Shown: positions 1 through 64,000 of the stretch, one piece after another
Numbering within the stretch: position 1 is the first letter of the stretch
Layout: each line of letters starts with the position of its first letter
Origin: Bryoerythrophyllum caledonicum
Taxonomy: Eukaryota > Streptophyta > Bryopsida > Pottiales > Pottiaceae
Direction: 5' to 3'
Assembly (NCBI GenBank): GCA_963971425.1
Contig: OZ020517.1
Coordinates: forward strand, 9,488,501-9,552,500
DNA: 64,000 nt
Program-made: the position numbers and the translations under genes
Notes under the pieces: generated by a model
What the model was told of the DNA's origin: nothing
What the model saw: the letters and a program-made list of their open reading frames with translations, nothing else
Databases searched by the model: none

Positions 1-319
1 AGAATCCAACACTTAGATTGGTAAAAATTAGCAGAAGTCAACTTATTGCAGCTTGTTGATGACTCACGTACGCTCAGGGTTGTCTTTTGTGTGGTGATGG
101 CGACCAAATCCGTCACAATGTCACGATGTTACAACAGAATGTCATGCCGTCATTATGACGGATCGTGACGACATCGTGATGGGGCTATTTTTATGTCTAG
201 ATATTCAATATTTCAATTTACCTCTATAGAGACACGTCAAATACACTAAGGAATCTACATGCCACATGTGCAGACATGTCGTCAACCAGGGTAATAATAT
301 GGATGGTATTTACAGCATT

Positions 320-535
320 GCCCGCAATCCCCGTCTGCGCCCCGTCCGAGCCCTCTGCCCCCCATTCGCAGCCTATCCGATCGCCATTCGAGGCCAATCC
401 ATGCACCATCTGCGGTTCCCAACAACAATCCCCATCCGCACCCCATTTGAGCCCAATCCGCGAACCATCTACAGTTCTCATCAGCAGCCCCCATCCGCGC
501 CCCATCCGCGCCTCTCCGAACCCCCGTCGGACACA
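320..535. repeat. C-rich imperfect tandem repeat
   Basis: A GC-rich island in AT-rich surroundings. Blocks of the type CCATYCGCACCCC, CGAGGCCAATCC and ACCATCTRCRGTTC recur two to three times with a period of roughly 60-80 bp. Several frames stay open only because of the repeat, and their translations resemble no family I know. Upstream, at about 152-166, lies a short perfect palindrome (CCGTCATTATGACGG). I see no gene in 1-850. Confidence 0.5.
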
Positions 536-1164
536 AAATGCAAGTTCATGAAATTTTCACTCAAGGATTAACATTACATTCGTAAAGCTAAAAGAGATGA
601 TATACACGTAGGATGTCATTGCCACCTAAAACAGCCACATTGATGTTGAGGTAGCAAAGTTACTCTTTGTAGGGATAAAGCACTTCTTTGACTCTACATT
701 GATCCTATTGTGTCCGACGAGAGTATTTGTTACAACACGACGTGTCACTGTCAAAATGTCATGATAGACAACCTTGTGTATGCTTGAGAAAGAGTGAGAT
801 AATGATGGCATAGAAATGACGACTCCCAAAAGAGTTTAATCAGCCAGAGAAGCATCAAAGCAAAAGGGCAAAGTTGGAGAAGGTTGCTTGGAGACCACAT
901 AAGCGGATTGCCATTGAAGATTTTGTGTTAGACCAAGGCCAATAAGAACACTCAATTATGCAAGACATAGGTCGACAACCTGCAAACATCACGGTTGCAC
1001 AACTTGTAGCGAAATGTCCATCACAAAGGAAGGAGCTTCCGCACGGATTAAGCACAAGGCATAGTTGAAGTACGAGTGACAATATTACAACAAAAATACA
1101 TGTCGCTGGTAAAGCAAAAGGGGACCTTAAGTCACCGCAGGTAGAAACCACCATACAAAGGTGT

Positions 1165-1385
1165 GAAGTTGGAGGATATTTAATTGACGGGGGGGAGCTA
1201 TTAATGTTATGTCCAGTTCGTTCATGAAAGAAGCTGGAGTGACTCCAAACCGTTTATCTTTCATGAGGTTGAAGGTAGCCAATCAACGTTATGTTAGATC
1301 TATGGGGTGAATATGCCAAATACCTATCATTGTAAATAGACTAACTGTGAAGGTAGACTTCTACGTGTTGGATATTTTCACACGT
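1165..1385 (+). pseudogene. Ty3/gypsy aspartic protease remnant
   Basis: The translation contains a YLIDGG segment, matching the D-G-[GS/T] active-site region of plant Ty3/gypsy proteases, then SFMKEAGVTPNRLSF, LKVANQRYV and VKVDFYVLDI, all typical of this domain. A TGA interrupts the frame near 1307. In an active element this protease would cut the gag-pol polyprotein. It is followed by the reverse transcriptase remnant in the same orientation. Confidence 0.6.
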
Positions 1386-1734
1386 AGAAAAAAATACCTG
1401 ATAATTTTGTGAAGACCGTGGCTCCGTTAAGTACAAGCAATAAACAATTAGAAGTAGAAAAGAATGTGAAGTGACTCTGTACTAAACAAAGTTAGTATTT
1501 AAATAATATCGATACTAGACTCTAGATCATCATCTTGATCCTCACACAATGAGTTAACAGACAAAGCAAAAGACTCATATTGGAAGTCTGATCTTTTGGA
1601 CAAATCTAGCGATGAAAGCAAAGAGTCAGAGGCCGAATTGTATGCCATTGATATGTTGTATCATGTAATAACAGAGTCTAAGCATCACATTGATGATCAA
1701 GACATAACATCATGCAATAAACAAGACATACTAA

Positions 1735-2181
1735 AGAGAATCAAGTTTGGAGCGACACTGACATAGCGAGAAATAAGAGAGTTGGAGGCAGTTGTTATGG
1801 AATACCAAGACCTCTTTGTATCAAAGCACGCCAATTTGCCGGCTATTATGTTGGAAGAACATTGTATAGAGTAGACTGGAGATGCAAAGCCAATTCGGAT
1901 GAGGCAAAAGAAGATGATATCGGATAAGATGGTTGTGTTGCAATTAGAACAAGACATATTATTGGAAGGTGGATTCATCACGGAGGTAAGAAATACATAA
2001 TGGATGTCTCTTGTTGTCATAATCCTCCAAAAGGGATGCAAATGGAAAGTATGCATGGGTTACAAAGCATTAAACAAATACACAAAGATAGATTGTCAAT
2101 CAATGCTGCACATTCATAAATTATTAGATGAAGCTGTTGTTGTGAAAATATTTAATACATATTGCAAAAAGTTAGATTTAA
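1735..2181 (+). pseudogene. Ty3/gypsy reverse transcriptase, N-terminal half (remnant)
   Basis: Recognisable blocks are YQDLFVSKHANLP, TGDAKPIRMRQKK, LLEGGFITEV, WMSLVVIILQKGCKWKVC and YKALNKYTKIDCQSMLHIHK, followed by LLDEA. These follow the usual order of fingers and palm in a plant Ty3/gypsy reverse transcriptase. Stops lie near 1873 and 1998. The match stops at about 2181, at the edge of an A-rich stretch and a SINE-like insertion, and resumes at 3793. Confidence 0.75.
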
Positions 2182-2189
2182 TATAAAAA

Positions 2190-2465
2190 AAGAGGGAAGG
2201 TGAATCACCACGGCCTAGGTGGAGAAATGACAAGCCGATGTATTCCCAAATATGTAGTCATGTCATACTTCACCAAGCGGAATCGTTATTTTAGATAAAC
2301 GTTACTGCATATTGACACTAGTTCAGGATTTAGAAGCCTCCATTAGTTGTTTACTAGTGATTCACCAATAGTCCCCGGACCACGCCTGTGCCAGCCACTC
2401 GGAATCAAACCTGGACTTGCAAGGTGCAACGGAAAGATTCACCAAGCCAAACTAAGCCATGGTAG
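2190..2465 (-). mobile_element. tRNA-derived SINE-like element
   Basis: On the minus strand an A-box-like sequence (TGGCTTAGTTTGG, within 2442-2459) is followed after about 35 bases by a B-box-like sequence GGTTTGATTCC (2401-2411), one change from GGTTCGATTCC. This is the internal RNA polymerase III promoter layout of tRNA-derived SINEs. The minus-strand 3' end runs into a T-rich tail at about 2183-2195. The element lies inside the Ty3/gypsy reverse transcriptase. Target duplications were not resolved. Confidence 0.5.
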
Positions 2466-3790
2466 ATGACTGTAGTTGGACTCCTATAACATTTAAGCAG
2501 TTGCCTAATCCTACAAAAATTAGAAAAACCTAAACAAAGTGCTTTGGTGTTTTAGTTTGAAGTAAGAACAAGAAATATGAGTTTATAAGGTCAAGTTAGA
2601 GGGAGAAATCTAGAGGCAATTAGTGGTAGAACTAAAAAATAAATTATAAGAAGGGATCTAGACCCATGTGGGATATTGTTCATAAGGACCACAAGGGATC
2701 TAGACTTTCTCGGCAAAGTGTGAGCGAAAGAGAGCCTTGGACTCAAGTAGACCCTTGACTTTCTCTCCCTTCATCCCTTGCACTAACCTTCTTCCGTAGA
2801 CTACAAATAGACGTTTGAGTTTTTGAATAGACAGCCGTGAGTTTTTTAAATTTTGGTTTCATATTTTAGAGTATTTTTCTATTTATTATTAACTTTTCAA
2901 AAATATATCACACTTTCTAATTGGAGTTGTAGTAAAGCCGTAGTGTTATTTTGAATGAAAAGGGATTATTGCAAGTCTAGCAGTAATGTGCTCAACTTTA
3001 AAAGAGTGGATCTTGGAAAATATTGAGCCAATAGATGTGAAAATTTGAGAGTAGTACTATAATTGCCTTAAAAAGACTGAATCAAAATTTTTGGAGCATC
3101 AAACCTCGAAGCTAAAAATTATGAGAGAATTTGCAACTGGGATTTTTAGAGTCATTTGAAGGTAGAATTTAGAATAGGGATTCTAGGCTATGAAAGAAGA
3201 TTAGAGAAGTTTCTATGGTTTATATTTTGTAGAAGTGTTCTATGTTACGTAAATACATCTTGTATAAAACAAAAGGTCTTTGTTTGTAATAGTATAAAAG
3301 TAATGAAGAGTTGAAGGAAGGGGGTCTGGAATTAGAGGGTGAGAGTTTTGAGGCTATGGATCTTGTCGTTAAATTGTCCTCAAGTGATGAAAATTGGTGT
3401 GAAGATTCAGGACATGAAAACTACTGTAGTGTTAAAATCTTAGAGTTATTCAAGCTTTGATATCAAAGTTATGAGGAAATTTGAGCTCGGGTTTTTGGGG
3501 GCAAAGTTTGAAGATAAGAAGTTTTAGTCTTGGAATATGGTAGAAAAATATTGGAGGGGAAAGACAAGTATAAAGAACATTTTTATACTTATTGAAGACA
3601 TGTATATAAGAAAGCCTTGCGTTCAACCAACTAAATGCAAAAAAGGCCATGTGTTTCTCAAAAGCAAAGACTACTCAACACGCAACCGCAAGTCACGAAA
3701 TGTACTCTTTGTGCAATGGTTATTCAAGATTTCATCAAATTTGTGTGCATTCAGATAGTATCTTATACACTATATTTACAACACCTTAGG
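2466..3790. other. Unclassified insertion between reverse transcriptase halves
   Basis: AT-rich DNA separating the two halves of the Ty3/gypsy reverse transcriptase. Only short open frames are present, and none resembles a known protein. I found no terminal inverted repeats or LTR pair. It may be a second inserted element or several pieces. Confidence 0.35.
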
Positions 3791-3792
3791 AA

Positions 3793-4115
3793 TCTTATGC
3801 ATGATTGAGGATGCCATTTGGCTTAAGTAACATTGAGTGAACGTTCCAACGCGTGTAGCTGAAAACATTTGGTCCTTATATTGGGAAATTTGTCAGAGTC
3901 TATCTTGACAATTTTGATCTGTAGGGTGTGCACCTTAATCCTACTATGCACGCGAGAGCAACGTCTTAGAGAGCATGGGTTCTCATTAAACCTTGAGAAA
4001 TATAGACATGGGTTTGACAAATGACAGTTATTGAGGTATGTGGTGTTCAAAAGAGGGATAAAAACCAACCTAGTTAAAGTGCAAGGGATTGGAGTTTGGC
4101 AAACCTCCGGCACAT
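3793..4115 (+). pseudogene. Ty3/gypsy reverse transcriptase, C-terminal half (remnant)
   Basis: The translation opens with RMPFGLSNIE, then TFQRV, FGPYIGKFVRVYLDNFDL and HLNPTMHAR. These match the MPFGL-TNAPATFQR and YLDD blocks of Ty3/gypsy enzymes. The catalytic YLDD reads YLDN, so the second aspartate is lost, and stops are frequent. It continues the protein that breaks off at about 2181. Confidence 0.75.
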
Positions 4116-5164
4116 GAAGTCGAGGCGTTTTTTTATGAAGTTGACCGTTATGTTTTGATCGCTAGACCAGAGCATTGCGACTTTGGCTATATGTGTAGAA
4201 ATACATTAATGTTACTCACTTTTGGCAAGAATGTACCATGTAATATAATTGTTTGAAGCTTTTTGTAAAATTGTTATTGAATGTCACTTGTCCATTGAAA
4301 TAATTTGAAGAAATTGTAGGCCATAAAATGTCAGGTAATCAAAAGATATCTTAGACAAGGTGCTAATTTTTTGGACTTCTTCTTGACAAGACACATGTAC
4401 CAATTTCATTAGCCATATCTATAGCCAACGTGGAGTATATTTCATACCACAGGGTTTGAAAATATACCATATATATTGCGCAGTATCTATGTTGAATTAG
4501 GGCACCAAAAGCATGTTTCTAAAGAAAATGATGGATAAATAAAGATTTTTTATAAACATCTTATGCGTCAAGTTCTATATGGTGTAGAAGGATAGATAAG
4601 AATTTGGAGCAAAACCAACATCAATCCCTAATTAGGAGTCGTAGAAAAATAGCATGTTTTTTATCAATAAAAATCAATTTAAGTTTCCAATCTATAATTT
4701 TCAATCATAATATATGAGCGCATTATTGTATGAATGTGTTCCAAAATTTTCAAAGTATTTTACCTCGTGAACCTCCCAAAAAAAGTATATTTGTCCGATT
4801 TGAGATACATGTGACAAGTATGTTGTAATGATAAATATACTTCTTCTAATCAAACTATAAGGAGGAATTCTAAAAATTTAAGATTCTCGTATTTTTGTAA
4901 AAACCACATTCCATCATCAATAATCCAAAATTGAAGCCAAATTGGCACTAGGTAGCAAGAGAACCCTCGTGACTTTGGCCCTACACTCTTTGTGACAGGT
5001 TTTCTATACAAACTTAGTTGGCTATCACCCATACACATATCATTGAATATATGCATGATATGGCATTGCCAGAACACATGAACGCAAATCAACGACGAGA
5101 AATTAGGTGAAAAAGTTAGGCATATATTCTTTTCGGCAATGAGCTTTGCCAAGTAGGGAGAGAC

Positions 5165-6290
5165 AAAATTCTAAGACATGCTCTATTGTCAAAGGAAGGA
5201 GAAAGATCCTTGAGTTCATGTCACAAAGGAGTGTGCGGAGGCCACTTTGCAACACACATCACAACAGACAAATTTTTGCAAGCAGGCTTTACTTGCCAAC
5301 AATGTTTTTGGACAACAACAACTATTGCAAAAGTTGCCCATAGTGTCAGGCTCATGCGAAAAGAGTGATTCCATATACCGAGCTACATCCAATCTTTGCA
5401 ACATAAGTATTTGAGAAGTAAGACGTGGATTTTGTAGAACCACTTCCTATAACCACCAAGCAAAATGAATACATGTTACTAGCAACTTACTACTTATCAA
5501 AGTAGGCTGAAGCAATAGTAGTGAAGAAATGCAATAAGAAAACAACTATTGAGTTTATTTTTATCAAATTATTTGTAGATACGGTTGTCCTTTAGGAATT
5601 GTCACTGCTCAGGGACACATTTTGTTAACAAACTTGTTGCTTAACTCTTGACAAAGATGTCGGTCAAGCACTGACGTGCAAGTTCATATTATCTGCAGGC
5701 AAATGGATTAGTCGAGAAAACAAACAACATTTTGACAAATATGATTGATAAAGTGGTGTTGTAAAAGAGGCGCACCTAGGATCTGGACATTGGCAAGGCT
5801 CTATGGGCGTACCAAACAACGTATAAAACTGCCACATGTCAACTCTATTTTAGATAGCCTTTGGATTTGAGGCAACAGTCTTGATCCAACTCAAACTAAC
5901 ATCGCTTCAAGCTGTGCTACAATATGGAATGAGAGAAGACGTTGAATATATAGGCGTCCGAGTTCTTATACTAGAAAAGCTCGATGAAACTCATTGTAGG
6001 GCGTTACAATATTACGAGGTACAACGCAAAATAAAAGCAAAGAAGGACGCAAAAAGGAATATTGTCCAATTTGTCGTAGAGACTTGGTCATGATGGTGGA
6101 TCACTGGTTAATCAAACAACATGGACAAAAATTTTAACCAAATGGCAAGGATTGTTTGTTATCCATGAATGTTTAGGCAACGGAGCCTATAAGTTATGCA
6201 CACTTGACGGCAAAGTACTATAATGGCATGAAGTTGAAGATCTACAGACACCAAGGAGAGCGGACTAAAAGCATTGTTGAAGCACATGAG
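5165..6290 (+). pseudogene. Ty3/gypsy integrase remnant
   Basis: From about 5200 the translation gives CHKGVCGGHFATH and DKFLQAGF, the His-His part of the zinc-binding domain. The core follows with KKTTIEFIF (about 5535), ANGLVEKTNNILTNM with the catalytic glutamate (about 5700) and KALWAYQTTYKTAT (about 5805). The C-terminal region has LEKLDETHCRALQYYEVQRK (about 5970) and LGNGAYKLCTLDGKVL (about 6175). The frame shifts several times, so this is not functional. The final block marks the end of pol at about 6230-6290. Confidence 0.75.
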
Positions 6291-7180
6291 CTCGGAGAGA
6301 AGATGATTATATTAGAAAAATTACGTGCCACATAGTTCATTTGGCCAACTATCAATATGGCCACAAGTACTCTGCACTGTTGGACGTGAGCTGGTAGCAT
6401 GATGAAGATTAGACCATGGTAGTTAGAATGGCTAGAATATCGTATTGCTAATTAGTCATTAGGATCCATGCAAGATCAATCAATTAAGTAAGTTTACTAA
6501 TAGTTCACGGCAAGATAAAATTTAGCACCTCATGCTCAGTAGCATCACACACAGCTTGCAAGTCGACACTAGCAGAATTGAGAATCGTGGACCATCTCAT
6601 GTAACATTGAATGGAGATGAAAAAGTGAACCTATTTTATTTGTGAAGCAAGAGCTAAGAGGAAATATTTTAATGTGATGAGTACAATAATCTTTAAAGGA
6701 CAGAGACTATGTTTCACCAAAGTCAATCCAAAATTGCCTCTCTAAGATTTGCAAGAATCATTGAAATAACTTGTTACTATTTTCAACTATGGGATCTTCA
6801 AGTTTACTACTAAAAAAAGACTCACAAAATTTTGTCATCTTTTACGGCACAAATTGTAAGACACGTGCATTTGAAGAGTGCAAACTTATGGTTTCTTTCT
6901 TTCATGTGCGGACAAGATCAACGTACTTTGATTCAAGATAATGGCATATATTTCCAATACACATTGCATGAATTTTATGGAATTGTGTTCTACCTTGTCT
7001 TAGGTCATTGCACGCCAAAAATTGCAAGTAATGGAGGTGTTTTGGCTAAGAAAAATGGACTTGCAATGACAAGTATTACAAGTAGTCATTTACTTCAAAA
7101 ATAAATAAATAAATTAGATTGAATTCTTTTATTTTTGGATCCAAAATCTAGATGGCGGATCAAATTATTATGCCTTCTTA
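6291..7180. other. No gene recognised
   Basis: AT-rich sequence between the Ty3/gypsy remnant and the first TTAA element. A 90-codon open frame at 6832-7104 has no recognisable motif. An LTR could lie here, but I found no second copy to prove it. Confidence 0.4.
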
Positions 7181-8190
7181 TTAACCCCTAAACTTCTTTG
7201 ACAATATCACACCAAAAACACTTCAAAACTGTTGATTTTAGTGCGATTAGTAAGAAGAGAAACAAAAAGTTTTATTTCTAGTTTTAACCGTAGGATTTTA
7301 ATTGAGACTTATTAAGTAACAAACTCATAAAATTTCATTTAAAATGACCATAAATATTGAAATATTATAGTAATTGTATTACAAAAAAAGGATCATTTTC
7401 TTTCCTACGTTAAGAGGATCAATAAACTTTGACATCATTTGGTGTCAAAATTTTGCACTACACAAGGTCTAACTTCATTGCCATCATGTTTTAACATGAT
7501 ATTTGTGCCTTGGAGACCAATTTTGGAGGTAGAAAAGGAGTAAAGATATTCAATAAAATTGTGCAAGGCAATGAGGGTCAAAAATTGTCATTATACATTT
7601 TATTTTTTCCGAAGTAAATATGTTTTAGAATTAGAATCCAAACAGTCAATAAGAAGGTTTACACCACACTTTGTACTAGAAAAACCAAAAAGTAAACAAT
7701 ACAATGATCTCTAAGCTTTGAGGGGGAAAAAAATCATTTTGGTACCTTGCTCGACATGTGACAATGTGTGAAAATGTTTGACTTGGGTGAAAATGGATCT
7801 TCTATTAGAAGATTTTTTTTAAAGAAAGAATTCTCAATTTCTACACGTATTTTAGTAAAAAAAAAAAACAATGAGGGTTGCTAAGAACTTTCCTTCATTG
7901 CCACCGGCCACAAAAAAAGTGCATTATTTAGCTCTACAATAGTACCATTCAAGTTCTATAGTAGTACTATTCAACTCTATAGTACCAATCTCCCTGCATT
8001 CTTCCCCGTTTGAAATTCAAAATCCTATCACCTTTCCCTTAAAGGTAAGATGTAGGGGGAAAAAAAACAACAAAAAATCTACTTCAATGAAGATTTTAGT
8101 GATGCCCATCAACACTAAATTTTTTAATGATGAATGTTATAAACTAGCAGCATATGAACCCGACCAAAGCTTTTAAAAGCCCATCTTGGA
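7181..8190 (+). mobile_element. TTAA-flanked non-autonomous DNA element (long family), degraded right end
   Basis: Begins TTAACCCCTAAA and continues with blocks shared by many copies in this window: CACCAAAAACACTTCAAAA, TTGCACTACACAAGGTCTA, GTCAATAAGAAGGTTTACA and TTTGGTACCTTGC. The right terminus is not recognisable. There is no coding capacity. Assignment to piggyBac-like elements rests only on the TTAA flanks and CCC-type termini. Confidence 0.6.
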
Positions 8191-8940
8191 ACATTTTCTC
8201 CTCAAAAAGTTGAAACACTATATCAAAATCCAAGATTTAGGTGCACAAGAAATAAGACATAAAAATACTTTATAACCTCAAGTTAAATCTCATAATTCAA
8301 TCCATCAAATTCACATGTTGTAAAAACGAATTTTCACTTGAATAAACTGGGAATATACAAATCATTCATTCAATGTATTTTCACAAGGTGGAAAAGAAAA
8401 TACATTTATAGTCATCACGGCTTATACAAGAGCAACAACACATATCTTTTATAAAATCCTTAACTCTTGAAAATCCTAGAGAATTTCTCACCAAAAACTG
8501 TTGAAAATGAGTCATTCAAATGGGAAAAATGGGGGATATTTTTTCAAAATTAAAAAATTCAACTTCAATTGTAATTTGATTTACACTATTGGGAACAAGT
8601 GCTTATAAATTTTCACAACATTTGACCACACAAATTGGAAGATTATAAAATTTGATGTGAAGGTCAATTTTTTTATTTTTTTTCTTATTCTAATAACATG
8701 ATCAAACTTTAACTTCACTTGATGTCAGCTTTTACATTACAAATATTTCAAATATTCAACAATTCTAGTGCACATGTTATTAGTTCCTTGTACATAAACT
8801 TTAGAGGTAGAGGAAAAATGAAGCATTTTCAAATACATTGTGCAAGAAAGGGAGGTTAAAAAATTCATTATAATGTCTTCTCATTGTTTAGTGCAATTTG
8901 TTATGTTAATGACATAATTATAATGTTCATGTGATGTACC

Positions 8941-9971
8941 TTAACCCCTAAAAGCCCGTGATAATTTTACACCAAAAACACTTTAAAATTGTTGATACTA
9001 GTGCAATGACTAAGAAGGAAATAAAACCTTATAATTATCTTTTTGACCGTAGGATCTCTATAAAAGACTTACTAAGTAACATACTCGCAAAATTTCATAC
9101 ACTTTGACCGCACAGATTAAAAGATTATTGTGTTTGAAGTCAAGAAAATGATTCATTTTCTTCCCTGCATTGAGTGGATCAGCAGACTTTGGCTACACTT
9201 GGTATAAAATTTTTGCACTAAGCTACACAAGGTCTAAATCTTTTACCGTTGTGTTGAGCATGATGTTAGTCCTATATACAACAATTTTTAGAGGTAGAGA
9301 TGGGGTGTAGCATATTCAAACAAGTGTGCAACGAGTGGAGGTTCAAAAATTGTCAATTCATGAATTTTTTTTTTGGAGGATTTAATATGTTTTAGAATGA
9401 TAATCTAAACGGTCAATAAGAAGGTTTACAGAAGAAAAAGAACGCCGGTTCCCGAAGGGGACCGGCGTGAATAAAGTGTCTGTTAGTTAGAAGGTTTACA
9501 CAACATCCGGTATTGTTGTAAACAAAATAAAAAAGTGAAAAATATAAAGATCTCTAGGTTTTATGTAGAAAAGATGAAGTTCTCGTCTCCGCTTGCCCGA
9601 AATGTGTAATAATGTTTGACTTTAGTTAAAATGTTTTTTTAACACTAAAGACAAGAATTTTTTTTACATCTTCAAAGAGGGTAATATTCTCGACATGTAT
9701 GGAAAATCTCAATTTCAATAGAGACTTCTAGCAAAATTTTGGAGCTGCTCGGAGTCCCCAATTTTAACTTTGAGTGGTACTAACTTTCAAACCATGAATC
9801 CAAAAATAATAATAATAATAATAATAATAATATCTCCATGGAGCTCTTATCAGAGACAATCTAGTTTAAGATTTTATTTTAAATAAAGATTTTTTTTTCC
9901 TTTTGAATTATAGGAGCTTGCTCAAAATCCAAAACGTACACCCTACATACACTTGGACTGTTAGGGGTTAA
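8941..9971 (+). mobile_element. TTAA-flanked DNA element (long family), complete
   Basis: Starts TTAACCCCTAAAAGCCC and ends CTTGGACTGTTAGGGGTTAA, giving inverted ends with TTAA on both sides. The interior matches the family blocks seen at 7181, 19331, 42824, 46813 and 48047. A 58-bp LINE-tail insertion (9431-9488) and an AAT microsatellite (about 9804-9832) lie inside it. It encodes no transposase. Confidence 0.75.
9431..9488 (-). mobile_element. 58-bp retrotransposed LINE-tail hairpin with 12-bp target duplication
   Basis: Flanked by the direct repeat AGAAGGTTTACA (9419-9430 and 9489-9500), which matches one site in related TTAA elements. Read on the minus strand, it holds ACACTTTATTCACG, a hairpin (CGCCGGTCCCC, TTCGG loop region, AACCGGCG) and a TTC-like tail. 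The same tail closes LINE copy 2 at 52555-52723. It is best read as an extremely 5'-truncated retrotransposition product. Confidence 0.8.
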
Positions 9972-11147
9972 ACACCCTTTGGATGAGGAATTGAAGGGTA
10001 ATTGCATTTTAAAGCACAATTGGATGTGGCTAGAGTGTAAGTAGATGATGACTAAAGCTAATAATTTAAGATGGATGAAGGATGCACAACTCAAATGGAT
10101 GAGATGTGCATGGTACTGAGTCATCCGTTAAATGAAGTGATAACAAGTCTTTATTAAAGAATTCAAATAAGAAAGTAATAGTAGCTAAATATAAATTGAA
10201 GTAATACTATATAAAAGTAAAATTGAAGTAATAATATCACCAATTTCATGTTTATATGCATTTGGAAAGAGACTTTGGTTTTGACCAAAAGAAATTTGAG
10301 GTTTGAGACACTCTAAAATCAAGATTTGGAGGTAAGGACAACACCTCTCTCATATGCTTACTTCTTGGGTTGGGAAGTCAAGTCATTTGCAGACCTTTTT
10401 TAAATAGACGCTTAGTAGTGTATTTAATTCATTTAAAAAAAAATCCACTTCTTACATTATTTTTTGTTGGGTTCATTACAGTACATGCGATTATCAACAT
10501 GCATAAAAAAACATTTAAATGATTATCTATCTTTTAAAATAAAATAAAATAAGATGTAATTCTTAGAATAAACATCCAATACATTTGCCAATAAGATGTG
10601 CCCATGAAGAATTGACTGTAATAAGAAAAGTACTACATGCACACCACTCTTATAAAGATAATTTTTTTTGTACATTAGCTTTGCATTACATGAATCTTAG
10701 CCATCTTTTTCCTTTATGAGCTAATTTAAAATCATTAAAATGAGAAAAGAGTTTGAAACTCTAATGGCCGTCTACCTCATTCTAGTATGCTTTTGAGCTA
10801 ATTTGAATTTTCGTGAACTTGGTTTGTGTATGAAAAATTACACAATTACAATACATTAGAGATCATAAAACAAGATCTATAATTTCTTTTGCAATTTTCT
10901 TTTAATTTCAATTATTCACATTTATTTTATGCCACCTTCTAACTTCATATTAGTTGGAATTTCACGGCCTTGAGGATATGCGTTTGTGAAGCACGGTAAT
11001 TGATTCAAGGAACTTCATCCTTTGTAATTGCTAAGACCTTAAAAGTTACAACAACCCACTAGTGGCCATGATATTCTACATGTATGGTGTCATATTTGAA
11101 CATGATGAGGTCCAAATATTGATTAGAGCTCCAAATGAAAGATGTTA
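9972..11147. other. No gene recognised
   Basis: AT-rich, non-coding in appearance. A minus-strand open frame at 9879-10124 overlaps the TTAA element end and looks incidental. No inverted ends or family repeats were recognised apart from the MITE that starts at 11148. Confidence 0.4.
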
Positions 11148-11551
11148 GAGCATCTCCACGGGTCTGCAAACCCGGTAGATGGCGTGGAGACACCACCAAC
11201 TAGACGCCCCACCAGTCCGCAAGCAAGGCGGCCGAGGATGTATGGCTTCCGCCTACTTTGCTGCCGAGGGCCAGCCCACCAAAGAGAGCGCCCCTCAAGG
11301 ACACTTCACATTAGTTTGCGTGGAGTACGTGCAAACACAACACAAGTACATTGGACAAGTTAATTAGAAAAAAAAACTTTTTTGCATCACTTTTCATGAG
11401 ATGTCGCATTTCATGGCGGAGTCCATGATTGGAGTGGGCTCGATTGGGCATAGAACGGGTGGTCGTGGTGGCCATGCCGCGTTGCAACCATATTCTTCCT
11501 CGTCTCGGCCTCTCCACAGTGATCGGAGCCAGAGGACAAGTGGGGATGCTC
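11148..11551. mobile_element. PIF/Harbinger-like MITE, 404 bp, TTA target site
   Basis: TTA (11145-11147 and 11552-11554) flanks inverted termini GAGCATCTCCACGGGT and GAGCATCCCCACTTGT (the latter read from the right end). A 3-bp TTA duplication is the signature of PIF/Harbinger elements. The interior is GC-richer than the flanks. Its short open frames resemble no transposase, so it is non-autonomous. Confidence 0.7.
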
Positions 11552-11554
11552 TTA

Positions 11555-13270
11555 ATTGAAGAATCTTCAATCCAAAGGTTTATAATGTCTTACCAAACTT
11601 TACTACATTTTTCGTAATCTACAAAGTTAAATGCGTGCTTCTATATATGGTTCTCAACTAAAGTTTAAGGGTTAGACCTTAAATGCTTGACCTATAGCCA
11701 TGGGTTTATAATGGTCAAAGGGAACATTTTCTTTGTTTAATTTCACACTCAAATCCATAAGATAAATTATTGATAAATTTACCATATATAAAACTTTAGA
11801 GTTTCTATGTGTAGAATTTTTTTGGTTTTATTTTTGCAAAGAAAATGAAGTTATAATGATTATGTAAGGTGAAAATACCCCTAACTAACTATATTTATAT
11901 TGGATGAAAATAATCTATAACTTCAAAATTAGTAGAAAATACTATCCCATGGAAATTCGCACTAAACTTGCATTTGCTAGACACTATTAAAGTAATTCAA
12001 AAATAGAAAAAAGTTTGATTAAAAGTTGAGTATTATAAACTTTGTTTTACAAGTAAAGCTTAATTGCAACAAAGAGAAACCTTCACAGTTTAAACAAAAA
12101 TTTGGTCCAAAAAGGCCATAAGGTCAAAAAATACAATAAATGAAGATCAATATTTACTTCAAATATTTTTCTACCATGGCCCAAAACTAAATCCAAAAAT
12201 ATCCTACATGGATTGAAATAAAGTGCACATACCAAAGACACTTGTTAATCACATTACACACAAAAGAACGGCTTTTTTTCATTGGTGGGGTACATATCCA
12301 GTCATCAAAAGGCCAGGTTTGGTGGTGTCGCCATCGCTCGCCCAACAGCTGAGTGAGCATCTACAAAGATTCAGGTACTTTCACATGTCACGGGAATTCA
12401 TTTCAAAATACTATCGAAAAAGACTCATGACATCATTGAGACTCCCATTACAAGTGGTACGAGGCCCATTGTCATGAAACAGAGTACCATAGCATATGCC
12501 AGAACTGAGGTTATACCAATTCTCCAGCCATTATGATAACCAATTATGCGACACCCCTTGTAAACACCAACCCAGGTACAAAAGCGTTCAACACTCCAGG
12601 CTACAACATAGATGCTCCCCAACTTACCCCTTCTCATACACAATCATTGGCATTACGAGTCTTCAACCACCACAGAAAAGGGTGGAAAGAAGGGAAAAGA
12701 AAAAAAACTTCCAAACATTCCAAGCACAATCCAAGCACAATCTCTCTAGTCACATTCCAAGCACAATCTCTCTACATACCAAAAGGACAACGCTGCATAC
12801 TGGTGATAATACAAAACAAACATTAGGGGACTTAATGGGATTTAATTGGGAGACATTTATTCCATTTCCAAAAGATGGACATAAAGAGAGCCATAACTAG
12901 AGACTGCACATGCCCCGTTTGGGACTATGGGGGGTACACTAACATCACAAAAAGGGACACTTAGAGAAAAACCTTTGGATCTAACCTTTATTTTGGCTAG
13001 AATGTTGTAGACCTTGTGCAAAAAAATGGTATGGTACAAAGTGGGTTGTTGCCGTGAGGGGTGCACAAGCTTCGGACCCCCAACTAGTACTATTATCTCT
13101 CTCCTGTGATAATCCTTCTAAAGAAACCACCACCCCTTACCTAACAAAAAAAGGGGAAGGCCTCTATCTCTCCCAGGAAAGCAGGGAAAAACAAAACTTT
13201 CCTGTGACAAAATTGCGTTAAGGGAAAAGAAAACAAAAAAAAAACGAAAAGCTACTTTTCCTTCCTTGCT
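11555..13270. other. Intergenic region downstream of the YUCCA gene
   Basis: No protein family was recognised. Open frames of up to 134 codons at 12223-12900 lack motifs. The part next to 13270 must hold the YUCCA 3' UTR. A minus-strand AATAAA lies at about 12985-12990, roughly 280 bases past the stop codon, and is a possible poly(A) signal. Confidence 0.4.
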
Positions 13271-14989
13271 CTATCTCGAGGAGAAGGTGAAGACTCGCTT
13301 GTGGGACTCGAGCTCGGCGGCGATGAACGCCCGGCTGATGTCCTCAGCGATGTTTTTGGCATCGAAGGTCGCTCCCAGTATCCCCTTTCGCCCCAGCCCC
13401 GCGACGTAGAGCCCCCGCTCGCCCTTCCACGTCCCCCGCGACGGGTTCCGCGGCAGCCCATCCTCCGAGAAAAACCCTCCGTCATCCTGCGTTGCAAGAA
13501 CAATACCGGTCAATCCACTGCCTCGACACACGTCACACTCTCATGCTCAAAGCGCTTCCTACTTTAGAGCTGACTTGGTTTAAACTAAGCTGACTTGGAT
13601 CACTGTAGAGTTCACATTGATAAGCACCTGGTGTTACTAGCTTGGGTTGCGACTTTCAGGCGTTATGATCCATGAATGCGACTAGTTTTGGATTCCCGGA
13701 ATGAAACATGATTTAATCGCATGATCAGGTGGAGGTGACTTGCAGGCTACTGCTAACTTCGAGACCAGAGCTATCCAAACCGTTCACACTGTCGCGGTCC
13801 ATGAATCCCACCGGCGAGACATTCACATGTGAGTGGAGTTCACTAGAGCTAGCTGGGATGCAATGAGGGCATTGTGGTTACCTTGAGCCATTGAGGGACG
13901 TTGCTGCGGTAGCCGGTTGCGAGGACGACAGCGTCGTAGTTTCTGACTTCGCCGTTCTCGAAGCACGCGCCGTGGGCTGTGACGTGATCTACACCCGGAA
14001 ACACCTGTGGAGGGAGGAAAATGTCAGCAGGCCGGCCGGCAGGAGAGGGGAGGACGAACAGAGTGGGGACAGAGGGGAGTGGTCTGTACCTTGATGTCGC
14101 CGTTTTTAATTTTGGCGAAGGTGCCGACGTCGAGAATGGGCGTCTTGCCCTGCTTGCACTTGATGGTCATGGGGCCATCTTTGGGCCGCTTGAACCCGTA
14201 GACAGTGGTGTCGCCGAGCATGGCCCAAGTGTACCAGACGAGCAGCATGTCTGTAAACCAGAGCGGGAAGGACTTCATCATGCGCATGGCGACGGCGAAC
14301 GTGGAAGTTCCGAAGATCTCTCGCGGCAGAATGTGCACGGGCGAGCGCGCCACGAGCGACGGCTGCGCATTGAAATTCACCAGGTCGAGCGCAATCTCCA
14401 TCCCGGAGTTCCCACACCCGACCACGAGCACGCGCTGCCCGGCGAAGTCTTTCCCCGTCTTGTAGTTCGACGAGTGTACCACATGCCCGTCGAAGTCCGC
14501 CAGTCCCGCCATGGCCGGGCTCACAGCCTCCGCGTTCTCACCGGATGCCACCACGAGCCAGCGCGCGCAGAGCTCACGCTCGCCGGAGCTCACACTCACG
14601 CGCCAGCACCCAAGCTCCGCGTCGAACTCCGCACGCCGCACCTGCGTGTTGAAAAGCGCCTTCATGTCGAAGAAGGCGAAGTATTCCTCCAGATACTCCA
14701 CGAATTGCTGCCGGTTCGGGTACAGCGGGTAGTGCTCCGGGAACGGGTACAGCGGCAACTCGCAGAACTGCTTGGGAATGTGCAGGTGCAGCCGGTCGTA
14801 CGCCTTGTACTTCCACAGCGACCCAATGCCGTCGCTCTTCTCCACGATCAGCGACGGCACCCCCTTGCTCTTCAGGCACGCCGCCGCCGCCAACCCGGAC
14901 GGCCCGCCGCCCACTATAATCGCCCCCTCCAGAAACTGCATCGCCGGATCATTCCCCGCCTTCCCCCTGTACTCCCCGAGCGACGCCAT
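13271..14989 (-). CDS. YUC: YUCCA-type flavin monooxygenase, three exons, 412 aa
   Basis: Converts indole-3-pyruvate to the auxin indole-3-acetate, using FAD and NADPH (known for the family). Exons on the minus strand are 14989-14090 (300 aa), 14004-13882 (41 aa) and 13486-13271 (71 aa plus TAG). Introns of 85 and 395 bp have GT-AG borders and phase 0: AAG|GTACAG with CCACAG|GTG, and AAG|GTAACC with ACGCAG|GAT. Visible motifs are FAD-binding GGGPSG (residues 27-32), an FMO-type segment FDGHVVHSSNY (167-177), NADPH-binding GCGNSG (191-196) and ATGY (329-332). Length and architecture are typical and no lesion is seen. The ATG at 14989 gives the usual short N-terminus before the FAD site. Coding sequence is strongly GC-rich against AT-rich flanks. 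The subfamily member cannot be named. Confidence 0.95.
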
Positions 14990-15096
14990 CTCGAACCAAA
15001 CTCCACCGCCACACCACCTCCCTCACCCACAGGGCTCACCTCCTAGAATCATGCAACAAAAGCTCCGGCTTCAACCCTGGCAAACCAACTCCACTG

Positions 15097-15168
15097 TCAA
15101 TGTCGAATCTCGCAACCTCCCAGCATCCACAACATTCCCAAATCCTCCACACACTTACCAGTGGCCAT
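15097..15168 (-). promoter_or_regulatory. Upstream ORF or alternatively spliced 5' leader of YUCCA
   Basis: An ATG on the minus strand at 15168 opens a 23-codon ORF ending with TGA at 15099-15097, about 107 bases before the YUCCA start. It could lower translation of the main ORF. The segment GGTAAGT just after this ATG also looks like a splice donor, with a TTCTAG acceptor-like site near 15045, so the uORF may be removed by splicing. Confidence 0.45.
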
Positions 15169-15267
15169 CCCACTAGAATTCAGCTCACGATGGATGAGAG
15201 ATCTGGGCGCGGGAGCAGTGAGCGCTGAGGGAGTGTACAAGAGTATAGAGTGAGAGACGGCCGAATC

Positions 15268-15277
15268 GATATATAGC
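15268..15277 (-). promoter_or_regulatory. TATA box of the YUCCA gene
   Basis: The minus strand reads CTATATATCG (TATATA at 15275-15270), about 280 bases upstream of the start codon, in a GC-richer leader region. Transcription would start near 15240, giving a leader of about 250 bases. I saw no canonical TGTCTC auxin-response element close by. Confidence 0.55.
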
Positions 15278-15299
15278 CGGTAAGAATCGTCTGGACCCA

Positions 15300-15934
15300 A
15301 GCCAGATCCCGAGGACGCTGCCCGTGCGAAGCCTTCGCTGCGCGGCTTGACCCCTCTAACCTTTTTCACCACCTTTTTTACTTCCCCCCCCCCCTCCAGT
15401 TTTTTTTAAAGATGTTTTTTATTCCATCACTGATGCCACAAGGCGAGGTTGGACAGCGGCGTTATTTTCCCCGGGGGAAGGATGTGATTACTTTTTACCT
15501 TTCCTCCCTCATTTCTAAGGGTTTTTCTTTATTTCTTTGCGGGTGTTCTTTATTCTATCACGAGGTTGGAAAGGGGGTGTCAGGCGTTTTTTTTTTTTTT
15601 TTTTTTTTTTGGGGCCCCGGGGGCGGAAGGGAAGGGAGATTGTGTGGGTTATTTTGGTGGTGGGCCCCACTTGGAGGGTACCAGCCGAAAAGCTCTTGAA
15701 GGAATAACTCACTGTAACTTTTGGGGCGGCCTGCATCACTGAAATAGTAGGGTTGGTTGGGGGGCGTTGGTTGAATGTGGGAGACAACGTTGAAGCTGTG
15801 ATGGATTCTCAAGAAGCACATGTGGCTCTACATCAGCTCCTTGGTGATGGCCGCTTAGAATTGGTGGTTTTATGATATTAAATCCTCTTCGAAAGGCATG
15901 GATAGTGGGGCGTTTTATGACAAGTTTGTGTTAT
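15300..15934. other. Upstream region with homopolymer runs
   Basis: Contains a C run near 15384-15394, a T run of about 24 bases at 15587-15610, and G-rich blocks around 15611-15700. Frames across it look like low-complexity artefacts. No gene recognised. Confidence 0.45.
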
Positions 15935-16715
15935 CTCGATTGAGACTTGTAAAGTTGCAAACTCACAAAATTTCATAGACTTTGACCGCACAGATTGAAA
16001 GATCATAGTGTTTGAAGTTAGAGAAAGGGTTCAATTTCTTCCCTACGTTTAGTGGATAGATAGACTTTGACTTCACTTGGTGTCCAATTTTTGCACTACA
16101 CAAGGTCCAAATTCGTCACCATCGTGCTAAGCATGATAGTAGTTCCTTGTATACCAATTTTTAGAGGTAATCAAAGGGTGTAGCATATTCCAAAAAAGTG
16201 TGCAAGGAGTTGAGGTCCAAATATTGTCAATTCACATTATATTTTTTGTGAACTTAATATGTTTAGGAATGAGAATCCAAATGGTCAAAAAGAAGTTTAC
16301 ATCACATAATGCGGTGGGGAAAATAAAAAGTAAAAAATATGAAGATCTCTAAGTTTTATGTGGAAAGGAAGAAGTCTTTTTGGTACCTTGGCCGTCAATG
16401 TGTGTAAATGTTTGATTTGGGTTGATATGCTTTTTAAACTAAAGACTAGAGACTATTTTGACAATATGATAGGAAATAATATCATTTGCTAGTGTAGAAA
16501 ACAGAACATTCAATAGAGTGTCCAAGCAAAAGTGTGGAGTTGCCCGACTTGCTGCTCTCTCCATTCGAACTTCAAAATCCTATTATTTTTCATTAAATGT
16601 CGTATTTAGAAGGGAAAAAATGGACTTGCACAAAGGTTTTAGTAATGTCCATCTATAGTTTTAAAAAATTCAAAAAAGAATGTTATAAATTGCCACAGTA
16701 GGAACCTACCCAAAC
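15935..16715 (+). mobile_element. TTAA element (long family), partial copy
   Basis: Carries the family blocks CTTTGACCGCACAGATTGAA, TTGCACTACACAAGGTCCA, GTGTAGCATATTC and TTTGGTACCTTGGC in the same order as the complete copies, but the left terminus is missing and the right end is decayed near AGGAACCTACCCAAAC. Non-coding. Confidence 0.55.
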
Positions 16716-16725
16716 ATTCGATGTA

Positions 16726-16990
16726 GGGATTAAGGCGGATGAGCTTTTCTGGCATGTGAGAATCTACGAGTGTTCTACATCATGCAGAGTGATATCTACC
16801 CATTGGATACAAAAATCTACAAACGCATTTTACGGAAATCACAGTAAGTGGTCGATGCTTGCACCAATTGTCATGGTAATGGTCTCAATAGAGGCCCATC
16901 TTCCTCCACCTCCAAGTCATGGTCTATTTTTTCCTTCAAGGTTCTTACACCAAAACGACCCATATATGGTCGTTTGGCCTTAAAGGGTTA
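16726..16990. mobile_element. Candidate short TTAA element
   Basis: The right end GGTCGTTTGGCCTTAAAGGG followed by TTAA resembles the end of the element at 21329-21616. Both also share an internal TGGTCTCAATAGA/TGGCCTCAATAGA block. The left end (ATTAAGGCGGATG) is a weak match. Confidence 0.35.
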
Positions 16991-18514
16991 AGGCCTTGAG
17001 TATGGGCGTAGCGCATGAGAGTGCATGCTTATGGTGGGCTTGAGTTAATGCAAAGAGGGGTAAGTTGATTGTTGACTTGGGTGGTAATAATTTAAGTGGA
17101 TTTTTACCTGACTGAAGTGTAGTGGCGATCTTCCCTCGGCTGGAGATTAATGGCCCAAGTTTCATTCCTAGGTGTTCATTCACCGCTTTGGCAGTAATGA
17201 AGAAAGTTATTTGGGAAATTAGGTGAATCCCACCAAGAATGATTATCCTAGAGTAGCGGCTGCTCTTGCTTGCTAATTAATTGTTAGGCTCTCGGCTCTC
17301 CTGCTGAAGTAAAGGGGCGGTTATGAATGGAAAGCTCCGAGGGCCTCATTTATGGGCTTTTAGGTGAGTCCACATGGTAACTCATCTCGCCCCTTTTTTT
17401 TACCCCACTTGATTGTCTATGATTGTTGCATTCAATGAGCCTCATAAAGCAGGCGGCTTGGCCCATTTCCTTTTCTTCAATGCACCCCTGCTTTTGCTCC
17501 TGTTTCATAACCTCGCTCACTTTCCCTGCAAAAAGGAGAGGGCAGCCCCAGCTATTTTCTGGCCCCATTCGGATTTGGGACGTCCCATTGTGGCATTTAG
17601 CTAGCAAATAAAGTTAGGTCATCAACCAATTGTAAAAAGATCACCAAGCCCTCTTTGCCGTTTTGTCATTTCACCATGTACCAAGGTTGACTTGAAATTT
17701 GGGTAGAGGAAAAGAAAAATGATGCCTTCTTTAGCCATGGCTTGCCCGTACTTTCACTGCTCATCATTTGTTTCCCAAATATAATCTTAATTGCTGCAAG
17801 TGCCTCCTAAGTAGATTTTTCTCAATCACCTTTGCTGATGTGTGAATGCGGCTGGATTCCAGTTGTGGTGCAACAAACCACATTCTAGACATGACCCAGT
17901 CCAGAAAAATATGAACCACATTCTACCTGCTCATACAATCCCAACATTTGGGCATAACAGAGTTGCTTACAAGTGTAGTGACGCACAAGACATTCAACCG
18001 TTAACCCTTAAAATGTCCATTGGGGACTGTCTACACACGTACAGAAAGCCCACATGATAGAGGATGGAAGACATCTAGGTCTTTGATGAAAACGTGACTT
18101 TGCAATGTGACATTGTGCATGACAATGTGTAATAAATTATATAGATATATTGAGATGAGTGCATTCTAAATTATCAATTTCTTTCTACAGCTAAAGTTTA
18201 CTCTCAAGCTTTTCATGTCTATGCACAAAACTTTAATTCTTTGAAATTTTGTTAGGTCCTGGGCATCTATTCCTATCTTGTTGTTTGTGATGTATACTCC
18301 ACTTTTGAAACGAGCAAAAGCATAACCGCATTCTCTTTAGAAAGTTCCTGCATATGCAAAAGATGAAGTTAGCCTACATTTACCATATATAAGTAGAATG
18401 TTCATGTCACTATTGTAGCATTCACTAACCTATGTATAAAAACAAAACAAAAAACACAAAGTAGGAGAAGGAAAACAAATGTGTATACTAATTCTACTCT
18501 CAACAAAAACAAAA
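16991..18514. other. No gene recognised
   Basis: AT-rich with some moderate-GC patches around 17400-17600. Overlapping frames on both strands at 17350-17611 and one at 17842-18057 carry no recognisable motif. A TTAACCCTTAAAATG sequence at 18001 may be a solitary TTAA-family end. Confidence 0.35.
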
Positions 18515-18645
18515 ACACAAATTCTACTCTCAAGGGAGGGAAGTAGTTCCATACTATTGATCTATTTTCGGTGGACATAGACTTAGTAGTGGAATAGACA
18601 TACGCTATGTTCACCCTGGCCACCTTCGCAACCAAAGTTCTTCTT
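18515..18645 (+). mobile_element. Diverged LINE 3'-tail copy
   Basis: Plus-strand similarity to the end of LINE copy 2: GGGAAGTAGTTCCATACTA, then a GTGGACATAGACTTAGTAG block and TTCTTCTTCTTTTG at the end. The terminal hairpin is degraded. Its 5' edge falls within a small duplication of ATTCTACTCTCAA, so the boundary is approximate. Confidence 0.55.
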
Positions 18646-19111
18646 CTTTTGTTTACACTAACATAAATTTCACATGTACAATGGTGCTTCGTTTTAGGCA
18701 GAAATAAAAGTTACTTAGTTAGGATACAAACACAGTACAGTACATGAACTTGTGAGCTACGTTCTCACTCTCAAATGAAGGAGAGGTGTACCTTACATGG
18801 GTCAATGGTTGTTTCACAGCAACCAATTAGAAAGAATGAATGTATGAATGTTGGTCATCACTCGCCATTACCGTATGCACGATCATGTCATTGATAGGTC
18901 AGGTGAGCAAAATACGTGAGGACTTGTGGACTGTGCGTATTCCAGTTAAAATAGTGCAGACCACACTCCTTGATCCTGCCTGGCGGCAATCATCAAGTCA
19001 TGAGGAAAAACAACATTGATGATCGAGGGCATGCCGTGCAAGGGCAGTTGCTGTCCCTTGAAGGTTCACATTGTAAATGTCAATGTTATGATGTTTTCTC
19101 ATTATCACCAT

Positions 19112-19334
19112 TTAACCCCTAAAGGACCAGAGTCTCCTCTCGGGGGATTCCTTGATTTTTGGGCAGGTTCCTAAAATTCGAAAAAAAATCAATTTTCTCT
19201 GAAATTTTTATTCTAGATTGCCTTTGATAAGAGCTTCGTGGAAGTATTTTTATTTTATTTGTTGGATTTGTGGTTTGAAAGTTAGCACCACTTATAGTTT
19301 TTGAGGGAAATTGTCAAGAAACTTTAGGGGTTAA
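19112..19334 (-). mobile_element. Short TTAA element, internal-deletion derivative
   Basis: Begins TTAACCCCTAAAGGACC and ends ACTTTAGGGGTTAA. The interior is the reverse complement of the right part of the long family (compare 9770-9890), including TTTGAAAGTTAGCACCACTT. It shares its right TTAA with the next element. Confidence 0.7.
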
Positions 19335-19970
19335 CCCCTAAAAGCCCCTGACTATTTCACACCAAAAACACTTTAAAATTGTTGATTCTAGTGCAATGAG
19401 TAAGGAAGGAAACAAAACCTTATATTTACCCTTTTGACCATAGGATCTCCATAAAGACTTACTAAGTAACATACTCACAAAATTTCATACACTTTGACTG
19501 CACGGATTGAAAGATAATGGTGTTTGAAGTCAAGAGAATGGTTTGTTTTCTTCCTTGCACATAGAATGGTCTAGACCACACATTGTTGTAGAAAAAATAA
19601 AAAGTGAAGAATATAAAGATCTCTAGGTTTTATGTAAAAAAGATTAAGTTTTTTCCCCGCTTGCCCGAAATGTGTAAAAATGTTTTTTTATTACTAAAGA
19701 CAAAAAAAAATTGTAGACATCTTCAAAGAACGTAATATTCTCTACATGCATGGAAGATCTCAATATCAATAGTGACTTCTAGCAAAATTTTGGAGTTGCC
19801 CGGAGTCCCCATTTCTAACTTTGAGTGTTACTAACTTTCAAACCATGGAGCTTTTCAGGGACAATCTAATACTAGAGTTTCAAAAATGAGTTAATGAATT
19901 AATTCATTTTAGAAACCTACCCAAAATCCAAAACGTACACCCCACGTACACTTGGGCTCTTAGGGGTTAC
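19331..19970 (+). mobile_element. TTAA element (long family), internally deleted
   Basis: Starts TTAACCCCTAAAAGCCCC and ends TTGGGCTCTTAGGGGTTAC. It follows the same sequence as the 8941-9971 element but lacks a central section (joined near 19560). The left TTAA is shared with the element at 19112-19334. Confidence 0.7.
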
Positions 19971-21328
19971 CCTCATTTGATTGTGGGATACAGTGATTTC
20001 CTCGTTTCATTGTTTGATAAAATAGTCAAATGAATAAATCAACTTGGGCTTTCACCGCATTTTCATTCATGATATCTAATTGCCTTTAGTCATTATTGTT
20101 ATCATTTTTACATAAACTTTTATACTCTAGTCAGATCATAATAAGAAGATAAATCACTAAAGGTTTACATATGCTTGTATTTGAAAAAGATGCTCTTTGT
20201 TGTAGCATGAATGAAATGATAACAAATTTTCGTTGTATTGTAAAAACAAGGGACATGTTTCGTTGAGTGCAAGTCATGTGTGTAGTAATTCCAAAAGGCC
20301 TCATTTTGTTTTTAGTAACTATTGAATCCAAATGTATTAAGAATCTATAAAGTTTTCAATCAATACTAAAATATAGACATCTTGTAAGCTTATGTGGCAA
20401 AGAGGCATTTGTCTTGCAAGACCAACTACCATGTGAGTCAACTTATAAAAAGAAGTTGTAACCATGTCAAGTTACGTTGCAAAGATACACCATGACTACT
20501 TGCAAGCTGCCCCATTTACATCCTCCAACTATCAATTATAGTGCCACAACAATAGTTATTCAGTCCTTAGTTTCATGACAAGCCTAGCATGATAATGCCA
20601 CTACTCTATGGTTCCAAAGCATTATTAGCCTCCACAAGGATTATGATAGAAACAGATAAGACACCAGTTAGTTAGAGAAACTCCGGCTGATGATGACCAT
20701 TTTCCCCAAGTTAACCCCCCTCTAATTAGGCTGTCCTGCACTAACTAACTCCCCCTACAAGTCAACAATAAAACATATCCAAATAAAACCAATAAATTAA
20801 TTAAAAGGTAATAATCTACACCCACGCATGATGTTGGGGGCAACAAGTGAGGACATATGGGGACTATATTTGCAACAACTTGAGGATTATAATGAGGAGC
20901 TATATTTGTGAAATTATAATTAGGAAAATGAAAGGACAGGAGACGCCAAAACCTTGCCCTTAGACGCGGCTTTGGAGCCGTCCACGGAGCTACATCGGAC
21001 GGTCCAGATTGGCCCTCCTGTGCATGCGGGTCAGGCCACAATTGTCATTTATTTAGTTATTTCTCTATTTATTTAACTTATTTCTGGACAACATGAATTC
21101 GTTCAGCTCAACTTGAGCCTGGCTTATCATAAAAACTGCTATCTATATATCATTTAAATATTATCATGAACGGCCCTCCGGCCTTTCCTAATATCAGATT
21201 CTTGGTAAGTAAGAAGATGTAATACTGTTTTCCAGTTTATTTATTGGCTCTACCGAATGGATGATTTTTCTTTTTCCTTTTTCTGATTTGAAGACGAGAT
21301 GGTCTTCTTTTGAAGATGGTCAGGTTGT
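19971..21328. other. No gene recognised
   Basis: AT-rich except for a GC-richer patch at about 20940-21040 (GACGCGGCTTTGGAGCCGTC), which could be an element end. A 98-codon minus-strand frame at 20745-21041 shows no known motif. Confidence 0.35.
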
Positions 21329-21616
21329 TTAACCCTCTAAGGCCTAGCGCAAGATAGGAGAACCTACGAACATAACAGATTATGCAAAACATCATCTAAA
21401 CAACGCGTATATTTTGTTACAACCCCACTTCACGGGAATCACTGTAGTTTGCCAATGCCTAAGTTGATTTTGATGGCGTTGGCCTCAATAGATTACCATC
21501 TCGTTGTGTCACTAAACTGTAGTTCAAATTTCCCTCAAAGATGGCTTGTAGTGTCTGCTACAAGAATTGACGTGTTCAAACGACCAATACATGGTTGTTA
21601 AGCCTTGATGGGTTGA
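21329..21616. mobile_element. Short TTAA element
   Basis: The left end TTAACCCTCTAAGGCCTA pairs with a right end that reads TTCAACCCATCAAGGCTTA on the other strand. About 288 bp, non-coding. Related to the candidate at 16726-16990. Confidence 0.5.
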
Positions 21617-21646
21617 ATAAATTGCAACATTCAAAAGTTCACTTTC

Positions 21647-22352
21647 TTAGTGGGATTCCACACTTGAATCAAGGACCAAACTCCATTGAAGACCAAACTA
21701 TGCCAAGATGCCAAGTTTTGGAGTTGAAAAAAAAAACAGTAAAAATATATAGATTGCAGAGTCGGGGTCCTTGTAGTGTGAAAGCCCAAAGGCTGTGTTT
21801 GAGAGGCCGTGATATAAAATATTTGATAAATCCTAAGTCAATTTTTACTTTTTATTTTTGGAAAATTACCTCTCACTTTCTTTAGTCATGGAGCCTAGAA
21901 GGCAATACATTTTTAGTCAGAAAAAGAAGATCAAGAAAATGGCCAAAATGCACCCTTTAAAAGAAATCCAGCAACAATCACTGGCTAGAAAAAATTTAGG
22001 TAAAGGAATTAGTGAAAAGAGTCACGTAAAAAATTTGTATAAAAATAAGTTATTGTTTCAATCTAACGTGTGAGATCTTGTCAGATTTTGAACATTTTAA
22101 TGTAAAGAATGATTGGCACCTCAAAAAGAGGTGGATTTTCATTCTTGTATGACCCAAACTTTCTTTGAGAGGCCAAACTCTTAGCGCCAAAACTCTCAAA
22201 AATTGTTGCCATGTAGACAAAAATTGTTGCCTCTCAACCTTGGTCCCTAGTGTGAAAGTTGAGAGTCCAACCAAGACTGATTTGAAGCTCTAGACCAATC
22301 AAATTACTAGTAAGATCAACCTTTCAACCTTTGGTGAGAGTATGAAACCGCC
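21647..22352 (-). mobile_element. Diverged PIF/Harbinger-like MITE, itself interrupted
   Basis: In reverse orientation it matches the MITE at 34591-34942. Shared blocks include CCATTGAAGACCAAACTATG, GTTTTGGAGTTG, GACCCAAACT, AATTGTTGCCATGTA and ACCAATCAAATTRCTAG. The match breaks at about 21745 and resumes at about 22086, so a roughly 340-bp insertion lies inside. The ends are eroded and the target duplication is no longer clear. Confidence 0.6.
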
Positions 22353-24124
22353 CGTATGAGTGTGAGTACTGGCATGTGTGTGTGTGTGACATTGTATGAA
22401 ATGTCTATGCAATATGAATTTGTTGGATATTTCAAATAGAATAGTGCTTTGTCTACGTACTTGGCTATAAATTGTCATTGGTCTAATAGCTTGGTAGTAT
22501 CCAAAGACTATCTTTTTACTAATGTTGGTTGCCCTTTAATCACCAACTTAAGGACCTTGGACTATTTTTGGTAAGGTTATATCTAAGAAGAAAAACAACA
22601 TTGTTTCTACAAGATTTTTATGAAGATTACAAAAAGTTTACAACATGAAATTGATATTTGTCAATTTTATTCAGACAACTTTAAAGTGCAAACAATAACC
22701 TTTGATCCATGTCCAAATCCCAACTTCGTATGTTCAAACTTTGGCATTCTCAAAACTTCTACTCGCGAAAAAATTCAAACCCACCACCTTTAGGTTCTAA
22801 GCTTAGCCAATAGCAAAGAGATCAAGAAAGAAATGAGTATTGCAAATGAAGGGCACAAGTGAAAAGGAATTCTTGTACCAGAAGTGGGTTTGGTCGATCG
22901 GCCTTAAGGGTTAAGTGTCCTAAGACCATCTTTCCACTCACACCCAAATGTATACGAACACATATCGCCATGTGTACGCCAAGTTACTTCCACAGCATGT
23001 GCCTCCAACTGAGGCGATGCCAAATGCAAGCAATGACAATTACATGATAAGCTTGGAAAGTGGGATTCAATCAAGTGGGAGCCCATGTCCATGGTACGAT
23101 TTCTACACAGAGCAGACGCTCCTGTAACAAAACTGTTGCCAGAGATCTTGTGCCTTTGTGTGCATGCCTAGGGATCCCCGAAGAAAATCCCGTCGTTGTA
23201 GTGGACTAGGAGGTGCACCTGATATGTGGGATCACCTCATGACAATCATTGGGATCTCGCACAATGCGATGCTCTGTCACTCCCACCATAGTCTTACATC
23301 TTGAAATCCTATTAATTTGTTTTACAAAAACTGTTGTCATTGGATTTTTTTTTTTAAAAAAATTTGGCACAAGGAAAGCAAGCTTTACTCGCAAGGAAAG
23401 AACAAGAAACCAAACAAAAAGCGCGCCAGGGCCGGCCATGCAAAAGGAAAGAACAGACCCCTAGTGGAACCCACGAATTCAAACCACCTTGTTGCCCTGT
23501 TTATTGCACACAGCCTCAAGACAACCCCAATTGGCGTCGAAACAAGTCGTGGCAACAATCCTACTTTGATCAGAGTTGGCTACCAACACTCACCCCCACG
23601 CCACGCAACCATATTCAATTAAGCCCTTCCAGATCACACTGTGCATCTTATGCACACTCCACCGCTGTTGGTTGAAGACCCAATTGTACCTGGTGATCCA
23701 AATGGACGTGACACGCCTCAGGGGAGCGACAATCTACTAATACCTCTAAACTTCTTGGTGTTATCATTGCTTTGAGGTGATATACATGTAAGACTTAAAT
23801 TTGATTTTTTAAAAATGGTTGTAATTGCTTCAAGGTTATCACCTTTAGTCATTTGATATGTGTTTTGTGTGCAATTTTAACCTTGAGAAAAAAAATTCAT
23901 GACAAAAACAATTTTGTTGTAGATACTCTAGAACAGATTTGCAATCACTAATGAATTGTGTTTACAAAAAAGATTGTGTATTGGCATGTTTGAACCTCAT
24001 TTACTTTGAACAAATATTTTTGAAAATGTTGCACTCCTCCATCACTTCTAAAACTTTGGTGCATGGAACTAGCATAATGTACAACATAATAGTAGTTGAA
24101 GTAGATGGTCTTGGTAGTATATAA
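22353..24124. other. Unclassified; contains a LINE-like fragment
   Basis: The 23440-23640 interval resembles 39476-39640 at the DNA level, for example CCCCAATTGGCGTCGAAAC against CCCCAGTTGGTGTCGAAAC. The second site lies beside a plant L1-type zinc-binding remnant, so both may be pieces of one LINE family. A solitary CCTTAAGGGTTAAG at about 22902 looks like a TTAA-family end. No gene recognised. Confidence 0.4.
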
Positions 24125-24411
24125 ATTTGACATCATAGTTTTAAGTCAAAGTGTCGTGATCCTCATTCCACAGGGGAAAAACATCACTTCTTTTTATTTC
24201 AAACACTACAATCTTCCAATCTGTGCAATCAAAATTTGTGAAATTTTTGAAGAGTGTTATTTTTTGAGTCTAAATTAGTTTTAGAAGCTCCATTCCCGCA
24301 CCCAAAAACTATAATGGAGCTTTTACTTTTCCTTATGTTCTTTGCACTAAAATAAGAAATTTTGAAGTGATTTTGGTGAAAAATAATCAAATAACTTTAG
24401 GAGATAACTGT
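24125..24411 (-). mobile_element. TTAA element (long family), fragment
   Basis: In reverse orientation it carries TTTCAAACACTACAATCTTCC and GAAGTGATTTTGGTG, matching one end of the long TTAA family. Termini are eroded and it is non-coding. Confidence 0.45.
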
Positions 24412-24475
24412 ATATTAGAAATAAAAGCACATAAGCAAATAAACATTCAATATCCTTTAAGTTCTTTGTAGATTA

Positions 24476-24640
24476 TTACTCCTTTCAGGACAATGGTCGA
24501 TTCTAGCCGCTGACAAAATCCACGAGTGTCGTAGATTTTGTCAGAAAAATCTACAATCCTTGTAGATTCTGTCAAAGAAAACTACAATCCTCGTAGATTC
24601 TGTCACCGTCCACATTCGACCATCGTCCTTAAAGGGTTAA
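24476..24640. mobile_element. Small TTAA element with internal direct repeats
   Basis: The right end read inward gives TTAACCCTTTAAGGACGATG, and the left end reads TTACTCCTTTCAGGACAATG, so the termini are inverted. Inside, a motif like TCTACAATCCTYGTAGATTC repeats with a period of about 35 bp. 165 bp, non-coding. Confidence 0.6.
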
Positions 24641-24761
24641 AGTATAGACTCCAAATGTTCAAAATTAAACACAAAAACAAAACATGATTTATGCCATGCA
24701 ATCGCTACAAGCATCACCATGGATTAGTGTCAAGGATGCTTGTTGCATGCGGAGCAACTTA

Positions 24762-25113
24762 CGGCCGCTTTAGACTACATTGGAGAAGTGCATCAATTGG
24801 TAAAGAAGTTTTGGCAAAGACATGGTTATTTGAGGCAGCTGGTGGGAGTTGCTCTTCTTTGGTGGTTTAATTTCCTGTCTAAAGGCTTGAGGCCGGACAA
24901 GAAACTAAACCACCAAAGAAGAACTCTTATAAAAAGAGCTCCCACATAAGCGGCCATTTCATTTTTTCATCCATGCTTGAAATTCTCCACTAGACAAGTC
25001 TTGGCCGTAGTCTAAACCCAATCTAGTGAAGAACTAATTTTACTCCAATCATCTTGCTCCATGTCCCTAGAATTCTTGACCATTGAACTTCTCCATGTAG
25101 TCTAAAGTGGCCC
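24762..25113. mobile_element. PIF/Harbinger-like fold-back MITE, 352 bp, TTA target site
   Basis: TTA (24759-24761 and 25114-25116) flanks inverted ends CGGCCGCTTTAGACTACAT and GGGCCACTTTAGACTACAT. A second inverted pair of about 33 bp lies inside (roughly 24845-24878 against 24894-24930), so single-stranded copies would fold into a nested hairpin. No transposase frame. Confidence 0.7.
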
Positions 25114-25234
25114 TTAGTCACGTATTGTGACCAATAAATTAGGACTAGACTTGTTCAATTGACTCAATTGAACAGCTAAATACAAACTACCCATATTTTT
25201 ATGTTTTGTTGAAAGCAACGATGATCAAATAAAC

Positions 25235-25405
25235 AAAGAAGAAGAAGAACGCCGGTCTCTAAAGGAGACCGGCGTGAATAAAGTGTTTGTTCGTTCCACT
25301 ACTAAGACCATGCCTACCGGACAAGGAGTTAGTAAGCTACAAGAAGGAGTTGTACCCCCTTTTGAGGATGAAGAAGAAGTCATGTTGTACCATAAATCTT
25401 AGCTC
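25235..25405 (-). mobile_element. LINE 3'-tail copy with intact hairpin
   Basis: On the minus strand it runs CCCTTTT-type block, CGGTAGGCATGGTCTTAGTA, GTGGAACGAACA, ACACTTTATTCACG, hairpin and CTTCTTCTTCTTT. Hairpin arms are CGCCGGTCTC (25250-25259) and GAGACCGGCG (25265-25274). It matches the end of LINE copy 2 (52555-52723) over about 120 bases. Its 5' end and target duplication were not resolved. Confidence 0.65.
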
Positions 25406-25427
25406 CTTTTTTTTGGTCTTTTCTGGA

Positions 25428-25650
25428 TTAACCTATAAAGGACCAGTCATTTAAGAGGAATTTCTACTCCATTGATTAAAAATTGTCAAGATGAACTTTT
25501 TGAGAATGCAAATGTAGGATCTTCTTCTAATCTTGTATGAGATGATGTGGTAAAAAAATTGTGAATCTTGATCAGAAGGATTGAAAGATGATTGCACTCA
25601 GAGTGAAAAAAAATTCCCCTCAAACGTACACCTTGTCCTTTAGAAGTAAA
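25428..25650 (+). mobile_element. Short TTAA element (about 225-bp subfamily)
   Basis: Starts TTAACCTATAAAGGACCAG and ends CTTGTCCTTTAGAAGTAA. It shares CCATTGATTAAAAATTG, GATCTTCTTC and GATGATGTGGTAAAA with the elements at 44525-44747 and 47825-48050. Non-coding. Confidence 0.6.
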
Positions 25651-28260
25651 CACAGAGCTTGAGGGATTTCTTTCAATTATTTAAAATGAGAAAAGGAGTT
25701 AGAACTCCCAACACTTTAGCCTTAACGCCTAAAAGTGCATGCAAATGCAATGCAAAAGTGAGTGGAAAAGCCACACATCCTCTTGCACCGTAAGGGGATA
25801 ATTTACATACAACGTCCAAAGAAATTTGCTTTCTCCTACATAGGTTTTAGTTGTTTATTTCAGAGAGAAGGTAGATGAAACTTAGAGAATGAAGACTGAG
25901 TGAGTTGTGAAATCTCTGGTGAGGGGAGGTGGGACTTTGCCACAGGAAAGAGTGTGTGGGCACCAAGAGGTGGCTGATCTTGGTGAGAGCTCCCCATACA
26001 TTTTAGATATAAGAAGTGAGAGAGGCTTGGGAAGCAGATCACGTTGGAAAGGGCTTACAAGCAACAAATCTGGAGTTTGAGGAGTGATTGCATGAGTGTT
26101 AGATCTATGGTGTGTTTTTTTGAGAAGCTGGGAGCAAGTGTTGGCACATAGATGTAACTTAGCCTCGTGTGACAAGATCTGCCCCTGATCTGAAAGCTGG
26201 ATATCAAATCTGTAGGCCTCTCTTTTAGTTGATACACCTCCTAAACCGAGTTATTCACCTTCATAGTATAACAAGAAAGACAAGTCCAACGCGACTACAT
26301 CACATCAACAACTCTCCATAGTCCAAGATCCACAACATTTGCAACCTCGAGATCAAGCAGCCGCACCCTCAGCCCTGGAGCGCATCACAATCAGCAACAA
26401 CAAGCACACACGCCACACATCCCAACAACAAGAAACGCATCTGCCTCTGTGAGTCTCACCAAGGATACTCACTCATTTCCCTTCTTTGGTTAATGCATTA
26501 GATCTGCAGCTCACACACATTAGCCAACACTAGATTTTTCACAATTTTCTTCTTGATATAACTTCATAAGTTACATAGATCACCAACAGTGATAGTAATA
26601 GCCTAACCAAATAAACATAACTTAACCCTAGATCACAAAAACCCTTGCACACACATAGAGATCTCCACATATACAATAGAGCGCGGAAGCACTGCGCATT
26701 TTTTCCTAGACTCTTGCAGGCGCATACAGGATGTTGCAAGCGCACAAATACATGCATCAAGCTTGAACGAGCACTTCCCATCCAGCAACAAAGTGAGGAG
26801 CCGCCGTTTAGATCCTTCAACCTCCCATTTGGATCCTTCAACCTGTAGCAACGAAAACAACCTTAGCATCGCAACAGGAAGAAACCCAAAAGAGCAACGA
26901 CACAAGAAGAAATACAAACCCTAAAAACCTTCACCGACCGACAACAATAGGACCCGGACTGTCACAACACGCACATCAGGACTAGTACCCTCAGCAAGCG
27001 CAGGGACTCAACGAAGGTGCAAGGACTTGGACTCTTAGCACGTGTAGGGACCTGGACCATATAAACAAACGCTTTATTCACCCTCAGCAAAAGCAGAGAC
27101 TTGGACAGACTCTCAATAGGGGCAGGGACTCGGATTCTCAACAGGCGTAGAGACTTAGACTGCACAACAAGTACAAAGACTCAACACAACATCGACACAA
27201 AAGACGGAGACAGTAGCGCGACTCAGCAGACCCAAGGAAGGTTACAACGAAGATAGTAGCCCGACTCAGCAAACACAAGGAAGACTACAACGAAGACTAC
27301 ACAGAGACTCTGTAGACATAAGGAAGACTACAACGAAAACTACACTAAAGTCTGCTGACCCAGCAGACACAACGAAGACTACACAAAGACTGAGCCTACG
27401 CACACAGGACCAAGCTCGACCCAGCCGACAACAGAAACCCAACACATCGACCCAACCTAACACATCAACAAGACTCAACGTGACACATCACGCGACTCAC
27501 TCGCACATGATACAAACCATCGACACAAAACAGCCCGACACAGTCAGCACATCAACTCACAGTCGACACAACAACTCACAATCGACACAACAACTCACAA
27601 TCGACACAACAACTCACAGTCGACACGCGACACAGTCGACACGAGACACAGTCGACACGCGACACAGTGAGGCCAACAACTCACAGGGATTCAACACCGC
27701 TCACCCCAACACTCGACACAGCAACCCACAAGGACTCTACACATGCACACTTGCTCAACCCAGCAGACGTCCAACTTAAGAAGAACAACGGCCCACAGGA
27801 CTGCAAGTAACCAGACCAACGACCCTAGTGAGAAACAGGTAGCGACCCCTCCCTGCCCGACCCACCCAACTCCACCAGCGACCTACCCCAACCCGACTCA
27901 CGACCTACCCAATCCCTTCCATGACCTACCACATCCCCAACGACCTCCTCCAAGCATAGCCAATGACCTACCGCATCCATTATTAACCTACCACAACCTT
28001 TAATCCCCAAGCCCAGTGACTCCAGGCCAACGTCCTCCATCAGCCAGTTCCTAATCCCAATGACCTCACCCACCATGGACGCCATGGACACCGAGAACCA
28101 ATACCAAGGAGTTATGAAGATCATAGAGACTGACGAATTAGCCTCAAAGACAAGCGGAGGTCCTAGCCCATTCAAAAATGCTAGAGGTAACCATCCCACC
28201 CCCATCTAGGTCTCCACCCCTAACCTTTTCTCATTTCGATTTTGGTTGGGCTTCTCCACT
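25651..28260. other. Region upstream of the LINE; low-complexity A/C-rich part
   Basis: No gene recognised. From about 26900 the plus strand becomes rich in A and C and poor in T, like the LINE downstream, so part of it may be the LINE 5' UTR. The LINE 5' end could not be fixed. Frames on both strands here follow the composition and are not convincing. Confidence 0.4.
26955..28000 (+). repeat. Clusters of imperfect minisatellite repeats
   Basis: Successive irregular arrays: AGGGACTYGGAC-type units at 26970-27170, ACAACGAAGACTACAC-type units at 27240-27400, CAACTCACARTCGACA and GACACRGTCGACACG units at 27545-27670, and ACGACCTACCCMA-type units at 27860-27990. They may be a repeated LINE 5' UTR, as in some other LINEs, but that is inference. 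Confidence 0.5.
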
Positions 28261-29718
28261 ATGGAAAAGCTTGCCATAGATGCAGGACATGAGCCCTTGT
28301 TCAGTGGAGAGAGTGTCAGGGACATGATCACCCGTGGGGTACCCAAAGAAGAAGCAGAGGAGGCCAGCGGCGCCATGGTGGCCTACCCTAGGATCCCATA
28401 ACTCTTATACTCTTCGATACGCAACGACAACATCAAGGGACAACACTACAACCTTACACAGGTACCCTTTGATATCCCTACAAACTCTATCACTAGGCTC
28501 TCCTATGACTTTCATGTGGCAATTCACTTTGAATTGCCACCACACCCCATGTATCATGATGATGTGAAGAGGCTAGCCCTAGCTAGGCTCGAACAAATGC
28601 AAATACCATTAGGCACTAATCTAATAGACCCCATGGCCGTTCTATGCAAAGGGGTCAAAAAAGAGGGACAAAAGGGTGTATGGTCAGGCATTATCAAATT
28701 ACACCTCCTTAGGCCAGAGGTAGATGCTATTGCCCTCCTTTGTGGCACTAGATACTTCATCCTACATTTGGACCCTATAGGACAGGCCTCATTAGGGAAA
28801 GTATGCAAAACTTTCCATACATTAGCACGGAAGAACTTATCAGTGCGAATCAAGAGTGAGTCCCTCAAAGGTGTGATTGCCCACACCCTTTTCCAGGACG
28901 TGGTGACAAATAGTTTCTCGAGAAACTTGGAATTCGAGATTACAGATGTGCAAACGGTACAAGAGGATTCACATGCCTTTATAGTTGCCCCAACCCCTCA
29001 ACAGGCCAAGAAATTTGAACTCCACCAAATTACCACACACCATGAGGTGATACCAGCGCGTGCAAGTAGCTCTGGAGGCCTCTCTCCAGCTGATAGAGCC
29101 AAGAAGGACGCATTGACGGTCACCCTTTCCCATCTTCCCATCCTTATGAGTGTGGCAGAAACCACAGCAGCCATTCATCAAACCTTTGAGGCCAAGAATG
29201 TCATTTCATTATGGTTCCACAGGCAGTACAGAAGAATGTACAATGGCAGTGCCAATGTGCAATTCCCTAACCCCATCATCTACCGCCAATTTCTACACAA
29301 GACATTCACTATTGGACGACATCAAGTGGAGATTTCTCCCAACCGCCGCAGCCTCAAAGGTGATGACCCACCCACCACCGCATTGTTGGAGAAGTGGGGC
29401 TTTAATGACATCAACAAAGCCCTCGTAAACACCGTGGAGTCTCTCCAAGCTACCCCAACTCCTGCAAACATAACCAGGTCAGAAATGACTTCCATCATAG
29501 ATGCAGGTAACAAGAGACTGCGACAGGAGCTCAACACCCTCAGAGAGAACATCATCAAGGATACAATGGCCAACACTGACAACCGCACTAGTGAGTTACA
29601 GGCGAAGCTCTCAAATGTGGAGCAACTAATGACCTATGCATTGATGGCAATGCAACAAATTACAGGATCGCGGCCACCCACTATCCCAGCCTTAGAAGAC
29701 CACTCAAACGTGGACTGA
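28261..29718 (+). pseudogene. LINE ORF1 protein (RRM-like plus coiled coil)
   Basis: Open from 28402 to the stop at 29718. The same frame continues upstream to an ATG at 28261 except for one TAA at 28399-28401, so 28261 is probably the original start. The region at about 29110-29360 reads like an RNA-recognition motif: LTVTLSHLP as the first strand and NGSANVQFPNPIIYRQFL as an RNP1-like strand and helix. A C-terminal segment at about 29485-29650 is rich in leucine, glutamate and lysine/arginine at heptad-like spacing and probably forms a coiled coil. RRM and coiled-coil ORF1 proteins bind LINE RNA and multimerise (family knowledge). Confidence 0.65.
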
Positions 29719-29720
29719 CC

Positions 29721-30750
29721 AAGGACTATAGCCGAAGATATCACCAATGCAGCACCACATGGAGGGACAAGGTTTGCATCCCTCCCCTCTATATTCTCCA
29801 CTTCTTTTCAAACACTCCCTTACTCATTAAAAGTATTATCCCCTCTAGTATGTTATCTCCTCCTTACTACGATATACTAGTTAGTAATGTCACACTTACT
29901 ACAATAGTACCCCCCATACAACTACAACTAGATGTAAACCTTCAAAGTCTCCACTCTCTCTCTACCTTGCCTTTACTAATGATACATCCTTACACTATCA
30001 TAGTTGCAATACACACTACCCTCACCATAGTCCTCACCCCCCTCTCACTAGTCACCTCCTACTCTAGATATACTCTCTACCTTTGCTACAAGATACCTAC
30101 AAATAAATGCATGACTTGGAGACCACATGGTAGGTACATGTACTGGTTTTGGGGTTTCACCCCACATATCTATAAACATTGTCATTCCATATACCATTAC
30201 GGTATGAATATCTCTGGGGAAAACACATACGAAATACACACACTCAACACTCAAACATCCTTACCACGTTTTTACATCACAAACATACCTCACACATACA
30301 CACACAATACACTAGCCCTACTTCCACACACACCTCCAACTTACATGTCACCTCTTACACACATCTTCCAAAACCACAAACAAACAAACTATCACCAATA
30401 CAAACTCACCTCAAAAAATCAAAACAATCGCACACACACTCACATACATACACACACACAAACACATCAAAACAAATACACAAACACCCACACACTCGCA
30501 CACACATATAAACACACAAAATAAAACCACAAATACACATGTACACACATACACAAAAACACATCCACACAACCAAATACACACACACAAGCCCAAAAAC
30601 AAACATAATACATACACACATATACACATACACAAACTCACACACCCACACTCACAAACAAAAACCTACTTACAAAAAACCGCAAAAACACATACAAAAA
30701 CACATCTAGAAAAAAATTATAAACAAGCCAACACAAACTCTATAAAAAAT
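29721..30750 (+). other. Inter-ORF spacer with CA-rich low complexity
   Basis: Between LINE ORF1 and ORF2. A 224-codon frame at 29850-30524 is open but its second half is only CA-repeat translation (His/Thr). From about 30285 to 30700 the sequence is dominated by CACA and CAAA runs. It may be spacer or a decayed N-terminal part of ORF2. Confidence 0.5.
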
Positions 30751-31209
30751 ATGCATCCAAAGATAACACTTAGAATGACGGGAAAAAACAATATCACAAC
30801 AAATTCCACAAACAAAAACATAAACACGTACATTAATAAAAACACTAAAACCAGAAACATAAAAACAAAAAAACACCTAGAATATATACAAAAAAACCAA
30901 AAACAACACACTAAACCATCACACTACAAAATACTATTATTACTATGTGGAGATATAGAAACCAATCCAGGACCCATGCCTAATGTATTAAAAAGACATC
31001 CCACAACACATAAGAAAAACGCCAAAATTTACTTCATACCAAATACCATAAAACTACAACCGGAATACAAACACATTGCTCATACATTCTCACCCCTTTT
31101 TAAAACCACACATATACTACATCAACTACACAACACAACACATCCAAATATTGCCCAATATATACAACAAAAAATACGCATCCATCAACACATATTTTCT
31201 ACGCCCTAG
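30751..31209 (+). pseudogene. LINE ORF2 N-terminus with 2A-like ribosome-skipping motif
   Basis: The ATG at 30751 opens 152 codons. Residues 67-75 (30949-30975) read GDIETNPGP, an exact fit to the D-(V/I)-E-x-N-P-G-P consensus of 2A peptides, directly after a hydrophobic run (KILLLLC). In 2A peptides the ribosome fails to join the final Gly and Pro, releasing the upstream peptide (family knowledge). Animal LINEs of several clades carry 2A motifs at the same place, the ORF2 N-terminus before the endonuclease. The upstream 66 residues are Lys/Asn/Thr-rich. The frame ends at TAG 31207, but the adjacent frame is open from about 31190, indicating one frameshift. Confidence 0.75.
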
Positions 31210-32507
31210 TAGTTACCATCCACCCAAACATAAACGAATGTAACCGTCTTCTAAATTTACAAAACCCGAATATAATTACATGGACCAACACACTACTACG
31301 AACCTTATCAAACTTACAAAACCCACCCGAAAGACATATTCATACCACACACCCTTATACAAAATTTCTTGAAGATAACCTAAATATCATAAACCACGGA
31401 AACTCAATACATAAAGAAATATACGACTTCTTACACAGTCAAACTGAACCTCCGTCAAACTTCACAATAAAACAAAAATTCCCTTACCTTCCTAACAATC
31501 TAATTAATGAGTCACTAAAATATTTAAACCCCATACCAGAATATATTCATCCACCCCCCCCACCCTCTTACCTCCCTCCACAAAACCAAAGTATTAACTC
31601 AAACAATAGAGACGCAAACATAATTACATGGAATGCCTCATCTCTAAACACCGCTCTCCCTAGCCTACAAGCCTTGGTCACATATACAAACACGTCACCG
31701 GCAATCATAGTTATACAAGAAACAAAACTATCGGCCACAAAATCTACTAAATACATACAAAACATTTTTCAAGACCACAAACTTATTTTTAACAATACAC
31801 ATGCACTAACAAGGTGCATACAACAACGCAGACCATACACACCGAGCCGCGGTGGCCTCCTTACACTAATACACAAGAACTACGCTTTTCTACGCAACAT
31901 CAAAAAAATTCCTACCCGAATGCACATATCTCCTTACCTTCAAATAATTAAAATCGTTAATCAACCACTACAACCATGGTTAATCTTTCATATGTATATG
32001 CCCTCCCATCCCGAAGATACTAGATTTATTATAGACATACAAAACACCATTACATCTCAAACAAATCAAAACCCTAACCATACCTACCTGTTATGTGGAG
32101 ACTTCAACAGAGACATAGCTTTAATCGGTCGACAAAACGGAAACCATAACACCCCTCCTCAAACCATAGACTACCAATGGCGCCACTTCACAGAAAACTT
32201 AAACTTTACCTATATAAATACTGATACACAATATTCCAAACAAGGCGGATATAACTACAGTGATTGGAGCCTAATAGACAGCTTTTACATAAATACAAAT
32301 AACATTACACAATACACCTCTACAACAAATAAAGATACTACTCTCAACTCGGATCACTCGCCTATACAACTTCACATCCCAAATAACACACTAATTAGTC
32401 GCACCCCTATAATCACAAACAAGGATACTATCAGGATACTAAACCCTATCCCAAAAGATAATTTAGAAAAATTCAACACAAAGTTCTTTGAAAATAACTC
32501 CATATAA
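31190..32507 (+). pseudogene. LINE ORF2 linker and APE-type endonuclease domain
   Basis: One frame is open from about 31190 to the TAA at 32505. The first 130 codons are an unrecognised linker ending in a proline run. The endonuclease spans about 31590-32400 with blocks NIITWNASSL, IIVIQETKL (catalytic Glu), RGGLLTLI, YLLCGDFNRD (Asp-Asn pair), SLIDSFYI and LNSDHSPIQL (Asp-His). This is the full set of APE/exonuclease-III-like motifs, so the domain nicks target DNA in the active element. All catalytic positions are visible here. Confidence 0.85.
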
Positions 32508-35220
32508 ATTAACTCTCTCATAAACACCCTTGAAAATAACAACCAACTCTCCCCAACACAATGGCACGAAACGTGCCACACCCTAGATACACTTATAAAT
32601 AATATCTCCAATACATTGGAACAAACTTGTAAAGCCCAACCAATACGACAAATGACAAACAGATCATCACAACAAGGTGGTTATCTATCCCGCAAACTAT
32701 CCAAAAAATGGAAACAACACATAACCACATACCATATAATACAAAAAACTATTAGAATCGTAAAAAATAACCCACAATGGCGTAATCACCCCATATGTAA
32801 CGACTTAACAACCTTGCACCATACCCAAATCCCTGCCCCACCCCCCCCGGACTTACCCCATGAGACATAGATAAAAGACATTGCACTAATCGCAAAAAAT
32901 GCCAAAATACAAGCCCGGAAAGTAACTACAAATTACTCCGGAGATAATATTAAAAAAGCCATCTCAAAATAGAGACAATTATACAAAACTAGCCCTAAAA
33001 AAATAAATAGAAGAGTTTAAAAAAAACTAGAATCCCCACCACTAGATTGTATCACTAATCAACATCATAACATTCTAACTAGCCCGGAAGATATTGCAAA
33101 CGAAATATTCAACCAACAGAGTCAAAATAATAGACCCACAGTACCAACATGCAACTACCAACCACAACATTCTATCGAATGCACATGCGCAGTACGCCAA
33201 TATCCATGGCATGACCTAGATGGATTTACCTTAGACAAACGAGGAAAACCTGAAATTCCTCTACACACATACTTCAACAGAGCCATATATGACACATGTC
33301 TCCGCAACCTCGGAAATAACAAAGCCCCATGGCCAGACCGTATACCGAACTCAATACTCAAAAACATGCCCCCAAGATTTAATAAATTACTATTTCTATT
33401 TTTCTCTCATTGCTACAAACAAAAACAAATACCAGCCTCATGGAAAACAGGTGCAACAATTTTATTATACAAGAAAGGGGATCCTACAATATTACCAAAT
33501 CATAGACCAATCGCATTAGCCAACACAATATATAAACTCTACACCAGTACACTTACAACAATATCATCCTCATATGGTGAAAAGTTTAAAATCCTACACG
33601 ACAGTCAGAAAGGATTTAGAGCAGAAAGAAGCACTTCCAGACAAATACAAACTATAATAGCGGCACTAGAAGACCCACGATTCACAAATCAAGACATATA
33701 TATTTTATATGTTGACTTCAAAAACGCCTTTGGCTCTATAGACCACACTCGATTATTAGCAATAATGACTGATATTGGGTATCCAAAAGATGCAACTGCA
33801 CTAGTTGGAAATATCTACTCCCAATCATCTACCTACTACACCGGTGAACACTTTGGTAAAACTAAGCCTATCCCCATTCATAGAGGCACCATACAAGGAG
33901 ACACCCTTAGTCCATATCTATTCATTATATTTTTAGAACCACTACTTAGATGACTAGAGCGAGGCAATAATGGATACACATTTGGTACATCACAAACCAC
34001 CATAAACCCTGCTGCCTACGCCGATGACCTTTCTACTATAACTAACAAAATAAAATCATTACAAACACAAATTGATAAAATTGACAGATATTGTAAATGG
34101 ACTGGTATGGACGTAGGTGTCCCAAAATGCGCCGCCACAGGATGCCCAAACAAATCCAAAATGAACCCAACTACATTTAAAGCCCTAATGCAAGCTTCTA
34201 ACATCAACTACCGAGGTCAACCAATCCCCATACTACACCAAAACGAAGCATATGTTTACCTAGGCACAAATCTTGTTCCATCTCTAAAATGGAAAATCCA
34301 AACTCACACTACGACCATAAAACTCATTAAACAATGCAAAGAATTAACAACATGTCCGGCCACTATGAAACAAAAAATTAAAATGGTTGACACCGTAATA
34401 TGCCCAGGTGTAGCATACAGTTTCTACGCTGTACCATACTCTATGCCAGCCATTAAAAAACTGGACCAAAAGATCAGAGCCATACAAAAAACCATTTGTG
34501 GCATGCCAAAATGCATGTCAAATGCAATAACCCAACTACCACATAACCTATTTGGACTCGAAGCTTTCTCCCTCAAAAATGCCTACCTAAGGGGGGTTTC
34601 ACACTAGGGGCCAAGCTCGAGGGGCCGAGCAAATCTAGCAATTTGATTGGCCTAGAGTTGAAAATCGGCCCGTGGGCCTTCACACTAGGGGCCAAGGGCC
34701 AAGGGCCGAAGGGCACCAAAATGCTTACATGGCAACACTTTTTGAGAATTTTGGTGCCAATAGTTCGGCCCCTCGAGGAGAGTTTGGGTCCAACAAGAAT
34801 AGAAACCCAAACTCTTGCCGAGGGGCCGAACATTTTCTCATTAAAATAATTTTAATAAATTTTTACAACTCCAAAACTCGGCCCCTCGGCATAGTTTGGT
34901 CTTCAATGGAGTTCGGCCCTTGGGCTTAGTGTGAAACGCCCCTAAGATGCATAGGGGAACAATTACAAAATGCCTTAAATGACAAAGGTAGGCTCGGAAA
35001 AATATATAATGGGCTAACACATTATGTTCTTGCTCAATATGGTGGGGCCGAAAATATACCTAGAATTAAAAGCACAGATTGCATAAGATCACCAATAACT
35101 CGAACACTCTTCCTATTAAAACACGTAGCTAAAATTCACCTTAAGAGTACACTCCCAAATTTTCTATTTGACCAAACATCATTAGAAAAAGTATGGCGGC
35201 AAGAAAACACTAAAGCATAA
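32508..35220 (+). pseudogene. LINE ORF2 reverse transcriptase (interrupted by a MITE)
   Basis: Continues in the same frame as the endonuclease to 34587, with stops at about 32868, 32970, 33018 and 33951. Reverse transcriptase blocks: NKAPWPDRIP, TGATILLYKKGD, PNHRPIAL, DSQKGFRAERST, YVDFKNAFGSIDH, GTIQGDTLSPYLF and the catalytic AYADD (about 34017). The thumb/connection follows, with YLGTNLVP. At 34588 a 352-bp MITE breaks the codons for Tyr-Leu-Arg. The protein resumes after 34945 (CIGEQLQNAL) and ends near 35220 in this frame. The same region in copy 2 has no insertion. Confidence 0.85.
34591..34942. mobile_element. PIF/Harbinger-like MITE inserted in the LINE reverse transcriptase
   Basis: TAA (34588-34590 and 34943-34945) flanks 16-bp inverted ends GGGGGGTTTCACACTA and GGGGCGTTTCACACTA, one mismatch. 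Removing 352 bp plus one TAA restores continuity with copy 2. The interior is GC-rich, with repeated GGGGCC(A/G)A blocks. Short frames inside are incidental. A diverged copy lies at 21647-22352. Confidence 0.85.
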
Positions 35221-35320
35221 CACACTCAACGCCCAACTCTCCCAAAAACTTTTACAAAAATTCCTCTCAAAAAATATTTTCGAATTAAAACAAATCACTT
35301 TACCAAACGGCACACACATT

Positions 35321-36607
35321 ATGAATAATGAGGACTTCAAAACCTTCCACTTTACCCCATCTAAATTGATCAAGAGTGCCCTAAATGTTTCCAAACAACT
35401 TTTCTGTCATCCAACATGCCCCACTACATGTGGTATTTCTTGCAATATACATACATACTCTCACATACTCCAAAACCCATTCATCACCATCAACAACAAC
35501 ATCCCCCCAAGAACCACCCCACCACCAATACATCCTCCCAACCCCTTATACCCATACCACCCCCGCCCCCCAACATACATCACCAAAAACCCCACGACAT
35601 ACCCTATTAACAACATCATACGCCATGAACATATACAACATATAGATACCAATGGAATACAAAATAGCTATATAAAATACCTATACCAATGGCAACACAA
35701 CAACAATACATTCAATAAATGGCTTCCTCAAAGAAACCTCTTTCCAACACACGACTGTAATACCTCCACACATAACACCGAAAAACTAAAACAATATTAT
35801 CAAAAAATTAAAGATAAATTCTACTCAGAAATCATTCAAATCCATCACCCCCAAGAACAATTACAAGACTCAAGATCAGTAACTCCACCTATAACCATTC
35901 CACTCCTAAACATATATACCATAGAATGTAACCCCGAAAATGATATTATCACAGTCCTGAACACAATAAAAATAGAAAATAATAAAGCCCATCTATACAA
36001 AGCAAATGGCCGATATCTACACACTATCCCTACTACTAGACTCCAATGGCTATGGAATCAATACAACATGAAACTACAAACTCCTACAAACATTGAACCA
36101 ACAACCCAACCATTTGAAACCGAACTAATTTGGCTATACCAAAGATATAAATACCATATTCCAAAAAATAATCCCCTAAAAAATGCACAATACTCAATAT
36201 CCACACCTATCCTAGACTCATTAATCTTGTCCTTTAACATTGAACAATCATACTTCTCCTCCCCCGTCACATGCTCCACCAAACTAAAAAAATTCTACTC
36301 ACCTTTTGAAAGAGATAAAATATTTGGCTCCTTGGGAAAGGCCTTTGACTACAAATGGACCAATAATGGTATAGCTCACCCCCACAATGAGGAGGAAACT
36401 CAACAAGCACTACATTGGGCCCGTCTTGCTGCTAAAAATAATCCACAACACACATCTACACTCATTATCACACCAGACAAAAATTGGTACCAAAACTTTA
36501 ATCCACAATCAAGCCCATTTGCAGACTCCCATATCATTGCAACATTTGAAGCAGACTCAATTCCATACGAAGAACCTACTATCCCACCTGAGCTAAAAAA
36601 AACCTAG
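35321..36607 (+). pseudogene. LINE ORF2 Cys cluster and PCIF1/CAPAM-like methyltransferase domain
   Basis: 428 codons open. Residues 29-44 hold C-x3-C-x3-C-x3-C-x2-H, followed by a proline-rich linker. From about residue 225 to the end the sequence follows the PCIF1 methyltransferase order: a WLYQRY helix, FSSPVTC (about 312), FYSPFERDKIFGSLGKAFDY (about 323-344), GIAHPHNEEE (about 350), then a strand LIITP with a following W, and FEADS. PCIF1 enzymes, which make m6Am at mRNA caps, have SPLN, FGS-G and NPPF at these places. Here NPPF is replaced by an HPHN-like sequence, so SAM-dependent catalysis is doubtful. The fold call rests on motif order only; alternatives are an unrelated connection domain or a degenerate pseudo-enzyme. 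Confidence 0.5.
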
Positions 36608-36734
36608 AATTAAACCATCCACATTACAAATAATATGCGTCCACCACCAAAACCAAAACCTTGGCACCCTAGAACAACTTGCCGAACTCACCTCCATTGC
36701 AAAAACTCTTAACATAAATCGGATATATACAAAG

Positions 36735-37457
36735 ATGGCCCCACCAACACCTATACAAACACCAATCAACAGAAACAAAAAATGGTCAAAACTAAATTAC
36801 AACAATAATACACTAGAATACATATTATCACTCCCCCCCCTCCCGGACTACCAAACTCTCACCTCACCAAAATTTGAACCCGCATACAGCTACTATATTG
36901 ATGGCTCCTTCAAACCACCAGAACAGACTAGTCCGGGTAATTGGCGTAGAAAAAAAGCCGGTTATGGAATATACAATTCTACGAAAGAAATCAAATTAGC
37001 CAAGAGACTGCATGGATTACAAAATATCCTCAGAGCAGAACTCATGGCCATCGACAAAACACAGGAAATTGTTACAACAAAATACAATAACGAACCAGCG
37101 CACATATTCACAGATTGCATTAACGCACTAAACTTATTAAACACCCCAATAACACACCCTACTCACCACAATAGCCACCCCGACCAAGTCATACTAAAAT
37201 CTATGGTTCAAATGATATTAAAGCGAAAACAAATTACAACCCTCCACAAAGTTCGAGCACATGCCAACATAGATGGTAACGAACAAGCAGATAAACTAGC
37301 AAAAGAGGGCCGAGAAAAATCACACAAAAACGCCAAAGACCCACACGAACATGCACACGCCACCCCACATTACTTCCAAAAAGAAGAGTGGCCCTCCAAA
37401 GAAGACACCCCTGATAAAGGCCCGATCAGATTTTTGGACAAATACCTTCAAAAATAG
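36735..37457 (+). pseudogene. LINE ORF2 RNase H domain
   Basis: 240 codons open. All four acidic catalytic residues of RNase H are visible: Asp in YYIDGSFK, Glu in ILRAELMAID, Asp in HIFTDCINAL and Asp in GNEQADKLAKEG, with the HKVRAHANIDGN histidine loop in place. RNase H removes the RNA strand after reverse transcription. The frame differs from the preceding domain because of a frameshift near 36600. It ends at a stop at 37455-37457, where copy 2 reads through. Confidence 0.85.
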
Positions 37458-38300
37458 GACCTATATAACAACCTTGACACAATCTCAGATAACTTCCCTA
37501 ACATTGAAAAATGGACTAACAACAACAACATAGACAATGAACTATCCACAAATTTCTGGAAAAACCCCATCATCACCGACTCACAAATAACATGCCTTAT
37601 CAAATTCCGTACCGGACAATATATGGGAAACGCCCAAAAACAACTCTTCTTTGGAATTGAAAGATTCCCATCCATTACATGCCCGACACATGGCTACATG
37701 TTTTACTCAAATGCCATAACCATCACATACACTCCCTAATTGTCAAAAGACATAACAAAGCCGAATGGGAAATTCGTAAATTAATCACCTCCCATAATAA
37801 ATCAAGATGTTTCATCCTCATGAATGTCGGCACCTTTAACAACAACCCACAAGAAAACACAGTCCCAAAATGGCTACTCCCATGCCATGTGAGACCCAAT
37901 GATGCCATTGCAATGCTCGCCTGAAACCAGACATACTCTGCGTTAGAGGGCTACCATACAATGACCCTCCACCCGACCACGTTAACCAAGACTACACCAT
38001 TCAATTCATAAAATTTACATATTGTAATGACAGATTCTCCCCATAAGCAATTGAAAACAAAATTAATAAATACCAACCCCTTATTGATGACATCACTACC
38101 CTTGGATGGAAAGTAGACCCCCTTGTTGTAATCACAGCAGGTGCTCGAGCCACCACCTTTATCCCATCTATGAAAAATCTAGAAAACACCTTCAAAATAC
38201 CTATTGATACAATTACGAACACTTTCAAGAATATTAACATCATTGCCATACAATATGCTATGTCCATCCTCCTTCATAAACGGAAAATTGAAAACAACTA
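37458..38300 (+). pseudogene. LINE ORF2 C-terminal zinc knuckle / nuclease-like module, broken
   Basis: Matches the intact C-terminal segment of copy 2 in several frames. A deletion of about 20 bases near 37680 removes the C-x2-C part of the zinc knuckle, leaving DTWLHVLLKC. Further on, pieces corresponding to the candidate PD-(D/E)xK region appear with frameshifts and stops. Not functional here. See copy 2 for motif details. Confidence 0.7.
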
Positions 38301-38399
38301 AGCCCTTCCCGATACACAAGACCCCTCATAAACTTACCCCCCCCCTCTTCACTTTGAAAACACACTTACGTTGCAAAAACACACCCTCCTTTCCATCTC

Positions 38400-38552
<153 letters not shown>

Positions 38553-38626
38553 ACTCCTTGTTGCCCTTACGATTGGTTGGTTCTCTGATTTTTGGCTACT
38601 TGGTACATAGTGTCTACCCTCAAAAG

Positions 38627-39879
38627 GGGGAAGTAGACCACCAATTTAGAGACCACCAAGCTCTTAATTACTCAAAAAGAATTCTTGTTGAGACCCCAAA
38701 AAGCTCTTCAATCATATAAATCTTGGCATTGAAATAGAGTATGAGGCACACAAATTATGATATGAAGTGTGTATTAGCTAATAATCACAACTAGCATTGA
38801 AACAAACTCACATAATCATGCTAAATTTGAGTTTCATACTAAACATGGTAATTCGTGTAATATTAGAATTATTCGCAAAGTTTTTCAATGTTCCAAAAAT
38901 ATACATTTCCTCTCTTGATATACAATACCATTGTATGTTCACTATTAATAGCTATGAGATAAATGGAAGAGATTGGTGGTCTATTCTTAAGTTTAGAAGA
39001 GCTAAATGGTCTCTAAACTCAAGTTAGAACTAGTTTTAGCCACATATGAGAAAGAGGAAGAAGAAGTCATGTTATACCATTCATTACCTTTTCCACTTGC
39101 AACCAGATATACAGATATAGAGATATGTAGGGTTGATTTTATTAATAAAAGTGAGAAAAGAGGTCAAAACTCTTGTTATCTTTGCCTAAATTTACAAATA
39201 ACTCTATCACAAAAAGAAAAAAGAGTGATGTCTTGTGGAAACTTTGTGCGACATACATACACCATTACTATTATAATTTTTTTAATATGCTGATGCACTG
39301 CAAAAAGCTACACACTTGCAGATCAACTGACATGGTGAACATGTCCTACGATGAAATTCAATCATCATAAAAAGGGGCCCTTTCAGGCTCTAAACGCTGA
39401 CCAATTTTTGGCTGGTTCCCTTTGGTTCCCTTTGCTGCAAAAGATTTTGTCAATGAAACTGTCCACATGGTGTACAAGTGGTGAATTCCTCCGGCCCAAG
39501 TCACAAGGTCACCTTCTGTACTAAATACAACCTCAATGCAACCCCAGTTGGTGTCGAAACGGGTGGAAGCTTTGACCTTGATGTGATCATAGTTGGTAGT
39601 CACCACTCTGCCCCAAGCTACCCTACAATAGTCCGTGAGCCCTTGCCAAATAATACTCTAGATATTTTGAGCCGTCTATTGGTGTCGATTAAACAACCAA
39701 TTGTTTTGTGCAATCCAAAGTGGCCAAAGGATAATACCGTGGAGAAAAAGCCAAATTCTACTCATCTCCCTAAACTTTCTAGATACCTAATAGCAAAAAT
39801 GGTTTGCTTAAGGTTAGGTATTTCTCAACTCTATCCATTAGGAATCCCAATAGCATTGAGCCTCTTAGTGATGTAGCTC
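38627..39879. other. Unclassified region after LINE copy 1
   Basis: Inverted matches (GACCACCAATTTAGAGACC at 38634 against GGTCTCTAAACTCAAG and ATTGGTGGTCT near 38975-39020) suggest a roughly 390-bp element, but its ends are unclear. 39476-39640 resembles 23440-23640. No intact gene recognised. Confidence 0.35.
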
Positions 39880-40040
39880 CAAGTTTCACTAGCCTAGGGA
39901 CACTTCCAAAACCGATGGATACTCTCATGCATATCTTAATAACAAACCCCACATGCGTATCAATGTTAGAGATATTATGGTTTCTCCACTAGTTCGCTGC
40001 AATCACCTTATGCAAAATTTGTCAAAGGAAGCCCATAGTG
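39880..40040 (-). pseudogene. Plant L1-type LINE zinc-binding domain remnant (zf-RVT-like)
   Basis: On the minus strand the translation gives ILHKVIAAN, LVEKP and then C-x2-C, HESIHRFWKCP and SETWSYI. This is the C-C-H-C pattern that follows the reverse transcriptase in plant L1-type LINEs. Stops and frame changes interrupt it. It is unrelated to the Dualen-like LINE at 28-38 kb. Confidence 0.5.
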
Positions 40041-42823
40041 GCTCCCTTTACAACAACCTTGTTTGTTTTGTATGCTATTTATAGAGACTCCCATATTGAT
40101 CACCTGCTATATTGGAAAGGATGAATGTTCCATCAAGTGTTGGTGTTGTAAAGAGAGAAGATTTGTAATGACCCAAGTAGCCTGTTATAATGAAATTGTT
40201 GTTTTATCATACACTTCTTACTTCTATAAAGAAAGCTGACTGCACTTCCTCTCAAACACTTTTTGAATCCCAAGAGTTAGTCCATCTAAATTTAAAATGA
40301 GGGGTCTCTTTACTTGTGTCAAAAAATTGGTCTCTTTACTTGTATCAAAAAATATATATACATATATATATATATACATATATATATTTTTTAATTTTTT
40401 TTTAAATTCTTTTTTCTTTTGATATTTTTTTAAATATTTTTTTTTAAAAAAAAGTGAGGGACTGGAATTGGTGCCACTTGACACCAACCATAATAGGCAG
40501 GGGCGCCTCTTGTTCATGACATCTCTACTCATTGTGGTCATACATGACATGATAGACAGCTCAAAGGCCATCTAATTAGTCCAAATCCCAATCCAGCTCA
40601 CTAATTTTGCCATGGTAAATTTGAATGCAAGATTTTGTGACTCGGTTGATCGGGGCAAACCCAAACTTGCTCTTGGTGACCCCACATAGTGAGAGGGTCG
40701 GGAGTGAGTTGTCTTTTGAAAAGAGTACATGTGGTTGCTATAATCGAGAAGGACACCGCTTCTACCCGCATGACCCATTGACACGGTCCCATCACGTTCC
40801 TCATGTATTGCTAACTCTGAACTTTGAAAGACACAGTGAAGTGACTCGGTGATCCTAGTGCAAAGATTGCAAACCATTCCTGAGATCTTAGGGTGGAATT
40901 TCTAAAGTTAAACTAGTGAGTGCCCGGTTGGCCAAAGAGTTGGTTATTACCGTAGCCTCGTAGGCTCTCTTTTCTTCACTTTAAGTCCAAACTTCAGAAT
41001 GGCTTCCTCGATTGATGTAGAACGTCGGTTGGTGTGGATTCATGCATCGCAAATAAGATCAAGGCTGCTTTGGGCGAGTAATGCTGCTCTCTGTCTACAA
41101 AAAAATTGCCTCAAATGTGCTCATGCCAGCTGTCCACCAATAGTGGGCATTCAACCACTCCTCATAGTTCCAAGACTCAATGATATTTTCTGAATTTGAG
41201 TCCACCTAATGATATGAAGCTGCTAAAGTCTAGTTTTGACTCCCATTTAAAAAATTCAAGAACTCATAATAATGAATAAGTTTTTGCAATTTGAACTTTG
41301 GGCCTATAGTCATGGTTGATTGATTTGATAATTTTAGCAAAACACAGACGTTTCATTGACATTGCAATTCTTGGCACTATTATGAATACCTTTGGTGAAT
41401 TTTTTAGAATTGATAAGCATATTTTGAATTTAAAACAAATCTTCTTCAATTTTTCTTCAGGGAATTGCAGCAGATTCAAATTTACCCAAAAAAGTCGTGA
41501 TTTTTGAAGTATATACAAGACATGTGATCTAATCTCTATAAAATGAAAATAAAAAATAAAATCCCCACATATTGAATGAAATTAGAGCAGGTAGTAGAAT
41601 GAAAATTGAGATTGATGGCACGGTTGTAGGCTCTAACACGGTCATAGAGACGAGGGACTTTCCCTCAAATCTCAAAATTAAGCCATTTTTTGGTTAGAGT
41701 ATCTTCTCATGGAAATAAAATTCCTGATCAATAGGTAAGATCATGGGTTATTGGAAGTGACTCATGATCTTACCTATTGGGAATATTTTATACAAGATTT
41801 ACCTATTCATGTGATAGACTATAGTGTTTGAAGTCTGTATATATTGTTTCAAAAAATTGTGGATTTTGGAGGTTGAGTAACTTTACCAATCCATAGAATT
41901 TTACCAAAAACTCACTAAGAACAAGGGAGGAGGTTCATACGTGTACTATGTTGATAGCTTTACATTGACATACAACATGTGAAAGATGCATGATTCTAAA
42001 TGAATTTTCATCTACTGTCAAGTTGATAGTACATGAAGATGTTTCAATACTTATACAAATCACAATAGAAAATTTATATGTGATTATGAAGATGCACATC
42101 CATTAAAAAAAAAAAGGATAGTTTTCTTTAAAACAACTTTTAAATTAAAGTTTAAAATCAAAACCATTTTCCAGGTGTATGAAATACAACATAATATGTG
42201 GCATTATACTTGTAGGTATCATTCTATTTAAGCATATCGGAATATTTGACAATGTATTCTAAGGTATTCCAAGAGTTCTATCACTCCATATCATGATCCA
42301 ATTTTTGTGAAGTTTGCGTGTAATGTGTGTGCAAATCTTCATGCGAGTTGAATTTAATACATGTGTAAGATGAGAAGAGATGTGGATCCATCACATGCTG
42401 TTGGTTTGCTCCACTTTCAAGGCATGTTATTAAAACTGTGGGTGTGATAAAGACGGGGGATGTTTTCCATAAAGATGGGCTCTAACAGAAAGATGGTGCA
42501 AGTACACCGGCTATACGCCAAAATAGTGGCAATTTACTCCCCGTGCAAGGTGTAGATTGCCGCGCTCAATTATGCACCCACTATATCTTTCTAGGGAGTA
42601 TAAAGGTACTCACTCACTCTTTTAGTTTACTTTTTATTTTCTAGAGATGATTCTAAGCTAAAGGTAGGCCAACCACAAACATACACAAATTATCTTATTT
42701 TGTACAAGCGGCACTGATAACAAAAACAAGCGTGACATACATTATTTACAAATACCTCAAACCAAAGTCAATTGTTACTACAATTACAATAAAAGCCAAC
42801 ACCATGTCATTGCAATATAAAAA
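40041..42823. other. No gene recognised
   Basis: AT-rich. 40345-40455 is an A/T low-complexity stretch with TATA and T runs. Open frames at 40224-40877 and 41264-41518 carry no motifs. No family repeat ends were recognised. Confidence 0.4.
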
Positions 42824-43387
42824 TTAACTCCTAAAGTTCCTTGACAATTTTGCTTAAAACTAGTCCAAAACTGCCACTATCAATAAAAGGAATGAAAATC
42901 ACATTGTACGGTGAAAATTTGGACTTTTTATTGTAAGATCTTACAATAGACTTCTATATGAACATGCCATGTTTTTTTGGCTGCAATCCACCGCACGGAT
43001 ATGAAGATTGTAGTGTTTGAGTGCAAGAAAAGGTTGTTTTCCCCCTTGCTCGACAATGTGTGAAAATGTTTGACTTGGGTTAAAGTGTTTTTCTTACACT
43101 GAAGAAAAGAATTATTTTTTACATCTTCAAAGATAGTAGTATTCTTTATATGTATGAAATTTTTTAATGTCAATAGAAACTTCTAGCAAAATTTTGGAGT
43201 TGCTTGGAGTCCCCAATTTTGCACTTAGAATAGCATAACTTGTTTTTAAAAGGTTTGGTTTGAAAAGCTACTACAATAATGCATCTTCATTAAAAAAAAT
43301 CCAAAAAAATCATGATAAAAATTGAGACCATAGAAACTTGCCCAAAATGGAACGCGTCCCTATGGGAAATGGTCCTTTAGAGGTTAA
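42824..43387 (+). mobile_element. TTAA element (long family), internally deleted
   Basis: Starts TTAACTCCTAAAGTTCCTTG and ends GGTCCTTTAGAGGTTAA. The interior shares GACAATGTGTGAAAATGTTTG and CAAAATTTTGGAGTTGC with the complete copies but lacks the middle section. 564 bp, non-coding. Confidence 0.65.
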
Positions 43388-43687
43388 TGTAGCAAAATAG
43401 GTACCTTCTCAAAAGTGAGATTTTTAAGTACTCTTTGTGGTAAATTTATTAGAAAATTTGTTGCAAAGGGAACTCATCATACCATACAAAGTAGTCACTT
43501 TCATACACGACATGCCAAATTAATTATTTTTAAAATTGTAGTGGTTAAGATACAATGGGTGTCACCTTGGCATTACATGTCTATCACATGAACAATTCTC
43601 TTGAGATTTCCAATATTTTTGGACATTTTCCATTTTGAATCAATCATGTACAAAATATGAGTAAAATCAAATATAAAATATAAAATG

Positions 43688-43741
43688 TTAAAGAGCACCG
43701 CTCACCGAAGGTGACCTGCGTGAATAAAGTGTTTGTTCGTA
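43688..43741 (-). mobile_element. LINE 3'-tail copy, very short
   Basis: On the minus strand it contains CGAACAAACACTTTATTCACG and then a hairpin with GGTCACC and GGTGAGC arms. The stem bases differ from the other copies but stay mostly paired. The TTC tail is weak. Target duplication is uncertain. Confidence 0.5.
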
Positions 43742-43794
43742 CCGCCATCACTCAAATGAGAGTCAAATCACTTACTACATGAATCCTATGGAAG

Positions 43795-44285
43795 GGTCAT
43801 GTTTGTACATAATTGATTTCACAATAGAGAGTGTCCAAAAAATTTGGAAAGTTCAAGATATTTGTCTAGGTGATACCAAAGTAATGCCCAAGATGATACA
43901 TGTGTAATACATAGGTGATGCTCATGTAATACTTACGTAATACCCGAATAATATAGGTGATACTTTTGTAATACTTATGCAATATCCATTGTGTCCAAAC
44001 CATTGCCATTTGGAAAATTGAATACTATACACATTGGTTGGTTTCGGACATTTTATACAAAAGTATTCATTTTTTCCAATTCACAGCGGTTTGGACACAA
44101 TGGATATCACCTCGCTATTACATGAGTATCGCCTAGACATTACATGGATATGACCTAGCATTACACAGGTATGACCTTGGCATTACATGGGTATCACTTT
44201 AGATAAATCCCTTGAATTTTCCAAATTTTTTGGACAATTTTCATTTTTGGACATTGTATACTAATTATGTGCAGAATCGACAAGC
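43795..44285. mobile_element. Fold-back element with 20-bp repeat arms
   Basis: Two arms of about 200 bp are inverted copies of each other (for example GTCCAAAAAATTTGGAAARTTC at the outer ends and ATATCCATTGTGTCCAAACC at the inner ends), separated by about 80 bp. Each arm is built of units of about 20 bp, of the type GTGATACYCATGTAATGCC. Single-arm relatives lie at about 43490-43680 and 45620-45840. No coding capacity. Confidence 0.7.
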
Positions 44286-44524
44286 GTGTAGGATATTTCA
44301 CCAAGTAGGTGCTGAAAGTAACCATTGCATATGGTAGTCCATTTTGTAACTTTTCTAGCTTACTAACTTATTCAAATGGAATAAAAAAAATAAGACAATT
44401 TATATTGTAATGCTAAGAAAATGATCGTTGACCTTAATATGAGCATTGGAAGTATGAAAATGTTAATTAATAATTTGTGTATAATTTGGAAAACAATATA
44501 GGATCAGAAGAGAGCTTCCTAATA

Positions 44525-44747
44525 CTAACCCCTAAAGGACCAAGGCATAAAAGATAAATCTCTACACCATTGATAAAAAAATTTATAAGATTAACTTTTG
44601 AGAATGTGACTATAGGATCTTCTTCCGAACTTATATGAGACGATGTGGTAAAAAATTTGTGAATTTTGATTAAACAAATTGAAAGATAATTGCAGTCAAA
44701 GTGAAAAAAATTGTCTCCAAATGGTTATTTAGTCCTTCAAGGGTTAA
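44525..44747 (+). mobile_element. Short TTAA element (about 225-bp subfamily)
   Basis: Starts CTAACCCCTAAAGGACC and ends TAGTCCTTCAAGGGTTAA. The interior matches the elements at 25428-25650 and 47825-48050 (CCATTGATAAAAAAATTTAT, GATGTGGTAAAAAATTTGTG). Non-coding. Confidence 0.65.
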
Positions 44748-45842
44748 ATATAAATGAAAATATCTCAACTCATTATTTAAGTACTACTGTGAACTTTATG
44801 TTTAGTGTAGGCACATAAATGCTATAAGTCTTACCCCCATGCATACTTTTACCAACCATGTTGACAATGATCACCCCTTTTAAGTAATGTAGATAATTAT
44901 ACTCTCTTGTAAAACTCATCATCAAAAGTAAAATGTTATAACGCTTTTAAATCATAAAGTACCACCACCCTAAACATCAAATTTAGTGTAGGGAAGCTAA
45001 TTCTCTTTAAACGAGTCTGCTCATATTGAACATTAACGTACAGTAAGAAAAAGTTCAGCATCGTATATTAAATAATGTAATCCTAAAATATCGAAGGATG
45101 ATGGTTTTCTGGTCCAAACAATTGAGAATATAATTGGGAATAATGTATCTATTTTTTAAAATAAAAAACAAAAAGACGTCTCATTTGTCATATTTGGGTG
45201 ACGTCTCGTTTTGTCGTATTTGGGTACCGTCTCTATCGCAAAGGACAAAACCATAAAATAACCAAAAGGATAAAAAGAGAATTGACTATAAAAAAGAAGT
45301 AAGCCAATGGGAAAATGCCATGTCAATAGTGTGTACTCTCCACGTATGGTATAAAATGGATGATACCCTGGCCCTTACATTTCTCAATTTCACTACCTGT
45401 TAAAAAAAAATAGAAATGAATAACAGAATAAAGAAGGTGAAATTACTATTAGTATTTGCATGAATTTGCATGATCTGTGGCCTCTTTCACTACTTTACTC
45501 ATTTTCATGTGGCCATTTTACTTTCTTAAAATTTTCCATTTTACTTTCTTCAAAATTTCCATTTTACTTTCTTGAAATAATGTGGTAAAATCAAATGAGA
45601 AATGTATGTTTTGATATTACCATATGAAGTGGTCACTTTTGGGCACTACTTGCCGAACTCATTGTTTTTCTAGATTGTAGTGGTTCGGCCACAATGGGTA
45701 TCATAGGTATCACTAGGCATTATATGTGCATAAAATAGGCATTATACGTGTATGAACTTGGCATTACATGGGTATCACCAAGACAAAACTCTTGAAATTT
45801 CCAAAATTTTATCCATTTTAATTGATAATATACAAAACTAAC
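44748..45842. other. No gene recognised
   Basis: AT-rich. Three loose copies of a GACGTCTC/TATTTGGGT unit occur at 45175-45235, and ATTTTCCATTTTACTTTCTT repeats at 45530-45575. The end (45620-45840) is an arm-like copy of the fold-back element at 43795. Confidence 0.4.
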
Positions 45843-46392
45843 ATGAAACTTAGAGATCTTCATATTTTTACATTCTTTTTCTTTTTCAACAACAATGTGT
45901 CATGTAAACTTTCTTATTAACCATTTGGATTATCATTCTAAAACATATAGAGTTCACAAAAAATAAAACGTGAATTGGCAAATTTTGAACCTCCACTCCT
46001 TGCACAATTTTTTAGAATATGCTACACCCATTCTTTACCTATAAAAATTGGTGTACAAGGAACTACATTGTGTTTAACATGATGGTCAAATTAGCCATTG
46101 TGTAGTGCAAAAATTTGACACCGAGTGAAATCAAAGCTTGTTCATCCACTCGGCACAAGGAAGACAATGAATTGTTTCCTTTACTTCAAACACTGTAATC
46201 TCTCAATTTGCCCGGTCATAGTTTACAAAATTATGTGAGTATAATACTAAATACGTAATAATTAAGATCCTACCATTAAAATTGGAAATATAAGTTTTGT
46301 TTTCCTTCCTTACTCATTGCACTAGTAGCAACAATTTTGAAGTGTTTTTGGTGTGAAATTGTCAAAGAAATTTAGGGAATAAACTCTTTAAT
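45843..46392 (-). mobile_element. TTAA element (long family), partial, reverse orientation
   Basis: Shares with the neighbouring full copy TAGAGATCTTCATATTTTT, CCTCCACTCCTTGCAC, TTTCAAACACTGTAATC and GAAGTGTTTTTGGTGTGAAA in the same minus-strand order. The terminus has decayed to AATTTAGGGAATAAAC. Non-coding. Confidence 0.6.
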
Positions 46393-46812
46393 ACTATTAC
46401 ACATAGTTTAAAAACAACAAATTAGTTGTCGATAACTTTCAAATAATGTGGTTGTATAGTTGAATTCCTGCTCCACAAATATTTTAAATAGTAGTAAAAT
46501 GAATTTCACCATCAGATTTGAGTTTGTTTTTAATAACTTTCTCATTACCAGATGATTAATTAATTTCATTCGAAAATGGAATTAGGAACACAAAAAATAT
46601 ATTAAAAACATCCTATTCATATGTTAAAGCTCTATGTTTTTGCTACCATGAGTGACATAAGCATTTGGCTATGCATTCGCAAACAATGCCATGATTTAGG
46701 ATCCCAACGTACCATCTACTTAATGTTCCATACTACATTTTGCATTAGTACCATAACAAAAACAACCAACTGAAAATACAACACAAATTTGTGTAGTGGG
46801 TGGATTAACTCT

Positions 46813-47764
46813 TTAACCCCTAAGGACCAAGTGTCGAAAAAGGGCTTTTTGAAAAATTGGTCAGGTTCCTATGGTGTCAATTTCCAACATTCCACTTTGA
46901 AATTTTTACTATAGAAAGACATTACCAAGACCTTAGTGGGAAAACAGTTTTTTCCTAAATTGGACATTTGATGAAAAAGTTATAGGGTTTTGAAGTTTAA
47001 ATGGGGAGGGCGGGCACCTCGGGCACCTCCAAAAACTTTTGATAGGACACTCTATTGAAAGTGAGATTTTCAGTACTTGCAAGTAATATTATTTCCCTTC
47101 ATGTTGTCAAAAACAAATTCTTGTCTTTTGTGAAAAATAGCATACCAACCCAAGTCAAACATTTTCACACATTGTCACTCATCGTCGGGCAAGGTACCAA
47201 AAAAACTTCTTCTTTTCCACATAAAACCTAGAGATCTTCATATTTTTCACTTTTTATTTTTTCCACAGCAATATGTAATGTAAACCTTCATATTAACCAT
47301 TCGGATTATCAATCGAAAACATATTAAGTTCAAAAAAAATCAAAGTGTGAATTAACAAATTTCGAGCCTCCACTCCTTGCACACTTGTTTTGAATATGCT
47401 ACACCCTATCTCTACCTCTAAAAATTGGTGTGTAAGGAGCTAACATCATGCTTAACAAGATGGTAATAGATTTAGACCTTGTGTAGTGAAATTTTTTGAC
47501 ACCAAGTGAAGTCAAAGTCTGCTGATCAACTAAACGCAGGGAAGAAAATGAACCATTTGCTTGACTTCAAACACTATAATCTTTCAATCTGTGCCGTCAA
47601 AGTTTATGAAATTTTGTACATGTATTACTTAATAAGTCTTTATTGAGATCCTACAGTCAGAACTAAAAATCAAAGTTTTTGTGACCTTCTTTATTCGTTG
47701 CACTAGAATCCATTAATTTTGAAGTGTTTTTGGTGTAAAACTGTCTTGGTACCTTAGGGGTTAA
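46813..47764 (-). mobile_element. TTAA element (long family), full length, 952 bp
   Basis: The best reference copy. TTAACCCCTAAGGACC at the left and, read inward from the right, TTAACCCCTAAGGTACC. It runs opposite to 8941-9971. No transposase or long frame is present, so it depends on an enzyme from elsewhere. Only the TTAA target and CCC-type ends suggest the piggyBac superfamily. Confidence 0.75.
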
Positions 47765-47824
47765 GGACGAGGGGAGCCAAAAGCAGATGTTACTCACATG
47801 GTTATAGGGTTTGTTCTTAAATTG

Positions 47825-48050
47825 TTAACCCGTAACAAACCAAGGCATTTTAGAGGACTCTCTAATCCAATGATTAAAAGCTGCCAAAATTATTATACAG
47901 AAATAGGATGCATTTGTAGGATCTTTTTCTAAAATTATATAAGATGATGTGGTAAAATTTTGTGAATTTTGATTGTACAGATAGAAAGATAATCACACTC
48001 AAATAAACAAAATTGTTTGTTGAGGGGACACTTGGATCTTTAGGGGTTAT
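47825..48050 (+). mobile_element. Short TTAA element (about 225-bp subfamily)
   Basis: Starts TTAACCCGTAACAAACC and ends TTGGATCTTTAGGGGTTAT. It matches 25428-25650 and 44525-44747. Its right TTAT is also the left end of the next, LINE-interrupted element. Confidence 0.65.
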
Positions 48051-48313
48051 CCTCTAAGGTACCGTGACAATTTCACACCAAAAACACTTCAAAATAGTTG
48101 GATTCTAGTGCAATGAATAAAGAAGGAAACAAAAACTTTGATTTCTAGTTTTGACCGTAGGATCTCAAATACAACTTATTCAGTAACATACTCACAAAAC
48201 TTCATAAACTTTGAATGCACAGATAGAAAGATTATAGTGTTTAAAGTCAAACAAATGGCTCACTTTCTTCCCTTCGTTCATTGGATCAACAAACTTTGAC
48301 TTCACTTGGTGTC

Positions 48314-48562
48314 AAATTTTTGCACTACACAAGGTCTAAATCCATTACGATTCTGTTAAGCATGACATTAGTTCCTTATACACCAAATTTTAGAGGTAGG
48401 GGAGGGGTGTAGCATATTCAAAATAACTGTGCAAGGAGTGGAGGTTCAAAAATTGCCAATTTTCTTTTTAATCTTTTGTGAAATTAATATGTTTTAGATT
48501 GATAATCTGAATGGTCAATAAGGAGATTTACACTACATATTGTTGTGGGGAAAAAAAAGTAA
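48314..48562. repeat. Left copy of an approximately 245-bp direct repeat flanking LINE copy 2
   Basis: Nearly identical to 52724-52964, with shared private variants such as GGTAGGGGAGGGGTGTAGC and a few substitutions plus one indel of about 10 bases. It lies immediately 5' of LINE copy 2. Best explained as a target-site duplication. The partner is listed separately. Confidence 0.7.
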
Positions 48563-48582
48563 TTCATTAAGATAAAATAGAC

Positions 48583-49428
48583 AAATTTTGTCTATGGACC
48601 GGGATGGAACTTGGGGTCCAAAAATGTGCTATAATTGGATGCCCAAACAAATCCAAAATTAATCCGACCGCCTTCCAAGCCCTCATCCAAGCTATTGATA
48701 TCCACTATCGTAACCAACCAATTCCGATTCTCAACCAAAACCAACCCTACATATACCTTGGAATAAACCTAGTCCCATTGCCAAAATGGAAAATTCAAAC
48801 TCACACTACTACCACGAAACTTATCAAACAATGCAATGAACTTACACTATGCCCGGCCACATTGCAACAAAAAATAAAAATGATTGATACTGTCATACGA
48901 CCGAGTATCTCATGTAGTTTCTATGCGGTACCTTACTCCATACCCACCATAAACAAACTTGATAAAAAAATCATAGCCATACAAAAGAAAGTATGCGGAC
49001 TCCCCAATTGTACGCCTAATGTCATAACACAACTCCTCCACGAACTATTTGGATTAGAAGCTTTTTCCCTCAAAAATACCTATCTACGTTGTATCGGAGA
49101 ACAACTCCAAAATGCACTTAACGACAAGGGACGACTAGGACTAATTTACAGTGGACTCCTTCGGCACATCCTCGCCATCTATGGAGGAGCACAATACCTC
49201 AAAAGACTTAAAAGATCTGATTGCCTTCGGTCTCCTATTACCCGCACACTTTTTCTACTCAAAACAGAAGGCCAAGCATTTCTAAAAAGCACACTAGAAG
49301 ATTTCCTACTAGGCCCTGCACCGCTTGAACAAAATTGGGCAAATGAAATACATAACCTCCCTAGACTTGACAGACAATTATCCGCCAAACTCCTACAAAA
49401 AAAAAATCCGCAAACATTACCGATCTAA
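48583..49428 (+). pseudogene. LINE copy 2 reverse transcriptase thumb/connection
   Basis: Corresponds to copy 1 from WTGMDVG onward: GVQKCAIIGCPNKSK, YIYLGINLVPLPKWKIQTHT and LFGLEAFSLKNTYLRCIGEQ. It shows the uninterrupted reading across the point where copy 1 carries the MITE. It ends at a frameshift in an A10 run at about 49398-49407. Confidence 0.75.
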
Positions 49429-49460
49429 AACAAATTACACTACCAAATGGAACACAACTT

Positions 49461-49925
49461 ATGGATGACAAGAGCTACAAAACATTCTATGGTATTCCTC
49501 ACAAATTAATAAAAAGTGCACTAAATATTGCTAAACAATTATTTTGTCAACCTCCATGCCTCCCTATATGCCAGAACCCTTGCACCATCCACGCCCCACC
49601 CTACACACTTAAAGACCCGTACATCATTGGCCACAATGACACCCACCCCAACATCAACCTCCCATTAATCCCTCCAAATCCGACACATCCAAGACCACAT
49701 GCCCCTCCACCACACATATTAAAAAATCCGTCCATGCACTCAATAAACAACATAACCGCACACAAACATAGAAAGTACATTGACTCTAACAACATAGCAA
49801 ACAATATACGTCATACCTATGCCATTGGCCCCACAATAACACCACCTATACCAAATGGCTCCCGCAAAGAAATCTTTTCCCTTGGCACAACCCAAACGCT
49901 TCCTTACATAACACTAAAATCCTAA
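49461..49925 (+). pseudogene. LINE copy 2 Cys cluster and proline-rich linker
   Basis: C-x3-C-x3-C-x3-C-x2-H at about 49545-49592 (FCQPPCLPICQNPCTIH) matches the cluster in copy 1 exactly in spacing while the residues between differ, which indicates constraint. A proline-rich linker follows. Probably a metal-binding motif; its role is unknown. Confidence 0.55.
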
Positions 49926-50185
49926 CACAATACTACCTTAGAACTCAAAAGAGTCACTACTTGAATATCATACAATTACACCACCCCCAAGCACAACCTT
50001 GAGATAGAAGATGTATCACGCCACCTCTTATTATCCCCCTCCTTAACATCTTCAAAACCAAATGCAACCCTGAAACTGACATCCTGGCACAAACAAATAC
50101 AATCAAAATACAACAAGACAAAGCCCACATATACGAAGGTAATGGTAGACACCTAATAACCATACCACTCGCTAGACTACAATGG

Positions 50186-50968
50186 TTGTGGAACCAATAT
50201 GACAACGCACTCCAAACCCACATTAACATCGAACCAATACCCCAAACATTTGAAACCGAAATTGTTTGGCTATACCAAAGATATAAATATCAAATACCCA
50301 ATAATGACCCCCTTAAAAATGCACACTACATAATACCCGATCCTATCTTAGACTACCTAATTACATCTCTAAATATCACACACTCATACTTCTCATCCCC
50401 CGTTACATGCTCCACAAAAATTTCAAAATTCTACTCTCCATTCAAGCGTGATAAGATTTTTGGTTCTCTTGGAAAAGCTTTTGATTATAGATGGAGCGGA
50501 ATAGGCCTTGCACACCCTCATAACGAAGAAGAAACACAACAAGCAACACATTGGTCACGCCTAGCGGCAAACAACGATCTCAACCACAACATCACCATTA
50601 TTATTACTCCCGACACTCATTGGTACCACAACTCTAACCCACACTTAGGCCCATTCCCGGACTCTCACATCATAGCACTATTTGAAGCGGACTCTATGAC
50701 TTACAAAGAACCCACTATACCACCGCAAATACAAACACCCCGCCTTGAACCAACAACTCTACGTATCCTATGTATACACCACCAAACTCGAGAGATAGGT
50801 ACTCTAAAAAACCTCACTCATTTCACTTTGATAGCAAAAAATCTAAACATTAACAAGGTATACACCGCAATTGCCTCTCCCACACCCATTCCAATCCGTG
50901 TAAGCCGTAACAAAAATGGTCTAAAACCCCCCACACAAACATCTCCGCACTACCAATTACCGAATTGA
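50186..50968 (+). pseudogene. LINE copy 2 PCIF1/CAPAM-like domain
   Basis: Contains WLYQRYKYQIP, FSSPVTCSTK, FYSPFKRDKIFGSLGKAFDY, GLAHPHNEEETQQ and TIIITPDTHWY in the same order as copy 1, then a further strand LRILCIHHQT. The NPPF-type catalytic motif is again replaced by an HPHN-like sequence, so the change is a lineage feature and not decay of one copy. A preceding segment from about 49926 belongs to the same domain in other frames. Confidence 0.5.
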
Positions 50969-51480
50969 GTCTCTCCCTCCCCGATTACCAAATTAATACA
51001 GACCTTAAATTTGACCCCAACTTTAGCTACTACACTGACGGCTCCTTTAAAAAACCAACCAAAGTAAGCCCGGGACATTGGCACCAAGAAAAAGCCCGCT
51101 ATGGGGAATACAATTCAACTAAACAAATAAAATTAGGCAAAAGACTACATGGACTCCAAAATATTCGAAGAGCCGAAATGATGGCTATACACAAAACCCT
51201 TAAGATAATCACCACTCAATACCCAAACGAACCAGCTCATATTTTTACAGACTGCATAAATGTATTATATCTCCTTAATACACACATTAAACACCCCACT
51301 TTACACAACAGTCACCCGGATAAAACTATCCTTACATCTATGGTCACAATGCTCTAAAACCGTATACAAATTACTACGCTCTACAAAGTCCGAGCTCATT
51401 CTAATATAGACGGCAATGAACAAGCCGACAAACTAGCAAAGGAAGGAAGAGAAAAACCCACAAGAATGTCGAACACCCAT
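50965..51480 (+). pseudogene. LINE copy 2 RNase H domain
   Basis: SYYTDGSFK, IRRAEMMAI, HIFTDCIN and GNEQADKLAKEG give the Asp-Glu-Asp-Asp set. A TAA at 51355-51357 and a frameshift near 51455 disrupt it. Position and order agree with copy 1. Confidence 0.8.
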
Positions 51481-51533
51481 ACGAACACGCCCATGCCACC
51501 CCATATTACTTTCATAGATATGAATGGCCCTCT

Positions 51534-52493
51534 ATGGGCGAAACTCCCGATAAAGGCCCCATACGATTCTTGGACAAATACCTTAAAAAACATGATCTTG
51601 TAAATAACCTAGAAAAACTTACAGAAAACTTCCCCAATATTGATAAATGGACCGGCAACCCAAACATTCACAAAGTATTGTCCAACAGTTTTTGGAAAAT
51701 CCTCATTATAACGGATCCACAAATCACATGCCTAATCAAATTCCGCACTGGACAATACATGGGTAATGCCCGTAAACAACTCTTCTTTGAAATAGAAAGA
51801 TTTCCTACAATAACATGTCCACTTTGCAACACCACAAACCCGGATACATGGCTACATGTCTTACTCAAATGCCAAAACCCCCATATACAGTCACTAATTG
51901 TCAAAAGACATAACAAAGTCGTATGGGCTATTCGTAAACTACTTATATCATCAACCAAATCCCGGTGCTTCATTCTCATGAATGCCGGTACCTTTAATGA
52001 CAACCCACAAGAAAATACAGTCCCTCTTTGGCTATTACCATGCATTTGTCATACTCAAAGATGCCACTGTAATGCAAGATTCAAACCAGACCTACTATTT
52101 ATTAGAGGACTTTCATACAAAGACCCCCCACCAAACCACATAGACCCTAATCTCACCATTCAGTTTATTGAATTCACATATTGCAATGATAGATTTTCTC
52201 CAGACACTATTGCAAACAAAACAAATAAATACCAACCATTACTTGACGATATTAAAGCACTAGGATGGAAAGTCGATCCCCTCATTGTCATCACCGTGGG
52301 TGCTAGAGCCACCACCTTCATTCCCTCAATGACAACCCTTGAAGAAACATTTAAAATCCCCATCACGTTAATCAAAACCTCTTTCTCAAATATTAACACT
52401 ATTGCAATTCAACATGCTATGTCGATACTCCTGCATAAACAAAAACTTGAAAACAACCAACCCCTTCCTGACGCATTGCACCCCCCTCCATAG
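51534..52493 (+). CDS. LINE copy 2 C-terminal zinc knuckle and candidate restriction-like nuclease
   Basis: The only fully open version of this module (to TAG at 52491). A zinc knuckle C-x2-C-x9-H-x4-C lies at about 51815-51871. About 70 residues later comes FKPDLLFIRG (PD), then IQFIEFTYCND (acidic) and KTNKYQPLLDDI (Lys), followed by GWKVDPLIVITVGARATTF. The order zinc knuckle, then (R/K)PD...D/E...K, is that of the C-terminal restriction-like endonuclease in R2/Dualen-type LINEs. The spacing from PD to the acidic residue (about 26) is longer than I would expect, so the call is tentative. Confidence 0.5.
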   Translation: MGETPDKGPIRFLDKYLKKHDLVNNLEKLTENFPNIDKWTGNPNIHKVLSNSFWKILIITDPQITCLIKFRTGQYMGNARKQLFFEIERFPTITCPLCNTTNPDTWLHVLLKCQNPHIQSLIVKRHNKVVWAIRKLLISSTKSRCFILMNAGTFNDNPQENTVPLWLLPCICHTQRCHCNARFKPDLLFIRGLSYKDPPPNHIDPNLTIQFIEFTYCNDRFSPDTIANKTNKYQPLLDDIKALGWKVDPLIVITVGARATTFIPSMTTLEETFKIPITLIKTSFSNINTIAIQHAMSILLHKQKLENNQPLPDALHPPP

Positions 52494-52683
52494 ACCTACA
52501 CTCGCATTCCACCTTACACGCCCTCCCTCTTTTGAGAACTTTTTGGAGCTAGGGTCCTTTGATTTTGGTTACTTGTTACTCGGTACATAGTGCCTATTCT
52601 CGAAAGGGGGAAGTAGTTCCATACTACTAACCCATGCCCGGTGGGCATGAACTTAGTGGTGGAATGAACGGACACTTTATTCA

Positions 52684-52723
52684 CGCCAGTCCCCTACGGG
52701 GACCGGCGTTCTTCATCTTCTTC
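52684..52723 (+). promoter_or_regulatory. LINE 3'-terminal hairpin and TTC-like tail
   Basis: CGCCAGTCCCC and GGGGACCGGCG form an 11-bp stem with one mismatch and a TAC loop, followed by TTCTTCATCTTCTTC. Equivalent hairpins close the tail copies at 9431, 25235 and (weaker) 43688. In other LINEs such 3' structures are recognised by the reverse transcriptase at priming (family knowledge). Confidence 0.75.
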
Positions 52724-52964
52724 AAATTTTTGCACTACACTAGGTCTAAATCCATTACCATTGTGTCGTTAGTTCCTTATACACCAAAGTTTAGAGGTAG
52801 GGGAGGGGTGTAGCATATTCAAAACAACTGTGCAAGGAGTGGAGGTTCAAAAATTGCCAATTTGGGTTTTAATCTTTTGTGAAATTAATATGTTTTAGAT
52901 TGATAATATGAATGGTCAATAAGAAGATTTACACTACATATTGTTGTGGGGAAAAAAAAAGTAA
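52724..52964. repeat. Right copy of the direct repeat flanking LINE copy 2
   Basis: Repeats 48314-48562 directly after the LINE tail, then the TTAA element continues (AAAAAATATGAAAATC) to its right end. See the left copy. Confidence 0.7.
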
Positions 52965-53467
52965 AAAATATGAAAATCTCTAAGTTTTATGTGGAAAAGA
53001 AGAAGTTATTTTGGTACCTTGCCTGACAGTGTGTAAAAATGTTTGACTTGGATTAATATGCTATTTTTCACTACACACAAGAACTTTTTTTTTGACATTA
53101 TGATGGGAAAAAATATTACTTGCTAGTATTGAAAATCTCACATTCAATAGAGTGTCTTAGCAAAAGTTTTTGGAGGTGCCCAAAATGCTCGCGCTCTTCA
53201 TTTGAAATTCAAAACCCTATAACTTTTTCATTATATGTCGGATTTGAGAAAAAAATTGTTCTCCTACTAAGGTCTTAGTAATGTCCTTCTACAGTAAAAT
53301 TTCCAAAGTGGAATGTTGGAAATTGATACCATAGGAATCTGCTCAAACTTTCAAAAAGCCCATTTTTGACACTTGGTTCTTTAGGGGTTAAAGTGGCAAA
53401 ATTTCCCAACAATGCCACAGGTCACAAAGCTAAAGATGCTACTAATTTCAGTTTCTGTATGAATGTA

Positions 53468-54060
53468 CAGTGGGGTGACACCCAAATTGGCACCTTGTGC
53501 AATTCCAGGGATAGTGCCTACACTGCTGCCAACTTTGACACCCTCCCGAGTAGTGGAAAATTGTTATTTATACATGAAATTTTAGACACAAAATCACTAT
53601 TATGTTGACAACACGTGTACCAAGTTTCAAAGCTAGAAGATTGATACATAAAAATATATTCAAGATTAACTAACAAGGGGTAGCTGTAAGAAATGTTTCA
53701 CAGCTGCCAACTTTGACACCCTCCCAAGGATTGAAGAAATTTTTTTTCACATTAAATTTTTGGTGTAGAAACATCTTTATGTTGTTTACACATGTGAAAA
53801 AATTCAAGTCCAAAAGATCCACAAAAAAAATGATATTCCAAATCTACCAACAGGTGTAGTTGTGACAAAACAAAGGGGAGAGTTGTTTCACAACTTCCAA
53901 CTTTGACAGCCTCCCTAGGGCTGAGAATCTGTTATTTCAATATGAAATTTTTGTCACATGATCTTTATGATGCTGATCACATTTATGAAAAAATTTCAAG
54001 GCCAAAAGATACACAAAAAAATAGTTATTTTGAATCTACCAACAAGTGTAATGACAATAA
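53468..54060 (+). repeat. Left long inverted repeat, three subrepeats
   Basis: Consists of about three tandem units of roughly 175 bp (starting near 53515, 53705 and 53893). Each begins CCAACTTTGACACCCTCCC-like and ends AATCTACCAACAAGTGTAG-like. The right inverted repeat (55620-55993) has only two. The extra unit shows unequal expansion. Repeated subterminal sequence may be transposase binding sites. Confidence 0.65.
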
Positions 54061-54608
54061 CCAATTCAAGGACATGGTGAAAATATTGAAATATCTTTGA
54101 CACCTCATGCTTCCTCATTGAAGTTATCCATTTGACACTATGCCCAGTCATAAATGCCTCTAGGAAAAATCAGTAACATCCAAATGTAAGAGTGTGGAGT
54201 TGTCACATCAAGAAGAAACCACTTGCATCATACACGCATGACAAAGTTTCCCCCTCTAAATATCAATTGAGCACTATTTTGTAAACTTAAGGGAATGTTG
54301 CATGTGATTTGTGATCATTGGATGTTGGAGTAATGGTGAGAGCACAGAGAAAGAATGTGTTATGTGTGAGACATGGAGTGATGTGTTCTATGAATGATGT
54401 GAAGCATGAATAATTTAGTCATGCTTGCTTATGCATGTTGAGTGATGTGTATGTGGTTATTCTTACTAGGCTGAATGATGTCCATGTGGTTATGCCTAAT
54501 GGACTAAATGTTGTCATTGAGTGACTGATTCTATATAAAATTGTTAATGTTGTTAATGAGAGTTTAAGGTTCTGTTAGCCTAGTAAAAGAAAGTTCAACA
54601 TACTTCAA

Positions 54609-55615
54609 ATGGCAATTTCCGATGAAATTCGTGGACGTATTATAGGTATGAGTCATGGAGGGAGTACTCAAGTTCAAATTGCAGTCACTATCAAAGTTTC
54701 CGTAAGAACAGTTAAGAGGTTGGTGAAAAAATTTAGAGAAAATGGAACTTACAAGCACGAACCTTGTGGTGGAAGTCACACTACAAAACTTAGTGATAGA
54801 GATGTGCGTAGTATTTTGCGTTTCTCAAAAAATAACCGTTGCACGTCAGTATCAGAGATTGCTAGTGTATGCCCTACTCCAGTGTGTGGACGTACCATTC
54901 AAAGGCTCTTACATAGAAGTGGCATTTTCAGTCGAATTGCAATCAATTTTTTTTTTTAACACCTCGTCACATATATCAAAGGCTGGTTTTTGCTCAGAAG
55001 TACCGTGGATGAAGCGCTGAAGATTGGGAGCGTATTATTTGGACATATGAATCTACCTTTGAAATTGGAAAGAATTCGAGACAAGTTCGTGTTTGGAGAA
55101 CTGCATATGAACGGTATTCATCAAATTGTATAGTTCCTACTTTTAAAAGTGGACGGAATTTCTTGATGATTTTGGGCGCATTTGCTGGAGGCGAAAAGTC
55201 AAAACTTGTTTTTATGCTTAAAGATCAACGCTCTACAAAGGATTTTGTGGAAGTGGTTTACGAAGGGGAATTATTTCATTTCATGGTTAAAGTTCCACAT
55301 ACAGTGCTCATGGAAGATGGCGCACCCGTCCATCGTAGCAAAATATGTGAAGAATGGAGACAACTGCGCCTTCTTGAAAAGCTCAATTGGCCTGCAAACT
55401 CTCCTAATCTCAATCCAATTGAGAACTTGTAGAAGATTCTTAAAGATGCAGTACAACGTAACAAGGCATGTCCTAGAAACATAGATGGGTTGAAGGTAGT
55501 TCTTGAAAGAGAGTGGAAGTCAATTAGTGAAACAAAGCTCCTTCAATTATGTCATTCTATGCCCTCTAGGTTACAAGTAGTGATTGATGCTAATGGAAGA
55601 CATACACGTTGGTAG
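54609..55615 (+). pseudogene. Tc1/mariner transposase, decayed
   Basis: The N-terminal part (54609-54955) is a paired-like helix-turn-helix domain: DEIRGRIIGMSHGGSTQ, VSVRTVKRLVKKF and a second RTIQRLLHRSGI block. A frameshift and stops near 54955-55020 follow a T run. The catalytic domain continues at 55021 with DWERIIWTYES, where the usual first Asp of the DDE triad is Tyr. It then has MEDGAPVHRSK (second Asp) and SPNLNPIENL (Glu). The invariant Trp after ENL is a TAG stop at 55430-55432. It ends with TAG at about 55613. Inactive. Confidence 0.8.
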
Positions 55616-55619
55616 ATTT

Positions 55620-55993
55620 AAAATAACAATTTCTTAAGTGTATCTTTTGACCTTGAAAATTTTCATACATGTGATCAACATCATAAAGATCATGTGACAA
55701 AAATTTCATATTGAAATAACACATTCTCAGCCCTAGGGAGGCTGTCAAAGTTGAAAGTTGTGAAACATTTCTTACAACTACCCCTTGTTAGTAAATCTTG
55801 AATATCTATTTTTGTATCCATCTTCTAGCTTTGAAATTTGGTACACATGTTTTCTACAAAACAGTGATTTTGAGACTAAAATTTCATGTATGATTAACAA
55901 TTTTCCAGCGCTCGAGAGGGTGTCAAAGTTGCCAGCAGTGTAGGCACTATCCCTGGAATTGCACAAGGTGCCAATTTGGGTGTCACCCCACTA
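55620..55993 (-). repeat. Right long inverted repeat, two subrepeats
   Basis: Reverse complement of the left repeat: GTGACACCCAAATTGGCACC at the outer end and CAATATGAAATTTTTGTCAC inside. Two units of about 175 bp. It starts directly after the transposase stop. Confidence 0.75.
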
Positions 55994-56036
55994 TACAAGT
56001 GATATCATGAATGTAGCTCTAAATCTTGGATTGAGG

Positions 56037-56190
56037 TTAGCCATTAAAGGACCAATTGTGCCGAAATGGGACTTTTTAGAATCCATGCATGTTCTTGTGG
56101 TGTTAATTTTCGACACTTCTTTTTGAAGTTTTTACTATATACAAGCACTTCTAAAAGCTATACATTAATAATTTAAAAATATATAATATT
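56037..56190 (-). mobile_element. TTAA element end, degraded
   Basis: ATTAAAGGACCAATTGTGCCGA and a following TTTTCGACACTT / GAAGTTTTTACTATA stretch resemble the start of the element at 46813. The other end was not found. Confidence 0.4.
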
Positions 56191-56449
56191 TGATAATTAA
56201 TAACCGTTTCCAAAGCAATTTTTGTGGGAGGGTGGACGGTTTGGGCAATTTACCAAGGTACTTAAACAAAATTGAGATTTTGTGTACAACTAATCAACAA
56301 AACTCTTATTTGGATTTTACAATTAAAAACATAAAAGTCTATAGTGCAAAATATTTCACACCAAGAGGAGTCAAAGTTTTCAGGCATTGTACAAAAACTT
56401 TTAATGATTCTTACGTAGGCTTCAACACCTCCATATCAAAGGATTAATT

Positions 56450-56535
56450 GATTTGGGGGATTGAATTAGGTATATTTTCGACACCCAAGGAAATTGAACC
56501 TAAGACCTTGGGGCTCTATACTAAATGTCTCATGC
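56450..56535 (-). mobile_element. Candidate tRNA-derived SINE fragment
   Basis: On the minus strand CATTTAGTATAGAGC (A-box region) is followed by GGTCTTAGGTTCAATTTCC (B-box-like) and CTTGGGTGTC, which can pair as a T-arm. Only this head region is recognisable. Confidence 0.35.
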
Positions 56536-56539
56536 ATGT

Positions 56540-59500
56540 ATTTAAAATCTCAAGTCCGGTCGAATCAACAAAAAAAATAATACAAAGATATAGAAGAGTC
56601 TGAAAGAAATGAACACCAAGCGTAGGAAGCGGAATGCACCACAAGGCAAATACTCAGCACAAAGCGAAAGCAAAGGAAGGGAAATCCATGAGGCACAAGA
56701 AGTGACACCCACACAAACAAAAAAGAATTGAGCCACCCATGCGAAGTGAGGGACAAAGTACCAAAGGCAATCAGATTCTAACCAGAAAAAAAAGGCAGTT
56801 GTCTCAAGGGGGAGACAGTAACGCTAAGAGCATGCGACTAGGGCTAAACTTGTGAAAAGAACAACCGGCCACGAGCACCCGAAGATGCTATGTGCTCAAA
56901 AGATGCCCCCTGCTCCAATGCACTCCATCGCCGAGCACAACAAATCAACTCTCTAATTTCAGAACAAACTAGCGTCTCCCTCGAGGAGAACGGAGAAGCA
57001 CCAGTAAGAGAACCAACTATGGCTGAGCTGCCATCTTCATGCATGTGCTTTCAAAGAGAGGTTTTTTCAAGCCCCACTCCCCATTAATGTCTCCTGTGGT
57101 TGCATATTTTGTATGTTAGTTTCCCCCCATTTTTGGCATTTTCACTTGCCATACCTTTGTTAAATTAAATAAATCCAAACTTGATCCTAGGCTACATGAG
57201 GTTGTAATGGTGAAGATTGATAATTTTGCATAGTGTAGAAAATAATCATGTTATGATAAGAACTTAGAGTGTTGACCCTGTAAAATTGAGGTGCAAAAAG
57301 ACCATTGAACATGATTTAAATTATATAATCTTCCAATTTTTGTGGTAAAATATTGCATATAATATTTGATATGTAGTACATAGTAAGATTCTATGCTTAG
57401 AAGTAGATATGAGATCATATTTTAGGATGTGTCATAGAAAAAATCTTAATAATAGTTTTGAAGTTTTTGTTTTTTTCATGAACATAGTTGTGTTCCTTCA
57501 GGGATTAAGGTAGGACAATCCAAAGCACAACCCTCTCCAAATTGCAATGTAGACCTACCCAAATCAATGAGTTATGTCATGAAATTCAATCAATGCAAGT
57601 TTCAAAGAATTGTAACCAGAATTATTCTACAGTGGCAAGTGGTCATTAAGTTGCATAGTTTTGGGTCACTCTACAATACGTGAGCTTGTCATTGGTGGCC
57701 TTGCTCGGAAGTTCTTAACAAGCTTGAGTACTTGTGGATCACTCATGTATTGGTCACATTTAACATGGCTTTTGTCTTTTACTTACAATCAGTTTCTATC
57801 ATTGGCCAAGAAAGAAGGGGGCTACAAAATTTGGAATCAACCCATGACAAGTACCACATTCTTCACAATACAATTCAAGGCCATGATGTTTTCAGAGCAT
57901 TTTAATTTTTGTATTGATATAGCACCTTTGTGATTAATCCTTAAAGGTCAAAAAACCACATTTGTGCTACAACATGATGTTTTATATGTATTTGACATAC
58001 AAGGTTGTAAGTATTGATACCATAGTTACAAAAATTGTGTTTGTCTTACATGGCAAATCAAATTTAGATCATTGTTGCACCTCCTCCATGTTTGAAAAGT
58101 TGCAAAATGCTTGTGTACAATGTCGTATTTGAACATGACAAGGTTTAAATATTGAAATGATCTTGGAAATGAAAGATGTTAGTTGAAGAATCTCCAATCA
58201 AGAGGTGTATGTCTTGCTAAATTTTAATAATTTTTTGGTATGCTAAGAGTAAAATATGGGACCATACACATAGTTTGTTTTTTGTTTTTATGACACAAGC
58301 AAAGGTTACCTTCACTGCAAGAGGGAAATAAATACACATAGTTTCCAATAGACCCTTTGATATCAATGTGGCACCTTTCAGATTAACTTTGAAAATTGTT
58401 CGTTGAGCTTGCTGACTAATTCTTCATCTCTCTAGATTGTCCCTTTTGACATGCAATGTGATGTTAGACCCTGATTTGGCTTAAAAGTACTACTGTTGTG
58501 GGTCGCTCCACCTTAAGCCAGAATATAAGCCCCAAGCAATCCCAACTGCCAGCCTTTTTGGCAACTACCTATTGATCTGTTGAACAACTACCCAGCCTCA
58601 TCACCACTTTGGTATATACTATTCGGTGATAAATATATGTTAAGGATATGCAAATCAAAGCCCTTTTGATAAGGAAGCCAGGCTTGGCACCCAGCAATGC
58701 AAGTCTATCGCCTTCCTCGAATCTGGATGGATAGATCAAACTTCACGTCCAACTTTACCCAAACTTTTGGGTCATGACCGCTGCACGCCACCTTCCAAGC
58801 AACTTCGGAATCTTTACAAAAAAATCAATGTGCTCCTACACCTTCATGTTGATAACACCTTGTGAAATTTAAGATAAGCCCCCCTAAAACCGACAAGTTA
58901 AGGAATGTGCATATATGGAGGGAGGAGATAATTATACTATTAGTTTTCAGTGATAGCAAATAAAATTCCAATTCCAACCCAAGTGATTTCATATTTTTTC
59001 GATGAAAATTAAATTAGTTATGAATTTTCAAACTGTGTAGCCAATTTTAGTGGGTGGCCAACACTAGGTACCCTCCATAACCAACTACCAAAAGTAAGGG
59101 TCATGACTAATAGCAAACCTCCATTAGGAGCTGAGTTGGTGGTAATGGGATGGATATACTCCAATTTAATAGGCGTTGGCTATGGATTTTTGTTGGTTAT
59201 GGGGAGGCTTACCTTAGACCATATCGTGCACAACCTCTCCTCCTTACACTTACATTGTTACATTATATTGTATAATGTACAACCACTCTCCATTTCGACG
59301 CAAATTTGTTTAGTATCATGAAAAGAGATGTCATGCATTTCCAAGCTACATCTCTGCCCTAAAATGAAGGGGGTTGTACATGATATTGTTTACATTATTT
59401 GGAAGATGGAATAGGATGACTGTAGGGCTTTCTATCACATTTTCTATCACATTTTCTATCACATTTTCTATCACACCAGGTCCTTGTTTGGTCATCTTAT

Positions 59501-59905
59501 ACCATCTTTGTAGGAGTGTGAATGTCATGTGTTCAACCGTAATGTTCATATTATACTTTATTTTATGGAGAATGTGTCATGGAATGATCTGCTCATGGTT
59601 CTCCCTCGCTGTGGGATTGCAAGTTAGATATGGTCCCAAAAAGCTGGCAAAAGCTGCTCTCCAAATCTCTGCTCATATGTGAGCCCCCTAGATCAAGTCA
59701 GAGAATTAGCCCGATTAGCGTCATCCACATGGCACGGATTACGAAACTGGCTGCAAATCCACATGAGGTCACGTCGTCTTACAGTTATCCACGTGGGTTG
59801 TAAGTACTCTTCCCTGGCAAATATTTGGCTCAGTGATCTAATTACACAAGCCTCAAGGTCAGGCGATCAATCTAAGGTAATGTCATGTGCCTGAAATTCA
59901 ACTCT
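56540..59905. other. No gene recognised
   Basis: AT-rich with a GC-richer patch at 56830-57080. Frames on both strands there, and a 90-codon frame at 57661-57933, show no known motif. Isolated TTAA-family ends may lie at about 57500 and 57940. A 12-bp tandem repeat is listed separately. Confidence 0.35.
59431..59475. repeat. 12-bp tandem repeat
   Basis: TCTATCACATTT repeated 3.75 times. Because the unit is a multiple of three, both strands stay open across it, which explains repeated peptides in that region. Confidence 0.9.
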
Positions 59906-59912
59906 TTAACCC

Positions 59913-60360
59913 TTAACCCTTAAACGTCAGTCGTGAACCGTGTATACTGGGACGTATTTTACTCTGTAGAATACCAAGAAAGTACTAAAGTCTTGCAAGA
60001 CTTACACCTTTTGATTGCAGATTCTTCAATTAACATCTTTCATTTGGAGGTCATTTCAATATCTCAACCCTATCATGTTCAAATACGACATTCTACCTGT
60101 ACAATATTGTGGCCACCAGCGGCACCTTCTGACGTTCAAGGGTTAAACGTCAGTCGGGAACCATATATACATGCACGTATTTACTCTGTAGAATACAAAA
60201 ATGAATTAGAGTTTAGCAAGACTTACACCTTTGGATTAAAGATTCTTAACATGTTTCAGTTGGAGGTCACTTCAATATCTGAACCTTATCATGTTCAAAC
60301 ACCATATAACATGTAGAATATCGTGGCCACTAGTGGCACCTTGTGACTTTTAAGGATTGA
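59913..60360 (+). mobile_element. Two head-to-tail short TTAA elements sharing one TTAA
   Basis: Unit 1 (59913-60146) starts TTAACCCTTAAACGTCAG and ends CTGACGTTCAAGGGTTAA. Unit 2 (60143-60360) starts at the same TTAA and ends GTGACTTTTAAGGATTGA. The units are direct repeats with shared GAATACMAARAATGA-like, CATTTGGAGGTCA and CTATCATGTTCAAA blocks. Non-coding. Confidence 0.65.
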
Positions 60361-62699
60361 GACCTAATGTCTGTTTTGGATTCATTTGGACACGTTAACC
60401 TTTGAACCAAGCGCAATAGGCCACCTCGAAGGGAGATTGGAGGAAAGTTTAAAGACATAGTATGATGAGCATCTAACAGGACCAACGCCACGAAAATTGA
60501 AACAGACATAGGCAAACTACAATGATTTTTGTGAAGTGGGATCACGATAAAGTGTACCAGTCGTGTTGATAATGTTTTGCATAATTTCTTACACTCATAG
60601 ATTTCGATAGGGCTTGTGAACTCGAGGGTTGATAAAATTCAAAATTTGTACATGTTGTCAAAGAAAGAAAGAAGAACTCCGTTCTTTCATTGAATAAACT
60701 CGAGAACCACAAACCAAATATCTAGAGTATTTGACAAAATTCAAATCTATCTCGGCTCTTTAAAACAATTATTCTATTCTACAAATTCATGGAGCCAAAA
60801 GTGAAATATGTGCACATTTTATTTGGATGATCTCTAGACATTGATATAGTAACGGGAACAGACAGACACTCTATTCATGCGGTCTCTTCCTAGTAGTATG
60901 CTAAATATGACATTTAGTTTATCCACACTATATGATTCGGAAGTGCTATAATTTTTTAACTTTGGACAAAGATTTTTACCAAGAGCACATCCATCAGACC
61001 TACTCAAAGTCCGGATCATTGTAAACGTAGTTGGTAAAAATATTCATCAAGAGTAAAGACTCATAGCATATATAAATCAACTACACCCAACACTCAATAG
61101 AATGTGGACTAGAGTAATTCGAGTTTCTATACTAGTTGGAAATTTACATCCAATTGGCGACTGACACACACTTACTTGAAAACAAGTAGCCAATCAAATT
61201 TTGAGAAGCATGTGCTTGATAAAAATTAGTGTGTCTGATCCACATCAATTATTAACGCACACTATATTCAGTGTTTGGTGTAGTGTGGGTACACAAAATG
61301 TCTTATTTAGAGTACTGGATGATCTCTCACATGGGAGGTCAATACAATATGATATTGTTTGATGGTACTTGGAATTTGATTTTTCGGAGAACAAATTATT
61401 GTTTGATGATCCTTGGAGACAGACACAAAAACAAATGAAGGTGTACTTCGGTACGCACACAAGGAAAGGTTCGTCAAGGAAAGGTAATGAGAAAAGGGAA
61501 GATACTTACATCTTTTATGCCTTCCTCCAACTCCACAGTGAATTGGTTTTTATTGGTGGGCTTTTTAGGACATGAATTCTCAATGTCAGAGAACACTGCT
61601 TGTTTGATGTAACTCAAGGCACACACTCCAATGCAAACAATCTCGTAATATAGCCTCAAAGTCTTGTTCATCATTGGACCATTAAAATTTGCAACTAACA
61701 TTTGCCAAAAAAATTCGGGTGTCATCCTTGGTCCCACTTGATGCTGCACCATCCCAGCCCGAATGTCTGCAAATTCCATGCTATTTGTGTTGGGCATGTA
61801 TGCATTTTAATTTATAGATGTTTGAGAAACGGTTTGAAGGATCCACAGGTAAAAAGCCGATGTTCCACTTCACCGCACATGATGGGACCTGTAAAATGAC
61901 CTCTGATAATAATAGAGTCAACTGCCCGAGGCAGTTACAGATAAAATCGGCTTCCGGGTTAAATATGATGTTGATTTTCTTTAAAAGATTCAGGATATCT
62001 AAATACAGCACCTGATTTGCATTGGCTGCGTGCTAATTAAAGTCTTGACATGAGGGGCATGGTGGCCTTTGCTGTACTGATACATCAGGGTAGATTTTTT
62101 ATTTAAATTTTTTTGTTTTTCTCTGGTATTTGTTTTGTTTTTTTGTTTTGTTTTTTTGTTTTGTTTTTTTGTTCTATTTTTTCCCTCTCCGTGTCGTTGT
62201 GTTTCACACTACCTTATACGGGATTTTATTTGGTTGCACCGTATCTTCAGATCATGGAGTATTATGTTATACATCCTTTGTGATTGACCAAAGTTTGATT
62301 TTCTCCCAAGATAAGGAGCAAGAAAATGAAAGAATTTTGAGGGTCAATGTAAGAATTCCCAGTCACCTACTTGAACCCCAAATGAGCAGTGTGTTTCTAA
62401 ATAGTGTAAGAACTCCAACCGAATAGTGGGTTTGAAAACAAGAATTCAACAGGATCTCATGAAAGGTGAAGTTAGTAGATTCCACGAGAAGAATATGGCC
62501 AAAACCTGAGAATCTTTGAATGGGAATGCCATGCATAATGTGGTTCAATTGCGACACTTGTCTAGTGCCGATGAAAACCATGTAAAATGCCCATGGTTGC
62601 CAGAAGGTGATCATTGTTGGCACCTGTTGGTTTGCGGGAACATGCTTTATACGGAATGTGGCAGGTTCCAAATGCATAACAGGATGCCCATGCTATGTA
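60361..62699. other. Unidentified; possible decayed coding sequence on the minus strand
   Basis: Minus-strand frames at 61474-61797 (107 codons), 61781-62011 and 62363-62677 have protein-like composition but no motif I recognise, and plus-strand frames over the same DNA are similarly open. They could be exons of an unknown or decayed gene. 62110-62180 is a T-rich repeat (GTTTTGTTTTTTT units). Confidence 0.25.
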
Positions 62700-63098
62700 A
62701 GGTTGGATGACCTATAACCACCAACTTAAGCTTGCTGACCTATTTATAGCATTTGTATACTTGGTAAGACATTTTTTGGGAATTCAAAATAGGATTTTAT
62801 GAATATTGCAATTGTCGTGACCATTTATTTCTTCATATTGAAATTGCTGCAAATTTTCAAAGTGGATAGTAAGCCGTGACCCATTCCTCGACTTACCAAA
62901 CCCTCTATTTCCACACTAAGTTGTACCAATAACCACTTCAGCATTGACTAAAAACCGGCAGCTTTGAACCAATCATGAACTAACACCCAATCATATGTGA
63001 CTTCCTAAAATTTCGGAAATGGGGTGGGTCTGTGGTGGTTTTAGTCCACTTTACCTTGTCCATTATGGGGTTCGTGGTGGTTATAGGTCATCCAATCT
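62700..63098. mobile_element. TA-flanked MITE, 399 bp
   Basis: TA at 62698-62699 and 63099-63100 flanks inverted ends AGGTTGGATGACCTATAACC and AGATTGGATGACCTATAACC. The TA duplication suggests a Tc1/mariner-type helper, but the ends differ from the CAGTGGGG element at 53468. Non-coding. Confidence 0.65.
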
Positions 63099-63100
63099 TA

Positions 63101-64000
63101 ATTTCGTGCAAATGCATTCACATAAGGTAGATGACCTGTTTCCGATCATGCCCCCAATCACGCAGTATAGGGCGACCTATTTCTGTGAAATAGCTTGCAT
63201 TATTTTCGAATTCATTCGTCAACGGTGACGGAAACATGTTTCTAGGATGACAGGATGTTGGTTTCCTCTTAATATGAAATGGTTGGCGCCAAGAATGGAA
63301 TACATCATGTGCATAATCTGGAATGGGCGGCGTCAGAGTTGACGATCTAACTTTGGGCGTGCAAGATTTGGCGTGAGAGTGGTTGAGCATGACAGAACAA
63401 AATTATCAAAATCACTTCCCGAAATTAATGGTAATCTAGCCACTTCTGAGTAAAATATCAAGATCCAGATCTTGGTAGTAAGTGAATAAGAGAGCGACAA
63501 TGGGGCGCCCTGCAGTCAAGCCACATCTTCCACACAACATTGAAGCTTTGACTCTCAACCACTTAGCATTGAATGGATTTGTATTTAGAAATTTTAGTGC
63601 AGGAGTGCCTTTCAACGTTGCAGCATGGCACCTTAGAGTTTTACTAGAAACGAGCAGTCTCAGGAGAGTGATCACATGCTAGTTACTGATGAGGAGAACG
63701 ATGAGGACTTTGCTCCCAACCGAGAGATTGGTGACGATTTAGGAGTGTTGGAAGGAGACAATAGCCAGAGTGATGAGGATACTCCCACCGAAGAGCGCCA
63801 GTTCGACTACACACCGTTGCAGGCAGTCCATGAACTGGGAGATTCATGGAGGGCTCAAGCTGCATTATCGTAGGGCTTGGGGGCAGGCAGAGCGTGGGCT
63901 TCTGGGGCAAGGTGCAGCACTCCAAGGCCACGCAGGGCAACAAATAAGGCTTCGGCGGCATACAACAGGGTCGATGTTTCACTCCGAGGGGTGTATCCGT
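63101..64000. other. Window edge, unidentified open frames
   Basis: A minus-strand frame at 63118-63390 and plus-strand frames at 63482-63682 and 63676-63873 (very acidic, many Asp/Glu) are somewhat GC-richer than the neighbourhood. None matches a family I know. A gene or element may continue beyond the window. Confidence 0.25.

Follow-up and report, generated by a model that had tools for sequence, protein, structure and literature searches.

A PCIF1/CAPAM-like methyltransferase core with a replaced catalytic-loop motif inside a non-LTR retrotransposon of Bryoerythrophyllum caledonicum

What does a segment resembling the cap-specific m6Am methyltransferase PCIF1/CAPAM do inside the polyprotein of a LINE, and can it still be an enzyme there? 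The question is raised by two related element copies, A and B, that lie in one stretch of the B. caledonicum genome, referred to throughout as the window (the whole of the DNA analysed, 64,000 nucleotides). The preliminary description of this DNA had placed the segment between reverse transcriptase (RT) and RNase H and had read the motif order of PCIF1 in both copies; the order of the Pfam domains bears out the position, and every motif named is present in frame in both copies. The features to which we refer are listed below.

30937..30975 (+): peptide LLLCGDIETNPGP in copy A, upstream of the endonuclease, identified from the sequence, which we take to be 2A-like
31623..32153 (+): APE-type endonuclease domain, copy A (Pfam Exo_endo_phos E = 4.7e-6)
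33480..34217 (+): reverse transcriptase, copy A (Pfam RVT_1 E = 1.5e-16 over 33480-33950)
34593..34942 (+): insertion with inverted termini (GGGGTTTCACAC / GTGTGAAACGCCCC), copy A, between RT and the PCIF1-like frame
35612..35743 (+): chromodomain-like module, copy A, just 5' of the PCIF1-like domain (match in genome locus L009 transferred via alignment A1)
36077..36532 (+): PCIF1/CAPAM-like methyltransferase core, copy A (Pfam PF12237 E = 1.4e-12, 48 bits)
36891..37313 (+): RNase H domain, copy A (Pfam RNase_H E = 1.9e-12)
37299..38325 (+): CCHC motif and restriction-like-endonuclease-like (RLE-like) tail, copy A, in broken frames (tblastn match to the tail of copy B)
48571..52499 (+): extent of copy B relative to copy A, 5'-truncated (blastn and tblastn self-comparison)
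50228..50611 (+): PCIF1/CAPAM-like methyltransferase core, copy B (Pfam PF12237 E = 2.1e-9, 37.7 bits)
51555..52451 (+): CCHC motif and RLE-like tail (PD...E...K), copy B (alignment A4)
36131-36151 in A, 50267-50287 in B (+): WLYQRYK, in-frame sequence
36251-36274 in A, 50387-50410 in B (+): YFSSPVTC, in-frame sequence
36293-36337 in A, 50429-50473 in B (+): FYSPF-x-RDKIFGSLG, in-frame sequence
36374-36388 in A, 50510-50524 in B (+): AHPHN at the NPPF position, in-frame sequence (HPHN in copy A is 36377-36388)
36467-36490 in A, 50603-50626 in B (+): ITPDxxWY, in-frame sequence

The two copies are identical at 136 of 192 residues (71%) over the domain, and both are broken, copy A by the insertion in the RT region together with frame breaks and copy B by its 5' truncation. 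An in-frame stop at 33951-33953 splits the RT of copy A, whose second part (34002-34217) matches RVT_1 below the cut-off (E = 3.8e-4). The insertion in copy A is about 350 bases long, with a possible duplication of CTAAG, and by self-comparison it matches 21645-21732 and 22094-22356 (minus) within the window. A long (CT)n run occupies the 3' part of copy A at about 38400-38540. Elsewhere in the window, a family of related repeats recurs many times in both orientations (6800-9800, 15900-16700, 45800-48500 and 52700-53400 by self-comparison), and an open frame on the minus strand at 14024-15022, in a locally GC-rich stretch, resembles by eye a plant YUCCA-type flavin monooxygenase.

The earlier assignment of the domain to PCIF1/CAPAM holds under profile comparison. 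Pfam PF12237 (PCIF1_WW) matches both copies above its curated cut-off of 31.1 bits, no other domain in the libraries searched gives a better match, and a profile search of the PDB and an hhalign comparison agree. A WW domain reading suggested by the Pfam name is rejected: in the passages of PMC7641849 that treat the family, its authors' analysis makes it a CAPAM-like methyltransferase and not a WW domain, the name being a misannotation. Among genome copies, PF12237 matches 25 of 25 in an alignment of a longer region (A1) and 34 of 34 in an alignment of the domain only (A5; best E = 2.5e-15), the latter built from every distinct stop-free domain sequence except L011 (34 of 35), with 14 further copies (stops or fragments) set aside. 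Neither the L009 domain reversed nor either of two shuffles of it gives a PCIF1_WW match, and with these controls empty chance composition is rejected. Compared with 177,635 PDB sequences, the A5 profile finds only two at E <= 10, namely 6irx (zebrafish PCIF1, E = 0.0046) and 6irv (PCIF1, E = 0.094), the latter taken to be the human protein; each match is weak by itself. The species of these two entries are swapped in a figure legend of PMC10544176. With the longer A1 profile there are four PDB matches, 6irx (0.08), 6irv (0.63) and two CBX4 chromodomains (0.47 and 0.52), and the PCIF1 and CBX4 matches each cover their own part of the profile. By hhalign, the 34 copies align with two vertebrate PCIF1 segments over 111 columns (probability 91%, P = 1.1e-6, 29% identity), the A-N-P-P-F of PCIF1 falling on the A-H-P-H-N of the element domain.

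This identity is low, and copy A alone, searched with phmmer against the PDB, reaches 6irx with E = 0.11 only, behind 7s69 as the top row (E = 0.006), so that the similarity could be called spurious or laid to a misassembled host gene. Calibrated Pfam matches in every A5 copy, the empty controls, a domain profile that finds nothing but PCIF1 in the PDB and the spread of the matches over many contigs all speak against this, however; we regard the chance of either as close to negligible. The 7s69 match itself (residues 94-181) lies outside the domain and is to an unrelated protein, and it was rejected, as were weak matches to Thioredoxin_8 and Sel1.

Structure prediction adds a ranking to these comparisons. 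A model of the larger region (427 residues, 25 sequences) has a mean pLDDT of 46.9 and finds no significant Foldseek match, and a model of the domain only (192 residues, 34 sequences) has a mean pLDDT of 53.5 and a pTM of 0.50. When this low-confidence domain-only model is searched against 350,542 PDB chains, ranks 1-3 all go to entries for zebrafish PCIF1 (probability 0.91-0.97, E 0.0075-0.01, TM 0.38-0.42, rmsd about 17), with several other methyltransferases further down the list, mixed with unrelated proteins; neither model has a match among the PDB chains at E <= 0.001. Taken as modelled, the ranking supports PCIF1 homology and does not prove the fold. Because both models are of low confidence, a Rossmann-like methyltransferase fold is weakly supported, and since both are poor, the pocket residues are not readable from them.

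The domain belongs to a large family of elements. A PF12237 search of the 437 Mb genome (894 contigs) yielded 2,614 candidates, and all 150 that were scored exceed the cut-off; 33 of these 150 rows share an open-frame length of 3,087 aa to the residue, which suggests recent amplification. Other genome copies of the element consist of one uninterrupted frame. In L009 (C1:3619835-3629825) the single frame runs from 14 to 9277 and encodes, in order, a low-complexity N-terminal part, a 2A-like peptide, an APE endonuclease, RT, a chromodomain-like stretch, the PCIF1-like domain, RNase H and a C-terminal tail containing CCHC and PD...E...K motifs. The 2A-like peptide, GGDIETNPGP at ORF residues 738-747, precedes the endonuclease; a second, degenerate one (GGDINTRPN) lies upstream. 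A scan of the whole L009 frame detects only RT (RVT_1 E = 7.2e-26, and 5.4e-27 as a piece), PCIF1_WW (PF12237 E = 1.4e-11) and Chromo, and the APE endonuclease (Exo_endo_phos E = 6.6e-7) and RNase H (RNase_H E = 2.9e-12) emerge in scans of pieces.

In the tail, all 13 copies of alignment A4 have the CCHC motif and, after it, P178, D179, E206, K222 and K225. The L009 tail has no convincing match to a Pfam family or PDB entry; by its motifs it is RLE-like and a putative restriction-like endonuclease, the PD...E...K pattern being one of the R2/Dualen literature. In 18 of 20 loci (L009-L028, about 10 kb each) and in window copy B (near 52680-52755), the 3' end shows a conserved GC-rich stretch and then a TTC-rich run in place of poly-A; such an end is not seen in L018, L027 and window copy A. 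Downstream of L020 a similar antisense tail is seen by eye, which suggests SINE-like partners. PMC4640811 ascribes APE together with RLE in one element to Dualen and RNase H to Dualen/RandI, and non-A simple-repeat tails are given for all 8 green-algal RandI families in the table of PMC3747384. The present element resembles Dualen/RandI in its APE, its RNase H and its simple-repeat tail, and has an RLE-like part where Dualen has RLE; from its domain content and 3' tails it is likely a Dualen/RandI-like non-LTR retrotransposon.

If the homology is secure, the state of the active site is the next part of the question. The preliminary description had read NPPF as HPHN-like in the two window copies, and the family as a whole repeats this reading: NPPF occurs in 0 of 49 copies, the site being AHPHN in 37, AHPHT in 8, and AHPHS, ADPHN, APPHN and AHPNN in one each. 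Thus A-H-P-H stands in 46 of the 49, and no copy retains either the N or the F of NPPF. The 49 comprise the two window copies and 48 fetched genome loci (34 best-scoring rows and 14 picked for long frames), less L026, which duplicates L009 in this region; best-scoring rows should favour the copies nearest to PCIF1, yet NPPF is found in none. The HPH codons vary synonymously (the first H is CAC in 41 copies and CAT in 6), HPH is about as conserved as the adjacent motifs, and the F-G-S, F-S-S-P and C columns in common with PCIF1 are invariant (49/49). By this pattern the HPH replacement is kept and not decayed. In PCIF1 itself, disruption of NPPF lowers activity, as reported in the relevant text of PMC6318281, and APPA and SPPG are the usual inactive forms in the passages of PMC10544176 that use them. 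Because NPPF is lost and NPPF mutants have reduced activity, canonical adenosine methylation by the element domain is unlikely; since the FGS, FSSP and C columns kept in PCIF1 are invariant here, binding of the methyl donor SAM may persist.

The preliminary description had left a choice between a pseudo-enzyme and altered chemistry; the loss of NPPF stands, and an altered but active enzyme is a rival reading. Such an enzyme, a living methyltransferase with HPH for NPPF as its motif IV, would methylate the RNA of the element or its new cDNA, for instance in evading silencing. A replacement that is nearly fixed, and no less conserved than its neighbouring motifs, is what a changed but live active site would produce, the invariance of FGS and FSSP-C fits it as well, and there are examples, described in PMC5890265, of retrotransposons whose methyltransferases evolve under purifying selection. 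It has to contend, however, with the absence of both N and F from every copy, exactly the residues changed in the inactive APPA and SPPG mutants (as used in PMC10544176), and we consider it decidedly unlikely.

We calculated dN/dS by the Nei-Gojobori method for L009 against the other copies, decayed ones included, and give medians; every pair includes L009, and the comparisons are not independent. Copies 70-95% identical to L009 form the mid range and those below 70% the distant class, in which dS is saturated (>2) and ratios are indicative only. The earlier claim that the domain is conserved by selection is supported by medians of 0.161 (36 mid-range copies) and 0.107 (7 distant copies, dS saturated) and by synonymous codon changes; judged by these substitutions, purifying selection on the domain is clear. 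RNase H has medians of 0.106 (33 copies) and 0.133 (5 distant copies, dS saturated), and the other parts of the element have 0.061 (RT, 15), 0.101 (APE, 13), 0.108 (EN-RT linker, 11) and 0.064 (RLE-like tail, 19). For the stretches that flank the domain the medians are 0.173 (36), 0.179 (31) and 0.192 (32) in the mid range and 0.147 (5), 0.231 (7) and 0.205 (11) in the distant class, with dS saturated. RT is under stronger selection than the domain, and among mid-range copies selection on the flanks is almost as strong as on the domain. Over 187 residues the most distant stop-free copies (L004, L018 and L027) retain 55-58% identity to L009, and the domain is therefore older than the split of these subfamilies.

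These ratios bear on a further reading, by which the domain would serve only to place RT against RNase H, as a structural spacer or connection domain, and would bind no ligand. It sits exactly between the two, and its mid-range ratio exceeds those of RT, RNase H and the RLE-like tail and is close to that of the flanks, as a spacer would have it. A spacer would not need, however, the 58 of 163 columns that are kept at at least 94%, many of them also kept in PCIF1 (FxSPxxC, FGSxG, A-x-P), and in the distant copies the domain falls below each of its flanks, although dS is saturated there. We think this reading unlikely.

A further possibility had been put forward with the domain, that of a module for cap recognition or cap methylation, and this idea is not supported, the helical cap-binding and WW domains not having been found. 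5' truncation is a cost for elements of this kind, and a domain that reads the m7G cap or the RNA 5' end could favour full-length element RNA. According to PMC10544176, PCIF1 acts on m7G-capped RNA, its helical domain binds the cap and its WW domain binds the polymerase (CTD). The match of the element domain to 6irx, however, begins only at chain residue 287-288 of 496, and PCIF1 past about residue 422 is likewise unmatched. In L009, the 373-residue stretch that precedes the domain has no PDB match at E <= 10, part of it looks chromodomain-like, and the helical cap-binding domain is not detected there by sequence comparison. No WW family is found in the whole L009 frame or its pieces by Pfam scan, in which the whole-frame scan also missed APE and RNase H. 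Only the methyltransferase core is recognisable, which argues against cap reading; we rate it as very improbable.

The stretch just upstream of the PCIF1-like domain (L009:6512-6790) is chromodomain-like. Pfam Chromo (PF00385) matches 14 of the 25 A1 copies (best E = 9.7e-4), with L009 scoring 15.8 bits, under the cut-off of 25.1; over a short region in 12 copies, Chromo matches 9 and PWWP 3. Against the PDB, the profile of these 12 copies lists 13 sequences at E <= 1, of which 8 are chromodomain proteins and 5 are cryptochromes, and no single one of these matches is significant. Weak matches to CBX4 point the same way. The low-confidence 427-residue model has strands at 90-100, 106-118 and 121-128 and a helix at 138-154, a block with pLDDT mostly 62-86, and its Foldseek search gives CHD1 at E = 1.4 only. 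It would seem unusual in its own right for a non-LTR element to have a chromodomain. Together with such a chromodomain-like reader, an active site rebuilt around H-P-H could bring a new nucleic-acid chemistry or mode of sensing to reverse transcription, such as a completion of insertion gated by SAM or by the 5' end; we consider this improbable, an outside chance.

We consider it probable that the domain is a captured PCIF1-type core, no longer canonical, that selection has kept as a nucleic-acid-binding module. On this account, a Dualen/RandI-like family would have captured a PCIF1/CAPAM-type methyltransferase core long ago, and, as far as one genome indicates, once, between RT and RNase H. 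The captured core, which comes with no detectable helical or WW domain, would then have lost NPPF, in whose place there is now almost always H-P-H, and purifying selection would have kept it as a non-catalytic or differently catalytic module. It would most likely bind nucleic acid, either the RNA of the element or its RNA:DNA product, and target-primed reverse transcription may be the step at which it acts, next to RT and RNase H, presumably with no transfer of methyl groups.

A zebrafish PCIF1 segment compared exon by exon with the B. caledonicum genome revealed no clear host PCIF1 gene among the 150 of 1,191 candidates that were scored, a search that could miss short exons; the best match has E 6.6e-4 (28 bits, about 30% identity), and several of the rows are known copies of the element. 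Because no clear host gene appeared among these candidates, it may be in such elements that the PCIF1 fold has persisted in lineages of this kind. A viral contig collection contained no relative of the domain or the RT, and collections of prokaryote genome contigs and phages contained no relative of the domain (one phage match at 7e+0), results which say little on its distribution in plants. Among the papers listed in literature searches, titles and abstract openings yielded no report of a PCIF1-type core in a LINE, and Repbase or InterPro may list the architecture unremarked. Its presence extends the range of enzymes recruited by mobile elements, and it offers a natural experiment on a methyltransferase fold after its catalytic motif has been replaced and the replacement held by selection.

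Among known systems, the element differs from Dualen/RandI in the PCIF1-like and chromodomain-like modules that it adds, and in its host: the table passage of PMC3747384 places RandI under green algae only, whereas the present host is B. caledonicum, with a YUCCA-like gene that suggests a land plant. With PCIF1/CAPAM the domain shares L-x-x-RY, FxSPxxC, D-x2-FGSxG and the A-x-P of the catalytic loop, then a helix after this loop and a strand ending in P, but it has HPHN/T/S for NPPF, has no detectable helical or WW domain, and resides inside a retrotransposon polyprotein, whereas PCIF1/CAPAM is a free nuclear enzyme. The Drosophila PCIF1 homologue is, in our tentative reading of PMC10544176, reported as a catalytically dead relative of PCIF1, but it is a host gene and not part of a mobile element. 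There is a precedent in methyltransferases captured by other retrotransposons: DNMTs under purifying selection occur in LINE, DIRS and Gypsy elements (SymbioLINE-Dnmt, SymbioDIRS-Dnmt3 and KnitGypsy-Dnmt3), and DIRS elements with Dam-like enzymes are also reported, according to the sections of PMC5890265 that describe them. Those captured enzymes are cytosine methyltransferases or Dam-like, with the key residues of KnitGypsy-Dnmt3 intact in the same sections, whereas the element described here carries a PCIF1-type core whose catalytic motif has been replaced.
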